The notes beneath the pieces are model-generated. The model searched no databases. It had not been told where the DNA came from and saw only the letters and a program-made list of their open reading frames with translations. From Sabellastarte sp. h YS-2021 (taxonomy: Eukaryota; Annelida; Polychaeta; Sabellida; Sabellidae): a stretch of DNA of 64,000 nucleotides. Location of the stretch: contig OZ024929.1 of assembly GCA_964017235.1 (NCBI GenBank), forward strand, positions 161,185,609 to 161,249,608. Reading direction: 5' to 3'. Position numbers and translations under genes: made by a program. Below, piece by piece: positions 1 to 64,000 of this stretch (positions within the stretch are counted from its first letter, which is position 1; every line of letters begins with the position of its first letter).

Positions 1-70
1 TTATTGCCTGTACCTAAGTTCGAACCCATGTCCTCTGTGCTTCCATGCGAGTGCGTTGCTTACTAGAACA
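1..70 (-). repeat. possible tRNA-derived SINE fragment
   Basis: A B-box-like block (aagttcgaaccca on the plus strand, so a GGTTCGAA-type box on minus) is followed by a short tRNA-like stretch. Similar gaacccat blocks occur near 546, 37757 and 43620. The fragment is cut by the window edge and is too short to assign to a family. Confidence 0.3.
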
Positions 71-673
71 CAGTGGCAGTTGACAATTTATGTAATGTGG
101 AATATTATATACATGTGTGTGTTGATGTACAATCTGACATGGACACTGTCGTATCTGAGATAGTCTTCAATTAAAACAACATCTCACAAGAGAATGATAA
201 CAAATGTACGGTACGACGTTTTACATTCAGGCAATGCAAGGTATAGCTACACTTAAAACCTTACAAAAATTATGTTCAAAGTGCAAATTTAATATCCTGG
301 ATTGAAGTATTTAGATTGCTATGTTGTTTGCTTTGTCATGCTGCATATATGACACAGGGGACATTTTACTACACAACAAACCACACAAAAAGTAAAAATT
401 CAAAATTAAAATACAGCTCTGTGGTACACAGATATGGAAATGTCAAGGATAGATCTTTGAGAACAAAATAACATGCTCCTAAACGTGTCTGTCAAAGTTA
501 GTGTGTTTCATTCACTTTAACAGGAAAAGTTATATTTGGACAGGTCCACAATATTTGGCACTTGTGGGAGTTGAACCCACACAGAGGTGACAGCCTGCAA
601 TTAGACAGAACACTTGCTGATCGACACAGTCACTGAGGATTGGCTTAACCTATTCGATAAATATTTGTAAGAC
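71..673. other. non-coding; intron of the CUB/EGF gene
   Basis: AT-rich DNA with no recognisable exon. It begins at the splice donor of the CUB/EGF exon (acttac at 674-679 on plus, GTAAGT on minus), so it should be intron 1 of that gene. A second tRNA-like SINE head (gttgaaccca) is visible around 548-640. Confidence 0.45.
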
Positions 674-679
674 ACTTAC

Positions 680-1443
680 CTGCATTTCCCACCATTCTCA
701 CACAAATTGTAACCAAGTCTTGGGTTACAGTAAGGTCCATATTGACAATAATTTCCCCAATAGCCAGGAAAGCAGTGACATTTGAACTCTGTGAAGTCTT
801 TGCTGACAAGACATTTCCCCAAATGGGAACAGTTGGAGACGGTGCAGACATCACTTCTCACAGATTCATTCGCGGGCATGACCTCGTAGGTGATGTTGAA
901 GCCATACACCTCCAACAGGAAATCAGCAACTCTAAGATGAATATTGTCCATATCCAAAACCCGAAAAGTAAACACCAAATAAGACTTATTGCCCTCTAGG
1001 TAGGCAACATGGTCCTCTTGAATACGGTAATTGTCGAATTCGTAGCGTCCGGTGTTGTTGGATTCATCTACATACTGGTCATACTCCACAACATTAAAAA
1101 GTTCCTTCAAGTAGTACTGTGTGAAGTATAAGACCACCTTCTTCCCTAGTGGTGCGTAGAATACCCACTTGCATGATAAGGGAGTTGGGAAAGCATCTGG
1201 AAAGTTTGGAGTAGTAATATAGCCATGGGTGTCTGCTAGGTGTCCACCACATTGATTCTCATCACCCTCTTTTTCATCTGCAATTGTCTGCTGCGAGTGA
1301 CCCAGCAAGATGACAGTGGCCAACACAAACAACATGGTAACAATCCACAATTTAGACATGAAGATGTCATCAAAGTATAGCTTTAACACATCATTGAAAG
1401 TGTTAAGGATGTTTTCATTTTTCAGACTGGCATTCAGTTGCAA
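680..1443 (-). CDS. CUB and EGF-like domain protein, first coding exon (partial)
   Basis: This exon encodes about 255 residues of an extracellular protein. The second in-frame Met (position 1359) is directly followed by a hydrophobic signal-like segment (SKLWIVTMLFVLATVILLG), so the true start may be 1359 and not 1443. A CUB domain follows (CGGHL, a TPNFP turn, LSCKWVF, about residues 65-180). Next are cysteine-rich EGF-like repeats (VCTVSNCSHLGKC, CHCFPGYWGNYC and a third begun by LCENGGKC). Several N-glycosylation sequons (NNT, NKS, NIT, NES, NCS) support an extracellular location. The exon stops at a consensus donor (AG|GTAAGT) inside an EGF repeat, and the remaining exons lie left of the window. 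CUB+EGF architecture usually means a secreted or membrane-anchored adhesion or matrix protein. I do not recognise the specific family member. Confidence 0.8.
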
Positions 1444-2552
1444 TTCTCATCTATTTCAAGCTGAGAGCAACAGTATACTGGGTATGCAAGCTACTGCTCC
1501 CGTCTATTTAACTGAAGGTCTGTCTCAATGAAAGTATTGTTAAACATGTCAGTGATGAAATTACAAAAAAAAAACGGGGATATTTGTTAGAAAGGCTGGA
1601 AATGAGGACAACAACAGAAGTGGAAATGACACAGCTGATTACCTAGCTTTTCACTAAGCTCATTAACAATACATAATCATCCTCCGAGTTTAACTCTATG
1701 GCAGATAAAATCTTGTCATTGGGCTTTAGTTTTTTGTTTACATGTTTTGCATCATCAATTAATCATTATTGCTTCACCTTTTCAGACTTTCTTTTCTCAA
1801 ATAGGTTTCTGTCAATTTGATAGATTTGTTATTTTACCTTTTGGTGGGTACGATATGAAAAATTTATTAGATTTGATATAAAACAAAAGGAGCTTTGACT
1901 TTTGAAAGCTCGTTCTTTACAGTTAATATGACAATAGAATATAAGAGAGAGAAAAGAAGCTACAATGCAAACAGGATATCCATTTTATGTTATTTTATAT
2001 ATTAAATCTTTATATTGTTATATTGTGTCAGATACAGTTAAATTTTTGTAACTGTTATGAATAATGCAAGATGCATATAAAGGAAATTAATCTGAGTAAA
2101 ACCCTAGAGAGGCCAAATGACATTTCCAATTTAAAAGTTCCTTTAATCGCAGTTTCTGTTTTTTCGCAGGTTTTGCCCTCAGTCTAGCATTTGCTTTAAA
2201 ACTCGTTTAATCCAGAAAACAAAACAAAAAACAAATTCAGGAATTCTGAGATTTGTTGTGTCTTTCTTGGTTTTGGATTTAATAAACAATGGGTTTTGTT
2301 TCTTTCTGTAAATTTAAATTTGTCCTTAAACTTTTTGGAAATTCATTTATAGAATTCCTTCAACAATATTCCTTTAATGAAAAATCCCGTACTTTTATGG
2401 GGTATTCCACTGGGCCCTCTTGTCAGTAACTGTGGATTTGTCGAGGTTCTGGAGTAATGTTTACAGAGTTGGTTAGGATTGGTTGTAGTTTCCTGGTTTG
2501 TCACGGTTGGTTGGCAAAATATTAAACATGTTTTATATTTCACTGACCCTCC
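1444..2552. other. intergenic, no gene seen
   Basis: AT-rich sequence upstream of the CUB/EGF exon. It should hold that gene's 5' UTR and promoter, but no convincing core promoter element was identified. No coding pattern or repeat structure was recognised. Confidence 0.4.
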
Positions 2553-3330
2553 ATGAATCTGCTTAGATGTTGTCAGAAAGCAAACAAGCTCAAACTAAAT
2601 CCGGATAAGACAGAATTTATTCTGTTTGGTTCAAAAACTGTCCTTTCAAAACTTCTCAAATTTTTCCCAGTTAATGTATTGGTAACCTCTTCTCACCTGC
2701 TGAGGCAATTACGAACCTTGGTGTCTGGTTTGATTATGATTTTTCCTTCTCTTGCCATGTCAGGAATATCTGTAAGGCTTGTTTTGTTCATATCAGGGAT
2801 TTAAAGCAACTCAGAGGGTATCTTACATGTGAAGCTGCTCTTTTGGCTGCAAACGCCTTGGTTAAAAGTCGACTTGACTACTGTAATTCCTTGTTTAGAA
2901 GTCTCTCTGCTCTTGACCTTTGTAGGCAAAGTGTTCAGAACAGCCTTGCTAGAATTGTGGCGAATTCCACCAAGTACTCACATATCACTCCTGTAAGACA
3001 GAGTCTTCATTGGTTGCTTATCATGCATTGCTCTGTCTTCAAGATGGCCCTATTGGTGTACAAGTTTCTACTTAGTGGTTATCCAAAATACTTTGAACCA
3101 TTCCTTAAACCTAGACACAGTGTGTACAGAATGCGTAGAAGTCAATCTGATGGTGTGCTACTTGAGGTCCCGTATTTTGCATCAACATACAAGTCTAAAA
3201 ATTATTTTGGCCTCAGCTTTGCATATGAAGCTCCTAGGATTTGGAATGATCTCCCTGATGATGTACACTCAGCTAAATCTCTCCTCATTCAGAAAGAAGT
3301 TGAAAACTTATCTTTTTGAAAAAGCTTAAA
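2553..3330 (+). pseudogene. CR1/L2-like non-LTR retrotransposon RT C-terminus, decayed
   Basis: This is the 3' part of a LINE polymerase. Recognisable blocks in order are LKLNPDKTEFILFGS (RT), then in another frame NLGVWFDYDFSFSCHV, ANALVKSRLDYCNSLF, SLHWLLI and RSQSDGVLLEVPY, then YEAPRIWNDLPDDVHSAKSL. In a third frame the conserved terminal motif SFRKKLKTYLFEKA completes it. The frame changes near 2650-2705 and near 3285 make it a dead copy. The YIDD-containing core and the endonuclease are missing on the 5' side, as expected for a 5'-truncated LINE insertion. The 3' tail appears to run to about 3500, where an aagcgctataaaagt block resembles CR1/L2 3' ends. The clade is inferred from motif style. 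Confidence 0.8.
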
Positions 3331-3530
3331 CACCCTAGTTTCTTCCCAGTCTTGTTTTTGTCTTGCTCCATGGTGCCGACCCCTGCAATGTCCCTGATTT
3401 AACAATTGCGATCTCTGATTTCTGGCCTTATGCGTCTTAGAGTCTGTCAATAGATAGAGATTAAGCGCTATAAAAGTACTATTTGAATTAGAATCTTGTC
3501 TTGTCTCTCTATGTTTTATCATAGTCACTT

Positions 3531-4411
3531 CCTGTCTTGTCCTACACTGTAACCATCTTGTCTGGAAGCACTTGCCAGCCTGTTGTAGTCTAGTATCCAG
3601 GCATCACTCCATGACATGCTGTAGAACAATACCGACCAAAATTGAAAGGAAACCGGCCTGTCATAAACAACCCCCACCTGACTTGGTCTGGCTTCATGTT
3701 ACATGACCCAGCATAGAATGCATCATTTGGATATTCCTCTCTGATGGATTACAACTGGCAGTGTTTAGATACGCTTTTGTTTTTTTTTCACAAATTAACT
3801 TTTTAATTTAGGGTACAGATATAACTTGGGCTGGCTAACTGATAGGCTTTTGCTTTACAAATGTTGCTTTGATTTGATATATAAGATGGGTCCTAAAAAG
3901 TCAAGAAAGAATGAGAGGAAGATAGAAGTCCCCGTAGACACACCTACAGAGTTTCAGTCCGGAGATACAGCTGTTGACATACAGAGGAGGAGGGAGGAGA
4001 GAAAACTTTGACAATTTTCAAAATACTTTGACCATTAGATTTGACCTTTTACTTTTGACCTTTGAGAAACTTTAAAGTCATAAAAAGATTTTAACACTTC
4101 ACAAAGTTTCACAGTTAATATTTTTTAAATTTTTAAAGAAAAAATTTTTTAAAAATAATTTATGAAAACTTAAATTTTAATCCCTTTTGAAAAATGAACA
4201 AAATATGAAGGTTTACAAAAAATTTGAAAATTGTTGGGAATTTCTTAAAGATTTTTCGAAAATTTGTTGGAAATTTGTGGGACATTGGTGCAACATTAGC
4301 TTAAATAAAAGGACTTCTTCAGTCCCCAATGTAGCTATTCTTCACATATCAGATCCTGTCCTCCTGCCCAGCCACTGCACCAATGTTATTGAAGTAATCT
4401 TTCAGTAGGTA
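3531..4411. other. no gene recognised
   Basis: Mostly AT-rich sequence. A short open stretch at 3826-4011 (plus) has a lysine-rich part (MGPKKSRKNERK), but no splice or homology evidence supports it as an exon. 4020-4280 is very A/T-biased with runs of ttttaaa. Confidence 0.35.
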
Positions 4412-5560
4412 TCACTGATGTTTTGCCTCCCGCGAAGGATTCCTGTGGTTTTCATCAGGCACATATGCTACTGCTTCATCTGGTATGGCTGCTATGTCAC
4501 CTGCTGGTGTGACCCTGTCTAATCCGTCTTGGTGTGTTATCAGCATGATATGCAACACAACACTTGCAAAACATTGTCTCTGACAAGCTTTGGTCTTTTC
4601 TCCATTATGCCTAGAAGGACCCTGAATGGATTCCAAATGCATTCTCAACAACCCTTTGCCTTTGTAGATCATGTAGTATGCTATTCTCTCTTCCATCGTG
4701 AGTTGTTTTATACTGTAGGGTTAACATGTTATGGCCTCAAGGTGAATTTGTCGTCACCTAGCAAAAAATAGTTCAAATCGGGCCCTCCATCCCCAGGGGT
4801 TCAGGTGCCAGAAGCCAGGTGCCATCCTCATTCTTCTTCTTCAACTTGCAGCACTTAAATATTTGTGCAGCTGGTGAAGATCCACTTGACCAACATATAC
4901 CCAGAGGAATCTGTATTCTGTGTCAACGAGGGCTAGTAGCACTAGGGTAAAGAAACTCTTATAAACATAATATGCACTCCCAGATTTCTTTGGCTTCTTC
5001 ATGGTGATATGTTTCCTGTCTAGTGCCCGAAGAGTGTGGGGGACATGTAATCTGGTTCTTAACCTCTCTTTGATCTGTTTCCAGTATTCAGGAGTGGTTA
5101 GGCAGTTCAAATACTCTTCCTGGAATTCAACAAGGATGGCTAAGCAGACCTTTGGAACGAATTTACATATTGTGGTTTGACCAACCAGCCAGTGATACTG
5201 TAAGGGCATGTATGTTTCTCCTGTTGCCAGGTGTCTCAGTGTTATTGCCAGTTTCAATCCAACAGTCTTCCTAAAATTAGTGACTTCCTTCTTGATGCAG
5301 AGGTGGGTGCATTCTTGAATGAGGTCAAAAACTGCGGCTGGCATCCTGACAAAATTCTGGTACTAACCTGGGATATCAGTCTGTAGTAAGTGAGCCGGCA
5401 GGTTGCTAAGCAATCTTTTTGGTCTTTGAAGGGTCCAGGGCATGACCCAGGGGTTTTGTGGCGTTTGTCTTCCCCTGGGTGGTGGTGGGGGCAGTGGTGA
5501 AGGCGTTGGCTGTATGGCAGGTAGTGGTCCTGGGTTCAGATGAGTCTTTTTTGTCTGCAA
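4412..5560 (-). pseudogene. PIF/Harbinger (HARBI1-like) transposase, degraded
   Basis: Read on minus, the stretch just upstream of 5344 carries YQNFVRMPAAVFDLI, followed by TNFRKTVGLKLAITLRHLATGETY, a block typical of Harbinger transposases. The DDE core block ALDRKHITMKKPKKSGSAYY then VLLALVDTEYRFLWVYVG is recognisable. In the family this reads ALDGKH and WVDVG, so the second catalytic region appears mutated (D to Y) and the DGKH glycine is R. An in-frame TAG (5363-5365) splits the N-terminal proline-rich part (5366-5560) from the core. The C-terminal RVVENAFGI motif survives near 4640 in another frame. With at least one stop and frameshifts, this copy cannot make transposase. No terminal inverted repeats were located with confidence. 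Confidence 0.8.
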
Positions 5561-5724
5561 ATCAGAATGAAAATCAAAATATGTAGCTCAATAAAAAACA
5601 ACAGGGCCCTAAGCTTCTGTAGAAAGTTCTCTCGGATGTGTAGCTGGCATCTTGGCACTGATAAATGATCAGTTACAGCAGCCACAAAGGGTTCATATAG
5701 TGCTGGTTTGATCCTGACTGGCAA

Positions 5725-6474
5725 TCCTGATTCCAGAAATTAATCAGTCAAGTCGGGTCAGATCAGTACACTGCTCCAGTCTTATGGGTTTGTCACTACG
5801 GCTTGTTGTGACCTGATATGGCTTGTTGATTAGGGGTTACGACTTGTCCTTAGAGTTGTCCTTAGATTTTTTTCCTTGATCCTCGACTCTGCAAACCGAT
5901 CCTAGAATCATAGAGTTGGATGTAGGGTCTGCCTCAGTGGAAAACCCCAAATAGACAAGTGATAAATATTTTAACAACAAAGGAGATTTTATGTGGATAT
6001 GATTTTTTATTAAAACTTTTAGTTTCTACCTTGAAATAAAATTTAGCAGGGTTTGTGGAACACTGTCAGTTGCAAGATTCTCTATTTTTAATGTTTTGTT
6101 TACAAAAGGAAAACACGAAGGAGCCCCAGGAAATAGCTAAAAGGGATGATTACTCTTTGTTAACTAAGGATCCTTTATTTAAGGCTTCCTCATATAAGGA
6201 AAACATAAATGAGCCCTGGTGAATAGAGTTTGATAGACATCTTACCATGGAGATGGTTTATCTTCCTTTGGTAAAAAGCTTAAATATAAAGGTTGTTTAA
6301 TGAATAAGGATCCAAATGTATTTGGGCATATGTACTGTCAGTGTAACATTATGTGATTGTGTAAAACTAATCTTGAAACATGTAAGTTAAATCAAGCTCT
6401 ATTTTGTGCAGCATGTTATAAAGACTACACTATGGGTTCATCTGTGGCCAGATGCAAGATGTATCCACCAAACC
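5725..6474. other. no gene seen
   Basis: AT-rich sequence without a recognisable coding pattern. Similar short blocks (aaggaaaacac/taaatgagccc) around 6110-6230 suggest an old local duplication. Confidence 0.35.
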
Positions 6475-6479
6475 TACAG

Positions 6480-6763
6480 CACTAGCGGATCGGAGGGGGG
6501 GGGGGGGTTCAGGGGGTTCGACCCCCCCCCCCCCCCCCCCCTTGAAAAATAGTGTAAAGGGGTTCAACCCAAAGTACAAAATTATTTCTTGACAGTGGTG
6601 TTACATTTACAGAAAATGCACTCTATTTTTTACCAAAAATTAATTTTTTTCCAGGGGGCATGCCCCCCGACCCCCTTAGTTATAATATGTCTGATGTGAA
6701 CCCCCACCTCCACCTTACTCGATGTGAACCCCCACCTTACATAAAAGCTGGATCCGCCCCTGT
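6480..6763. mobile_element. MITE-like element with TIR-like ends and long G/C runs
   Basis: The left end has actagcggatcggag. The right end (about 6748-6762) has ctggatccgcccctgt, which is its approximate inverse. A 5-bp acagc flanks both sides (6476-6480 and 6763-6767) and could be a target-site duplication. Inside the left end a run of about 13 G (about 6495-6507) is followed by a run of about 20 C (about 6521-6541). These could form a G/C hairpin or G-quadruplex. The element has no ORF of its own. Confidence 0.55.
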
Positions 6764-6769
6764 ACAGCT

Positions 6770-7290
6770 CTAAAAATTTGCCATGACACAGAACATCAAA
6801 AAGTAGATGAACAAAATATTTCACCAAGAACCACATTTAAATACTTTTGAAGTTACAAGTCATTTACTCATTAGCAAAACACTCTAAGGACAAGTCATAA
6901 CCCCTAAAAAATAGGTGAACAACATTTTTCGCAAAAATGCTCTAGGTGCAATAGTTCTGTATTTAAAAGTGATTTACTAAAAAGTACTATCAAAGTAACA
7001 ATAACTCAGTTATGGAGCTACAGCTCCGAAAATTGGCCACGGCACACAACTGGAAAAAGTAGCTGAAAAACTTATATAACAAAAACATTCTAACTATAGC
7101 GGTTATAAAGGAAAAGGCCATTTACTCATATCCCTGACTTTTAAAAATAGACCTCAAAAACAAGTACCATCTTGTAAAAACAGAGAAAAGTAGCTGAACA
7201 AGATATTTTAGTAAAATGCTGTAAATGCAGTCATTTTGGGGTTATAAGCAATTTACTTAAAGTAGCTACTGGTACTAAAACTCACTTAGC
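6770..7290. repeat. degenerate tandem repeat
   Basis: Diverged units recur, each carrying variants of 'tacagctc(c)gaaaa..ggccac', 'agtagctgaacaa.atattt', 'aaaatgct.taggtgcaa' and 'ttataa..catttactca'. They occur roughly every 130-170 bases. No coding capacity. Confidence 0.45.
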
Positions 7291-7384
7291 TAGGGATCTA
7301 GATCTGAAATACCAGGGAAAAGATTGAGGACATAAAAAACTAAGCTAAAATTATTAAAGCCAAATACCCCTCACCCCCCCTCAC

Positions 7385-7860
7385 CCCCAAAAAACAAAAA
7401 CCTGCCATCTTGTTTTTCAATATGAGGCCAAAAATATTTCTAGGCAAGCTTTTGTAATGATGAACGTATCCTGCATATTTTAGAACTATACCTATAAAGG
7501 CTTTTCCTCTATTGCCTTAAAATGTGTAAAAGTCCTTGCCGACCGTCAAAAAAAAACACCTGTGGCAGCCATCTTGTTTTTAAAAATGAGGCAAGGTTCA
7601 AGGTCAAATATTTGTAGGCTATAGAGGATATATATATTTATTACAAATATAAACCATAAAGACATTCAACTTTCCATAGATGAGAAAAAGCCTCAGAAAG
7701 TATAAAACTCCTTGCTGAAAAAGAAATTCCTTTCTCAAAGTCCAAAAACGCCTGCAGCGGCCATCTTGTTTGCCAAAAATATTCCCAGACAAGATTTTGT
7801 AATGATGACTTTATCCTGCAAATATTAGAAGTCTAGCCATAATGCCTTTTTTGTTAGAGC
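7385..7860. repeat. diverged repeat with 'gccatcttgttt' units
   Basis: Three units of about 180-190 bases, each opening with a gccatcttgtttt-type block (about 7402, 7569 and 7761). Two units share 'gcaagctttttgtaatgatga...tcctgca' blocks. A related block (gcggccattttgtttgcc) recurs near 39658. Confidence 0.45.
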
Positions 7861-8182
7861 GGGAATGATGAAATCTACACACTGCAGCAGTGTAATTAAA
7901 GGAATATCCAAAGTATCCACCGGATGCCCATTGGATACAATAATGTTGAGCACTTTTTCACTCTAATTCATACTTTTCAATGGTCTAGATGATAGAGTTG
8001 AGAAAAGAAATGTGATTGTAGTTTTATCAGTGCAAAGCCATGACCAGAAAATATATTTTATATTTATTCTACTACCTTGTTTTTATCTACACACCAGAAT
8101 GTCTGAGGTTACCTTAACATAGATATTGAAAATGATCCAGTATCCAATGATCTTAAGATGGTTAATATTTTGGTCATGACTT

Positions 8183-8399
8183 TTCGGGACCACATGAGGG
8201 TGTGGGCAAGGTCAGTTCTGAAGAAGTTGGTTACTACTTTAAATCATGTTGTTTGGTCACTACTTTAATTTATTTTACTTTGTATCAATACTATGTGGCT
8301 GCTTCTGATTGGACAGCCTTTGGCCCTCGTCTGTAAACCCCTGTCATTCTTCCATTTTGAAGTTGGAGGCACATGGGCACACAGCAAGAAAAATATTTT
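8183..8399 (+). repeat. E1 direct repeat A1 (5')
   Basis: 217 bases matching 13834-14050 without a difference that I can see. It contains an ATTGG (inverted CCAAT) box and lies upstream of gag, so it probably carries the promoter. The start ttcggg marks the 5' end of E1. Confidence 0.9.
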
Positions 8400-8506
8400 T
8401 ACGAAATTTCAACTTCAAGTGCAACTGCAGATTATTTTACGTCTAAGTGGTTTTATACTGAGTGTTTTTATATTTTACTATTTTAATTTATATTGTGTTG
8501 TATACA

Positions 8507-9643
8507 ATGGCAGAGGCTGACAACCGGCATTATAACTTGCGTTCTGGTACTAGTACTGTACAACTCCCAGTGCAGATTCATATGTCTGATCCGGAATTTT
8601 TGACACAAATTTCACAGAATGATCAGAATTCAGATTCTGATGATTCGGCAAACTCTGAATTAGACTGTAGTGCGGTTATTGAAAATTCTGACACGGAACA
8701 TACCACCGGCACAGAAAGTAAACAAAGTACTTCCAGTACACCAAGTACTTCGCTTGCTGGGAATACTTTGTCGGATGTTGCCACTCAACAGGCAATAAAC
8801 GTTCAAATTCTAGCACAGCTTTCATCTATCAGTGATAGATTAAATGTACTTGAGAGTAAGAAAGTCAAAAAACATTCGGATCCGAAAAAAATCAAGGGAG
8901 TTTCCAAAAGTAAAGCCAGTACTAGAGTTACCCCGGTCACACTGCCACAGAATCAGTGCCCTACCTCCGGCATGCCAAGTTTACAGTCCATTAGACAAGA
9001 TGCATTCATTCAAAGCCAAGTGGACCAGAGATTGAGAGATTTAGCTCAAAATACTACTGCAAGTACAAAGTTAAAATCCCTTAGAGGGGGACCTGTGGAG
9101 GTCTTGGTTTCGAACCGGGTCAAGTGGCCACAAGAATTTGTACTTTCTGGTTTCAAAAAAGAATGAATCCAATATGACCAGTTGTCAGTAGTCCAATGGG
9201 TGGCTGGTTTCTGCCGGATCCTGAGAGAAAAAGTAAAGGAGCACATGCTTGATTATCTAATAGCTCTTATGGAGGATGCCAATGACTTCTCTTGGGATGC
9301 GGCACGGGCCAGCCATGCTGTCCTGCTTTGTAGAATGGAGCAAGGGGAAGTAAAAAATTATACTGAAACTGAGAAGTTGGACAGGATAAGGCGAGCCAAT
9401 GCTCAACGCCATGTAGCTAACACTTCTGAAGAGGGGTCAAATTTTCAAAAGAAAACTAAAAATAAGGTACTCACTTGCTCATATTACAATCAGGGGACAT
9501 GTATCCACCAAAAATCACATGACACAAAAGGTGTCACTTACAGACACATCTGTGCCCATTGTTTTCAACAGTTTGGCAAAACATACCCCCATTCGGAACA
9601 AAATCGTAGGAGTAAGACAAAGAAAATGACAAAAAACGAGTAA
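8507..9643 (+). pseudogene. E1 gag-like ORF1 with one in-frame stop
   Basis: Structural nucleic-acid-binding protein of E1. I chose the Met at 8507 (MAEADNRHYNLRSGT) over the upstream hydrophobic extension. The acidic/serine-rich N-terminus is followed by a basic linker, then a conserved region shared with E2 and E3 (QYDQL..QWVAGFC, DANDFSWDAARASHAVLLC, DRIRRANAQRHV). A C-terminal zinc-finger-like Cys/His cluster follows (CSYYNQGTC, then RHICAHC). A single TGA at 9164-9166 interrupts the same frame, at the position where E2 has Arg (RQRVTYDQL). This fits decay of a CGA codon. The ORF ends at TAA 9641-9643, immediately after a frameshift heptamer. Confidence 0.8.
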
Positions 9644-9673
9644 GCCAGGGTGGGTTCGAACCTGCTCCCACCC
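9631..9673 (+). promoter_or_regulatory. E1 gag-pol -1 ribosomal frameshift signal
   Basis: The heptamer A AAA AAC (9631-9637) is in the correct gag phase (ACA AAA AAC) and is followed by GAG TAA. After 10 nt comes a perfect 7-bp stem, GGGTGGG (9648-9654) with CCCACCC (9667-9673), closed by a 12-nt loop. A -1 slip enters the frame that stays open into pol (9637 onward). Confidence 0.75.
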
Positions 9674-12227
9674 GATTGTTTTCTACTAAAACTTATTTCA
9701 GCACACAGTTGCATTCTGCCAAGTCAGAATCATTTGTATCTAAACATCAAGCAATATGTTGGTTTCAACAAGCTAATGCCTTTGATACAGTTAAACCCAA
9801 TAAGTCTTATGCGCAAGCATTACTTTCCAATGTAGATGGCAATGTGCCTTCCTACCCGAGGGTCGAGAGGAATCTTGGGGCTACTAACAACACAAAGCTA
9901 GGTATAGCAGGCAACAACCAAGGTTACAGCAGGGCTCATACAGTAGCTAAGACCCACAAAGTTCCATATGTTAAGTTGCCCAGCAAAGCTCAGTCACAGC
10001 CCTCCAGTAAGTCTATATGTAAAAAACAAAATCACATTGTGGCAAGAAATTTTCCACAGTCTTGGGGTAGTGGCAGTGTGACCGAGGTGGTTGCTCAAAA
10101 TCCAGAAATACTGTCAAACAACAGGTTCCATGTACTACAACAGCTAGTTGCTGATGATCTATGTATGGTAGATACAGATACAAAAGACAGTATGGAAAAC
10201 ATGTCATGTTGCAGTAACCAGCCAACATTGGCTAACCAGGTCAAAAACCATTTGGTGGGAAAAAAAACAAAAATGGGATTTTTGATGGGGAATAAAACAA
10301 TTCATGCAACAACATAGTCGACTTTAAGGTCGCAACTGTCAGTCAAAGTACACCCAAAGATTGTCTCAGTATGCACCCGTCTATTAGACCACATTTGCAA
10401 AACAGAAACTCAGAACCTCAATATTTCAACTCCAGTGAGGAGTGTCTTTTTAATGCCGAGTATGATGCACCATATGACCATATGTTACATCTGATTAATT
10501 CTCAAAAAAACACCAAACAATTTGGTTTCTTCCCAAAATCTGCTTTGAAAATTTACCAAGGCCAGTCAGTTCAATGGGATCAGATACCCGACGTATTGCA
10601 GGCTCATAAGTTAATAAAAGATAGCAATCTCCCAAACTTCCTACATTGTCGTATACCTGTCCAATCTGGACTTAACATCAAAGCCTGGAGAGGCTACCTC
10701 AAAAATTACTGGGACCAGCAATTGTGTGATCTGCTTGAGTTTGGTTTTCCTCTAGATTTTGATAGAACTTGTCAGTTACACTCTACTGAAGAAAATCACA
10801 CTTCTGCTATCGAAAATATGCAGGACATTGGTAAATGTTTAGAAGAAGAGAGGTAATACCAAGCCATTTTAGGCCCTTTTGACACAAAACCTATAGATAT
10901 GCATGTCTCCCCGTTGTTAGTTAGAGACAAACAAAATTCTACCAGCAAAAGAACCATTATGGACTTAAGCTGGCCAAAAGGAGCATCTGTTAACAATGGA
11001 GTGGCCAAAGATACATACTTGGGTACCCCTTATGACTTGAATTATCCCTCTGTTGATTCCATAACGAATTCATTGCGAAATTTGGGGCCTTCAGCACAAA
11101 TCTACAAAATTGACATCAGCAGAGCTTTTAGACAAATAAGAATTGATCCTGGGGACATAGATCTACTAGGTATAAAGTTCCAAGATCAGTATTTTCTTGA
11201 TAGATCGGTAGCTTTCGGATTTCGACATGGTTCCCAAATTTTTCAGAGATGTACAGATGCCATTCATTACATTATGGCCCAACATGGCTTCCCATTATTG
11301 TACAATTATATAGACGATCTAATATATACTGGACTTCCTTCCAAAATCAACGAATCTTTCATATTTTTGAAGAAATTGTTGGGGGAGCTAGGATTAGACA
11401 TTAATCCCAAAAAATTGGTTCCACCTGCCACTTCAGTCACTTGCTTAGGTATACTGGTAGATTCGGTGCAAAAAACCATCTCCATTCCAAGCGAAAAATT
11501 GGCTGAAATTGCTCAGCTTTGTGCAGACTGGGGTTCCAAGACTTATTGTAGCAAAAGGGACCTTCAATCCCTCTTGGGGTCTCTCCTTTATGTTTCTAGA
11601 TGTGTAAAATATTCCAGATTCTTTCTGAACAGAATGCTGCAATTATTGAGAGATAACGTAAATGCAAGGAAGATATTAATCACTGCTGACTTTAAACATG
11701 ACTTAGCTTGGTTCAATTCCTTTCTTCCTCATTATAATGGTGTCACTTATTATGACCAATCCTATTGCCATTCAGAAGTACACCTGGATGCCTGTCTTAC
11801 TGGTTTTGGGGGTGCTCATGGTAACATGGTATATGCCCTACCCATCCCCAAAGGCTATCTCCACTATAATATTGCTCATTTAGAGATACTAAACATAATA
11901 GTAGCACTGAAAATATGGGCTACTCATTGGGCAAATAGACGAGTACGTATCCATTGCGATAATATGGCAGTGGTAGAGGTTTTGAACTCTGGCAGGGCTA
12001 GGGACCCTACTCTGGCTCTGATAGCCAGAAACATTTGGCTTATTTGTGCAATTTTCCATATGCAGATAGTAGTTGTACATATTCCAGGCCAGAGCAATGT
12101 TTTGGCAGATCTCCTTTCCAGGTGGCAATTTACTGCTGATAACTGTACACAGCTCGCTCATATATTGCCTGATTACAGTTGGATTCCAACGCATTTAGAT
12201 CTAACACTGTTAAACTATACAATATAA
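9637..12227 (+). pseudogene. E1 pol: reverse transcriptase-RNase H, frameshifted
   Basis: The polyprotein is read in the -1 frame relative to gag. The N-terminal linker runs to a stop at 10315-10317. The frame then shifts, probably in the A-rich tract at 10259-10275, and continues from about 10296. A TAA at 10854-10856 interrupts it where E2 has Arg. The RT core follows: IMDLSWPKGASVN, YKIDISRAFRQIRIDP, then the catalytic YIDD (NYIDDLIYTG). RNase H follows, with acidic residues in HLDACLTGFGG, HLEILN, HCDNMAVVEVL and NVLADLLSRW. No protease or methyltransferase domain is visible. The stop at 12225-12227 lies 18 bases before the YR start, in the same frame. Confidence 0.85.
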
Positions 12228-12245
12228 ATTTCTGTTGTAGATTCC

Positions 12246-13217
12246 ATGGGTAATGCAGCCCAGCTGGCCATGTCTGCTGTTGATAAGCTCAGGTCAGGAT
12301 TCCGTCCTGCCACATTGAGGCAGTATCGTAGGATGTGGTCAGACTTCATAGCTTTCCAGGTGGCAGCTGGGCTGTTTCCCTATCAGGTGAATATTCATTT
12401 GCTGTTGGCCTTTCTAGAATTTTTACATCATAATGGAATTTCTTCTTCTCACTTACAAAACCATTTAACAGCCATTAGGGCTTTACATATCTTGCACGGC
12501 CTTTATACCAGTGCCTTTAGAGATGAAAGATTGGCCCTATTTGTCAAAGCAACTAGGCTGCAAGCCCCCTTTAACCCTTCAATTTCTGCCCATCTAGATG
12601 TCACTTTATTACAACGTATTATCCAGCAATGCGACAGCATGCAGTTTCCAGTGATCTTCAAGCCTTTGTACCTGGTGGTTTTCTTTTCATTTCTTAGGTT
12701 ATCTAATGTTCTTCCACATTCAGTGGCCTCATTCGACCATACCAGACAGCTGGCTCGTGGTGACGTAATTTTTGGGGACTCTGGGGCAGTTTTACTGATA
12801 AAATGGTCCAAAACAATGCAGAACAGAAAGGATTTTACCACTGTTTCACTGCCACATTTGGCAGGTTTGAACCTGTGCCCCATTATGGCGCTTAGAACCA
12901 TGTTTGCAACATTCAAAGGCACTGATAACTCTCCAGTCTTTCTAATTCCCAGAAATAAAGGATTAGTTCCATTGACTGACTCTGTAGCTCGCAAACATCT
13001 GAAGGACATTTCCAAGGCACTTTCCTTGAGTAAAGTACTCACATTCCATGATTTCCGTAGGGGTGGGGCTGCTTGGGCTTTTTCCCAGGGCGTACCTCTT
13101 GAGCACATAATGAAGCATTGTACCTGGAAATCCGATGCTGTTTGGACCTACTTTTCCTCTGCTGTCACCACTACTTCCCCTGTAGCCCTTGCTTTTCAAC
13201 GTGCCCTACGTTCCTAG
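12246..13217 (+). CDS. E1 tyrosine recombinase
   Basis: An intact 323-residue phage-integrase-fold recombinase that would insert the circular cDNA. The SAM-like N-terminal domain (FRPATLRQYRRMWSDF) is followed by the catalytic domain. Box I Arg is in FLRLSNVLPHS, the HxxR motif is in FHDFRRGGAAWAF, and the nucleophile Tyr is in VWTYFSS. The Lys-bearing beta-hairpin region reads LLIKWSKTMQ. It is preceded by ttctgttgtag, which looks like a 3' splice acceptor, so a spliced subgenomic transcript may express it. It could also be reached by readthrough of the pol stop. This is the only undamaged gene of E1. Confidence 0.9.
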   Translation: MGNAAQLAMSAVDKLRSGFRPATLRQYRRMWSDFIAFQVAAGLFPYQVNIHLLLAFLEFLHHNGISSSHLQNHLTAIRALHILHGLYTSAFRDERLALFVKATRLQAPFNPSISAHLDVTLLQRIIQQCDSMQFPVIFKPLYLVVFFSFLRLSNVLPHSVASFDHTRQLARGDVIFGDSGAVLLIKWSKTMQNRKDFTTVSLPHLAGLNLCPIMALRTMFATFKGTDNSPVFLIPRNKGLVPLTDSVARKHLKDISKALSLSKVLTFHDFRRGGAAWAFSQGVPLEHIMKHCTWKSDAVWTYFSSAVTTTSPVALAFQRALRS

Positions 13218-13833
13218 GTCCTTCTTGGGTTTGGGTGCTTCTTATTTTCACCCTGTACACTGTGAATTCACAGTACCTTTACTATGATACAGATGCAAAT
13301 GCTAATACTTTAACTTTTTAACTTTACCCTCTTTCATGGGTTATCAGCTGGAAACACACTGACTAGCATTTCTGGCCATTTTACCTTGCCTTGCTTCGTT
13401 TGTCAGTTTGACCTTGACCTCGGATTTGACCTTGGAGGTCATTGCTCCAGGACCTGTCTTCATGACCTCATTGTTGCTGGACTGGCCGGCGGGTTGGGCA
13501 GAATTTCATAGAAACCCATGGACTTTAGACAGATAATTTCATATTTGCTGCCCAGCCTGCTTGCTTTTCTTTCACCGTTCGTCATGTTGGGTTTTGACCT
13601 TCCATATTTGAAGGTCAGCTGCATGACCTTGGAGTTCACTACGGTTCAAGTTCCCTTTACTTAGGTCACTTGCAAGGCAGGCTTATTTGGCCAGTTAGGG
13701 ACAAATACATAACTTAATTTCAATTGTTTTGAATCTATTTTAAATGTTATATTGTGCCTGATAAAAATTGGGTAGAAAAATAGAAAAATAAATGTTATAT
13801 ATCCCATGTTGCCTCTTTACTTCTTGGGAACTG
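13218..13833 (+). promoter_or_regulatory. E1 3' region with nuclear-receptor half-site cluster
   Basis: Non-coding region between the YR gene and A2. I count nine TGACCT/AGGTCA hexamers between about 13409 and 13672, several extended to TGACCTTG. Chance expectation for both strands over 616 bases is about 0.3. The first three are nearly adjacent (13409-13440). Comparable clusters occur in the same place in E2, E3 and E4. Confidence 0.6.
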
Positions 13834-14050
13834 TTCGGGACCACATGAGGGTGTGGGCAAGGTCAGTTCTGAAGAAGTTGGTTACTACTTTAAATCATGT
13901 TGTTTGGTCACTACTTTAATTTATTTTACTTTGTATCAATACTATGTGGCTGCTTCTGATTGGACAGCCTTTGGCCCTCGTCTGTAAACCCCTGTCATTC
14001 TTCCATTTTGAAGTTGGAGGCACATGGGCACACAGCAAGAAAAATATTTT
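13834..14050 (+). repeat. E1 direct repeat A2
   Basis: Second copy of A1 (8183-8399), 217 bases, no difference seen. Preceded by the 15-base block acttcttgggaactg, which recurs at 14346-14360 and marks the 3' end of the element. Confidence 0.9.
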
Positions 14051-14360
14051 CTCCCCCTTTTAACCCATCCCATGTCTTTTGTATTCAGTAACAATATTAT
14101 ATGTATCAAATTTTTCGTGACAAGATTACTGCCTGTAGATATTTTTCAGATCACTATAACTGAGGATTGTGGGACTGGTGCATCCTTGGCATATTCATCC
14201 AAGTCTTGACTAGCTAGTCTTTGGCTTTGCTAGTAGTGCTTTCCTATGGACATAATATTGGTGTATTGCTTCACACTTGGTTGTGTTTTGATGTGGAACC
14301 TGTGTGGAATTTTCATGTGATGTCCGAAAGGAAAGATGTACCAGAACTTCTTGGGAACTG
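14051..14360 (+). repeat. E1 3' terminal segment ending in short B repeat
   Basis: 295 bases with no counterpart elsewhere in E1, then the 15-base B repeat (14346-14360). In E2 the equivalent spacer is only 50 bases and B is 546 bases, so the two elements partition their termini differently. Confidence 0.5.
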
Positions 14361-14626
14361 GAAATATCTTAAGCAGAGGTTTATCTGAAAGTAGATGTGT
14401 TTTTTTTTTTAGTTTGAGGGTCACTAAATTCAAGGTAAGTATAGGTAAAGTTAAGGCAGCCTTAAGCAAGACGTTTAGTTATAAAGCCAAGTTTAGTGCA
14501 ACCAAAATGTGGTACCTTAGAGAGTACATATTTACAGGTAAATAATTAAGAAATCATTGTTACTATAAACTGTACAAAACCATACAATGCCCATCAGATA
14601 CTTTACAATGTTCCAAGCAATGGGAT

Positions 14627-15172
14627 ACAGTCCCCACCCCAAGGCAGTAAAACACAGAGTTGAGGGCACTTTGTTTAATACATAACAAATATATATAATA
14701 TACATATCTATACTAAAAGTTATTTACAGGTCAGTAAAAATATACAGATTCTGAGTAATGTAAATGCAGTAAATAGTGACTAGTAAGTTAGAGTTCATAG
14801 TTCATAAGAAGTCACTAGAATCATTAATGAGTTACTAAATACACGAAGAAGTGACTGATAAGTTAAAGTTCATAGTTCATAAGAAGTCACTTCAGAAGTT
14901 TACCAGCTTGAAATATTTAAAATACTAAAATAAGAGAATACCAAGAAGTCTACCCGAATCCAGCAAGAGGGAATGACCTTGAAAGGTCACATGATGTCAA
15001 ACCAAGGTGACCCCTGCTCAGGGTCGCCCAGCAAAGTAGCAATGACCTCACAACTGGAGGTGATGATTTGAAAAGTGTTGAAGTTAAGGTCACCCTAAGG
15101 CTGGAGACCAGAAGACCTAAGGTTTACAAGATTGTGAAAAATACATGACATACAGCAATATAATAAGCCCTC
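14627..15172 (-). repeat. E2 direct repeat B2 (3' terminal)
   Basis: 546 bases matching 15473-16018 with an offset of 846 and no difference seen. The outer end reads GGGGACTGT in sense. It contains five TGACCT/AGGTCA half-sites, including TGACCTTGAAAGGTCA. Confidence 0.93.
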
Positions 15173-15222
15173 TGACCCCACCTAGAGAGTGGTTATTACA
15201 TTCTCCAGGGAGGGTGGGAGGG

Positions 15223-15473
15223 AAATTCAAGTTCTTAGTTAACATGTCTTCCACTCAATGTCAAGTTTCAAAGTGACTTTGTTTCAAGGGGAGAAGCACA
15301 GTGAAACAGGGGCAACCAATGAGAATGTGTTGTTTACTGGGGTACCTAGCAACTGACATTGCTTTACATAACCATTCACATTAGACTGGTACCTAAAGTG
15401 TTTATAAGGTACCAGGTAAGATACTGTCTGTGGGGCAGGACTGACATCTGGGGCGCCTGGACGCCCCAAGTGA
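15223..15473 (-). repeat. E2 direct repeat A2 (internal)
   Basis: About 250 bases matching 21167-21417. The junction with B1 (15472/15473) reproduces the head-to-tail junction expected in the circular intermediate. The 50 bases at 15173-15222 lie between B2 and A2 and are not repeated. Confidence 0.92.
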
Positions 15474-16018
15474 CAGTCCCCACCCCAAGGCAGTAAAACA
15501 CAGAGTTGAGGGCACTTTGTTTAATACATAACAAATATATATAATATACATATCTATACTAAAAGTTATTTACAGGTCAGTAAAAATATACAGATTCTGA
15601 GTAATGTAAATGCAGTAAATAGTGACTAGTAAGTTAGAGTTCATAGTTCATAAGAAGTCACTAGAATCATTAATGAGTTACTAAATACACGAAGAAGTGA
15701 CTGATAAGTTAAAGTTCATAGTTCATAAGAAGTCACTTCAGAAGTTTACCAGCTTGAAATATTTAAAATACTAAAATAAGAGAATACCAAGAAGTCTACC
15801 CGAATCCAGCAAGAGGGAATGACCTTGAAAGGTCACATGATGTCAAACCAAGGTGACCCCTGCTCAGGGTCGCCCAGCAAAGTAGCAATGACCTCACAAC
15901 TGGAGGTGATGATTTGAAAAGTGTTGAAGTTAAGGTCACCCTAAGGCTGGAGACCAGAAGACCTAAGGTTTACAAGATTGTGAAAAATACATGACATACA
16001 GCAATATAATAAGCCCTC
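15473..16018 (-). repeat. E2 direct repeat B1
   Basis: Second copy of the 546-base B repeat, directly downstream of the YR stop (16039) in sense. It carries the same half-site set as B2. Confidence 0.93.
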
Positions 16019-16038
16019 AACCCCAACAGTAGGAGCAT

Positions 16039-17124
16039 TTATGCATTAATAACAGTAGCAAGTGATAAAGCAAGGCTTTCACCAGAAGAGTGGTCAGCCT
16101 GAATATAGCGCCAGATACAATCTGAGCTCCAGGTACCATGACGCTGTATTTGTTGAATGGGGATGTGTGCATTATACGCAAATGTCGCCCCTGACCTTCG
16201 AAATGAGTGAAACGTATAGAAGTGAGGGTTCAAACCCAAGGTCATATTGATGGATTTCAAACACTTTCTGATCTTACTATCAGTGATGGGCTGCCAGCCC
16301 GATTGTACATTAACTTGGAAGGCAGAGTGATCTGCAGACATGGGATATAAAACCTGGAGGGCCTTAAGGGCCCTGAAAGGACAAATTATTCTATTTTTTA
16401 ACTTTGGTAGTGAAATGACTTGAGCCGTATCTCTAGTTTGGATGGTCTTAGACCATTTGATGAGGACTTTAACCATTTTCTTAGTGAAAAATAGATCCTG
16501 TCCAGTAAGATGCCTGGAGGGGTCAAAACCTGACACAGAGTGAGGGGCCAAGTTCGAAAGTCTAAAAAATCCAAAAAATCCAGTCAGAAACACCGCTCGA
16601 AGGACTTGGCCACAGTTGAATTCTTGACAGGCTAAAGATATTTTTTCAAGGCCATCTAGGTCAATGATGTTATGAGAGGTCAAGCTCAGAGGTCGATTGA
16701 TTCTCAGAGATTTTTGGAAATATTTGATCTTTTGATGGTCCAGGATGTGGAAAGGCAAGTCATACAAGACAAAGCAAGCCTTTATGGCTGACACATAATT
16801 CGATATCATAGCAACAGAACATTTGTTATGTACAAGACACTCCAGAAATGACAAGATTACTTGGACATTAACTCTGGCCACTGATACATCCATACAAATA
16901 CAAAAGGCCAGGAACACCTTGAACATTCTGAAGTAGGCTTGTCTCGTCTTAGGCCTGAAGGCAGCTTGAGTTCTAACAGCTGCTTTCTTAGACAAGGATT
17001 TCAACACCACATTGCCTGAAACAAAGCATAGTAACTGCATTTTAGTAACATGTATATTAGCAATGACGCCCCTGCCCAGGGGCTTACAGGGAAGAACACT
17101 TGTTACACAATTATTAATTAACAT
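16039..17124 (-). CDS. E2 tyrosine recombinase
   Basis: An open 361-residue recombinase. The region matching other family members starts at MQLLCFVSGNVVLKSLSKKA, so the first 28 residues may not be translated. The sequence ctttgtttcag, a good 3' splice acceptor, sits just inside this Met and suggests a spliced start. Box I Arg is in GFFRLSNLAPHS, the conserved Lys region is VLIKWSKTIQ, HxxR is in FHSFRRSGATFAY, and the nucleophile Tyr is in CIWRYIQ. All catalytic residues are present. It would recombine circular cDNA with the target. The gene is followed at once by B1, and pol lies 50 bases upstream in another frame. Confidence 0.93.
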   Translation of the reverse strand: MLINNCVTSVLPCKPLGRGVIANIHVTKMQLLCFVSGNVVLKSLSKKAAVRTQAAFRPKTRQAYFRMFKVFLAFCICMDVSVARVNVQVILSFLECLVHNKCSVAMISNYVSAIKACFVLYDLPFHILDHQKIKYFQKSLRINRPLSLTSHNIIDLDGLEKISLACQEFNCGQVLRAVFLTGFFGFFRLSNLAPHSVSGFDPSRHLTGQDLFFTKKMVKVLIKWSKTIQTRDTAQVISLPKLKNRIICPFRALKALQVLYPMSADHSAFQVNVQSGWQPITDSKIRKCLKSINMTLGLNPHFYTFHSFRRSGATFAYNAHIPIQQIQRHGTWSSDCIWRYIQADHSSGESLALSLATVINA

Positions 17125-17173
17125 ATTTATCTATACAGATGGCCCCTAGCAAGGAACACACACTGAAATGACA

Positions 17174-19804
17174 TTATAATTCTGGATCAATTTCCAGAAA
17201 TTCCATACTAACAGGGACCCATATGGGATCCTGAACATGACTCTGTAGTTCAATAACATCTTTGTAACAACCTGTCCAACGAGACAGTAAGTCAGCCACC
17301 CTGTTGTCCAGCCCCCTGATGTGGACATACTGAATGTCCATATCTGCCAAGGAACCGGCATACCATATGTTCCGGGCACATGCCCCAAGGAAGGGATCTC
17401 TTGCTCTGCCTGACCTGAGAACTGTGACCACTGCTTCATTATCACACTTTATTAACACTTTTCTACCTGCCCATTGGGCCTGAAACAATCTAATTGACAG
17501 GAGTATGTTTGTCATTTCGAGGTGGACGATGGACCAGTTCATATGGCCTTCAGGTATGGGAAGATGGTAAACATACCTACACCAACGCCCCCCGAGGCCC
17601 TTCAAGCAGGCATCCAGCTCAAGAGTATGATCAATGGGCCTGTGGTCATAAAGTGACACCCCATTGTAGAGTGGAAGGAACTTGTCAAACCATCTAAGGT
17701 CACGTTTGAACTCAGGGGTCAAAGTGATTTTTTGTGCAGCATGACCAGATCTCAGGAGGGCCAGCATTCTGTTTAAAAAAGCACGAGCTGGCTTCACACA
17801 CTTATGGACATACAAAAGCATGCCAAGTATGGACTGCAGTTGCCTTTTAGTACATGATGTTTTGCCAAGCCATTGACGCACAGTGTCAGAAATCTGACGC
17901 AACTTTTCAGGGGGGATGGAGACAGTGCCATTCTCAGTATTGATTAATATGCCCAGGCACACAACTTGAGTACTGGGGGGTACTAGCTTGCTGTCACTGA
18001 TGGTAAGGCCCAGGTCCCCCATAAGCTGGAATAACGCGTTGAATGACGCATGCGCAACGTCAGTGACGCCCATCCCGACGTAATCGTCTATGTAGTCGAT
18101 GACGCAAAAACCTTTCTGACACATGACGTGACGCACAGCGTCGCTGAGGCGTTGAAAAATCTGGCTCCCGTGACGCGTCCCGAACGGAAGGCACGTATCA
18201 ACGTAAGCGTGACGCCACTGGAGCCCCAAGAGGTCAAAATCCCCAGGATCAACCCTCACATGTCGAAAAGCTCTGCTTACGTCAATCTTGTATAAGAGCG
18301 CGCCCCTACCTAAGCGTTTGAGCTGTGATGTAATATCATCTATAGTGGGGAAGGTCAAAGCAAAAGGACTATTCAAATATGTGTCCTTGTCAATGCCAGC
18401 ATTAACAGAAGCCCCAATGGGCCAGCTCAAATCAATAATGACCCTACGCCTGTCAGAGTTTGGCTTGTTTCTGGTCATGAACGGTGACGTGTGGCAGTTT
18501 TGAATTGGATTTTCTTTGAATGGCCCTAATATGGCCCCATACCTGCTTTCCTCCTCAATATAGGCATCCACATCTTTGGGAAACTGTGTGGCTGAGCTAT
18601 GGTTACCTTTTTCACTTTGTAATGGGCAATCCCTGTTGAAGTCAAGGGGGAATCCGAACTTAAGCAGCTGCAGCAGCTGCTGATCCCAGTAACCCTTCAG
18701 ATGTTTCTCCCATGCTTCGACATTAAGCTGTGAGACCACAGGTATGCGAGCCCCCAAAAAATTGGGCTTACCAGACTGCCTGACTGTGTCATGAATGTCA
18801 AGTAAGGATTTTTTTGAGGTATTACAAGTTAGGTCGCCAGGCATTACTTGCTCACCCAATGGAATGAAGCCAAATTGAAAGTCTGATTGTTCACTCCATT
18901 CTTTGAAAATTTGACTATTAGCCCCAATGGGGACCTGAGATTTGTTGAATTGTTGAAAATGCATGATACTATTGGCGAATTTTTCTTCCACACCAATTGA
19001 ATTCACATCATACAGAGGTACAGGACCATCCAGACCCACCTTTTCATTTATGGTGGAGTTCACCCTGCTCTGATTTTTGAGATTTGAACCCGAGACCATG
19101 TTGTTACTGTGAGTTACAGGACACAAACCCATGGACCTAGCAATGACCGTTTTACAGGGGTTTTCATGCTTCTGGGAGTTCTCACTACCTTTGCAACCCA
19201 TGTCTCCATTGCAGACGAGATTTGTATGATTGTTATTACTGACATTTTGCACTTCATTGGATTCCGGGTTAACCTGGCAATCCTGGTGAGGATTCAAACC
19301 CAAGGCCATGTTGGTTAACTGTTGAGTATTTTTAACGTCATTGACATTCAAACCACGACCAATACATTTACCAGGTTCAATTGTACTCTCTATGTGGGTA
19401 CTCTTTGCATTATCAAGTTCGAGGGAGTCCGAACGCCGCCTAGGGTGGACAACAGGGTGGTAGTGCAGTTTATGCTGGCCAGTAGGTATTTTGTTTGTAA
19501 CCTTCACACTGGGGCTGCTAGCTCGCTGAAAAATTCGAGTTTTGACCAGAATTTCTGAATTTTCAAAAATATTTTTTGGCTTTTTTGCAAGCAAATTGTC
19601 AATGTCTCTGGGTCTAACAGCCGAGTTATAAAAGAACCTAGCCACATATTTGGTGTTTTTGGCACTGCCCTCAATGGTATTTGAATTACAACTTGATTCA
19701 TTGTCATCACCGGTGAGTTGATCAGTGTTAGTGATTTTTGGACTACCCGCGACAGATACATCTGCACAGCTGCTCCATCCTAATGATGGGCAGCTGCTTG
19801 ATCG
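17174..19804 (-). CDS. E2 pol: reverse transcriptase-RNase H (via -1 frameshift)
   Basis: Open for 876 codons from the frameshift point (codon CGA 19804-19802) to the stop at 17174. No good ATG precedes the conserved part (ARFFYNSAVRPRDIDNLL), so frameshifted gag-pol translation is the natural route. The long hydrophilic linker has no protease motif. The RT core has IIDLSWPIGASVN, YKIDVSRAFRHVRVDP and the catalytic YIDD (DYIDDYVGMG). RNase H has acidic residues in LELDACLKGLGG, HLEMTN, KCDNEAVV and NRVADLLSRW. The gene has no stop or frameshift. The GC-rich stretch 18040-18300 is unlike the AT-rich surroundings. Confidence 0.93.
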   Translation of the reverse strand, partial: RSSSCPSLGWSSCADVSVAGSPKITNTDQLTGDDNESSCNSNTIEGSAKNTKYVARFFYNSAVRPRDIDNLLAKKPKNIFENSEILVKTRIFQRASSPSVKVTNKIPTGQHKLHYHPVVHPRRRSDSLELDNAKSTHIESTIEPGKCIGRGLNVNDVKNTQQLTNMALGLNPHQDCQVNPESNEVQNVSNNNHTNLVCNGDMGCKGSENSQKHENPCKTVIARSMGLCPVTHSNNMVSGSNLKNQSRVNSTINEKVGLDGPVPLYDVNSIGVEEKFANSIMHFQQFNKSQVPIGANSQIFKEWSEQSDFQFGFIPLGEQVMPGDLTCNTSKKSLLDIHDTVRQSGKPNFLGARIPVVSQLNVEAWEKHLKGYWDQQLLQLLKFGFPLDFNRDCPLQSEKGNHSSATQFPKDVDAYIEEESRYGAILGPFKENPIQNCHTSPFMTRNKPNSDRRRVIIDLSWPIGASVNAGIDKDTYLNSPFALTFPTIDDITSQLKRLGRGALLYKIDVSRAFRHVRVDPGDFDLLGLQWRHAYVDTCLPFGTRHGSQIFQRLSDAVRHVMCQKGFCVIDYIDDYVGMGVTDVAHASFNALFQLMGDLGLTISDSKLVPPSTQVVCLGILINTENGTVSIPPEKLRQISDTVRQWLGKTSCTKRQLQSILGMLLYVHKCVKPARAFLNRMLALLRSGHAAQKITLTPEFKRDLRWFDKFLPLYNGVSLYDHRPIDHTLELDACLKGLGGRWCRYVYHLPIPEGHMNWSIVHLEMTNILLSIRLFQAQWAGRKVLIKCDNEAVVTVLRSGRARDPFLGACARNIWYAGSLADMDIQYVHIRGLDNRVADLLSRWTGCYKDVIELQSHVQDPIWVPVSMEFLEIDPEL

Positions 19805-19810
19805 TTTTTT
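19766..19810 (-). promoter_or_regulatory. E2 gag-pol -1 ribosomal frameshift signal
   Basis: In sense, gag codons GCA AAA AAC contain the heptamer A AAA AAC (19810-19804) in the canonical X XXY YYZ phase. A 6-nt spacer (19803-19798) follows. Next is a hairpin: GCAGCTGC (19797-19790) pairs with GCAGCTGT (19773-19766), and inside it CCATC (19789-19785) pairs with GATGG (19779-19775). There is one bulged A, and the 5-nt loop contains the gag stop codon. The -1 frame runs uninterrupted into pol. Confidence 0.85.
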
Positions 19811-20874
19811 GCCTGTTTTTTGACATTACAATCCTTCTCGGGATGGTTAAGTTGCCTACCCCCCTTGAGGCAATGAGCACATATGTGCCTTTGCAACTTC
19901 CCATTATTTTCATGGTCACCTGTATGTGAACAAACACCTGTCTGAAAACTTTTACAAAACCATGGCTTCCTACCCGAGAGATCTGATGGCTTAGCCCAAC
20001 CACCCCTACTTGCAACATGCTTTTGAGCATGGGCCCTTCGGATCCGATCAATTCGGTCCATGTCTTCCCACTGGAGGGAACCCCGCTCCATTTCGCAAAG
20101 TAAGACAGCATGTGCTGCCTTAGCACTCTGCCAAGAAAAGTCTGTGGCATCCCCCATCAGATCACTCAAGTAGGAAACCATGGTATACCTTCTATCATTA
20201 CAACTTTCCTCCATGATGTTTTTACAAAAACCTTGCACCCACTGGGTGAGCGTCAACTGGTCGTATGTGACCCTTTGCCTACTGACGCCACCCAGTATGG
20301 CCTCGTGAGGCCATGGCACTTTGTTTTTTACATTAACCTCAACACTGCCTCCTCGTTTTGATTTTAATTTGACAGAACTATCACTACCTGGGAGGTGTGA
20401 ACTGTGGTTTAACTCCCTAAGCCTCCTGTCAACTTTTTTCTGAATAGCATTGGACTTTAATTGTTTCATGGAGGGGGTGTCACTTTCGTCTGAAGACGAA
20501 TCACTGGTTACATAAGTGGGCCTACTTTTTTTACTTTTGCTACTTTTTTTGCTAGAACTTGACAAAACAGTATCTGTACTTAACTTTCCTGAAGTTGACG
20601 CCTGAGCTGTCTGCTGTGTTGTGGCTACCACTTGATCTTCAACCAGATCCAACCTGTGTGACATCCTCTTCAGCTGCTCCAGGATTTCCATCTGTATCCG
20701 CTGTCCGCCCAGATCCTGACTGTGATCTGTAGCAAGTGACTCACTTGCAACGGCAGCATCTCGTACAAGTCCCTGGGTAACATCATTCTGTTCACTCACA
20801 AATTTACACTTCTTCCCCGTGGGTGGGGCATGTCTGCTTTTACAGTTTTTACACCTTTGTTTGTTGTCAGGCAT
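19780..20874 (-). CDS. E2 gag-like ORF1
   Basis: A 364-residue nucleic-acid-binding protein from Met 20874 (MPDNKQRCKNCK). That start is preferred to the in-frame Met at 20925 because E3 gag also begins right before the same zinc-knuckle-like motif. N-terminal CX2CX3HX7C (CKNCKSRHAPPTGKKC) is followed by a short coiled-coil-like stretch (ILEQLKRMSHRLDLVEDQV) and a Ser/Lys-rich linker. The conserved core follows (YDQLTLTQWVQGFCKN, ATDFSWQSAKAAHAVLLCEM, DRIRRAHAQKHV). A second Cys/His cluster (FCKSFQTGVCSH, RHICAHC, HPEKDC) ends the protein. It is open throughout and stops at 19780 inside the frameshift hairpin. Confidence 0.9.
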   Translation of the reverse strand: MPDNKQRCKNCKSRHAPPTGKKCKFVSEQNDVTQGLVRDAAVASESLATDHSQDLGGQRIQMEILEQLKRMSHRLDLVEDQVVATTQQTAQASTSGKLSTDTVLSSSSKKSSKSKKSRPTYVTSDSSSDESDTPSMKQLKSNAIQKKVDRRLRELNHSSHLPGSDSSVKLKSKRGGSVEVNVKNKVPWPHEAILGGVSRQRVTYDQLTLTQWVQGFCKNIMEESCNDRRYTMVSYLSDLMGDATDFSWQSAKAAHAVLLCEMERGSLQWEDMDRIDRIRRAHAQKHVASRGGWAKPSDLSGRKPWFCKSFQTGVCSHTGDHENNGKLQRHICAHCLKGGRQLNHPEKDCNVKKQAKNDQAAAHH

Positions 20875-21166
20875 TTTTGAATCAAATATAAATCTCTGTC
20901 TCGTCCCTTTGTAACCAATATGCAAAGCCTGAGGTTGTCAAGACGACTCAATCAGTTCACAGAAGGCGTCAAAAAGTTGACGTGTCACAAACAGTTCATC
21001 CAGCCACTGCACTACTGGACTTCAGAAATCACAAACATAAAAGCACTTGTTGCTTGCTAAATGACCGTTCCATTTTATATACACTATTTTACACTTTAAA
21101 ACCTAAAACAGTATAAAAAACTAAAGAAAATAAAATCAGAAAATAAAAAGTTCAAGTTCCTCAGTA

Positions 21167-21417
21167 AAATTCAAGTTCTTAGTTAACATGTCTTCCACTC
21201 AATGTCAAGTTTCAAAGTGACTTTGTTTCAAGGGGAGAAGCACAGTGAAACAGGGGCAACCAATGAGAATGTGTTGTTTACTGGGGTACCTAGCAACTGA
21301 CATTGCTTTACATAACCATTCACATTAGACTGGTACCTAAAGTGTTTATAAGGTACCAGGTAAGATACTGTCTGTGGGGCAGGACTGACATCTGGGGCGC
21401 CTGGACGCCCCAAGTGA
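21167..21417 (-). repeat. E2 direct repeat A1 (5' end, probable promoter)
   Basis: Matches 15223-15473. In sense it starts with CACTTGGGGCG, and a small hairpin (GGGGCG/CGCCCC) lies at the tip. It also holds a TATAAA (plus tttata 21345-21350) and an inverted CCAAT box (plus ccaat 21260-21264). Promoter function is inferred from its position upstream of gag. Confidence 0.8.
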
Positions 21418-24400
21418 GAAAGTTTAAGTACCCATCATACTTTTCCTAAGAAGGTACCCAAATATCCCTACTTCAGAAATATTCTTAAAGTTTTATTCTC
21501 AGTTGCATTGTTTCATTAAAAGTGTTTAATCCACTTGTCATCCATAACAAAAGTCTCATGTAGATAATAAACTGTAGAAGACTTTTGTGGCTTGCACAAG
21601 CCTGGTATGCCACTTTGTTTGTTTGTTGCTGTTTTTCCAATGAGGGTTGTGTTTCTAGGGAGGCAGAATACTTTAGAGATCCACTCAAGAAGGGGTAAAG
21701 GTGCTCTTTGTATCCATAAAATTAAATTGATTTAATGTTTAGACTTTTATTGCTATTGTTCGTTTCATTTTCAAACTTTTCACACTGCTTATTATTTTGT
21801 ATTAACAGAGTGTAAGACCCTTAGACAAAGTCAAAATTTTTGGCATTATAAATCATGTACAGGTCATCAACTATAGATCCTCGGACAGCAGAAACATTTC
21901 ACCCTTGGTGATTATGTACATGGAAAAGAAAAGAATTCCTTTGATTCAATAAGCTTTGCTGGTACAAGGCACACATAGTTAAAAAAAGGGTGCTGTCTTT
22001 TTTTAAATTTTATTGACATAAACATAACACTTACAGTAATAATATATTAGCTCTGTAATGCAAAGAAAGCAACTTTTATGTTATTAGTACAACAAATATA
22101 CATTAATCGATGTTCAAAGGTGACAAATCATGCCTAATCATGAGATAAAAATAGTTGGCTACTGCACAGCCAGTGAGTTCATCACCCAGCCTCTTGACTT
22201 TTAGTGACAATGTTAAACCTTCTTCAAAATAAATATTCAGATTTATACATTTGGGCAGCACAATCTGATCAGGTGCCTACTAATTCAGTTCATGGCTACC
22301 TAAATACTTCAATGCTGCATCATTTCTGTTTTACGTGAAATTACTAGGTATGATTCTTTGTTTACTATCCATTCAATACCTCACATGTAGATATAGCAAG
22401 TTTACACCATTCCATACTGTCATCATGAGCTACACATGAACCAAAAAAATATTTATCCGGATTCTTTTGGGGCTTGATGCGTTTTGTATTTTAATGCGTT
22501 TTGTATATCCATAAGCTTTATTAAGTAGGAATTTGCATTGGTTAGTATGCATTCAACACAACACAGACGACCATTTCAACATGCAGCAGACCTTTAAAAT
22601 GTTTGAAAAAAACCTACTACAAGCTGTCACATGCTAACTTTAACGTACACGCCCTAGGGGTGAAAGGGGTGAGGAATGGCTATATATACAGGGCTGGTCG
22701 TTTTTTAGATATGAGCTCTCTTTTTGAGAGTGATAAGGACAAGGCGGTGAAGCAAAATTAATATATGAATTATGACCACAAGGAATGGTGTGAACAAGCC
22801 TATCATTTGGTTTCTGTGGAACTTACAGGTATAAGCCACCATTTTGGATGTGTTAAGTTGGTAGTTGTATTTAGTAAAGTATTGACAAAAAGTAAATTTT
22901 ACCTCAACATATATTGTGCATATTTTGATATAAGCTCCCTCTTATTGGTTCTAATGTTGTGAGATAAAAAAATTAAAGTAAATTTATTTTTAATGGAAAT
23001 GTGCATTAATTTAACTGGGGTAAATGTATTATTGTTATATTTGTTCAATAAGTTTATTATTGTCTTTAAATCCAAACTTTATCCACAAAAAGTTACTTTG
23101 CTGAGAACAAAATACTGCTTCCAGTGTAAAGTACAAACAAAATAACATTTAAAATCCATGGATATTTACTTCATGGTTCAGGAAATCCAGTTTCTTTACA
23201 AACATCCATGTCGCAATGCAATGCAGTCTACATGGCTTAATTAATGTCAACAAAGACAAAACAGCACCTTTCCTTTGAAAGTGGACTGGTTACCATTCTA
23301 ACATCTTCCCATATCATGTTCAATTTCATTGTGAATGTCACTTTTGAATTAGTAATGCATGGGATGACACCTGAATTTTAAACTTCAATAAATTTTCAAT
23401 AAAAGAATATTGGTTCGGGATTTTACATGTACATAATACCAGATAAGAAGCACAAGGCAGTGTGCTATCATAAGAAGATGAAACAGGCTTCAAAAATGGA
23501 TGTAGTATAACCTCATTCTCTAAAACAACTGAGAAATGTAAGGACATGTTCAATTTGTTAATTTGTTTTCATATTACTTGAGATATTTTAAGGACAGGTG
23601 AAAAACTTCAATAGATTACAATCGCTACTGACTGAACAGTATGTCAAAATAACTATACACATAATATTCTTTGCTCTATACACACAATACTGTCACAATA
23701 TCTTTTTCAATGTGAATTGCTATGTAGGAATTCTGTTATATTTAATACTCTGCCAATATATTCGCATTTGTTTCGAGAGACTCAAATTGCTGAACAAATT
23801 TCAGCGTTTCTAATAAGTAAGTAGCTGTATGTTACTCACAAATAACTGAGTAATTTATGTCACAGACTTTACACACAGTAAATGGTAGTTAATGGAGATA
23901 TTAAACAACACAACATAACAAGTATATGTTTCCCATATATCTAGCAGTTATATATAAAATTAAAAATATAAATAATATTGGTTAAATATTTTATCACAGA
24001 TACATTGCTGAAAGAAGATACACAAATTGATTTGGTTTCAATGTCTACGTTATTATTTCACTTGGCACCAGTCTGGCATACTTAGAACATAAACTATCAG
24101 TCCACCCCAACAATTTATTCTGTTCTTGTTAACTACTTTGTGAATATGTCCCTGTAATTTGCTAAACATCATTTCAAATGTACCATATTTCACTGTATAA
24201 ACAGTCCCTCTGTATTAAACACACCCCCCCCCCTCCATTTTGCAGTTCCAAGATTCTGAAAAAGATGCATTTTAGTACATCCCCAATCAAATAGCTGGTA
24301 ACAGAAAATAAGTTCATTAAAACAAAACATGGCACTTTCGATCAAGAACACCTAAAATCTAAAAAATAGGAGATAAAAGTTCACACGTTATTCAGATTTA

Positions 24401-24818
24401 AGGTTTGTTTTTAACATTTTCAGTTCTCCAATAATTATATATAATGATACTAGGATGAAGGTTGTAAAGTATCTAATTATCGCCCATTGCAGCAGGACAA
24501 TTGAGTTGTTTTTATCTATAACAGTAGCCCCCACTTTTTAAAAAGGATATGCCCCAGGGTGTTTATGCAAATAATTACATGTGTCTGCATAATATAACCA
24601 GTAATAAATGAGAATTACCACTCAAATAAATGAGCATTCCATCAATTAATGACAATTCCCTCAAATCATTATTTACAATTCATTATCATTTTTTTATCAT
24701 TTCATCAGGAGTAAGATTATGGATTGCAGATTGTAAGTCCTTGGCAATAAAACATGCAATAACCTTTCTTTTAACCAAACTTTCACTCAAGTCACCAGTA
24801 CCACATAATTATAACCAC
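21418..24818. other. intergenic between E2 and DTHD1 3' end
   Basis: About 3.4 kb of AT-rich DNA with no recognisable ORF or repeat family. The DTHD1 3' UTR should begin at 24818 going left. An AATAAA on minus (plus tttatt 24114-24119) is a weak candidate polyadenylation signal. Confidence 0.4.
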
Positions 24819-24926
24819 TTAGTCCAAGCCTTTCCGTTCTCGTTGGAAGTTCTTCTCCATATCTTTGATGTCATGGGCCAAATCATCTCTACCACCCTTG
24901 TGAAGTGCAAGACACAGCAGTTTTGC
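24819..24926 (-). CDS. DTHD1: DTHD1 exon 14 (terminal)
   Basis: Encodes the last 35 residues (AKLLCLALHKGG to RERKGLD) and the TAA stop (24819-24821). The acceptor is ttgttctag. It joins exon 13 in phase 0 and finishes the last helix of the death domain plus a charged tail. Confidence 0.85.
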   Translation of the reverse strand, partial: AKLLCLALHKGGRDDLAHDIKDMEKNFQRERKGLD

Positions 24927-27900
24927 CTAGAACAAGAATATTTAATACAAATTTCAATGCTTATTTTTCTACACCATTAGCTTAAAATATCACAACCTGT
25001 AAGCCATAGTTACATATGTATACCATTGATTTAATTTTTTAAAAATTGCATTCTCATTATTCTTTTGATGTCTAATATTGTTACCAAAATCACTTAAAAT
25101 GTGGTAAATAGGCCATGACCAATATTCTGCGTCCCCAAAATACATTCTGTATAAATGCATTATTCATTGTAACATTCGGTAAACTACTTCTTTGGTATTT
25201 AATACTTTCAGCATCAGTGGGCAACCATCAACATTCACACTTGAGGTCAAGGCCATGACTCAAACTCAAGAACTGGAGGAGTGAGGCAGGTGTGCTGCTA
25301 TAAAAAAAACACTGCTACCAAAATTGAAAATACACTGCAGTCTCGGGTATGACACGTGTTAATATTTTGTCATCTGGTCCTCTCCACCAATGGCACAGCT
25401 ATGATTCTCAGTTGTACTGAATCTTAACTCTTGATAAGCCCTCTTATTAAGCTAGGAGAATAATAAATTTCTATTGCCACAACTTAAACCAGTACAGATA
25501 TTAGGCACTACTTTAAAAGATTATATAAACTTTGTTGATATCTTGGTTGAATTCTAGAAACATTGACTCTAGTATTGTCAAATTGGATTGGTGACACTAA
25601 GCTTTAAGCTCAATCCTGACAAAATGAATTAATTTTGATTGGTGAAATTGTATCAGAGAATTATTAAAGTTATCACTCCCTGTAAATCCCCTACGTCACA
25701 GTCCTAGCTGAGTCAGTGAAAAGGCCTGTTGCCATTCTTGATACAGGTAATTCAATGCTTAAGTATGTGATCAATGTTTGCCATGTATGCCAGCTACCAT
25801 GTCAGTAAGATTTGGGAGATATAATACCCATGATACAGCTGTGAAGGTTGCTAATGCCGTGGTCAGCAGCTCCCATCAGAACTTAGGCTGGTGTCACTGG
25901 GCTTAGACAACAGTTGAAGACCTAGCTTTTTAGATTGACTTATCCTTTTCCATACTTTTCTCCCCTTTCTGGTCATTGGACTGTTCATTTCGGGACATGG
26001 GCACCTTAGAGGATGTATAAATTAATTCATTAATTACAAATACTATGTTTTTGTCATTATTGCTTCTGTGTATACAATTCTTTTTAAAAAACCAGCAACA
26101 ATGTCAAAGGAACAGTTTTGACTGACAACATGTTAATGCAGAACATAATATTAAAAGTAACTTCCAACATGGAGATTAAGCACCTTACCAGATTAGATCA
26201 TGCGCTTAAACTCATGTAGATTGTCTATTCATTAAAATACAGTACCTTGTTCGTACTTTTCGGCACTTTCTTTGCCCATGACATCAGCATCTCATACTTC
26301 AGGTCATCCTCCCCAGCACTTTTGGCCTGGTTGTTCCTCAGAATGGCTTGTAGTCTCATCTTTTTCACGCCAAGGTAGGTTGCCACTATGTGCCACTCCT
26401 CACCCAAGGCACTGGCCACCTGATGCAGGGTGTCAGTGTTGACGCAGTCATCCCTGTTACGCAGTACAACTGGAGCTTTTTTAAGTGCTGGCGGCTCCAG
26501 CTGTTCATGTTCCTGCAAATACATGCAACAAGATGTTCTTTTCCTATTAATACTTCTGCCAGGGAGGTATTATTTTAATGACCCTTTGTTTGTTTGTTCT
26601 TTTGCTTGTTTCTGTTTTTTCTTGTTTTTTCTGTTTGTTAGCAGGATTACACAAATACTATTGGTTGGAACTCCATGAAAAAAGCAGAAGATGGGTCTAA
26701 GTCCAACTTAGATCACATTAACTTATGAGAGTGATTATCATTATTGGCAGAGGTCTGAACTCTCTGAGTGCTCTTGTTTTACTAATATTTTTAGCTTAGG
26801 ACATAACCAGTGAGCTTACTCTGATATGCATGTTCACTGGAGGAAACTAATGATTTCTCCACAAAGTTAGATGCAATGTGTCCACAAAAGTGTCAAAAGA
26901 GATTATTTCAACAATATCCCTTAATTAACCAAGATTACCATAGGTTTTACCATTTATATCATTTTACAATAAATATAAATTTAATTCTGTATATGTAACT
27001 GATTATGAGACAGTGTTATAAATAACACATTCTTTTTATAACTGTATATTATACATTACAGAACATTTTTATCCCTGACCAAATCCACATTTTACGCTGC
27101 AAATATTGAGATTATACCCTACAATAATCTTCTTCCTATAAGTATTACTTATATGAGTGTTCAATATGTAAAATAATTGACATAAGGAATATTGTTCAGA
27201 TGGAAAAAACTGTCCTTTGACTTGTCTTAGGGATGCTAACTAGAAATTGTATGCAGGAACAACTATGCTATGATTTACCACAGGAATGCAGACTAATTCC
27301 TTACAGGGACATCTTTCAAATGACATACCTGAGGGATGCTAATCAGACATTATCTCTAGGGACAGTTATCTGTTGACTTTCCTCAGAAATACCAACTATA
27401 ATTTCTGTGCAGGGACAGCTGTATCCTCTGTCTTACCTTAGGAATGCTGACTAGAAGTTCCACACAGGGTTTCTTGGTGTACTGGGTGACTGGCTGTTCT
27501 TCAGTCTCCGGCTCTTCTTCAGTAGTATTCTCTTGTTCTTTCTTTGCCTTTTTATTCTGTTGTGGCACCATAGATCAGTGTTATATTCATAGTTTGATAT
27601 AATATTAAATCTTTTGAATAAAACTATCAATTGCATGTAACATATTCTATTACAAAGTACTTCACGTGCCTCTTAGCAGTTGCCTTTAAATTCTGCAGCT
27701 ATATTAATAGAGTGATTGGTTTTAAAATGTGAAAATCAACACAGTGCTATGAGATTCTATATAGCGGATACACACACTGTAAAATTATTCACAAGGGAAG
27801 CTAAATTTACTGAAATACTGTTTCAGAATAAACTATCAGGCCTTAATATGTCTTATATTTCAAATAAAATGGGATTTACCCGACAGTAAAGTTGAATACT

Positions 27901-30900
27901 ATGGCCAGTATATATTTCTTATTGTACATTATGTTTAATCACATAATGTTTGTATTAAAGTGAATCCTGTTTGATCAAATATCACATGTGCAGAAAATTT
28001 ATTCCACTGAAACTCGGTTTTCATATAATTGAGAAAACTTTTGCAGAAAAAAAGCCTTTCAAAGAACCCAAATTTACTGCATATAGTTTAGTTGATTCTC
28101 CAACTATGGGCGGACCTTTCTTGTTGGGACTTTTAACACATACAATTAAATTTTTGGGGGCGTTTTGGGAAAGTAGTGCTTCAGATGACTTCAGATACTT
28201 AAGTATTTTATCAAATATTTAACCAGATTTCATAATTAATTAAATCACCTTTTTCGGTGGCATCAAACAGACAGTTTCCTCTTTTTTGCAAAGCATCACA
28301 AAGCCTCTGTACACATGGTAACTCTTTTGCAGAAACTTGTCCACTTCTGACATTTCAAACGTCAGCCGGTTGTTCATCTGGGAGTGAAACATCACATCCA
28401 GGTTGGCCTGGTCATCGCTACATTTAATATTAGCTCTGAAGTCTAGCGTAAGATGGTCACCTTCCCTGAGGACAATCTCTTTGCTGAGGCCAGGACCCTC
28501 ATCAAACCCTTGTTCTATCATCCGTTTCAGGGATTTTTCCGCCTTTGTATGTAAAACGATCTCAACAGCCACTTCATAGGGATTGTCACTCCTGTGAAAG
28601 GTATTTAATATTCCAGTGTTATACAATATAACTGCAAATAGCTGTACTGAACTGTGTACAGAAAGATATCTGTTCAGATGTATTTGAAAAGTAACTTCTA
28701 ACAATTGCTAGTTTATGTTTCTGGCATTTCTCATTTTTGAAAATAACTTTGGGTAATAAAAATCAAGATAATAATAATGATAGTTCTTTTATAGCGCAAT
28801 TCTAGTTAATGATTGGCTAATCACTCCGGTTTGTCAATAAAAGAGCACTCTTAAACAGAAAGGTCTTAAGTATTTTCTTGAAGTAATTTAAATTCAGTTC
28901 AATGTTGCGGACATCAACAGGTAGGCTATTCTAATAACGAGGCGCTGCAACATGGAAAGATCGGCAAGATCTAATACATTTTTTAAAACGTATGGGTGAG
29001 TAAAGGTGTATAATAACCATTGTCAATGGTGTCAATATTTTCCCTCAAAGATTGTGAGTACACATATATACTTGGTGTTTTCCTTCAAAGACTGCGAGTA
29101 AACATATATTACTTGAAATTTTACCTTTAGATTGTGGGTGCAAGGATATTATTTGGTACTGCACCTTATTAATTGTGAGTGTCCCTAAATTACTTGGTAC
29201 TTTATCTAAATGAGTGCGAGTACACAGATATGGCTTGGTATTTCACCCGAATCAGTATACGGTACCTTTGTTTGAGGATGACATTGACTACCCTCTCTGT
29301 CAAACGTTGTTCCATTAGTTTTGCAATCTCCAGCCCATCCTCAGGTTCTGCAGTGTGTTTCAGTCTCAAGACCACAAATCTGAACACACGGAGAATGACA
29401 ATGTTATAATGATGACAGTTTCAAAGAAACAATACACATATGAAAAAAGGGTAAAGCTCCTTTGGATCTCTTTATGAGAGATATGGTCCATTAATAAAGC
29501 CAGTGAGCATAGCAATACAAATTGTTTAACCTAATTCTAGTGGACCCAATGATTGTATACCTTATTTCAAAAGATTAGACTTTCAGTACTTCTTGCATAT
29601 GAAAAATTCCTTTAGCAAAAACTGTAAACACAATATATAAAATTTGGGACAAATTTGTCATTTTCCAAATAAAAACTGTAAAAAAGTATAATTTTAAAAA
29701 ACTTAGATAGTCAGTTATTAAAAAGAGAGTTAAATTGTTACTCTTAAAATATGTTGGCTGTTTTATGTATGTATTAATGCATGCATTTTAGTTTACAATA
29801 AAACAAACAAAAACAGTAATTCTGTATTCCAGTTATGCAGAAGCGAGTAGAAAACTTACTTTTCAGCCAAGCTAGGGTTATCCACACTGAACTGCACCAG
29901 ATCTATGCGTATTTGTGTGATTTCAATATTCTCAGCAATGTGCCACTTCCCTCTCAGGTCTTTTACAGCCAAATACACCTCATCATTTTCATCATCTGAA
30001 AACACAGCATGGAAGTGTATGCAAACATTAAATTGTACATTTAGTTCCCTTTTATTGGACAATGTACTGTGTTATCTTATGACTGACTGTCACAATATTC
30101 AATAAGTGTCTGGCATAAGAGATAACTGAATTGCCTACCATACTCAGCCTGGTGAGAGAACCTAATCCACCACAGCTTTAACTATTTCAAATGAAAATTA
30201 TATTAAATTATATCTCTAACTATTCTAGATTTATTCAACATAAGAACTCTGAAGGATAAGTAGGGTGTAAGAATTAGTCTTAAATAGGTCAGAGGTATTG
30301 GCACCCAAAATTGGGAGAGGCAAAACATTCAAGATTATGTAGTCTCTGGTATCGCTGATGTTTTACTATATTTGACACCACACACTCTCCCATGTACTAA
30401 CTGGTTAACTAAATCACAATGATAATAAAAGAAATCATACTTTGAAACCCATTCTGGAGACTTGAGAGACCATATCAGGAAACAAAATGAGGTTATATAT
30501 GACTCTATTCAAATATATTCCTGATTACCAGGTTCATGGATTCAGTTCAACAGATGACACTACAATGGTTTGTAAATGTAAGTGGTTTTTGATCGAGTGA
30601 GGATCACTTTCCTGGTATTTCATAGTCATGTGAGTGTTATGGCATCCCTCTTTCAACTACATATAGTCTGCATTAAATCCCTGCAAGAACTCCACTGAGC
30701 TCTGTTGTAACTCTGATGTCTTTGCTTCTATTCACCCATGATCACAAATAAGCAACTACTTTGGTGGCTCTATGGGTGTGTTCTGTTCACCTTAATTGTT
30801 TAATATAGTTTCACATTTTGAGATAAATCTCAAAGACACATTAACCAAGGAATCTCACTGACTAAAACACTGTTTTATGGGTTTATACACTAGATGTTAT

Positions 30901-33900
30901 TACCATCATTGACACCATACTGTCCCATGTACCATCTGGTTGGTTTATGTACACTTTGGTCTTCCTCATCCTCTTGTCCACCAATGTTTGCCCTGCTTCT
31001 TCCTGTCTTTTTGGCTCTCTCTTTCCTCTTTTTCAGTTCTTCTTCATCAGCTGGAGGGGGTGGGGGATTCGGATTCTTCATCTTGGCTTCCTTGGCTGCC
31101 CGCATGGCTGCCGCTTTCTTGGCCTTTACTGGATTTGGTGGTACAGGTATGTTGAACTGGTATGGAAATAATAAATGTATTAAGTGTGATAGAGCTGATG
31201 TTAATAATTTATTGTTTGGCTGGGTTGCAGTATTGTCCTCTCTTAAATGAATTAATGATTTATCATTGAGTAACATACAAATAGATAAGCAGATATGATA
31301 ACTCAGAACTACAGCAATATAAGGCCTAACCAAAAATGTCAAAATTATACCGTATCTGCTGTATGAAGCGCCCATGGGCAATGTGACCAAATACATGCAA
31401 AAGTTGGGGATGGGTATTTACTACAATGAAAACCAGCTGGTTGACCTGGAGAAATCTGGGGAACTGTGTTTTAGCACACACCAACTGGAAGTAAAATATG
31501 CCATTGATATGCAAATCTTTGCAAAATAAAATGTGAAGTTACTACTAAAATAAGAAAAATTTTGTTGAAACTGGATATAAAATAAGCAAATTAGACCTAT
31601 TACCTGGTTTTTTGGGGGGTTTTTTTGTGGAGAAAGTTTACCTTGAAACGTCAGATTAGCAATTTGTTAGCGATAACTTAAGATCGTGGAGGGGTGCTTA
31701 CGATACAGAGCTTGGTACCGGTATAATCCTAGTATGCGGTCAAAAAAATTCACCTCATATTTTGAAATGACAAATCTGCTATTTACAATTAGATCATTTT
31801 GACTTTGCAAAAGATGATTGAGAATTACTATTATAAAGTTAAACTGCTATCAACATCATAGTTTTTTCATCAGTTTCAGTGAAGTCATACTATCCCAACA
31901 TTGTGCATATGAACATGCACACCTCTATTACTTACAATGACAGGAGCAGCAAATTCTTTAGAGGTCCACTCCATGGCCATGATGGCACTAGTGGTGAGCA
32001 GATTAGAGCCCTCCTCACTCTTCAGTCTGATCTCATCGATGGTATTATGATCCACAGGTTGTATCTGTCAGAAACATTAGAAAAATATATATATACATTA
32101 TATATATGTAACTAGTTTTCCCATTTACATTTAAAACAAGGCCAAATGGTGTTTTGGTCCTCTAGCACGAGTGCAAAGCCATCAGAGACACAAGTAGTGC
32201 ACTAGAATTTACGAAAGTCTCGTGATAGAAAGAAATTACAACTTAACTTCAGTGAGCAGACAAACAGTCATCACTCTGTGAAACAATTCTTAAAAGTCTG
32301 AGTTCAAGAAGGACATATGTATGGGGAAAAGGTAAAAGGACATGTGTCCTTTTAGCTATTGGAGGGCAAGAGAGAGATATTCAATTTCATCAATGTCCGG
32401 AGACAAAAGGACATATGTATGGGGAAAAGCCAAAAGGACATATAAAGCAAATTCATAATCCACAGGTGTTGTCAATTTCATCAAAGTCCGGAGACAAAAA
32501 AAAAGTGATCTGTAGAAGCGCGAGCTCTAGTGAGGCTCATGCTTAAAAAAAATGTGATACCTTGTTGATACTAAAATTCAATTCCCAGTGGTTATACCTG
32601 ACAAAGTGGTGATACCCGGCCAATGGCTATAAATATTATCCGATGTATCTACTGAATCAGATTTCAATTTTAGATTTGGATTCTCTCATTATTTTCACCT
32701 TTCATTTGAATGGAAGAATTTTACCCTATCAGTCTCCATATTTAACTTAAGTAATGAACATAGTTAATATCTCTGCTGTACTGTGATTGATACCACAGGT
32801 TGCACTGTACATGACACTTTCCTGTTTCAGTTATGAACTGCTAATTTCTTTTAATGATTAAAACAATAAAATAGATGCACTCGGACCTGCAACACAAAAT
32901 TCTCTTTGTGTTGGAAGCATCCTTTGGCTGCTGTAAAAGATGCCCTTTGGTCCACAGTAGAGTGCACTGTCCCACCACGCTTGTTGAAGTGCAAGAAATC
33001 TCTCTTGTATCTGGTCACAACTATCATCTTGGTCATTTTTGTGAACTCTGCCTGAACAAACTTGAGATCCTACGAAGAAAATTATGAAATATTATGAAAA
33101 CCGGGATAACTTATTAAAACCTCTATTATTCTGTCAAGATGTGTCTGAATATACAACAAAAACAGTAGTAAGTGCAGGTTTGGGAGAGTAAAACTATGTC
33201 AAGAATATAACATCAGAGATGACCTTGCCAAACATCCTGGAGAAATACCATTGGACACCATGAGATATAGAAGAGGTGAAAAAGTGCAGATATATATGAA
33301 GCTGTAAAATTTATTATTTGATCTATTTATTAACTGAAGTACAGTTGATAGTTGTAACAACATAATTAGGTAAAAGTATGTGTAATAATCAGTTGCAGCA
33401 ATCCATATATCTTTGTGATAGAAGAATATGTCTCAAATATGGCAGAAGGAATCATTCTGGCAGAGCCAAGGTCAATTGTTACATTATGGCTTTGTACACC
33501 TACAACATCCAACCAATGTACATCACAATTAATTTCCTACACCCCAAGTTTCCAAGATATAGCACTGAAAAACTTTTAAAGGTAGGGTCACTAAGTTAAA
33601 AGTCAATTCAAAGTCACACTACACAGTCATTTCAAACATATTGTAATTTTTACATGAAATTCCCCCCCCCCCCTCCCGCTTTGTACCAAATTATGATTCT
33701 GCATACAAAAATTCCCCCAAACAATCATTTATGTCTGTTGTCACTTCAATTACCATTGTAATTGCCTTATGTAGTGTGATCCACTCCCGGAAATGCTGAT
33801 TATAACCACTTTTTAAGTGTTGCCGACGATAACTTGCTCTGAATTAGCATTCTATACTGTGATTTGTGCCAAGTTGATTCACAATCCAAATTATCTGGTG

Positions 33901-36900
33901 GGGCACAGTATGCATTGCAGTCAGTATACTAAAATAACAACACCCAAAATATTAGCTATTCTAACGGACCAGTATCTTTCTTAAGAAAACTGTTCATATA
34001 ATTTTTCTTTAACCGCCAAAATATTTTAGGCAATGTGAAAAATCTTATCTGGGCTGTATCTCAGAAACTGTGAAGTACAGGAAGTTCATACTTGGTGGGG
34101 ACATTGGTTAAGTAATGTATATGTTCATCACTCAAAACCACCGTAAAAGGTTACTTGATTAGACTTTTGTTGGCAAACTACATTTATAGCTTATTTTTTA
34201 CAAGTCAATGCAGATGTCACTACAAAACAATGTTACTACACTTTAAACAAGCACAAATAAGAATTTTGTGTACAAAATTATGATGGGGAGCAGAAGATGA
34301 ATATGTGGATGAATAATTACAACATGCAAGAAAGCACATGCCAGGCAGTGTGCTGATGTCTTTTACAAAGTATCATGTGATCAGAGAAAAGACCCATGCC
34401 ATGATATTCAGTTTTGTATTGAATTCTAACATAATTAAGTCTTCTCAATAACTTTCATATATTCTGGTTTTCATATTTCTATATGTAAACAAGACATACA
34501 AAAAAGTTGTGCCATGTTAGTTTCCTCCAGAGTTCAACATTAAAAATACTTTGCCATATACATTCCATATATTTAACTCCACCAAGAAGGTATTATTTTC
34601 ATGACTATTTGTCTGTTTAGCTGTTAGTTTGTTAATTTGTTAGCGAGATTACACAAATACTACTTCTTAGATCTTCCTGAAAGAAAATCAGAATATTGTC
34701 CAACTTAGATCCCATTATATTTTCACAGTGATCTGGATCATCGCCTGGATACAAAAAATGATCCGGATTATCCTATTTACTTATTGTTATGTGTCTTTGT
34801 GGAGGTCTGGACTCTCCAAGTGCTCTGGTTGGTTTTTATGTTTCAAAGGACGTTTTTCGGTTTTACAACATAGTTTGGTTCACCAAACTGGAGTCAGTTT
34901 ATACCTGAATTTCAACAGCCACAATCATATCAAAACAGACTCTGAGTGAACTTGACATGTTGCTATGATTTGCATTCAAACCCACTATACCACAGACATG
35001 ATAGTTAAGTATTTAAAGTCCAAACTTAGTTAATTTTCCAAACATTTCATTTACATGTTAATGATTGAGCTTTAAAACAGTAGCAAATCAATGGTACAAG
35101 CAATGTGGGCAGTTGAGTAAAACAAAAAGTAGGAACTACTCACTTTATGGCTGTCCAGCACCACTTCTTGTGACTTCAATTCCACCCAGCCATCTGGCGT
35201 GTCCATCTTGATGACTGGCTCCCTGCTCATAGCACTAGCCCTGGATGTACAGTGGGGGATGAGGATGACTGAGGGTTGCTGCAAATAGACAGATATCCCA
35301 AAACATTATCACAGAAAGTAAAGTATGTTTCTATAAAAAGAGGGATAAGTCAGAATATTGTATCAGGCAGCATAGGTTGCTTCTGCTGAAAGAGGGCTGT
35401 ATAAGAACATTTTCACAGATGGTATAGTATTTGCTACAAAAGAAGGATAGTTAAGAATATTGTGACAGAGAGCACAGGATGCTGCTGCAAAAAGTGGGAC
35501 ATATAAAAATATTGTCACAGACACTACAGTATGTTGCTACAAAAGAGAGATATTAATAATACTGTACCGTGCAGACAGCACAGGATGCTGCTGTGAAAAG
35601 AGGGATATATGTGAATATTGTCACAGTGGAGTATGTTGCTACACTACAAAATATGGATAGATAAAAATATTGTGACAGTTTAAGTATCCCAAGAAGATGC
35701 CACAAAGTTGCAACTGATGCTCAATTTATGAAGAATGTAGTTTACAAGTGACACAAGAAATGTTTGTCATCAGGACAATCAAATATACTATTATGATTAA
35801 TATTATTACTCATATACTATGATTTTTATATTTAGAATAAATTTGACATCATCAGATAAATATGTAAAAGATCAAATTATTCAAACTTATTACTCATATA
35901 CTAATTTTTATATTTAGAATAAATTTGACATCATAAGATAAATGTATAATAGATCAAATTATTCAAACTCTCTGACAGTGAATTAAATAATTCCTGCTGT
36001 CATTTTATCACCCTAGACAGAGTCATTTACAGGCTTTTTCTCTGTATATGTTGCAATTGGCATCACAAAAGGAAAATTGAGGTTTATTTTGCAATTTTGT
36101 CAATGGGATTTTACATCAACACTTCAATAATTGATATTACCTCAAAAGGCCCAAACATTACGCCATGTGCAATACCATGCATAACTTCATTGTGCGTTCT
36201 GCTGTGTCAAAGTAAGGGTAATGGAGCCATAGAGAATATATAAAAGCACAAATAGTATATTTTAGCTTCAAAACTGTTCTATTGAGAACAGTTCCCTTTG
36301 TTAACTGACACACTATCAATCTTGTACAAAGATGCCATGTACTATTGTCTACATGCAAACATTTTGATGGGAGGTTGTTGAATTTATGCTGTTATGAATT
36401 TTACATAGGGATAGCTCACTCCATAATTTATAGGTTAGTCTCTCTCAGTACAATTATCTTCCAAACAATTGAAGCATTTTACTCGATCATAAACAACATT
36501 GATCATACATTAAATATAATATGCCAGGATATAAGGATACTTCTTAAAACTTTAATGATCCTTAAAATCATCTTTTGTAAACAAGGTTTTTCTCCTTAGC
36601 TTTCTCATTTTAATGAATACCAGTGATCTGAAAAATGGCCATGAGACAGGGTGACTAAACATCTGACTGCACGCAAGAGTTGCATCAGTTTCTTAAAATC
36701 TTCAGCCTGGCAAGAACTTTAAAATATTAGTGATGTTTGTTATTCTAATTCTAATTAGGACTTTTATAGCATACAAGAGGACTCTAAGGCACAACAAACA
36801 AAAAAAGAATCCACCAAATTTCAGTATCCAGAGACAGAAAAGGGGTCAAGCACCACGAAGAACGCCTGGAGATGATCCAGGCTAAGGTCGGTATGCCTGT

Positions 36901-39900
36901 ATCTGACCTGTAAAAGGTCAAATGACAGTGGCACAGTGTTAGGAATTTTTTCCAAGCCCAATTTTGAATGAAATCTTTCTAGTAGTTACAGAATTACTCA
37001 TCACTGAAAGTGTTGGGAGGCTACAAAGCTGGTGGGTGTGCATCTTTATACACCTACAGATACAAGCAGGGGTAGTACTTTGAGAAAAAGAATTCATGCA
37101 GGTAAAAATAGCATCATATCAAATGCTACAATTATCTAACAATCAGATTCTATTAAGAACAATAGTGATTCAATTTTTAGTTGTGGCAATTTTAGCCAAC
37201 ATACCAACCTTCTGGGGCTGTAGGATCATATTTCGGTATTAGTCTAAATTATAACTGATCAATCTGGTGGATGATGCCTGGGGTTTCACACTGCACAATT
37301 TTGACTAACTCATATGTACTTTATTTACATCTTTCATTAAATACTGCCCATCTTGAAATCATGTACGTAATGTATTGAAAATTACACTGAACCCTGAAAA
37401 ATTTGAATTATTACAAAATACATACATTTAGGTCAGCACTGCCCGTGATGTTGATGATGTGGCTGACCAGTTCTTCATTCTCAGCAAGCACCACATTAGA
37501 CTGTAGAGGGTCCAACACCTCACAGCTGATCATATTTTCCTTGAAGTGGTTGTTGTTTCCACGAACCAAACAGCCAATGCCCTGGTTAAAGTCACCAGTG
37601 TCCACACGGTATCTGAAATGTGAAGATATCCTTAGGTACATGTATTATGTTTCTCAAACAGATGCAGAAGCAATTCTAATTGTATTGTAGTATTTATACT
37701 GAGCACAATATATGGCCATTTTAAGTGATCATCTGAGCCACTATATATCTGTCTTTATCTGGATTTGAACCCAAGTTCTCTATGTTCCTATGCAGGCATG
37801 TGTTACCCACTAGGCACAACTAGTCTATTTAGATCCTTTTGCATCTTAGAATTGGATGAATCAGCAACCTTTAAAATATATTAATTTATTGAAAAATCAA
37901 TCTCAAAAGTGAGTTCTTTAGTTGTTTTAAAGGACTGGTTCCATGATAAATGGACAATGAAGTAACACTGATAGAGGCAGAAAACATTCAGAGAACCTCA
38001 CACCAATACAGGTACTAACCACAAAGAATATGCTAAAACCCCACACTAATACAGGTAGTACTAAAAAGAATTTGCAGAAAACCCCACACTAATAAAGATA
38101 CTAACCACAAAGAATATGCTAAAAGCCCACACTAATACAGGTAGTACATAAAACGAATTTGCAGAAAACCCCACACTAATAAAGATACTAACCACAAAGA
38201 ATATGCTAAAACCCCACACTAATACAGGTAGTACTAAAAAGAATTTGCAGAAAACCCCACACTAATAAAGATACTAACCACAAAGAATATGCTAAAACCC
38301 CACACTAATACAGGTAGTACTAAAAAGAATTTGCAGAAAACCCCACACTGTACTACCTCTGCAGAAAACCCTTGGAACATACATTCTTTTTATTTCACTT
38401 CTTCAACTTAAGTTTGCTGTCAATCAAGTGAGGACAGGCTGTGACATGTTCTGAAGCTATCTTATTAACTGTCCAAAGATCTAACATAACTCAGCAACAA
38501 AGGTTTTTATGTAGAATACCTATATTTATTTTCTGATGAAAAAATAAGATCCTTAGCAACATTAAATAATTAATAAACATACTGCTGAACTTGTGTGCCA
38601 TTAACACAATTTCTGGGTTTAAGACTCTGACTCAAACTACATCAAGCAACCATGCAATATTTAGGACCTCTATGTTTCACTGGACAAGACATCGACACAC
38701 TGAAAGCTTAGCCTTTTGTCTTTTAAAGAAGTTTTAAAAGAGTCATACTCACATTTATGTCAAATTGCAAATAGATATGGGTATTTGTAATCCAATCAGA
38801 CAGAAACATTTTCATAATCTTAATATTGTAAAAGTGTATTTGTATGTTGTACAGAATAACTGCTACATATTTCAATTATGAAAAACTGTAGAAGTGATTT
38901 AGCACTTTATAACTTACTATAAGGGTTTATTTCCTTAAATAGAATCACATTCAGTGTTTCTGTCACAAGTATTTTGAACATTTCAACCTATTCATAGTAA
39001 CCTCCCAATACATATCCTTATCCTGAAGATTTATTTGCTTTAGGCTATATTTAGGATTGGTTTAACATTTAAAGGCTATGTTTTAAAACAGGAGTATGTT
39101 ATTCACCTCAAAGAGGGAAGTCAAACTGGCCCATATATATCACAGCTGACATGAAATTTGTCCAGTTCTCCCAGTCTTGTGTAACACTGGTAAAACCATA
39201 TGCACTACAACTGCTTGCATACTTGTGTCGCACAAGTCAAAACCATATATACTACAAGTGACGTGTAAATTGCCCAGTCCTCATAGGCCACTGCCGCAGC
39301 AGTTATCTCCCGCCTTAGGATCAGTACTATGTGAGAAAAAATGGAGACATAAGGGCTTCGTAGTAAGATGACCCGACGTAACACTGAAGGAGTCAGCCAT
39401 TGCAAAGATTCCCAGGCCATGACTTCCTATAAGTTGTTTTCCCATACCAAACCGCTTGTAGTATTGACAAGGGAGATGTAATACCTTTTTAAGTGGATAA
39501 TCAAATTTGACATGTAACATGGCGGCTATTTTGTTTTCCTAGCCATATATCTTTTGTGCACATTTGATGAATCTAGCTGCAATATTTCAAGTTTTATAGC
39601 ATCTTTTATCATAGAATTCTTATAGAATCTAAAATGATTTTCAAATAATTTACTATTGCGGCCATTTTGTTTGCCAAATTGTTCAGACATGTCTTCATAG
39701 CCATAAACATTTCCTGCAAATTTGGTGAAGATATATTTTTAAATGATTGAGATATTAAGGTTTATGTAAAAACGTACGGAAGGCATTTTATATCTTCCGA
39801 CCACGACCTTCGGCTGTTGGTGGAAGATCATAACTACAAACACTGTCAAGAAACTGACCCATCCTACTAGACCAGTTTTGCATTGGTAAAAGCCTTATAT

Positions 39901-42900
39901 ATTACAGTTGACATGGGACTAGCTGGTCCTTATGTACTGTTGTCACACTGATGAAAACCATATATACTTAAACTAATGTCAAAACTGGCCAGTCCACCTA
40001 GACTTGTATCACACTGATAAATATATATACTTAAACTAATGTGAAAACTGGCCAGTCTTTCCATACTTGCCTCACGCAGGTAACAGCCATATATACTATA
40101 TCACTGATGATACATAAGTAAGTCCTGTCCGACTTATCTCTGGTTGGTTCCAGTAACTTTAGCTCAATAAATCCTGTGAAAACATAACCTTTTGCTTATT
40201 TCATAGCTGTCACTAAAACCATATATACTAGAATACTAACGTGAAGACTGGCCAGTCCTCCCAGACTGGCGCCACACTGGTATGTTCATCCTTCCTGAGG
40301 TTAGCTCTGCGTGCCTCCTCAGCCCTTCTCTGCTCCTGCTCTCTCTGTTCTTGCTCCTGCAGGAGTCTCTCCTCCTGGGCACGCCTTTCTTCCTCACGCT
40401 TCCTGAGTTCTGCCTCAGTTTTCTTCCTGCCTTCATACTCTGCCTAAAAGATTGTTTAAGTTAATTTATTTACACTTTAAACTGTGAAGAGAATCCATCT
40501 TGGTACATTTCTTAAATCAAAATTGTTAAATCAATTGATTTTTGTTGTTGAAAATGGGAGAAGTCATGTTTAAATAGTAACTACTTGAAGAGCTGTTCCT
40601 GCTGTTATATTCAACATTAACTATTCTCTATATTTGAGCTAAGAGTATTTTGTTCTCAAAATATCATGTTATTTTTTGTTAACATTAAAATTAACTCACT
40701 AGCTATCTATTTTAGCTCGTTTCTCACCTGTATAGCTCTAGCCTCCTCTGCAGATTGTTGTGCTAGCAATGCTGCCTTTGTGGCTGCCTGTTCTGTGTCT
40801 ATGGTGGCCTGCTCGGCTCGTGCCAGTTCTTCTGTAGCTCGAGCCAGTTCTTTGTTTAGGTGCTGCAGTTTGGCATCCAGCTCCCTCTGTTCACAGCTTA
40901 CCCTCTGATCTAGAAAGTCACACTTTTTTCATATTAAGCACCATTCAAGCATGGAAACAATTTCTATGTATTTATTTACATAATTTGTTAATAATTTATT
41001 CATACTTTTCTGCAATTGCCCAAACTTTGTGCTGTCAAATTGGTTTTGAGTGAGTGACTTTGGCTAGGCAACAAGTATGATTGGCTGGACAGCAATTTCA
41101 AAATGTTATCAGATGTAGGGTGGACATGCAATAGGAAATGAAATATCAGACATAATCCAATATCGACAAATGATGTAGTATAGTTTTTTTTCATGTTATA
41201 CACTATGTTTTATTTAATGTCAAGTAAAATATGACCAGCTAAATGAGACTGAGTATTGGTAATAGTTAACACTTTTTCTTTTTGGAGTCATGGACTACAA
41301 TCGAATAGGGAGGGGGGGGGGATCCTGTAAATCAAAGTCTTCATTCTGTTAACAAATTTGTTAGTGCTTAATCTATTGAGTCTGTCAAAACCTTTTTTTT
41401 TTGTAAAAACCCTCAAATTTAAAGATAACTGAGACTCCGTCATAAAGTTGACATTAACTACTCGTTATGTAAACCCCCAGTTCTTTACATCCAGCTAAAT
41501 ATAAAGTTACCATTGTTGCATAAAGCAAAGTTACTGGTGCGCTCTAAGGGAATGTATATTCATGTATGAAAAAATTTAAGTGACAGTAAACTAAGGTTTT
41601 GATTTACTCAAAGGTTTGCTAAGAATTAACTATTAACTTACAAATTCCTTCACAGAATGAAGATTATGATTTCCATGCCCTAGACTCATCTACCTTTTGT
41701 TTTTGGTTTGGTCCACTTGATATTTTGGTAGGACAACTTCGTTTGGATTAGCACTTGTGTAGGATGTCCACTTGGCACTCACAAAACATTTTGCCTTTGG
41801 CGCTACTTTTTGAAATGTTTTGAAAACCTTCCACAAGCCTTCACTAACTGTGCAAAACTACATACCCTGAAGGGGTTAAGGAGGAGCAGGATGGATATTG
41901 ATGGTGGTTCATTCTTCAACATGTACTACCCAGATATGAGCGTCTCTTTTTCCAGCCATAAGGATGAGGTGATTGAGTTCAAATCAAATATGTACAGATA
42001 TGACCAGAAGGAAAGGTGTGACTGGGCCATCATACAAAACTGTTCGGTAAACATAATATATTTGTTAATAAATAATTATTTATTTGGGTTTTAATGTCGC
42101 TTTCAACACTGTACAGGTTATATCATGACGGATAGCTTTATGGGCAGAGGAAACCAGTACACACAGTTGGCCAAGGTTCTGTAATGTAAACTGCCCACCA
42201 TTGGTAAGCAACTACCAACTGTCCCCCCATAGGGTCTGGGGTTTGAACAGCAGACCTCAGAGGTGGGAGACCTGAGTGTGTTTCCACTGCGCTACCGCGG
42301 CCCCCTATGTTGATAAATAGTCACCACCTAAGATTCTGTCTTTTAGTAAGGGAATGTCAGTAATTACAGAGCTTGCAGTATACTTGTGCAGTCAGGATAG
42401 ATCAATTAAATAGCACTGTGACTCCTATTGTAAAGGTGATATTGTCACTTGTGTGTAGCTTGTATTTCGAAATGGATATATGTGGATATTATTATTTTAA
42501 CATTTTGATATTGGTTGTTATGTAAGTTGAATTTTGAAACAATAGTACCTGGATTACGTGATATGTGAAAGAATTAACAGAGAGTTCTCACTTTGAAATA
42601 TGTAACAAATGTCTATTATTTTGGTTCCGAAAGATCAATCAGAAACTCTGCAAATAATAATAGTGTTTGTGCCCAAACTATACGGTTTAACCTACTTCAA
42701 ATAAAGCTTTCTATCTGAACATGTAAACAAATAGTTCATGTTTAGGCAACTTTTATCCTGAACTATACACAAATGGTGAAATGCATTCATTTCACTTCAT
42801 TGTGTAAACAAAACCTCTCAGGTTTCAATGCAATATTCTCCTGTGTCAATGCTTAAGAATGGTCTGGTACTTGATATCTTGTTCTATTAGTAAACAGAGC

Positions 42901-45900
42901 ATATATACTGCCCTTTTGCTATCTAGCACACAAAACAAGCCGAATTTTAGTAAAACATGAACAATCTGGGATGTTCCATAAATAGCTTATTGAGACCTGT
43001 CTCAGATTTTAATTGGAGGAAACATAGTCTTGTATTCAGAATCTTTAGCTTGATTATATAAACCAATATTATAATATTTTATGACGATTATATGGTAATA
43101 TTTTCCATTATTTGGGGTATTGAATTAAAGAGACTGGCATATTTGCATATTTGCTGATGAAATTGATTGTTATCCATAAAGGCTATACAACATTTGGTGG
43201 TTTGTCATGCGCTTGTAGAAATAACTATTTATTTATTTTTTATCACCAGACTTTTATAAGAACTGGGGTAATGTCACCAGACTTTTATAAGACTTTTATA
43301 AGAACTGAGGTAATGTGATGAGTACCTGTCTCATCACATAAGTTAAGCAGCAATGGGCTGCGTTTGTACTTGGATGGGTGGCTGTATGAGTTCTAGGCCA
43401 GGCTTGGGGATGGATCTGATTCAAAATTTGTTTTTGTCAGCAGGCTTTCATAAATTCTTGTGTACTACTCGTGTCTCTGAGGGCTTTGCATCTCACGCAT
43501 TGTAGAAACACTTTTTAGCCTGGTTGTTTTTAAAGCATGTTATTTGATTAATTATCTGCCCAGTGTGCAATATTGTCTGTGCTTCATACTTATTTTCAGT
43601 TTCTAGATGTTGTTATAAGCTGGACTCGAACCCATCACCCTGTGGTTAAGAGTCAGGTAATTAAATGACAAAACATGTAAACCACTAGGCAACTGAGGTC
43701 TGTGGCCAGATCGGAAAATGACCCAAATATTTGTAAATGTACAGAGTCTTTCTTCTGGTGTGTGGCTTCAACAGAAATCAAGCATGATCGAATTTCTCAC
43801 CCAATGTTTACAAATTGGCATTGTTACATTTCAAGCAGACAGTTCCTCTTTTAGTCTGCACATATGAACTGTATTTAATTTACATGCAAAACAAAAATGG
43901 TCGCCGCAAGTACCAGTGCTTTTGATTTATATATTTTTTTGTTTCATTCAATCTATTTTGTCATGGTGACATGGTTTACACTATTACACAATAAAATTAT
44001 AGAATATAATGCTGAACTTATTAAGTTTTATTAAGCATTATTATATCCCCAGACGAAAGTCAGGGATATATTGGACTCAGGTCCGTCACGCCGCTGCCAC
44101 CGCCATAGAGATTCCCTTGTGCACACAATAACTCAAAAACGGATCAGTATTTTTTTTTCAAACTTGGTACACATGTTAAGGGTGCCCAAGGAAGATCCTT
44201 ACTTTAAGGTGACCTTAAACTCCCAATAATAAAGAACTTATGGCCTCTTAAGGTCAGAAATTTGACTTTTGGCCACTTAGAGCCCTCTAGGCTACAAACT
44301 ATGAGACTCATCTGGCTAAAATTTTACCTGAGAACACATTACTATATATTTTTAGTACATGTGCCGAAAATCAACACTTTAAGTTGAGGATTAAATTGTG
44401 TGTGAGGCCCCTATAGACCCTACCTAGGGATTCTTCCTACATTTTTCACATATTTTGCCCTATAATTTAGAAGTGGTAATTCTGATAAGTCTCAAAATGC
44501 ACTAGGTATAACTTTTATATGTAATCCTTGTATGTGAAAAATTTAAAGGCTGTAGGTTTACCTATAAGTTTGACTTAAGGTCTCAAAATTGCCCACAGAG
44601 ACCCAATTTATGGACTTTTTGCCACTTTCAAGCACTTTAGCTTTCAAACTATGTCTCTAATCTAAATGATATATCTGGGAATATATCGATATGTTTTTCT
44701 TATATGTGCTCCAAAATTTAGGCCTTTAATAGACATTTAATCTATGTATGAGGACCATCAACACCCACCCGAGTGACCCTTTTAAGACATTTTTCACATA
44801 TTTTGCCCTGTAATTTGAAAATGGTAAGTCTGAGAAGTTTCAAACTGTATTAGATATAAATTCTATGTGTAATCTTTGTATATGACAGATTTTAAGTCTG
44901 AAGCTTAAATTTAAAGGTCACATTGAGGTCTCTAAAAGACCCACAGAGACCCAATATTTGGACTTTTTGCCATTTTTAAGCCCTGTGACTGTTAAATTAT
45001 GTGGCTGATAGAGCTGAAATCCCATTTGGGAATATATTATTATGTTCTTTTTACATATGCCAAAAATAAAGGCTTTAAGTAGACATTTAACCTGTGTATG
45101 AGGACCATAAGCACCCACCCAAGTGACCCTTTTAAGACATTTTTCACATATTTTCCCCTGTAACTTGGAAATGGTAAGTCTGAGAAGTTTCAAACTGTAT
45201 TAGATATACATTCTATATGTAATCTTTGTATGTGACAGATTTTAAGTCTGAAGCTTAAATTTGAAGGTCACATTGAGGTCTCTAAAAGACCCACAGAGAC
45301 CCAATATTTGGACTTTTTGCCACTTTTAAGCCCTGTGACTGTTAAACTATGTGACTGATAGAGCTGAAATCCCATCTGGGAATATATTATTATGTTCTTT
45401 TTACATGTGCCAAAATTAAAGGCTTTTAGTAGACATTTAATCTGTGTATGAGGACCATAAACACCCACCTGAGTGATCCTTTTTAAACATTTTTCACATA
45501 TTTTCCCCTGTAGCTTGGAAATGGTAAGTCTGAAAAGTTTTAAACTGTAGTAGATATACAATCTATTTGTAATCTTTGATTTTGAAAGATTTTAAGTCTG
45601 AAGCTTTGATTTGAAGGGCACATTGAGGTCTCTAAAAGGCTCACAGAGACCCAATATTTGGACTTTTTCCCACTTTTAAGCCCTGTGACTGTTAAACTAT
45701 GTGATTGATAGAGCTTAAATCTCATCTGGGAATACATTATTATGTTCTTTTTACATGTGCCGAAAATCAAGGGTATTAGTAGACATGTAACCTGTGTATG
45801 AGGACCATAGACACTCACCCAAGTGACCTTTTTTGACATTTCTTTCTGTATTTTGCCCTGTAATTTGAAAATGTTAAGTGTTACAAGTCTCAAACTGTAT

Positions 45901-48900
45901 TATATATAATTTTTGTTTGTTATCTATGTCCCCCAAAAAATTCAGATCTGTAGTTTAATTGCTAAGGTCACTTTAACGATTCTAAAATGCCCACAGAGAC
46001 CCAATTTATGGGCATTGTGCCACTTTAAAGCCCTGTAGCTGTCGAAATAAGTGGCTGAAATGAAGCTGAAATCTTTGAATTTTTCAAAGGAAGTACCTAT
46101 TATTAAAATTTGAACATTAATGATGGTATAGCTATCTTAAGCTTTTAAGAACTTATTTTTGTATTTTTATCCCTCTGCTTGCTCAGTTTTTAACTTTTTA
46201 AAATGAAACTGGTTATACATATTAAAGTAGGCAAAATGGACACTGTTATTTTCTGGTGAGCTTTTAGTCCCAATGTTAATGAAATTATAGCCTTAAGTTG
46301 CCTCAGTTAATTTTGACACAGCTCCTGCAGTTATGAACTTATTTCAGTCGATAATCACACATTTATAATTCTCAATTCCGAATTATTATTATTATAAATC
46401 TGTTCTTGTGGTTTAATAATTATATTTAAATCAGGAGGAAAAATTTTCCTGTTGGACATTCCGTATTTATATATTTGATTTTTTTTTATTGGTCATAAGA
46501 TTAACTGAGCTTAAGTTTATAAAATAGATAGACTGGACCATTGATGATTTCTGAGTATTTTATTGCCCCTTTTATAAATATCAGTGTGTTTGTTATCTCT
46601 GACCGTTTATGTAGTATCACTCCATCCCTTTGTCATATAAGGTAATGCAGTCCCCCACCCCCCACCCCCTCTGGGGACCTTCAGCTATTGAGTGACACTA
46701 AATAAACAAAGGTATTGAAATGATATCAAATGAGAAACAAAGAACCAGGCTGGTCGGTGGGGTTGCAGATCTCCTGTAATAGTGTTAGATCTCCAGTAAT
46801 AGTGGTAGATGTTTAATTAGATGATCATCATACATCAATCAGATTTATACCATATTTTCTTTTTTTTGCTCTACACAGATATATGAAAAAAGCACTCATC
46901 CTCTTTGTTTAAGCAGTATGATGGTATAAAACCTGGCATATGTAGCACAATATAAAATAAAGCTTCATTTTGTTTGCAAGGAACTGAGAAGTGATATTGT
47001 CAGATTTTACTGTTTATTATTAATATATTATATATAAATGAAGCTGTGAAACCAGCTTTGTAAAAGGCTTGGAAGGATACATGTCAAATTATAATATTTT
47101 ATCTATCCACTAATATATTAAAACATAGAAACAGATAAACTTGTGTGCGGACCTTTGCCCACAAGGACTCTTGCCCACAGGACCTTTGCCCACAAAGGAC
47201 TTTGCCCACCACATTTTTACAGGGGAGGAACTTTGCATAAAATAATGATATGAAATAGTATCCACAAAATTAGCTTTTTAATGTTTTATTGAAGTATAGG
47301 TGTACAATATCTACCATGTTAAATGTCAGCTTCTTATTATATTATTGAGGTATAAGTATGTAATGTTACAATGTAATTATATTCTCAATGACTGTTGGAC
47401 TTTCTTGAAAACTTTTTTGTATACATGCATTCTTTTCTTTATTGCAAAGGTTTGGGCCACCTCTGGTATTTTTATTGTTTCCATTTTGTAGTATTATGTA
47501 AATCTATCAACAGTGAATTATGCTAATGAAATCAATTTACATACTTTATATAGTGCAACTTTAGTTCAGTTAATGTTTATCTCTTTCAACACTATATATC
47601 CTACTTAGTTATCTAAATGGAGTATTGATTGATTAATTGATAAAAAATGAAAATGCCTATGTGGTTAGAAACATTTCTATTGTGGGTGAACACCCTACCC
47701 TCTCAGATTGTGGTGGGCAAAGTTCCTTGTGGGCAAAGTGCCTGTGGATAGAGTTTGCATTGGGCAAAGTTCTTGTGGGCAAAGTTCCTGGATTTACATC
47801 CATCATCTGGGGATACAGTTTTGCTTGCAAACTAAAAAATATTGTAGATTGAATTACTCAAGTTCTTATATAAGTGATTGATTATGTTTTCCCTCCAAAT
47901 TATATCACACAGAAGGGGTCCCATGGAAAATACCCAGTCAAAACATGTTGCATGAGTGATGACTTGTATGGGGATATGTTGGCGCCGAGTTGGCCCAATC
48001 TAGTTATGTTTAAGTTATTATAGCCCACTATAAATTCAAAATTTGTCACCAACATTCTTTTTTCAATTTTTGTCTTCAGTTAACATTTATAACAGGAATT
48101 ATTTATATATAATAATGTTATATACCCTCACTTAATGGAGTTAGGGTTACGTGAAAATAGTAAACAAATCACAATGTGGTCACTTAAGTTAGGGTAATCT
48201 TAATGATTAAGATTGTCTTATGTTACCTTAGAATCACAAAAGTTTGTAATAAATTTACCACTGCAAGAAATGGTTTTTCTACCGCTTACTAATCACTACA
48301 GCTACATTTACTTTTCATATATCTGCAAAATATTTTACTTAAAGGCTTTAGTGTAACCATGGTGTGTGGTTGCCACCATAGTTACCACCTCATTTTCTAC
48401 CTGTATTCGGATAACACATTAACATTGCCAATTTGAAAAAAAACTATCGATTGATAATACACAAATAACACAAATACTTTTGTTGATTGCTAAGGAAATT
48501 TTAATTTATGATGCATGTTAGGAATTTTAAAAGAGCATCACTAACCATTAAATGACTGACATTACAACAAAAGATATGAATGAACTGAACCGTTGGTAAC
48601 AAATATCAGTTTCAGCTACAAAATTATTCAGTAGCAGGCCATTATGTTTGATCATTTCAACTACAAATTAAACAAGAGCACTCGGAGAGTGCAGGCCTCC
48701 ACCAAGGGAGCTCAATTCCTGGACTTTCAAAACCTACCACTAGAAGTTCCTTGTCCAATTTTGGACATTTCCTGAAAATTTCATCAAAATCCGTCCATAA
48801 CTTTTCGAAATTATCTTTCTTTAAAAAATTCCTGGATCCACAAGATCCAGATGGTGATCTGGATCCCTCCCAAAATCTAACCACTTCTATCTTTTACCAT

Positions 48901-50227
48901 TTCTAACATATCCTAAAAATATCATCAAAATCCATCGTAAAATTATCTGGCTATAACTTCCTTTAAAAATAGCCTAGATCCAGATGATCCAGACACTGAT
49001 TTAGATCACTCCCAAAATCTAATCACTTGTTGCTTGTCCCAATTACGATATTTCCTGAAAATTTCATGAAAATCCATCCATAACTTTTTGAATTATCTGT
49101 CTTTAAAAAATACATTTCATGGATCCAGAAGATCCAGATAGTGATCTGGATCACTCCCAAAATTGAATCATTTCGTCCTTTTACCTTTTCAGACATATCC
49201 TGAAAATTTCATCAAAATCTGTTAATAAGTTTTTGAGTTATCTCAAAACTCACAAACTCACAAACCCACAAACAAACCCAGGCGAAAACATAACCTCCTT
49301 GGAGGAGGTAATGAAACATAACCTAAGCGGTATTATAATTATATATGTTAGATCGTCTGTTTGTTCACATACATAACTCAAAACCTACAGAGTGGTTTAG
49401 GTCATATTTTCACAAAAGGTGGGGTCTACACAGAGTATAATTCTCAACGATAATCCGGATCCAGGCCAATACTCCAGAATTTTAAAGGGATTTTTCAATA
49501 ATACATCAGGCCTGTACCCCCAAAACTATAAATCACAATAATTTGGCCGTTTTTCACACAGTGTGGGCTTTCTCTAACTTAGAGCTCCTTAAAGATGATC
49601 CAGATCTGCCTTTTTAAGGCGGTATCTTGTTCCGAATCCCTTGGCCAGGGTTTGTGTATGGCTTGTAATGTTATCATTCTGATGATTCTGGACAGCCACA
49701 CTGCAGTATATAAAACATTTTACTGTTGGACTTGCAAATGCAATATGTATTTTGGATTGTTTGATATCATTTTAGGAATACTCACCTGCTTTGGAATCAT
49801 AAGGATTCTGGGATATCTTCTTGTACATTCTGTCTTTCACCACTTTGATCTGGTCCCGCAACCGTTCTAGATGAGCTTGTGAGTGAACTGAGTAGTTCTT
49901 GAAGTTGTCCATGGAGACGGTCACTGCAGAGACCATGGAATTCAACTCATCTGCATCAAAGTCATTGTCGATTGTATGGAGACTTTCTGAATGTAACTTT
50001 TCTGAAAGAGCATCCAAATCACTGAAGAAGGACTTGGTATCAAAGTTTTCTGGATCAACCGGTTCAAAGGTCACTTCTTGCTGACCGTTGGCTAAGGTTG
50101 CCTGTGCTTGTTCTTCATCCTGAGAACCATAATGCTCTTGTCGCTGTGGAGTCTGGTTTCTGCTACCTGGGCCATTTTCTTGGTTATCATCATTTTCTTC
50201 ACTTCTTCTTTGATCATGTGGATCCAT
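24819..50227 (-). CDS. DTHD1: DTHD1-like death-domain protein, 14 coding exons (whole gene)
   Basis: Fourteen exons join into an uninterrupted 933-residue reading frame. Every junction has GT-AG borders and compatible phase. N-terminal (1-150) is acidic and glutamine-rich. Residues 150-270 form a long charged coiled coil (AELRKREEERRAQEE). Residues 270-490 hold ZU5-like modules (GCLVRGN, GGTVHSTVDQR, then IQPVDHNTIDEI and FAAPVIFNIPVPPNP, a signature I associate with DTHD1). Residues 490-560 form a Lys/Pro-rich linker. Residues 570-770 form a beta-rich region. Residues 815-898 form the death domain (TLHQVASALGEEWHIVATYLGV). A short basic tail (FQRERKGLD) ends it. ZU5 plus death domain suggests an intracellular adaptor, though its partners are not known to me. 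The name rests on domain order and remembered motifs; orthology is inferred. Confidence 0.85.
26246..26512 (-). CDS. DTHD1: DTHD1 exon 13 (death domain)
   Basis: 89 codons holding nearly the whole death domain (DTLHQVASALGEEWHIVA, YLGVKKMRLQAILRNN, LKYEMLMSWAKK). The acceptor is tatttgcag and the donor is AAG|GTACTG. Death domains are six-helix homotypic interaction modules. Confidence 0.9.
26556..26780 (+). repeat. interspersed repeat, family R1 (copy 1)
   Basis: Starts with an agggaggtattatttt block and contains gtttgtttgtt and gttagcaggattacacaaatac. It ends with gaggtctgaactctctgagtgctcttg. Related to 34575-34830 and, in inverse orientation, to the ends of 48668-49311. It lies in DTHD1 intron 12, just upstream of exon 13. 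Confidence 0.6.
27200..27440 (-). repeat. tandem array seeded on DTHD1 exon 12/donor
   Basis: Five diverged units of about 52 bases run from the end of exon 12 into intron 12. Each resembles the exon tail (ctagtcagcattcctaag), the donor (gtaaga) and the following intron (gctgtccctg). At the donor position the units read gtaaga, gaaagt, gtatgt, gtaaat and acaagt. Confidence 0.65.
27437..27556 (-). CDS. DTHD1: DTHD1 exon 12
   Basis: 40 codons of an acidic/Lys-rich linker (NKKAKKEQENTTEEEPETEE) then KPCVELLVSIPK. The acceptor is gccacaacag and the donor AAG|GTAAGA, both in phase 0. Confidence 0.85.
28249..28591 (-). CDS. DTHD1: DTHD1 exon 11
   Basis: 343 bases encoding a beta-strand-rich region (SDNPYEVAVEIVLH to VYRGFVMLCKKEETVCLMPPKK). 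The acceptor is cctttcacag and the donor AAAAAG|GTGATT. It completes the Arg codon split with exon 10. Confidence 0.9.
28780..29010. repeat. possible interspersed repeat
   Basis: Begins ttcttttatagcgcaa and carries ggtctta, aacaggtaggctattc and tgcaacatggaaagatcgg blocks, a pattern like a widespread invertebrate interspersed repeat. A relative may start at 36763 (acttttatagc). Family not named. Confidence 0.35.
29030..29265 (-). repeat. short tandem units beside DTHD1 exon 10 donor
   Basis: About five units of roughly 42-55 bases with 'attgtgagtacacatatat.acttggta' consensus run up to the exon 10 donor. Whether the donor itself belongs to the unit is uncertain. Confidence 0.4.
29266..29379 (-). 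CDS. DTHD1: DTHD1 exon 10
   Basis: 114 bases (FVVLRLKHTAEPEDGLEIAK to VVNVILKQ). The acceptor is cgtgtgttcag and the donor AAAG|GTACCG. Split codons at both ends match the neighbours. Confidence 0.85.
29860..29995 (-). CDS. DTHD1: DTHD1 exon 9
   Basis: 136 bases (DDENDEVYLAVKDLRGKWHI to DNPSLAEK). The acceptor is tgttttcag and the donor AAAA|GTAAGT. Confidence 0.88.
30904..31156 (-). CDS. DTHD1: DTHD1 exon 8
   Basis: 253 bases. FNIPVPPNP ends the ZU5-like module. A Lys/Ala-rich helix, a PNPPPPP run and a charged stretch (DEEELKKRKERAKK) follow, then TRWYMGQYGVND. The acceptor is ttccataccag and the donor GATG|GTAATA. Confidence 0.88.
31936..32064 (-). CDS. DTHD1: DTHD1 exon 7
   Basis: 43 codons (IQPVDHNTIDEIRLKSEEGS to FAAPVI). 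The acceptor is gtttctgacag and the donor ATT|GTAAGT. The IQPVDH segment is the most DTHD1-like block of the protein. Confidence 0.9.
32311..32499. repeat. two-copy tandem repeat in DTHD1 intron 6
   Basis: Two units of about 98 and 91 bases, each opening with ggacatatgtatggggaaaag and closing with gtccggagacaaaa. One unit carries a block (ataatccacaggtgttgt) resembling the start of exon 7. Confidence 0.6.
32887..33069 (-). CDS. DTHD1: DTHD1 exon 6
   Basis: 61 codons (DLKFVQAEFTKMTKMIVVTR, then FNKRGGTVHSTVDQRASFTA to FVLQ), the core of the ZU5-like module. The acceptor is ttcttcgtag and the donor CAG|GTCCGA, which departs from the GTRAGT consensus. Confidence 0.9.
34575..34830 (+). repeat. 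interspersed repeat, family R1 (copy 2)
   Basis: Shares with 26556-26780 the blocks aaggtattattttcatgac, gttagcgagattacacaaatac and ggaggtctggactctccaagtgctc. It also includes gtgatctggatcatcgcctgg. Lies in DTHD1 intron 5. Confidence 0.6.
35144..35278 (-). CDS. DTHD1: DTHD1 exon 5
   Basis: 45 codons (QPSVILIPHCTSRASAMSRE to VVLDSHK). The acceptor is gtctatttgcag and the donor AAA|GTGAGT. Confidence 0.9.
35279..35680 (-). repeat. minisatellite at the DTHD1 exon 5 acceptor
   Basis: About seven diverged units of roughly 55-60 bases. The plus consensus is 'atgctgctgcaaaaagagggatatataaaaatattgtcacag'. The first unit overlaps the acceptor and the first bases of exon 5, so several units carry a tttgcag-like acceptor in sense. 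Confidence 0.65.
35805..35967. repeat. tandem duplication, about 83-base unit
   Basis: Two adjacent copies of an AT-rich unit (ttattactcatatacta ... gatcaaattattcaaac) in DTHD1 intron 4, differing by a few bases and small indels. Confidence 0.8.
37426..37612 (-). CDS. DTHD1: DTHD1 exon 4
   Basis: 187 bases (YRVDTGDFNQGIGCLVRGNN to GSADLN). The acceptor is cacatttcag and the donor AAT|GTATGT. Holds the first ZU5-like strand set (EVLDPLQSNVVLAENEELVS). Confidence 0.9.
37745..37835 (-). repeat. possible tRNA-derived SINE head
   Basis: Contains tttgaacccaagttctct followed by acccactaggcacaac, like the block at 1-70. Fragmentary. Confidence 0.35.
37985..38350. repeat. 86-base tandem array built of 43-base half-units
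   Basis: About four copies of an 86-base unit (starts at 38017, 38103, 38190 and 38276). Each unit consists of two related 43-base halves that both begin ccccacactaata. Lies in DTHD1 intron 3. Confidence 0.9.
39110..40240 (-). repeat. tandem units seeded on DTHD1 exon 3 end/donor
   Basis: About seven diverged units of 60-100 bases (39120-39300 and 39840-40240) share with exon 3's last bases the plus consensus 'gtgaaaactggccagtc..ccagacttg.gtcacactggt'. They share with the intron start 'aaaaccatatatacta'. The stretch between them (39300-39840) is unrelated and contains a gcggccattttgtttgcc block. Confidence 0.65.
40241..40443 (-). CDS. DTHD1: DTHD1 exon 3
   Basis: 203 bases of Glu/Arg-rich coiled coil (AEYEGRKKTEAELRKREEER, LLQEQEQREQRRAEEARR) ending with TSVAPVWEDWPVF. 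The acceptor is gattgtttaaagat-proximal cttttag and the donor AC|GTTAGT. Confidence 0.88.
40728..40909 (-). CDS. DTHD1: DTHD1 exon 2
   Basis: 182 bases of coiled coil (QRVSCEQRELDAKLQHLNKE, then ALLAQQSAEEARAIQ). The acceptor is gactttctag and the donor CAG|GTGAGA. Completes the Asp codon split with exon 1. Confidence 0.88.
41810..42094 (+). other. unidentified open frame, possible exon fragment
   Basis: The 94-codon frame includes a protein-like stretch (FFNMYYPDMSVSFSSHKDEV, then YRYDQKERCDWAIIQNC). I do not recognise it. It sits inside DTHD1 intron 1 on the opposite strand and could be a retrocopy or TE fragment. Its tail enters the SINE that follows. Confidence 0.3.
42063..42305 (-). repeat. 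tRNA-derived SINE (family S1, minus copy)
   Basis: The head in sense shows an A-box-like gcggtagcgcagtgg and a B-box-like gttcaaacccc. The body ends with gttgaaagcgacattaaaaccc and an aaataaat tail. Same family as 52862-53098. Confidence 0.8.
43615..43705 (-). repeat. possible tRNA-derived SINE head
   Basis: Contains ggactcgaacccatcaccc followed by a tRNA-like stretch ending in accactaggcaac. Fragmentary. Confidence 0.4.
44190..46060. repeat. 350-base tandem satellite-like array
   Basis: Six units with a period very close to 350 bases (anchors near 44191, 44541, 44891, 45241, 45591 and 45941). Central units are most alike and outer ones more diverged, as expected for an array that has expanded from its middle. 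Lies in DTHD1 intron 1. Three look-alike minus frames of about 91-117 codons arise from the repeat and are not taken as genes. Confidence 0.9.
47151..47790. repeat. inverted pair of short tandem arrays
   Basis: The left array (47151-47215) has four units of tttgcccacaaggac type. The right array (about 47711-47790) has four or five units of the inverse gtgggcaaagttcc. The 500 bases between them are AT-rich. The whole resembles a non-autonomous element whose inverted ends are made of sub-repeats. Confidence 0.65.
48668..49311 (-). mobile_element. non-autonomous repeat, family R1 (long copy with internal units)
   Basis: Ends are aagagcactcggagagtgcaggcctccacc on the left, the inverse of the R1 right end, and cctccttggaggaggt on the right. 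Inside are about four units of roughly 145 bases with 'tcctgaaaatttcatcaaaatcc', 'tttttgaattatctgtcttt' and 'gatccagatagtgatctgg' blocks. Confidence 0.6.
49786..50227 (-). CDS. DTHD1: DTHD1 exon 1 (start codon)
   Basis: 147 codons from ATG 50225-50227 (MDPHDQRRSEENDDNQENGP). The acidic Gln/Asn-rich N-terminus leads into amphipathic helices (DLDALSEKLHSESLHTIDND, HLERLRDQIKVVKDRMYKK). The donor is AG|GTGAGT. No signal peptide, so the protein is intracellular. Intron 1 (40910-49785) is 8.9 kb and filled with repeats. Confidence 0.85.
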
Positions 50228-52861
50228 CTTGAATTGCCTTCAAATTTCTGGCAGTATGATACTGTATGTTACTTGATGTATGTTCGGTTCTGAGATAGAA
50301 TATTAGTAATCAAAATGCAAATATGTTAAATGGAGATTTTTAGAATATATCCATAGAATATATATCCAAAGTGGGGTTTCTGGTAGTGTTCACATAAGAC
50401 AAGAACACAAAATTTAGAGCTCACGACTATCCCATCCAATGCTAGGTTTATGAATTTGAATATCCAGAAAAATATCCACTGTATGGACTTAAACTCTTTG
50501 TGCTATTTATATGTACTTATCTCTCTTTTCTCTTCTGACACAATCAGTTGAAGTTCTTCAAATAAATACAGAGAACTTATATGACAATTCCCCCCTTCAG
50601 AAGTCCATGGAAATGAAGGGACACTTCTATATAAAAAGACACATATATGTGTGTCTTGCCAATATTTCCCAATACCAAACGCCAATGCACATACACAAAT
50701 AGGAGGACTGGCAAAATATATATTCACTTCAAGGAAAACGGGTGACAGAGCTTTTGATTGTTTATCTATGCAAACACTCTCACATAGTTTATACCTTCAT
50801 GGACGTATTTGTGTGTGGTGTACATCAGTGGATCCAGTCAATGACTCTGTTGTTGTGTGTCCTGGTGAAGTTATACAAATGCTGAGTCCATGTTTAGAAA
50901 ACACCTTTCCCTCATAAGTACACAAAAACCAGTTGTGTATGGTTTCAAATTAATTGAACTCGGTTTGTTATGTATAGCTATTCTGAATAATTCATGACCA
51001 CTGGCAATAAGTGTTCAACGGGAATTGTATGTCCTATTAAACATGCAAATGTTCCCATTTTACATAAAGTACTGCTACTAACATGCTGTACATTACATAT
51101 ACTTGTCAACAAATTTTAGCTGCTTTGGATTATACTGTTAAATGCCATCTAAAAATCTTGTCCTTTGATAGTTTTTTATCTGTAAATTTGAAAATAAATA
51201 CAAAGTAGTTGAATATGCTTTTGATTATTTCATCCAAGTATGACTTTGAAACTATCCAGGTTGGTTATAATAAATAATTTAAACTAGCTTAAATTTGAAT
51301 TCAAGTTTATGTAAAGGTTGTAATAGTTTACTTTCATTAAACCTTTAAAATGACAAATGTTAGAAAGTGTTTGGGAGTGTACAAAGTCGTCCTACTTGTT
51401 TATGTCTCCACAAAACTTCATGTCATTAGCAACCAGCGCACTTGTCACTAATCTCTAAAGACTCGAGAGTGTATACACATATCCAGACATTCAGATTTCA
51501 GTTCTCACCTTAACTCTCTTAAAGAATTACTTGAAAATATGGCAACTAATATTCCAACTTACACCTAACTGAACTGATCCTTGCATATATTTTAGTTACA
51601 ATCAATTATTCGCAAATTACCTGCCATCTATAACATATTTGTAGGTAAAATAAATTTGTGAATTAATATATTAAGACTTTCAGAACAGTCTTTGAACTAT
51701 TGATTTTCCTACACCATAAAAGGAAACCATGGATTGCATTTGAATATCAATCCAGTTAAGTATCTCCATAAAGATAAAGTCATTCTTGAGGACATAACCT
51801 GGCGAGATATGCATTAATAAAGTGTTGCTTCTTTATAACAGGTTTGGTATGACCAGCGTATTTTTCCTTGTCAGATATTTTTGTCATATATGGCCGTTCT
51901 CTGGCTCATGTTAAAATGTTGTTCATGAGTGACTCCAGATAATTACTATCATAATCATTGACTATATAATTTAACACTTTATTTCTGTGAAGTAAAAGGA
52001 TTAGTATAATTTTTGTATTTCTATATTTTTTTGTATTTTTGTATTTCCTATAATGTTCTCAAGAACACTTGGCCTTGAGGTTAAGACTATAATTATTGGG
52101 GTTAAAGATCTTATCTTATAAGATATTTTGATGATTATATAGACATTTTAACAGTTTTATTTGACAAGTGTGTAAGAGGATTAGCTTTTCTTTGGGATTC
52201 TGTGTTTGCCACATACAGTCCAGCCCAAAGGTCAAAGGTGAGGTTAAGGTGAAGTTACAGTTTCACGAATATAAATTAGTGATGACAGATGATGAAAGAA
52301 GGGTTGGGATACGAGCCTTTTATTTTACAAGGACACAAATAAACACAGTTACAATAAAATTAGTGCTGTTAATCTACACATAAAAAGGACACTTAAAAGG
52401 CCCCTGTCTTCAGCCCTGGTTATCTTTCACCAAAAATGTTCAAAATTATTACAGGTGTTTGTTGCTTTTGATGTTCGCCTAGGTAATTTGCCACAATAGC
52501 ATATTTTTTCATCTCATAACTCTGTCATAGGGCAGTCATTGACAAGCTGTATTTACCCCCATTCACATTACAGGAGGTATCACCTGTGGTAACCAGTGTT
52601 TGGGGAAATGTCCCTGTCCTTGGATCACCGTCTGATGTCTGTATGCAACCTTGTGAGTCAGTGGCGAACCGTCCATTAGCTTGAACACCCTACAGAAGTT
52701 TTTAAAAGTTTAAAATTTCTGCCTCTGATTTCGGTACCATAGCAGGCGCAGACAATTTTTCATGCATGTATGTATGAATTTCTGGCTAAGGTAACTGAAG
52801 GTGTGGTCCATGGTGTACATAAGGTTGCGATTTGGTTGTCTTTCAGTGTTATACAGCTACA
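50228..52861. other. upstream of DTHD1; no gene seen
   Basis: Should contain the DTHD1 5' UTR and promoter. No TATA or other core element can be assigned. AT-rich, without recognisable repeat families or coding pattern. Confidence 0.4.
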
Positions 52862-53098
52862 TGGGGCCACGGTGACAGAGTGGTAACACTCTCGCCTCCC
52901 ACCTCTGAGGCCGGGGTTCGATTCCCGACACGGCCTCAAGTGGGAAAGCTGGTAGTTGCTTGCCATTGGTCAGCAGTTTACAGTACAGAACCCTAACGAA
53001 CTGTATGTACTGGTTTCCTCTCCCCTTCCAACTACCCGTCGTGATATGACCTGTACAGTGTTGAAAGCGACGTAAAACCCCAAATAAATAAATATACA
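52862..53098 (+). repeat. tRNA-derived SINE (family S1, plus copy)
   Basis: A head with A-box-like gacagagtggtaacac and B-box ggttcgattcc. The body contains gtagttgcttgccattggt and catgacctgtacagtgttgaaagc-like sequence (gatatgacctgtacagtg). The tail is cgacgtaaaaccccaaataaataaata. Matches 42063-42305 in reverse. Confidence 0.85.
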
Positions 53099-54153
53099 GC
53101 TACATGAGGTGAGTTAAGGTATTGGTTGTTTTGCCACGTGTTCGTCCGACGACTTATGAAGGTGAGTTAAGGTTAATGGAGGTTGCTTCTCGGTGACCAA
53201 CGTTTGTAATACTGTTATTCTAATGTTATTAATGGTTAAAACCATGTCCAATCAGTGGCCGTCCTCCTGTAGTGTGAACAACTGGGACAAAATGGGGCAA
53301 CCTGGGGGAGGTTCCACTGCCGAGAAAACTTCTAACCGCGGGATGTACCACCTGCAGTGTGAATGGGGAATTAGTTTCTTGTTCTCAGTAAATTCACCAG
53401 ATGTTCTTCCTTGTCCTCAATTCATTCTCTGTGGCATAAGTCGTCATAGATCACACTGAGCCTCGTCTATCCATAGCTAATTTGTGGGGTAATTGTAGCA
53501 AAATCAGTAAATATCTTCAGCAATGCTTTGATGAGATTTAACGCTAGGAAAATTGAAGAATGATGTAGAAGTCGAGAATTCTTTTGTCACGTGACAACAC
53601 TTTCCCGCCTCTTTTGTGCAAATGCTGGTGGATTTAAACCCGTCTGTGTTCTCATTTACCATCCAAGATGATCATAGTGCCCTCTCCAGTGTGTGCCCAG
53701 GGCATTAGTTGTATCACCCAAAAACTTAATTGTAACACCTTAAAGATAAGTTGTAGCTGCGTAAAGATTAGTGTTAGGTGCCTCACAACCAAATATATAG
53801 TTTGTGACAACTGAGAACAGAAATGGTCGCATTCAAAGGTTTTTAAACATTTTTAATTGGACAGACATCTTTCATCACCCCAATTTCACTCCTTACCTTT
53901 AAATATTTAAAATCGTAACTAATATGACTAATAAGATTACTCTCAGGACTACATCATCAGGATGGTTATTAGAGGCAAACTTGCAAACATTGATAATGAT
54001 ATGTAACATGACAGACAATTTGTGTAGTAGTTTTATGTGTACTTATAATAACATGTTGACCAAAAGCAGTTATGATTTAGGCTAGATTGTGTTCCCTTTG
54101 AAACTAATTTGATATACATGTCATGGTAGAAACTCCAATCTCGTAGAATTTGC
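53099..54153. other. no gene seen
   Basis: Non-repetitive AT-rich DNA. An 88-codon frame at 53193-53459 has no recognisable domain or splice context and is treated as chance. Confidence 0.4.
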
Positions 54154-54637
54154 AATTCTAATGGTAAAAAGTCCAATTGCAGTTTCTCCCGGTAGAATTT
54201 CAATATCTTTCACTATTGGGCAGTTGTTCCGCTCTGTGATTTTGGTCATATATAGAAGCCTTTTTCGCACATTTCCAAAGAAACACCTACATTTATTTCA
54301 ACTAAAAGGATGACAATAACCCAACAATACACACCAGAAATGCAGTAATGAAAAGTAAGGATATTAAAAACATCTTTAAAATTACAAATTAATGTAATTC
54401 TAACGGTAAAAAGTCCAATTGTAGTTTCTCCCGGTAGAATTTCAATATCTATCACTATTGGGTAGTTGTTCCGCTCTGTGATTTTGGTCATATATAGAAG
54501 CCTTTTTTGCACATTTCCAAAGAAACACCTTCTACATTTATTTCAACTAAAAGGATGACAATAACCCAACAATACACACCAGAAATGCAGTAATGAAAAG
54601 TAAGGATGTTAAACACATCTTTCAAATTACAAATTAA
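54154..54637. repeat. tandem duplication, 242-245 base unit
   Basis: Two adjacent copies (54154-54395 and 54396-54637) of a unit opening with aattctaa(t/c)ggtaaaaagtcc. They differ by scattered substitutions and a 3-base insertion. Confidence 0.9.
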
Positions 54638-55572
54638 GGAATGGGTGTAATTTAAATGGGTTAATAGCCTGTTAAGTATCCAATATTAGAAAATAATAGA
54701 CTATTGACTCGGTTCCTTAGGGACCTCATAAACAATCCATTATTTTCAAATACTGGACACTTACTTGGTCATTAACCTATACATTTACAGCCCTTAGTTT
54801 CACCACAAAGCTCTTACTGTGTCTTGAAAAGGCTTGGTGTGTCTTGATATGGTTGTCAAATGTTATGAAAGTTTCATGACAGCAATCAATGTCTTTTTGT
54901 AGTGTGACTTAATTATACTTTCCCAACACCTGAAAAGAGTCCACTCAATAAGATAAAAACCAAAAGCCTGTTCAAGAAAAGCCAAAACTTATGAGGACAG
55001 ATTATAAATACAAATTGACACTTGTAAAGAGAGAATATGTTGGAGCATGGATATTGTTAGTCAATTATATGTCATAGCTTCCATTTACATGTAAAAGTAG
55101 ATTAAAAGAAAGGTATTACTTCCAATAAATCAGGGTTTTCCTGTAAAATGCAGAAATAAAAGCTATCGTTAACTGACTGAGGCTGTAACTTAAATATTTA
55201 CTGATTAATTCACTTAATTTCGAACTTGCTTTTGAGAATATGTAATTTCAGTTTACTTTGTCATTATCTAGTACGTGTTATTGGGTAAGTAGTTATTTTC
55301 CTCGAATATATCAACTTATAAGCCAGTACTGGGGTGGGACGTTTTATCAAATAACCCAAGGAGCTAAAGTAAGTTTGAAGCATTCACTTAAATACAAGTT
55401 TCCCTCGGGTTGTAGCATCCAATAAATATTCATTCCTCTGTTTACCATAGTTACTAATGGAAGCCTATAATTATTGCACCTTTGTAATGCAGTAACGTGT
55501 ATAAAGGTCTGAGGGAAACAAAAACACCATCAAAGAATAAGTGTTAACAAGTTAGACTGTGTGAAAAAATAT
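54638..55572. other. no gene seen; possible A-type repeat of E4 at its right end
   Basis: AT-rich DNA. 55320-55572 contains ccaataaatattcatt and gtgtataaaggt blocks, reminiscent of the CCAAT and TATA positions of E2's A repeat. It directly abuts the acagtcccc end motif. It could be E4's A2 copy, but A1 is outside the window. Confidence 0.25.
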
Positions 55573-57123
55573 ACAGTCCCCCCAACGAAACAAACAATGG
55601 GATTATATACAAGATTAAATGTTACTACTGAAATTGTTGTAAAGACATTATCATATAACAAGAATAAGTTAAATGAGCACATAATAAAATAATTGTAAAA
55701 TTAATTTGATGGAAGGTGACATTATGAAATTGTACAAGTATAATTTCCACTCTAAAATCCAATAGACCCCAAATACTAAATAACCTTGACTCCAATGTCA
55801 AATTGGCAGGTGACAAGCATAATTACCTAACCTGGAACATTAAAATGTCAGAATATTCAGGACAATTCCAAGACCCAAGTGAGAGGTGAAAACAATTACC
55901 CCTAAAGGTCAAAGTTCAAGGATACTAAAGGTCAAAGGGTGGAGCTAACCTACACAGGTCAACTTTGATCCCAAGGTGAAGTTGGGAGGTAAGATCCATA
56001 AGCCCCTCCCAGATAAAATGAAGAGGTCATAACAATGAAGAGTAAGGTTAAAATTCAAAGACCTGACTAAAAGGTGAAAACAGTTACCTAAAAGATGAGG
56101 TCAACATTGAGAGATAGTAACGGTCAGAAGGTGCTTGGAAGATCACAAAGGAGTAGAGGTGTGTAACGTCAGTTACAATTGATGATGATATGCATATTTA
56201 CAAGGTCCCAAAAACACCGGCAGAAGTAGGGAGAGGACGTCAAGCATAGAGGTGAGACCTGAAAGCATGAGGTCCAGGTTCCTTGGGCCTGGATATCTTG
56301 AACAGAGATACCCCTTCTGAAGGCACAAGAGGGCCCCACCCCTACGAAAATCATGGAAGGTGAGGGACATAGAAAGACCTGATGATGCTGAAACACTTTG
56401 AGGTGCTTTCTGGCAGCAGAGTCTTAAGTGGCTTGAATGCCTGACCATGCGGTACCTGAAAAAGAGGAGAATCTACATGGGAAGCAACATTGGTCAACAT
56501 AGCAGACAATGCTTGCACTGGACAAAGTGTTAAATGACCTAGATAAGGAATATCCAGGGTTGTGGTCTTAACATGGTCCTGAAAGATCTTAGACCATTTA
56601 AGTAATATTACCGCCCTGTGGTCTAAAAAAAAAATAACATCACCCACACACAAATGTCTTATCAAAACTGTTAACAGAGTGTGGTAATATATTTGAGAGT
56701 CTCAAGAAAGAGAAGAATGCTAGTAAGTGCTTGTCTGTGACAGAATACTGCAACTGAGCAGTAAGTGTAACAATTTGTAACAATTATGTTTCATCCAGTT
56801 AAAATAGGGATCTTAGGAGTAAAACTACGAGTAAGTTTTAAAGATTTTATGAATAAAGGAATTCTTTGGTCCCTGAAGGGAGCTGTATTGCAACCATATA
56901 CAATGCACATAGATCTAACACCAGTAAAATGGTTTGTAATATGATCCGGAGACATACTAGATTGTGCCAGATTTTCTATGAAAGCCAGAACATCCAGTGA
57001 AGAAATCCCAGGGAGCGACAGGTTGATATGAAGCCACTGTGGCTGGGCGGAAGTCTCCTGCAAGCCTGGGTAGCCACGGGAGCTGTTGCCAATTAGGATT
57101 CTGAAAAACAAACACAGAACAGC
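55573..57123 (-). mobile_element. E4 (3' part): old YR retrotransposon, YR gene and 3' region
   Basis: The 3' half of an element whose RT part lies at 62900-64000. The sense end reads GGGGGGACTGT at 55573, like E2 and E3. The 3' region (55573-56165) holds at least five AGGTCA half-sites, one in AGGTCAAAGTTCA, a direct-repeat-1 arrangement. Confidence 0.65.
56170..57110 (-). pseudogene. E4 tyrosine recombinase, broken
   Basis: Most like the E1 recombinase. The N-terminal motif (GDFRPATVASYQP) occurs near 57060. Pieces in other frames follow: DVLAFIENLAQSSMSPDHIT, NHFTGVRSMCIVYGC, AVILLKWSKIFQDH (Lys region) and LTFHDFRRGGA (HxxR). The Arg box and the nucleophile Tyr region are not clearly preserved. 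Several frameshifts. Preceded by tttgtttttcag, the acceptor-like site shared with the other elements. Confidence 0.8.
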
Positions 57124-57753
57124 CAGTCCCCAACTCCAACAAAGAACAACAGAGGATATAAAATTTTATTATACATAATATAAAATTTTCAATAATGTTA
57201 CATAATATAACTTCTAGTATATATATACACTTCAGAACAAATACACACCACAAACATTAATAGACATAAAAGGTACTGTTACATTAAAAGTTATAAGATT
57301 GAATAGACTAGATTAACATGCTATAGTGACCTTTCAAAGGTCACCCAATTAACAACCCTGACTGAGCTTGACCTCTGAAGGTCAAATTATGACATACCTG
57401 TCAACTCTAAAGGAAACATGACAACCTGGCACATGGTCAGCCACTGACCTTGATAGCCAAACTGAAGATCAAATTATTGATTCGCAGGTCATATTCCTGC
57501 CAGTGACCTTGCTAGCCAAACTCAAAGGTCAAGGTCTTTGAATGGCAGGTCATATTCATGTCAGTTTGTGTTGACTCTATTCTAGGTCATCTCCTGACCT
57601 TGACATCCACACTCAAAGGTCAAGGGACAGTTTGGATGCAATGAAGTTAAAAATGACAAAAATACTACCACTTTGACTGACAAGGTGTTCTATATTTCTG
57701 CCCATTACATTATAAAAAACCCCAAAGCCCAACCCACGTAGGAGTAGCAAGCA
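57124..57753 (-). promoter_or_regulatory. E3 3' region with dense half-sites
   Basis: I count about twelve TGACCT/AGGTCA hexamers. They include the perfect palindrome TGACCTTTCAAAGGTCA near 57329 and TGACCTCTGAAGGTCA near 57370, plus several TCAAGGTCA-like extended sites. Same position as the clusters in E1, E2 and E4. Confidence 0.6.
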
Positions 57754-58757
57754 TCATAACTTATCATGAAGCATTTTTCGAAAAGTTTGAGCAACCTGGC
57801 AACCAGCAGAGGCAGATGGGCGAATGTAGGTCCAAACGCATTCAGACGCCCAGGTGCCATGTTCCTTTATCTCTCTCACTGGTATACCTAACTCATAGGC
57901 CAGAGAGGCACCTGAGCGCCTGAAGGCGTGGGATGTGTAAAAATTTGATGGTAGATGAAGACACTGATTAATTTTAGCTAAATTTTTCCTTACTCTCGTA
58001 TCAGTTAGTACCTGCCAGCCAGAAGCTGTGCTAATCTGGAAAAGAGGGGAATTTTTTGCTGGCTTGTATAAGGCCATAATCTTCTCAAGAGCATGGTAAG
58101 GACATATAGATGAGACCCCCAATTTTGGCAATATGACCATTTTATATTGGTCTCTAAACTGTATGGTCTTGGACCATTTAAGTAATAAGCGAATCTCATT
58201 TTGCAAGAAGAAAAGGTCCCCCCAGTAAAATGCTTTGTACTGTCAATCTCTGCTTTCGCATGTGGGGCGATATTCGACAGGTGGAAGAAACCAAAGAACA
58301 CAGTCAATATTACTGCCTTATATACCCAAGGATCTGAAAACTGGTTGCAAAGCATTACCATCTTCTTTAATGTATTTATATCTATGGTATTACATTTGGG
58401 CAATGCCATTGGCCTATGCAACTTCAACGATTTAACAAAATAACTAACTTTTGGGTGTTCCCATGACCCATATTCTAAGTTATGAACAATGAACATGGCT
58501 TTGATTGCTGCAATGTGATTTTTGGTCATATTTACTGACACACCATTTTCCACCAAAAACTCCAGATACGACAAAGCTACTGACACAGAAATTTCTGACA
58601 ATGGAACTTTAGCAAACATACAAAATGCCGCAAATGACCTGAACAACATGACATAACACTTAAAAGTTCTTGGCCTAAATGCAGACTTGGCTCGCACTGA
58701 GGCTTTTCTGGCATATTCCGTCAAGGCTGCATTCTCTGAAAGTACAAAGTATAGCAT
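57754..58757 (-). pseudogene. E3 tyrosine recombinase, frameshifted and Arg-deficient
   Basis: Starts MLYFVLSENAALTEYARKAS; an acceptor-like ttgtactttcag lies within the first codons. N-terminal SAFRPRTFKCYVMLFRSF is intact. Box I reads GFFHLSNIAPH, so the catalytic Arg of E2 (GFFRLSN) is His here. The frame changes near 58200. The second frame carries LLLKWSKTIQ, SHAFRRSGASLAYE (HxxR) and CVWTYI (Tyr). Non-functional for two independent reasons. Confidence 0.88.
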
Positions 58758-58771
58758 CTGTAGAGGAATTA

Positions 58772-61188
58772 TTACAATGTGTAATCAACATCTAGCATAG
58801 CAACATCTACTGATTGCCAAATAGGATTCTGTATAAATTGATGTAAATGGGCAACATTTTGCTCCGAATACTGACATCTGGACAACAAGTCTGCAACAGT
58901 GTTGTCTTTACCCAAAACATGCACATACTGTAAGCTAATGTCTGCAGTAGCTGCTAAGTACCAGATGTTATGCGCGCATGCGCCCAAGAACGCATCCCTG
59001 GCTTTCCCAGCATTGAGAACCTTCACAACAGCATCATTGTCACATTTGACTAGTATTCTTGTCCCGGACCACGCGCGACCAAACAAGCACAGTGCCATGA
59101 GTATGTTCACCATCTCTAGGTGAACTATATCAAGATTCGCAAAACCTCGGTTTATGGGAAGGTGGTAAACATATTGACCCCAACAACCTCCCATACCCAT
59201 CAAACAGGTGTCGAGCTCCAATGTGGAGTCAGATTTCTTGTGCTCATACATGGAAATTCCATTGTATGATGGAAAGAATTTGTCAAACCAGGCCAGATCT
59301 CTCTGAAAATCATCATTGAGAATGACCCTATTTGGATTGGCAATGGTGCGTAACTTCATAAGCATCATGTTTAGGAAATACCTTACTGGCTTGACGCATT
59401 TATGAATGTAAAGTAAGCTGCCAAGGAGTGATTGTAGCTGACGTTTAGTACAAATCTTCTTACCTCGCCATTCTTTGACCATAGCTCTAATGACTTCCAG
59501 TTTCTCAGGCGGAATCGCTACGGTACCCTGGATGGTATCAATCAGAATTCCAAGGCATACTGCCCTAGTTGTCGGTGGAACCAACTTACTCATACTCACC
59601 GTGAGACCTAGTTGCGTCATGACGTCGAGGAGAGCGTCAAAGGATTTACGCGCGACGCTAGGCGTGCCGAATCCCAGGAAATCATCTATATAATTGATGC
59701 CGTTGATGCCGCATGACGCACCGCGTCGCGGGTTCTCTGGAAAAATTGGCTTCCGTGGCGACTGCCGAACGGAATTCTCGTATCAACGTACGTGACGCCC
59801 CAGTTGACGCCTAACAAGTCATAGTCGCGGGGGTCGACGCTCAAGTGCCTACATGCCCTACTGACATCCACTTTAAAAATATGTGCCCCCTTACCAATTT
59901 TGACCAACTCTTGCGTCAAGTCGTCAATTGTTGGAAACGTCAATTTAAATTCTCCTCCCAGGTAACTATTCTTTTCCACCCCAGCATTGACAGACCTCCC
60001 CTTTGGCCAGCTTAGGTCCAAAATAACCCTCCTGGTATCTGAATTTTGTTTTGGCCTTGTCATGAAGGGGGAATAGTGAAGATCTTTAATAGGTGGTTCA
60101 TCAAATGGGCCTATGATAGCACCCAACGCCTTTTCTTCTGCAATATATTTGTCTACATGCTCTGGAAATTCAGATGCTGATTTGTGATTATTTTTGTCAT
60201 GGTCAAGTGGACACATTCTGTTGAATCCCAAGGGAAAACCGAACTTCAGACATTCCAATAATTGTGTGTCCCAATACCCATGCAAAAGTTGCTCCCATGC
60301 CTGTATGTTGAGTTCCGACTTAACAGGTATGCGTGCACCCAAGTAATTGGGGAGGTCATATTTTTTTACCTCTTCGTGCATGTCAATGGGATTACTGAAC
60401 GCTATCTTGCTTGTGTGCTTGCTTTTGGGCATTATGGGATCGGTTAAAGGAATGTAGCCAAATTTGGCCTTGGATTGTTGGGACCACAGATCAAAAGCCA
60501 TACATTGATTCATACTAACCGACCTATCTTGATCACTGAAGATCACTGAATTGATAAATTTTTCATCATCACTGCTGTTGATATCAGAAAGCAATTTGTG
60601 GGGGCCACCCACTGTGTCACTATCCGTACTGCTTTTGTCAGGCTCGTGTGAACGTTTGTGAGAGGTGATATCAGTGTCAATTTTTCCCGTCATGTCCAAT
60701 GAATGGTAATTAGTGCTGGCAGCCCTATTCTTTGAATCATCTTTGAATCAGCTTTCAGACTCTATGTGTGAAGGGACCTCGCCCTGCTTATTGCCATTAT
60801 GACAATTAGCCCAAAAAACCCGAGTTTTGCAAGTGGTTGACACATTGTTCCTGGCTACATTGTTATTTTTAATTGCCCTTGCATATGACCTGGCTTTACT
60901 CGCATGTGCTGTGGCATTGTAAACCTTGACTGCTTGACTACAAGGACGAACCAGTAGACTCTTAACGTCTACGGGTTGATATTTTTTGCTGTAAAACACA
61001 CGACGACACTGTTTGAAAACAGAAGGTGAACCTTCTCCCGACATGACCTTGACCTCATCACTATTACTCACGACCTTGTGAATGTTTTTACATGCAACAT
61101 TGGTCTTAGATGTGGCACTAGTACTCAAATTACTGACATTGACTGAGCTGCCCATCCTAGGTTTTGTGGAAGGACAGCACCTTACTCG
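58772..61188 (-). pseudogene. E3 pol: RT-RNase H, broken
   Basis: Enters in the -1 frame at 61188. MGSSVNVSNL (61155) is followed by a linker with the RRVFYSKKYQPVDVKSLL block that matches E2. A TGA (60748-60750) interrupts the frame. It continues through ILDLSWPKGRSVN and FKVDVSRACRHLSVDP. A small deletion/frameshift falls just before the catalytic NYIDDFLGFG near 59690. The second frame (58772-59620) has RNase H residues in LELDTCLMGMGG, HLEMVN, KCDNDAVV and NTVADLLSRC. Confidence 0.88.
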
Positions 61189-61194
61189 TTTTTT
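61147..61194 (-). promoter_or_regulatory. E3 gag-pol -1 frameshift signal
   Basis: Gag codons ACA AAA AAC contain A AAA AAC (61194-61188) in phase, followed by GAG TAA. After 9 nt, GCTGTCC (61178-61172) can pair with GGGCAGC (61153-61147), with one G-U pair and an 18-nt loop. The -1 frame continues into pol. Confidence 0.75.
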
Positions 61195-62270
61195 GTACTA
61201 GCCTTTTTGCTAAAAATGCAATCCTTTTCAGGATGACCTAAGAACCTACCCTGTGACAAACAAAAGGCACACAAATGTTTATGAGTTTTACCATTGACTT
61301 CATGATCCTTACTATATGAACAAAAACCATTCTGAAACTGCTTGCAATACCAGGGCTTCTGCAATTTTTCATTTTTGACCCAAGACTTCCTCCCATTGAC
61401 ATGTTTCTGGGCGTGTGCCCTCCTGATTCTGTCTATACGGGCTGTGTCCTCCCAATTTGTACCACCCCTTTCAAATACACATAGTAACGCAGCATGAGCA
61501 GCTTTGGCACCCTGCCACGAGAAATCCGTGGCATCTTCCATCAATTCACTCATATATTGTATCATTTTTTCTCTAACCTTATTGTCAGACTCGTCTAAAA
61601 CATTTTTGCAGAAACCCTGCACCCACTGTGACATAGTCAACTGGTCATAAGATACTCTAGTTCTTGTGACACCCCCCAAAATAGCCTCATGTGGCCATGC
61701 CACCTTATGTTTAACCACAACCTCCACATTAAAGCCCCTTTTCGACTTAAATTTTCCTACACTACCTGTGCTCTCGCTCTGCTTTTCTAACTCCCTAATT
61801 CGTTTGTCAACCTGTTGCTGAATTTTTGTTGATTTTCTAGTGGAATTTAAACTGGGGATGTACTGCTCAGGGTCCGATGAATCACTATCAGACTGGGAGT
61901 TATCACTGACTACAGTCAATTGTCTCTTAGAAAAACTACTTCACTTCTTCCTGGTGGTGTCCTGATGCTTGCTTCTGTGATGATCCTTCGCCATTCTGTC
62001 CTCCACCTTGTCCAGCCGACAGCACACTGTCTGGAGCTGCTCTAGTATCTGCAACTGAAGTTCATCGTGCGTTTCCTGAGCACCAGTAGCTGTTCCTGAC
62101 TTTGACGTGCCAGGGATAGAACCAGAGTCCTTTCATTTCACAGATGTATCTAGATCTTCTGTTAAATCATTGTGATTAGTAACGTTTGACAGTTCTGTTT
62201 CACATTTACTGCCAGTTGGAGGCGTATGTCGCCCTCCACACTTCCAACAATTTTTCTTTTGTTTCCCCAT
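61182..62270 (-). pseudogene. E3 gag-like ORF1 with in-frame stops
   Basis: Begins MGKQKKNCWKCGGRHTPPTG at 62270, with the same CX2CX3HX7C knuckle as E2. One frame runs to the TAA at 61182 but is broken by TGA codons at 62133-62135 and 61941-61943. The conserved core is present (YDQLTMSQWVQGFCKN, ATDFSWQGAKAAHAALLC, DRIRRAHAQKHV), as is the C-terminal Cys/His cluster (YCKQFQNGFC, HLCAFC, HPEKDC). Confidence 0.88.
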
Positions 62271-62899
62271 AGTAATTGTTCAGTTGTTAATGCTAAATAT
62301 GTCACTGTTAGTATGCACTGAAAACAGATAAACAACACACTTTCTGCGCTCTCGAATGATTTCCTATCAGACTTGATTCAAAATAGAATTGATCAATACT
62401 CAGCCAAATGACATTAAGGCCAATAGGCAAAGAAATAGGTTAGACTGTCCCTCAAAGCCCCAACATCGGGCAGATGGAATCAAGCCTGAATAATCAAACT
62501 AGAGCTGACAGAAAGCTGTTTCCAGATGAAATTGACCGTCTTATGATGGCAAAACATATATATAGTCCATAGGTATCATTTAAAATCATATAAAATCCAT
62601 AAAAGTTCTGTAAAATGTATAACACATAAGACACAAGAATCTGAGAGCCCTCGAGATAACAAAAAGTCCTTGTTCACTCTTCAGATTCTTGGCATATAAT
62701 GAATTGTCCCTAAAATTTTGGAGGGAAATGCCATAAACTATTGGCAACAGCCAATGAATTTGAAAAACACCATGGTAGTGAAATAGTAAACCCCTGATGA
62801 CCCCTTTCCATGTTATATAATTCAGACTGGTACCCTACCCCTGACAATTAAGGTTGGAGCAAAGGACTGACTGGGCCAATGCCTAGACACTGCCCCCGA
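62271..62899 (-). promoter_or_regulatory. E3 5' untranslated region / presumed A1
   Basis: Non-coding region upstream of E3 gag. In sense it has TATATAA-like sequence and an ATTGGCTGTTGCCAAT inverted CCAAT pair (62740-62756), as expected of a promoter. No matching A2 copy was found downstream of E3's YR gene. Confidence 0.4.
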
Positions 62900-64000
62900 T
62901 AAATATCATGATTAAGTAATGTAAGATTCAAATGTGCATTGATCCATACAGGTGACTCTACCAAATGGTGGAGCTTCTGAAGATTACCAGGGGGTTTGGT
63001 GCCACCTAGAGAATAAGTCAGCCACAGTATTATCTAAACCTCTGATGTGAGATACGACAATATTAACATTATAAATGGACCCCAGAAGCCAAATATTCCT
63101 GGCACAAGTAGCCAGAATGGGATCCCTGGCTCTGCCAAATGTGAGAACCTCAACCACGGCTATATTATCGCACATGATCTGTATGGATTTATTAGCTCAA
63201 GCATAACCCCAAATATTTAGGGCAACTGCCACATTGACCATCTCCAAATATGCAATATTATAATTTTTTAAGCCTTTGGGGGTAGGCAAGGAGTAAACAT
63301 AATTATCATAACAACCTCCCAAGCCTTCTAAAAAGTGACCCCATTATGAGACTTAAGAAAACCCTGATAGCATTTTAAGTCCTTAAAGAACTCTTCTGTT
63401 AGTAAGATGCGATGGTTATCAGTGTAATCTCTTAACAATTGTAATATCCGGTTAAGAAAGTATCTGTCCGCTTTGACACATTTTGTAATGTATAACAACA
63501 AACCCGGTAAGGATTGTAAGTCATTTTTGTTACAATTCACTTATCCGACCAACTATCACAGTCTTGACAAATTTCCTGTAACTTGTTATCAGGGATGGAC
63601 ATAGTTCTATTACCGTATCAAATAAAATATGCAGGCATATGACCTTAGTCTTGGGTGAACAAAGTTTCTTTATACTGATATCCAGCCCAAGGTCCTGGAG
63701 TAGATACAGAAAAAACTGATAAGAGTGAGATATTGTGGAGGGCAGGCGGCAATAGATAAAATCATCTATGTATTTTAAGAGTGCATTATGATCAACCTAG
63801 CCGCGTCTGTTATCTTACTAAAGACAAAAAACCCCAAGCAAAATCTAAATGGGAGCAACAGATCCAAATACAGCTTACCCTTATGTTGTGGCCATAAGAG
63901 ATCAATGTCCCCTGGATCTATATGGATATGCCTAAAGGATCTGCCAATATACACTTCGAAAATATGAGCTGAAGGTCCAAACTCATGAAGGTCAACAGTT
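62900..64000 (-). pseudogene. E4 pol: RT-RNase H C-terminal part, broken, cut by window edge
   Basis: The sequence is most like E1 pol. The catalytic YIDDF is near 63755. NDLQSLPGLLLYITKCVKAD and FLNRILQLLRDY lie at 63328-63540. RNase H pieces are CDNIAVVEVLTFGRARDP and NTVADLFSRW (62984-63175), then in another frame INAHLNLTLLNHDI at about 62905-62950. A TGA replaces a Trp near 63200 (GYA*ANKS versus HWANRR in E1). The reading stops where E3 begins. The N-terminus and gag lie beyond the window. Confidence 0.82.

Follow-up and report, generated by a model that had tools for sequence, protein, structure and literature searches.

A candidate -1 ribosomal frameshift cassette at the gag end of a Ngaro-like tyrosine recombinase retrotransposon lineage

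Introduction

The element E2 carries its pol open frame in -1 relative to gag, which raises the question of how its reverse transcriptase is produced. E2 lies in a window of 64,000 nt (the whole stretch of DNA that was analysed), together with two further elements of its lineage, E1 and E3, both degenerate. An earlier note on this DNA had read the gag end of E2 as a -1 frameshift cassette. Here that reading is examined at E2 itself, compared with related gag ends across the same genome, and weighed against other ways in which pol could be expressed.

The element E2

The open frames and repeats of E2 are as follows:

19780..20874, minus strand: gag ORF from the first ATG (stop-to-stop frame 19780-20937), from the ORF list, with a Cys/His cluster seen by eye close to the C-terminus
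17174..19825, minus strand: pol open frame, -1 relative to gag, with RVT_1 at residues 493-625 and an RNase H-like end by eye
16039..17130, minus strand: putative tyrosine recombinase (YR) open frame, from the ORF list, with Phage_integrase below cut-off
21167..21417, minus strand: split direct repeat A1, 251 nt, identical to A2
15223..15473, minus strand: split direct repeat A2
15473..16025, minus strand: split direct repeat B1, 99.6% identical to B2 over 554 nt
14627..15180, minus strand: split direct repeat B2

The repeats stand in the order A1-ORFs-B1A2B2, with 42 nt between A2 and B2. The pol frame matches RVT_1 in Pfam at 33.6 bits (cut-off 29.6) and ends, judged by eye, about 40 residues past the RNase H-like motif. 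The match of the YR frame to Phage_integrase (E 1e-05, 25.8 bits) falls under the curated Pfam cut-off of 27.1; HSFR, HGTW and then a Tyr can be recognised in it by eye. Gag has no Pfam match, and no methyltransferase turned up in the Pfam scan of the three frames at E <= 0.01. A DIRS-like assignment was considered and rejected, as no inverted repeat of at least 40 nt, and hence no DIRS-type inverted terminal repeat of that length, occurs in 10000-26000. Ngaro-like elements have the layout A1-[gag, RT/RH, YR]-B1A2B2 according to the accessible sections of PMC9210276 and PMC8547959, and E2 resembles them in this layout and in that no methyltransferase was found. By its repeat layout, its RT ORF and the methyltransferase result, E2 fits a Ngaro-like YR retrotransposon. 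It differs from amphibian Ngaro-like elements in having no SGNH hydrolase ORF, since no further minus-strand ORF of at least 100 aa follows YR.

Within 14627-21417 the repeats show 99.6-100% identity and none of the gag, pol and YR frames is interrupted, and several copies of E2 elsewhere in the genome are 98-99% identical in pol. Judging from the intact ORFs and the near-identical repeats and copies, the E2 family has probably been active recently.

The gag end of E2

At the gag end the minus strand reads GCA AAA AAC GAT CAA, followed by GCAGCTGC-CCATC-ATTAG-GATGG-A-GCAGCTGT, in which the following features are found:

19804..19810, minus strand: slippery heptamer A_AAA_AAC, read as GCA AAA AAC, in X_XXY_YYZ phase with gag
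19798..19803, minus strand: spacer GATCAA, 6 nt, read off the sequence
19766..19797, minus strand: predicted stimulatory hairpin of 13 bp (8+5) with one bulged A and the 5-nt loop ATTAG, from folding
19780..19782, minus strand: TAG stop codon of gag, located in the loop of the hairpin, from the sequence and the ORF list

The earlier note had placed the heptamer in exact gag phase, the spacer at 6 nt and an 8+5-bp hairpin with a single bulge downstream, and all of this is borne out, the bulge being an A. Its statement that pol is open in the -1 frame only is equally correct: the -1 ORF spans 17174-19825, and in the +1 frame a stop codon occurs 65 nt from the heptamer start. Folding of 19740-19815 (76 nt; ViennaRNA) gave a minimum free energy of -27 kcal/mol (z -2.85, with 1 of 200 shuffles equally good), and the 8+5-bp hairpin is present in both the minimum free energy and the centroid structure. 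Rfam returned a single sub-threshold match over 19650-19900 (E 0.39), located away from the hairpin.

To assess chance, one 89-nt E2 segment was shuffled 20,000 times by dinucleotides. An in-phase A_AAA_AAC arose in 0.23% of them and any classical heptamer in phase in 3.2%, whereas a classical heptamer followed by a fold at or below -18 kcal/mol arose in one shuffle (0.005%). A second AAAAAAC lies just upstream in E2 (19815-19821, minus strand), where it is read as AAA AAA C, out of slippage phase, and so constitutes a natural internal control.

The two degenerate elements of the window carry comparable gag ends:

9631..9637, plus strand: E1 gag-end heptamer, the same as in E2
9648..9673, plus strand: E1 hairpin GGGTGGG...CCCACCC, of unrelated stem sequence
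61188..61194, minus strand: E3 gag-end heptamer, the same as in E2
61147..61178, minus strand: E3 hairpin GCTGTCC...GGGCAGC

The fold z-scores of these hairpins (-1.49 for E1 and -1.41 for E3) are unremarkable and prove little alone.

Conservation of the heptamer

The frameshift reading of the cassette, which the E2 sequence supports, is made much stronger by comparison within the genome. This comparison covers one genome (1.79 Gb) and takes in E2, copies close to it and relatives whose gag identity is as low as 54%. The genome has at least 54 matches to E2 pol, at least 94 to E1 pol and at least 150 to E3 gag (best candidates scored), and from these 147 gag-end loci were picked by hand for spread (L001 being E2). 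A gag match was present in 143 of the 147, the other four (L069, L080, L081 and L087) being excluded; with E1 and E3 of the window added, 145 gag ends were available. An in-phase A_AAA_AA[C/T] was found in 128 of them, as AAAAAAC in 122 and as AAAAAAT in 6. Single-linkage clustering of these 128 at 85% DNA identity gave 42 clusters, each of which is represented below by one member. Since the families share ancestry and come from a single genome, such counts are not counts of independent events. A single-protein query found no relatives in viral contigs.

The 17 gag ends that were not counted are diverse. Three have an in-phase heptamer by sequence that was missed by the anchoring (L019, L030 and L033, with L030 ending in AAT), and two have the heptamer letters out of phase with the aligned gag (L020 and L036). 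One A has been lost in L016, L027, L090 and L095 and an extra A is present in L078, L100, L104, L105 and L109; L037 and L079 carry point changes, and in L112 the region is lost. None of the 17 shows a synonymous change of the third-position A in the codon before AAA or of the Lys codon.

Three of the extra-A copies, L100, L104 and L105, show that the slippery run mutates: in them gag and pol form a single frame that stays open up to the end of the examined DNA (1051, 1222 and 511 aa, respectively), so that Gag-Pol would arise with no need of frameshifting and no free Gag would be produced. In L109 a stop follows after 111 nt. L104 and L105, on different contigs, are 98.1% identical over 796 nt without gaps and each is gapped relative to L103, to which L104 is closer (99.0%) than to L105; their extra A may have been copied once or have arisen twice.

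The codon before AAA varies in residue among the 42 representatives (TCA 17, ACA 10, GCA 9, CCA 3, CAA 3) and always has A as its third base, a constancy that is partly circular because the representatives were selected for the heptamer. For comparison, up to 45 preceding gag codons of the same representatives use AAA for 144 of 220 Lys, AAC for 27 of 106 Asn and an A-ending codon for 97 of 263 NCN. The final C of the heptamer is also constrained by pol, as a T before GA gives TGA in the pol frame. AAAAAAT in place of AAAAAAC occurs in L030, L072, L083, L113, L114, L141 and L143, where, with GA next, TGA appears in the pol frame; because most families (that of L141 is an exception) have a CpG here, AAAAAAT looks like methyl-C decay.

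Conservation of the hairpin

A fold is found at the same place throughout the lineage. In 45-nt windows placed at -5, 0 and +5 nt from the heptamer end, the mean fold z-score of the 42 representatives was -3.30, -3.48 and -3.15, respectively, as against values within 0.5 of zero at offsets of -120 to -15 and +15 to +195. When the best single hairpin was sought for each representative, trying start positions 3-14 nt after the heptamer, 39 of the 42 had one of -10 kcal/mol or better beginning 3-8 nt past the heptamer (median -18), the other three being L085, L129 and L136, which have no hairpin of -10 kcal/mol.

The position of the stem is kept across clades in which its sequence is not. Arms of the E2 and E3 types are GCTGTCC/GGGCAGC and GCAGCTG/CAGCTGC, and those of the E1 types GGTGGG/CCCACC or CGAGTGC/GTACTCG; in the E1 clade (7 representatives) the arms are unrelated in sequence to those of the other clades and still pair. 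Without any folding, the 9-nt 5' arm forms 7.3 bp on average with its own downstream piece (at least 7 in 31 of 42), compared with 4.8 bp in a control window (at least 7 in 4 of 42). Arms of the E1 clade form 6-8 bp with the partner they belong to, and a swap across clades leaves a mean of 4.2, whereas swaps within the E2/E3 group still give 7.0 bp versus 7.4 for own partners, because these arms are shared. Column-by-column covariation was mixed (MAFFT alignments, 500 shuffles, some 3' arms being misaligned): alignment A2 was matched by 1 of 500 shuffles in cells paired and by 4 in covariation score, A3 by 37 and 20, and A4, which is not above shuffles, by 197 and 117.

The gag TAG indeed lies in the hairpin loop in E2 and some relatives, but this is no general trait, as in 28 of the 42 representatives gag stops 3 nt past the heptamer, ahead of the hairpin. 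A pseudoknot was considered and rejected, pairing of that type showing no excess over shuffles: the complementarity between the loop and the 50 nt downstream being 4.43 versus 4.39 in shuffles (37 loops of at least 4 nt, of which 8 reach 6 bp).

Reading frames and alternative routes to pol

The frame boundary lies near the heptamer. Upstream of the heptamer the -1 frame is open for no more than 48 nt in 37 of the 42 representatives, and downstream it is open to the end of the examined DNA in 33 and, in E2, over the whole of pol, while the +1 frame is closed within 107 nt in 40. In 8 of the 42 pol closes early, and these look decayed. From +57 nt onwards pol is under purifying selection, with a pooled pN/pS of 0.54 over 199 non-independent within-cluster pairs; in some such pairs purifying selection is not seen (omega 0.93, 1.07 and 1.36). 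The pairs used for pN/pS were within-cluster pairs plus a few chosen ones, as no usable omega is available between cluster representatives (one pair), because the N-terminus of pol diverges fast.

Of the other routes by which pol could be reached, translation from a spliced mRNA that skips the gag stop is the least unlikely, although we consider it very improbable. The context of the gag stop is slightly donor-like in many families (CGA/GTAAG, CGA/GTGAG), and the YR ORF of one clade starts at acceptor-like sequence, so that these elements may splice elsewhere. The donor-like letters are, however, missing in E2 and others (in 8 of 42 there is no GT in the first 14 nt), and where present they reach low scores by an approximate matrix (-1.8 to 2.7). 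An acceptor scoring at least 6 within 150 nt past the heptamer occurs in none of the 42, by a simple matrix that is insensitive, as just 2 of 20 pol/YR junctions reach 6. Splicing would moreover leave the phase of the heptamer and the spacing of the hairpin unexplained.

These two properties also weigh against slippage on the A run during transcription or reverse transcription, through which a mixed RNA pool, partly in the pol frame, would arise. The run is 6-7 long and copies with one extra A do occur (L100, L104 and L105), but slippage of this kind requires neither a codon phase nor a final C nor a nearby downstream hairpin, which makes it a very unlikely source of pol.

Just as unlikely is an independent start of pol, by internal initiation or by reinitiation past the gag stop. 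The first pol-frame ATG lies less than 100 nt downstream of the heptamer in 20 of the 42 representatives and upstream of it in 3, which would suit such a start; its position is not conserved, however, ranging from -78 to +501 nt, and 3 of the 42 have none in the examined open frame (two of these closing early). In E2 itself the first pol-frame ATG is found 501 nt downstream of the heptamer, and most of the stretch measured between E2 copies, where many pairs have a pN/pS of about 0.1-0.4, precedes it. Purifying selection ahead of that ATG argues against independent initiation there.

Stem-loops can serve packaging, cDNA synthesis or recombination, and the E2 stem arm GCAGCTGC is a palindrome, but that the hairpin serves the element's nucleic acid in such a way, with the heptamer incidental, is the least probable reading of all, given that the position of the hairpin is tied to the heptamer across clades of differing stem sequence and that the reading frames switch there. 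None of these rivals accounts jointly for the heptamer phase, the hairpin spacing and the frame boundary.

The junction between pol and YR

At the pol/YR junctions of the E1 clade (L148-L161), 13 of 14 copies have, by eye, a pyrimidine-rich tract ending in AG, within about 15-30 nt past the end of pol, where the YR ORF starts. In L150, L152 and L154 the tract occurs without an in-frame ATG at the YR ORF start. YR in the E1 clade may be translated from a spliced mRNA. Two such tracts lie in the window:

about 12225-12245, plus strand: acceptor-like tract, by eye
about 58755-58775, minus strand: acceptor-like tract, by eye

Of the 20 junctions scored with the simple acceptor matrix, 4 lie above 95% of shuffles. 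No conserved strong splice donor was found near gag (in one clade and E2), with weak candidates in the 5' leader.

Discussion

The cassette is conserved and not a product of chance: in divergent families the heptamer stands in phase and at a short distance from a hairpin, arms of unrelated sequence still pair, and the -1 frame opens near the heptamer. With these sequence features it is very probable that a programmed -1 ribosomal frameshift signal sets the ratio of Gag to Gag-Pol in this Ngaro-like YR retrotransposon lineage. A ribosome reaching the end of gag would run into the hairpin while A_AAA_AAC is occupied by tRNA-Lys and tRNA-Asn. For a minority of ribosomes, the two tRNAs would shift back by one base and pair with AAA AAA, after which translation would go on in pol, through reverse transcriptase and RNase H. 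The reverse transcriptase would then be a minor product, fused to Gag, in an amount given by the efficiency of slippage; both the slippage with its efficiency and Gag-Pol as a functional product are what we infer from the cassette. The mechanism is an ordinary one, namely that of classical retroviral and LTR elements.

Taken together with the pol/YR junctions, a broader plan can be suggested tentatively, and it is rather doubtful. A YR lineage might follow a retrovirus-like scheme, in which -1 frameshifting for Gag-Pol and splicing to an acceptor at the YR start would yield differing protein levels from one transcript. The frameshift module might date back to the divergence of YR and LTR elements or might have been acquired from an LTR element.

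How reverse transcriptase is produced from the overlapping ORFs of YR retrotransposons is a matter that the literature searched leaves undescribed, and a compact, conserved cassette makes the question testable. The 42 diverged signals form a natural series for studying which stem-loop features are needed to stimulate slippage, and the cassette can serve as a marker for annotating intact YR elements.

The full-text literature searched yielded no description of ribosomal frameshifting in YR, DIRS or Ngaro elements, in agreement with the earlier note, which knew of no well-described -1 signal for YR retrotransposons; the founding (classic) Ngaro and DIRS papers lie outside the scope of that search. 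The accessible sections of PMC3783388, PMC3266345 and PMC9210276 mention ORFs that overlap or are frameshifted (for the most part RT and YR) and give no recoding signal, while those of PMC8547959, PMC6681497 and PMC2685390 are silent on recoding, and the word 'slippery' is absent from the accessible text of all six papers (on YR elements or Ngaro-rich). Specifically for Ngaro-like elements, the available portions of PMC9210276 and PMC8547959 describe no frameshift signal. In a 2016 review (PMC5009743), 'Ngaro' and 'tyrosine recombinase' go unmentioned in the accessible part. For a -1 cassette in YR retrotransposons the literature searched thus offers no description, an earlier mention being possible in the founding papers outside its scope.

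Comparison with known systems

Retroviral -1 cassettes of the A_AAA_AAC type include the gag-pro sites of MMTV and HTLV. The E2 cassette is like them in its gag-phase heptamer, short spacer and downstream RNA structure and in that Gag would be fused to the next frame. It differs in that the E2 lineage has a stem-loop without excess pseudoknot-type pairing, in that the gag stop of E2 sits in the hairpin loop, and in that the host element is a YR retrotransposon.

Animal LTR retrotransposons offer the second comparison. According to the accessible sections of the 2016 review, pol lies in the -1 frame of gag in 28 of 51 animal LTR retroelements (a 2003 survey), a classical heptamer being present in many of them, and on mammalian ribosomes A_AAA_AAC ranks with the most shift-prone heptamers (PMC5009743). 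E2 shares with these elements the succession of gag and a pol in -1, and many of them also have classical heptamers, whereas E2 has split direct repeats and a tyrosine recombinase. Plant sireviruses, lastly, resemble the E2 lineage in having a conserved, covarying stem near the gag terminator, but differ from it in being LTR elements with pol in the +1 frame (PMC5009743, accessible sections).
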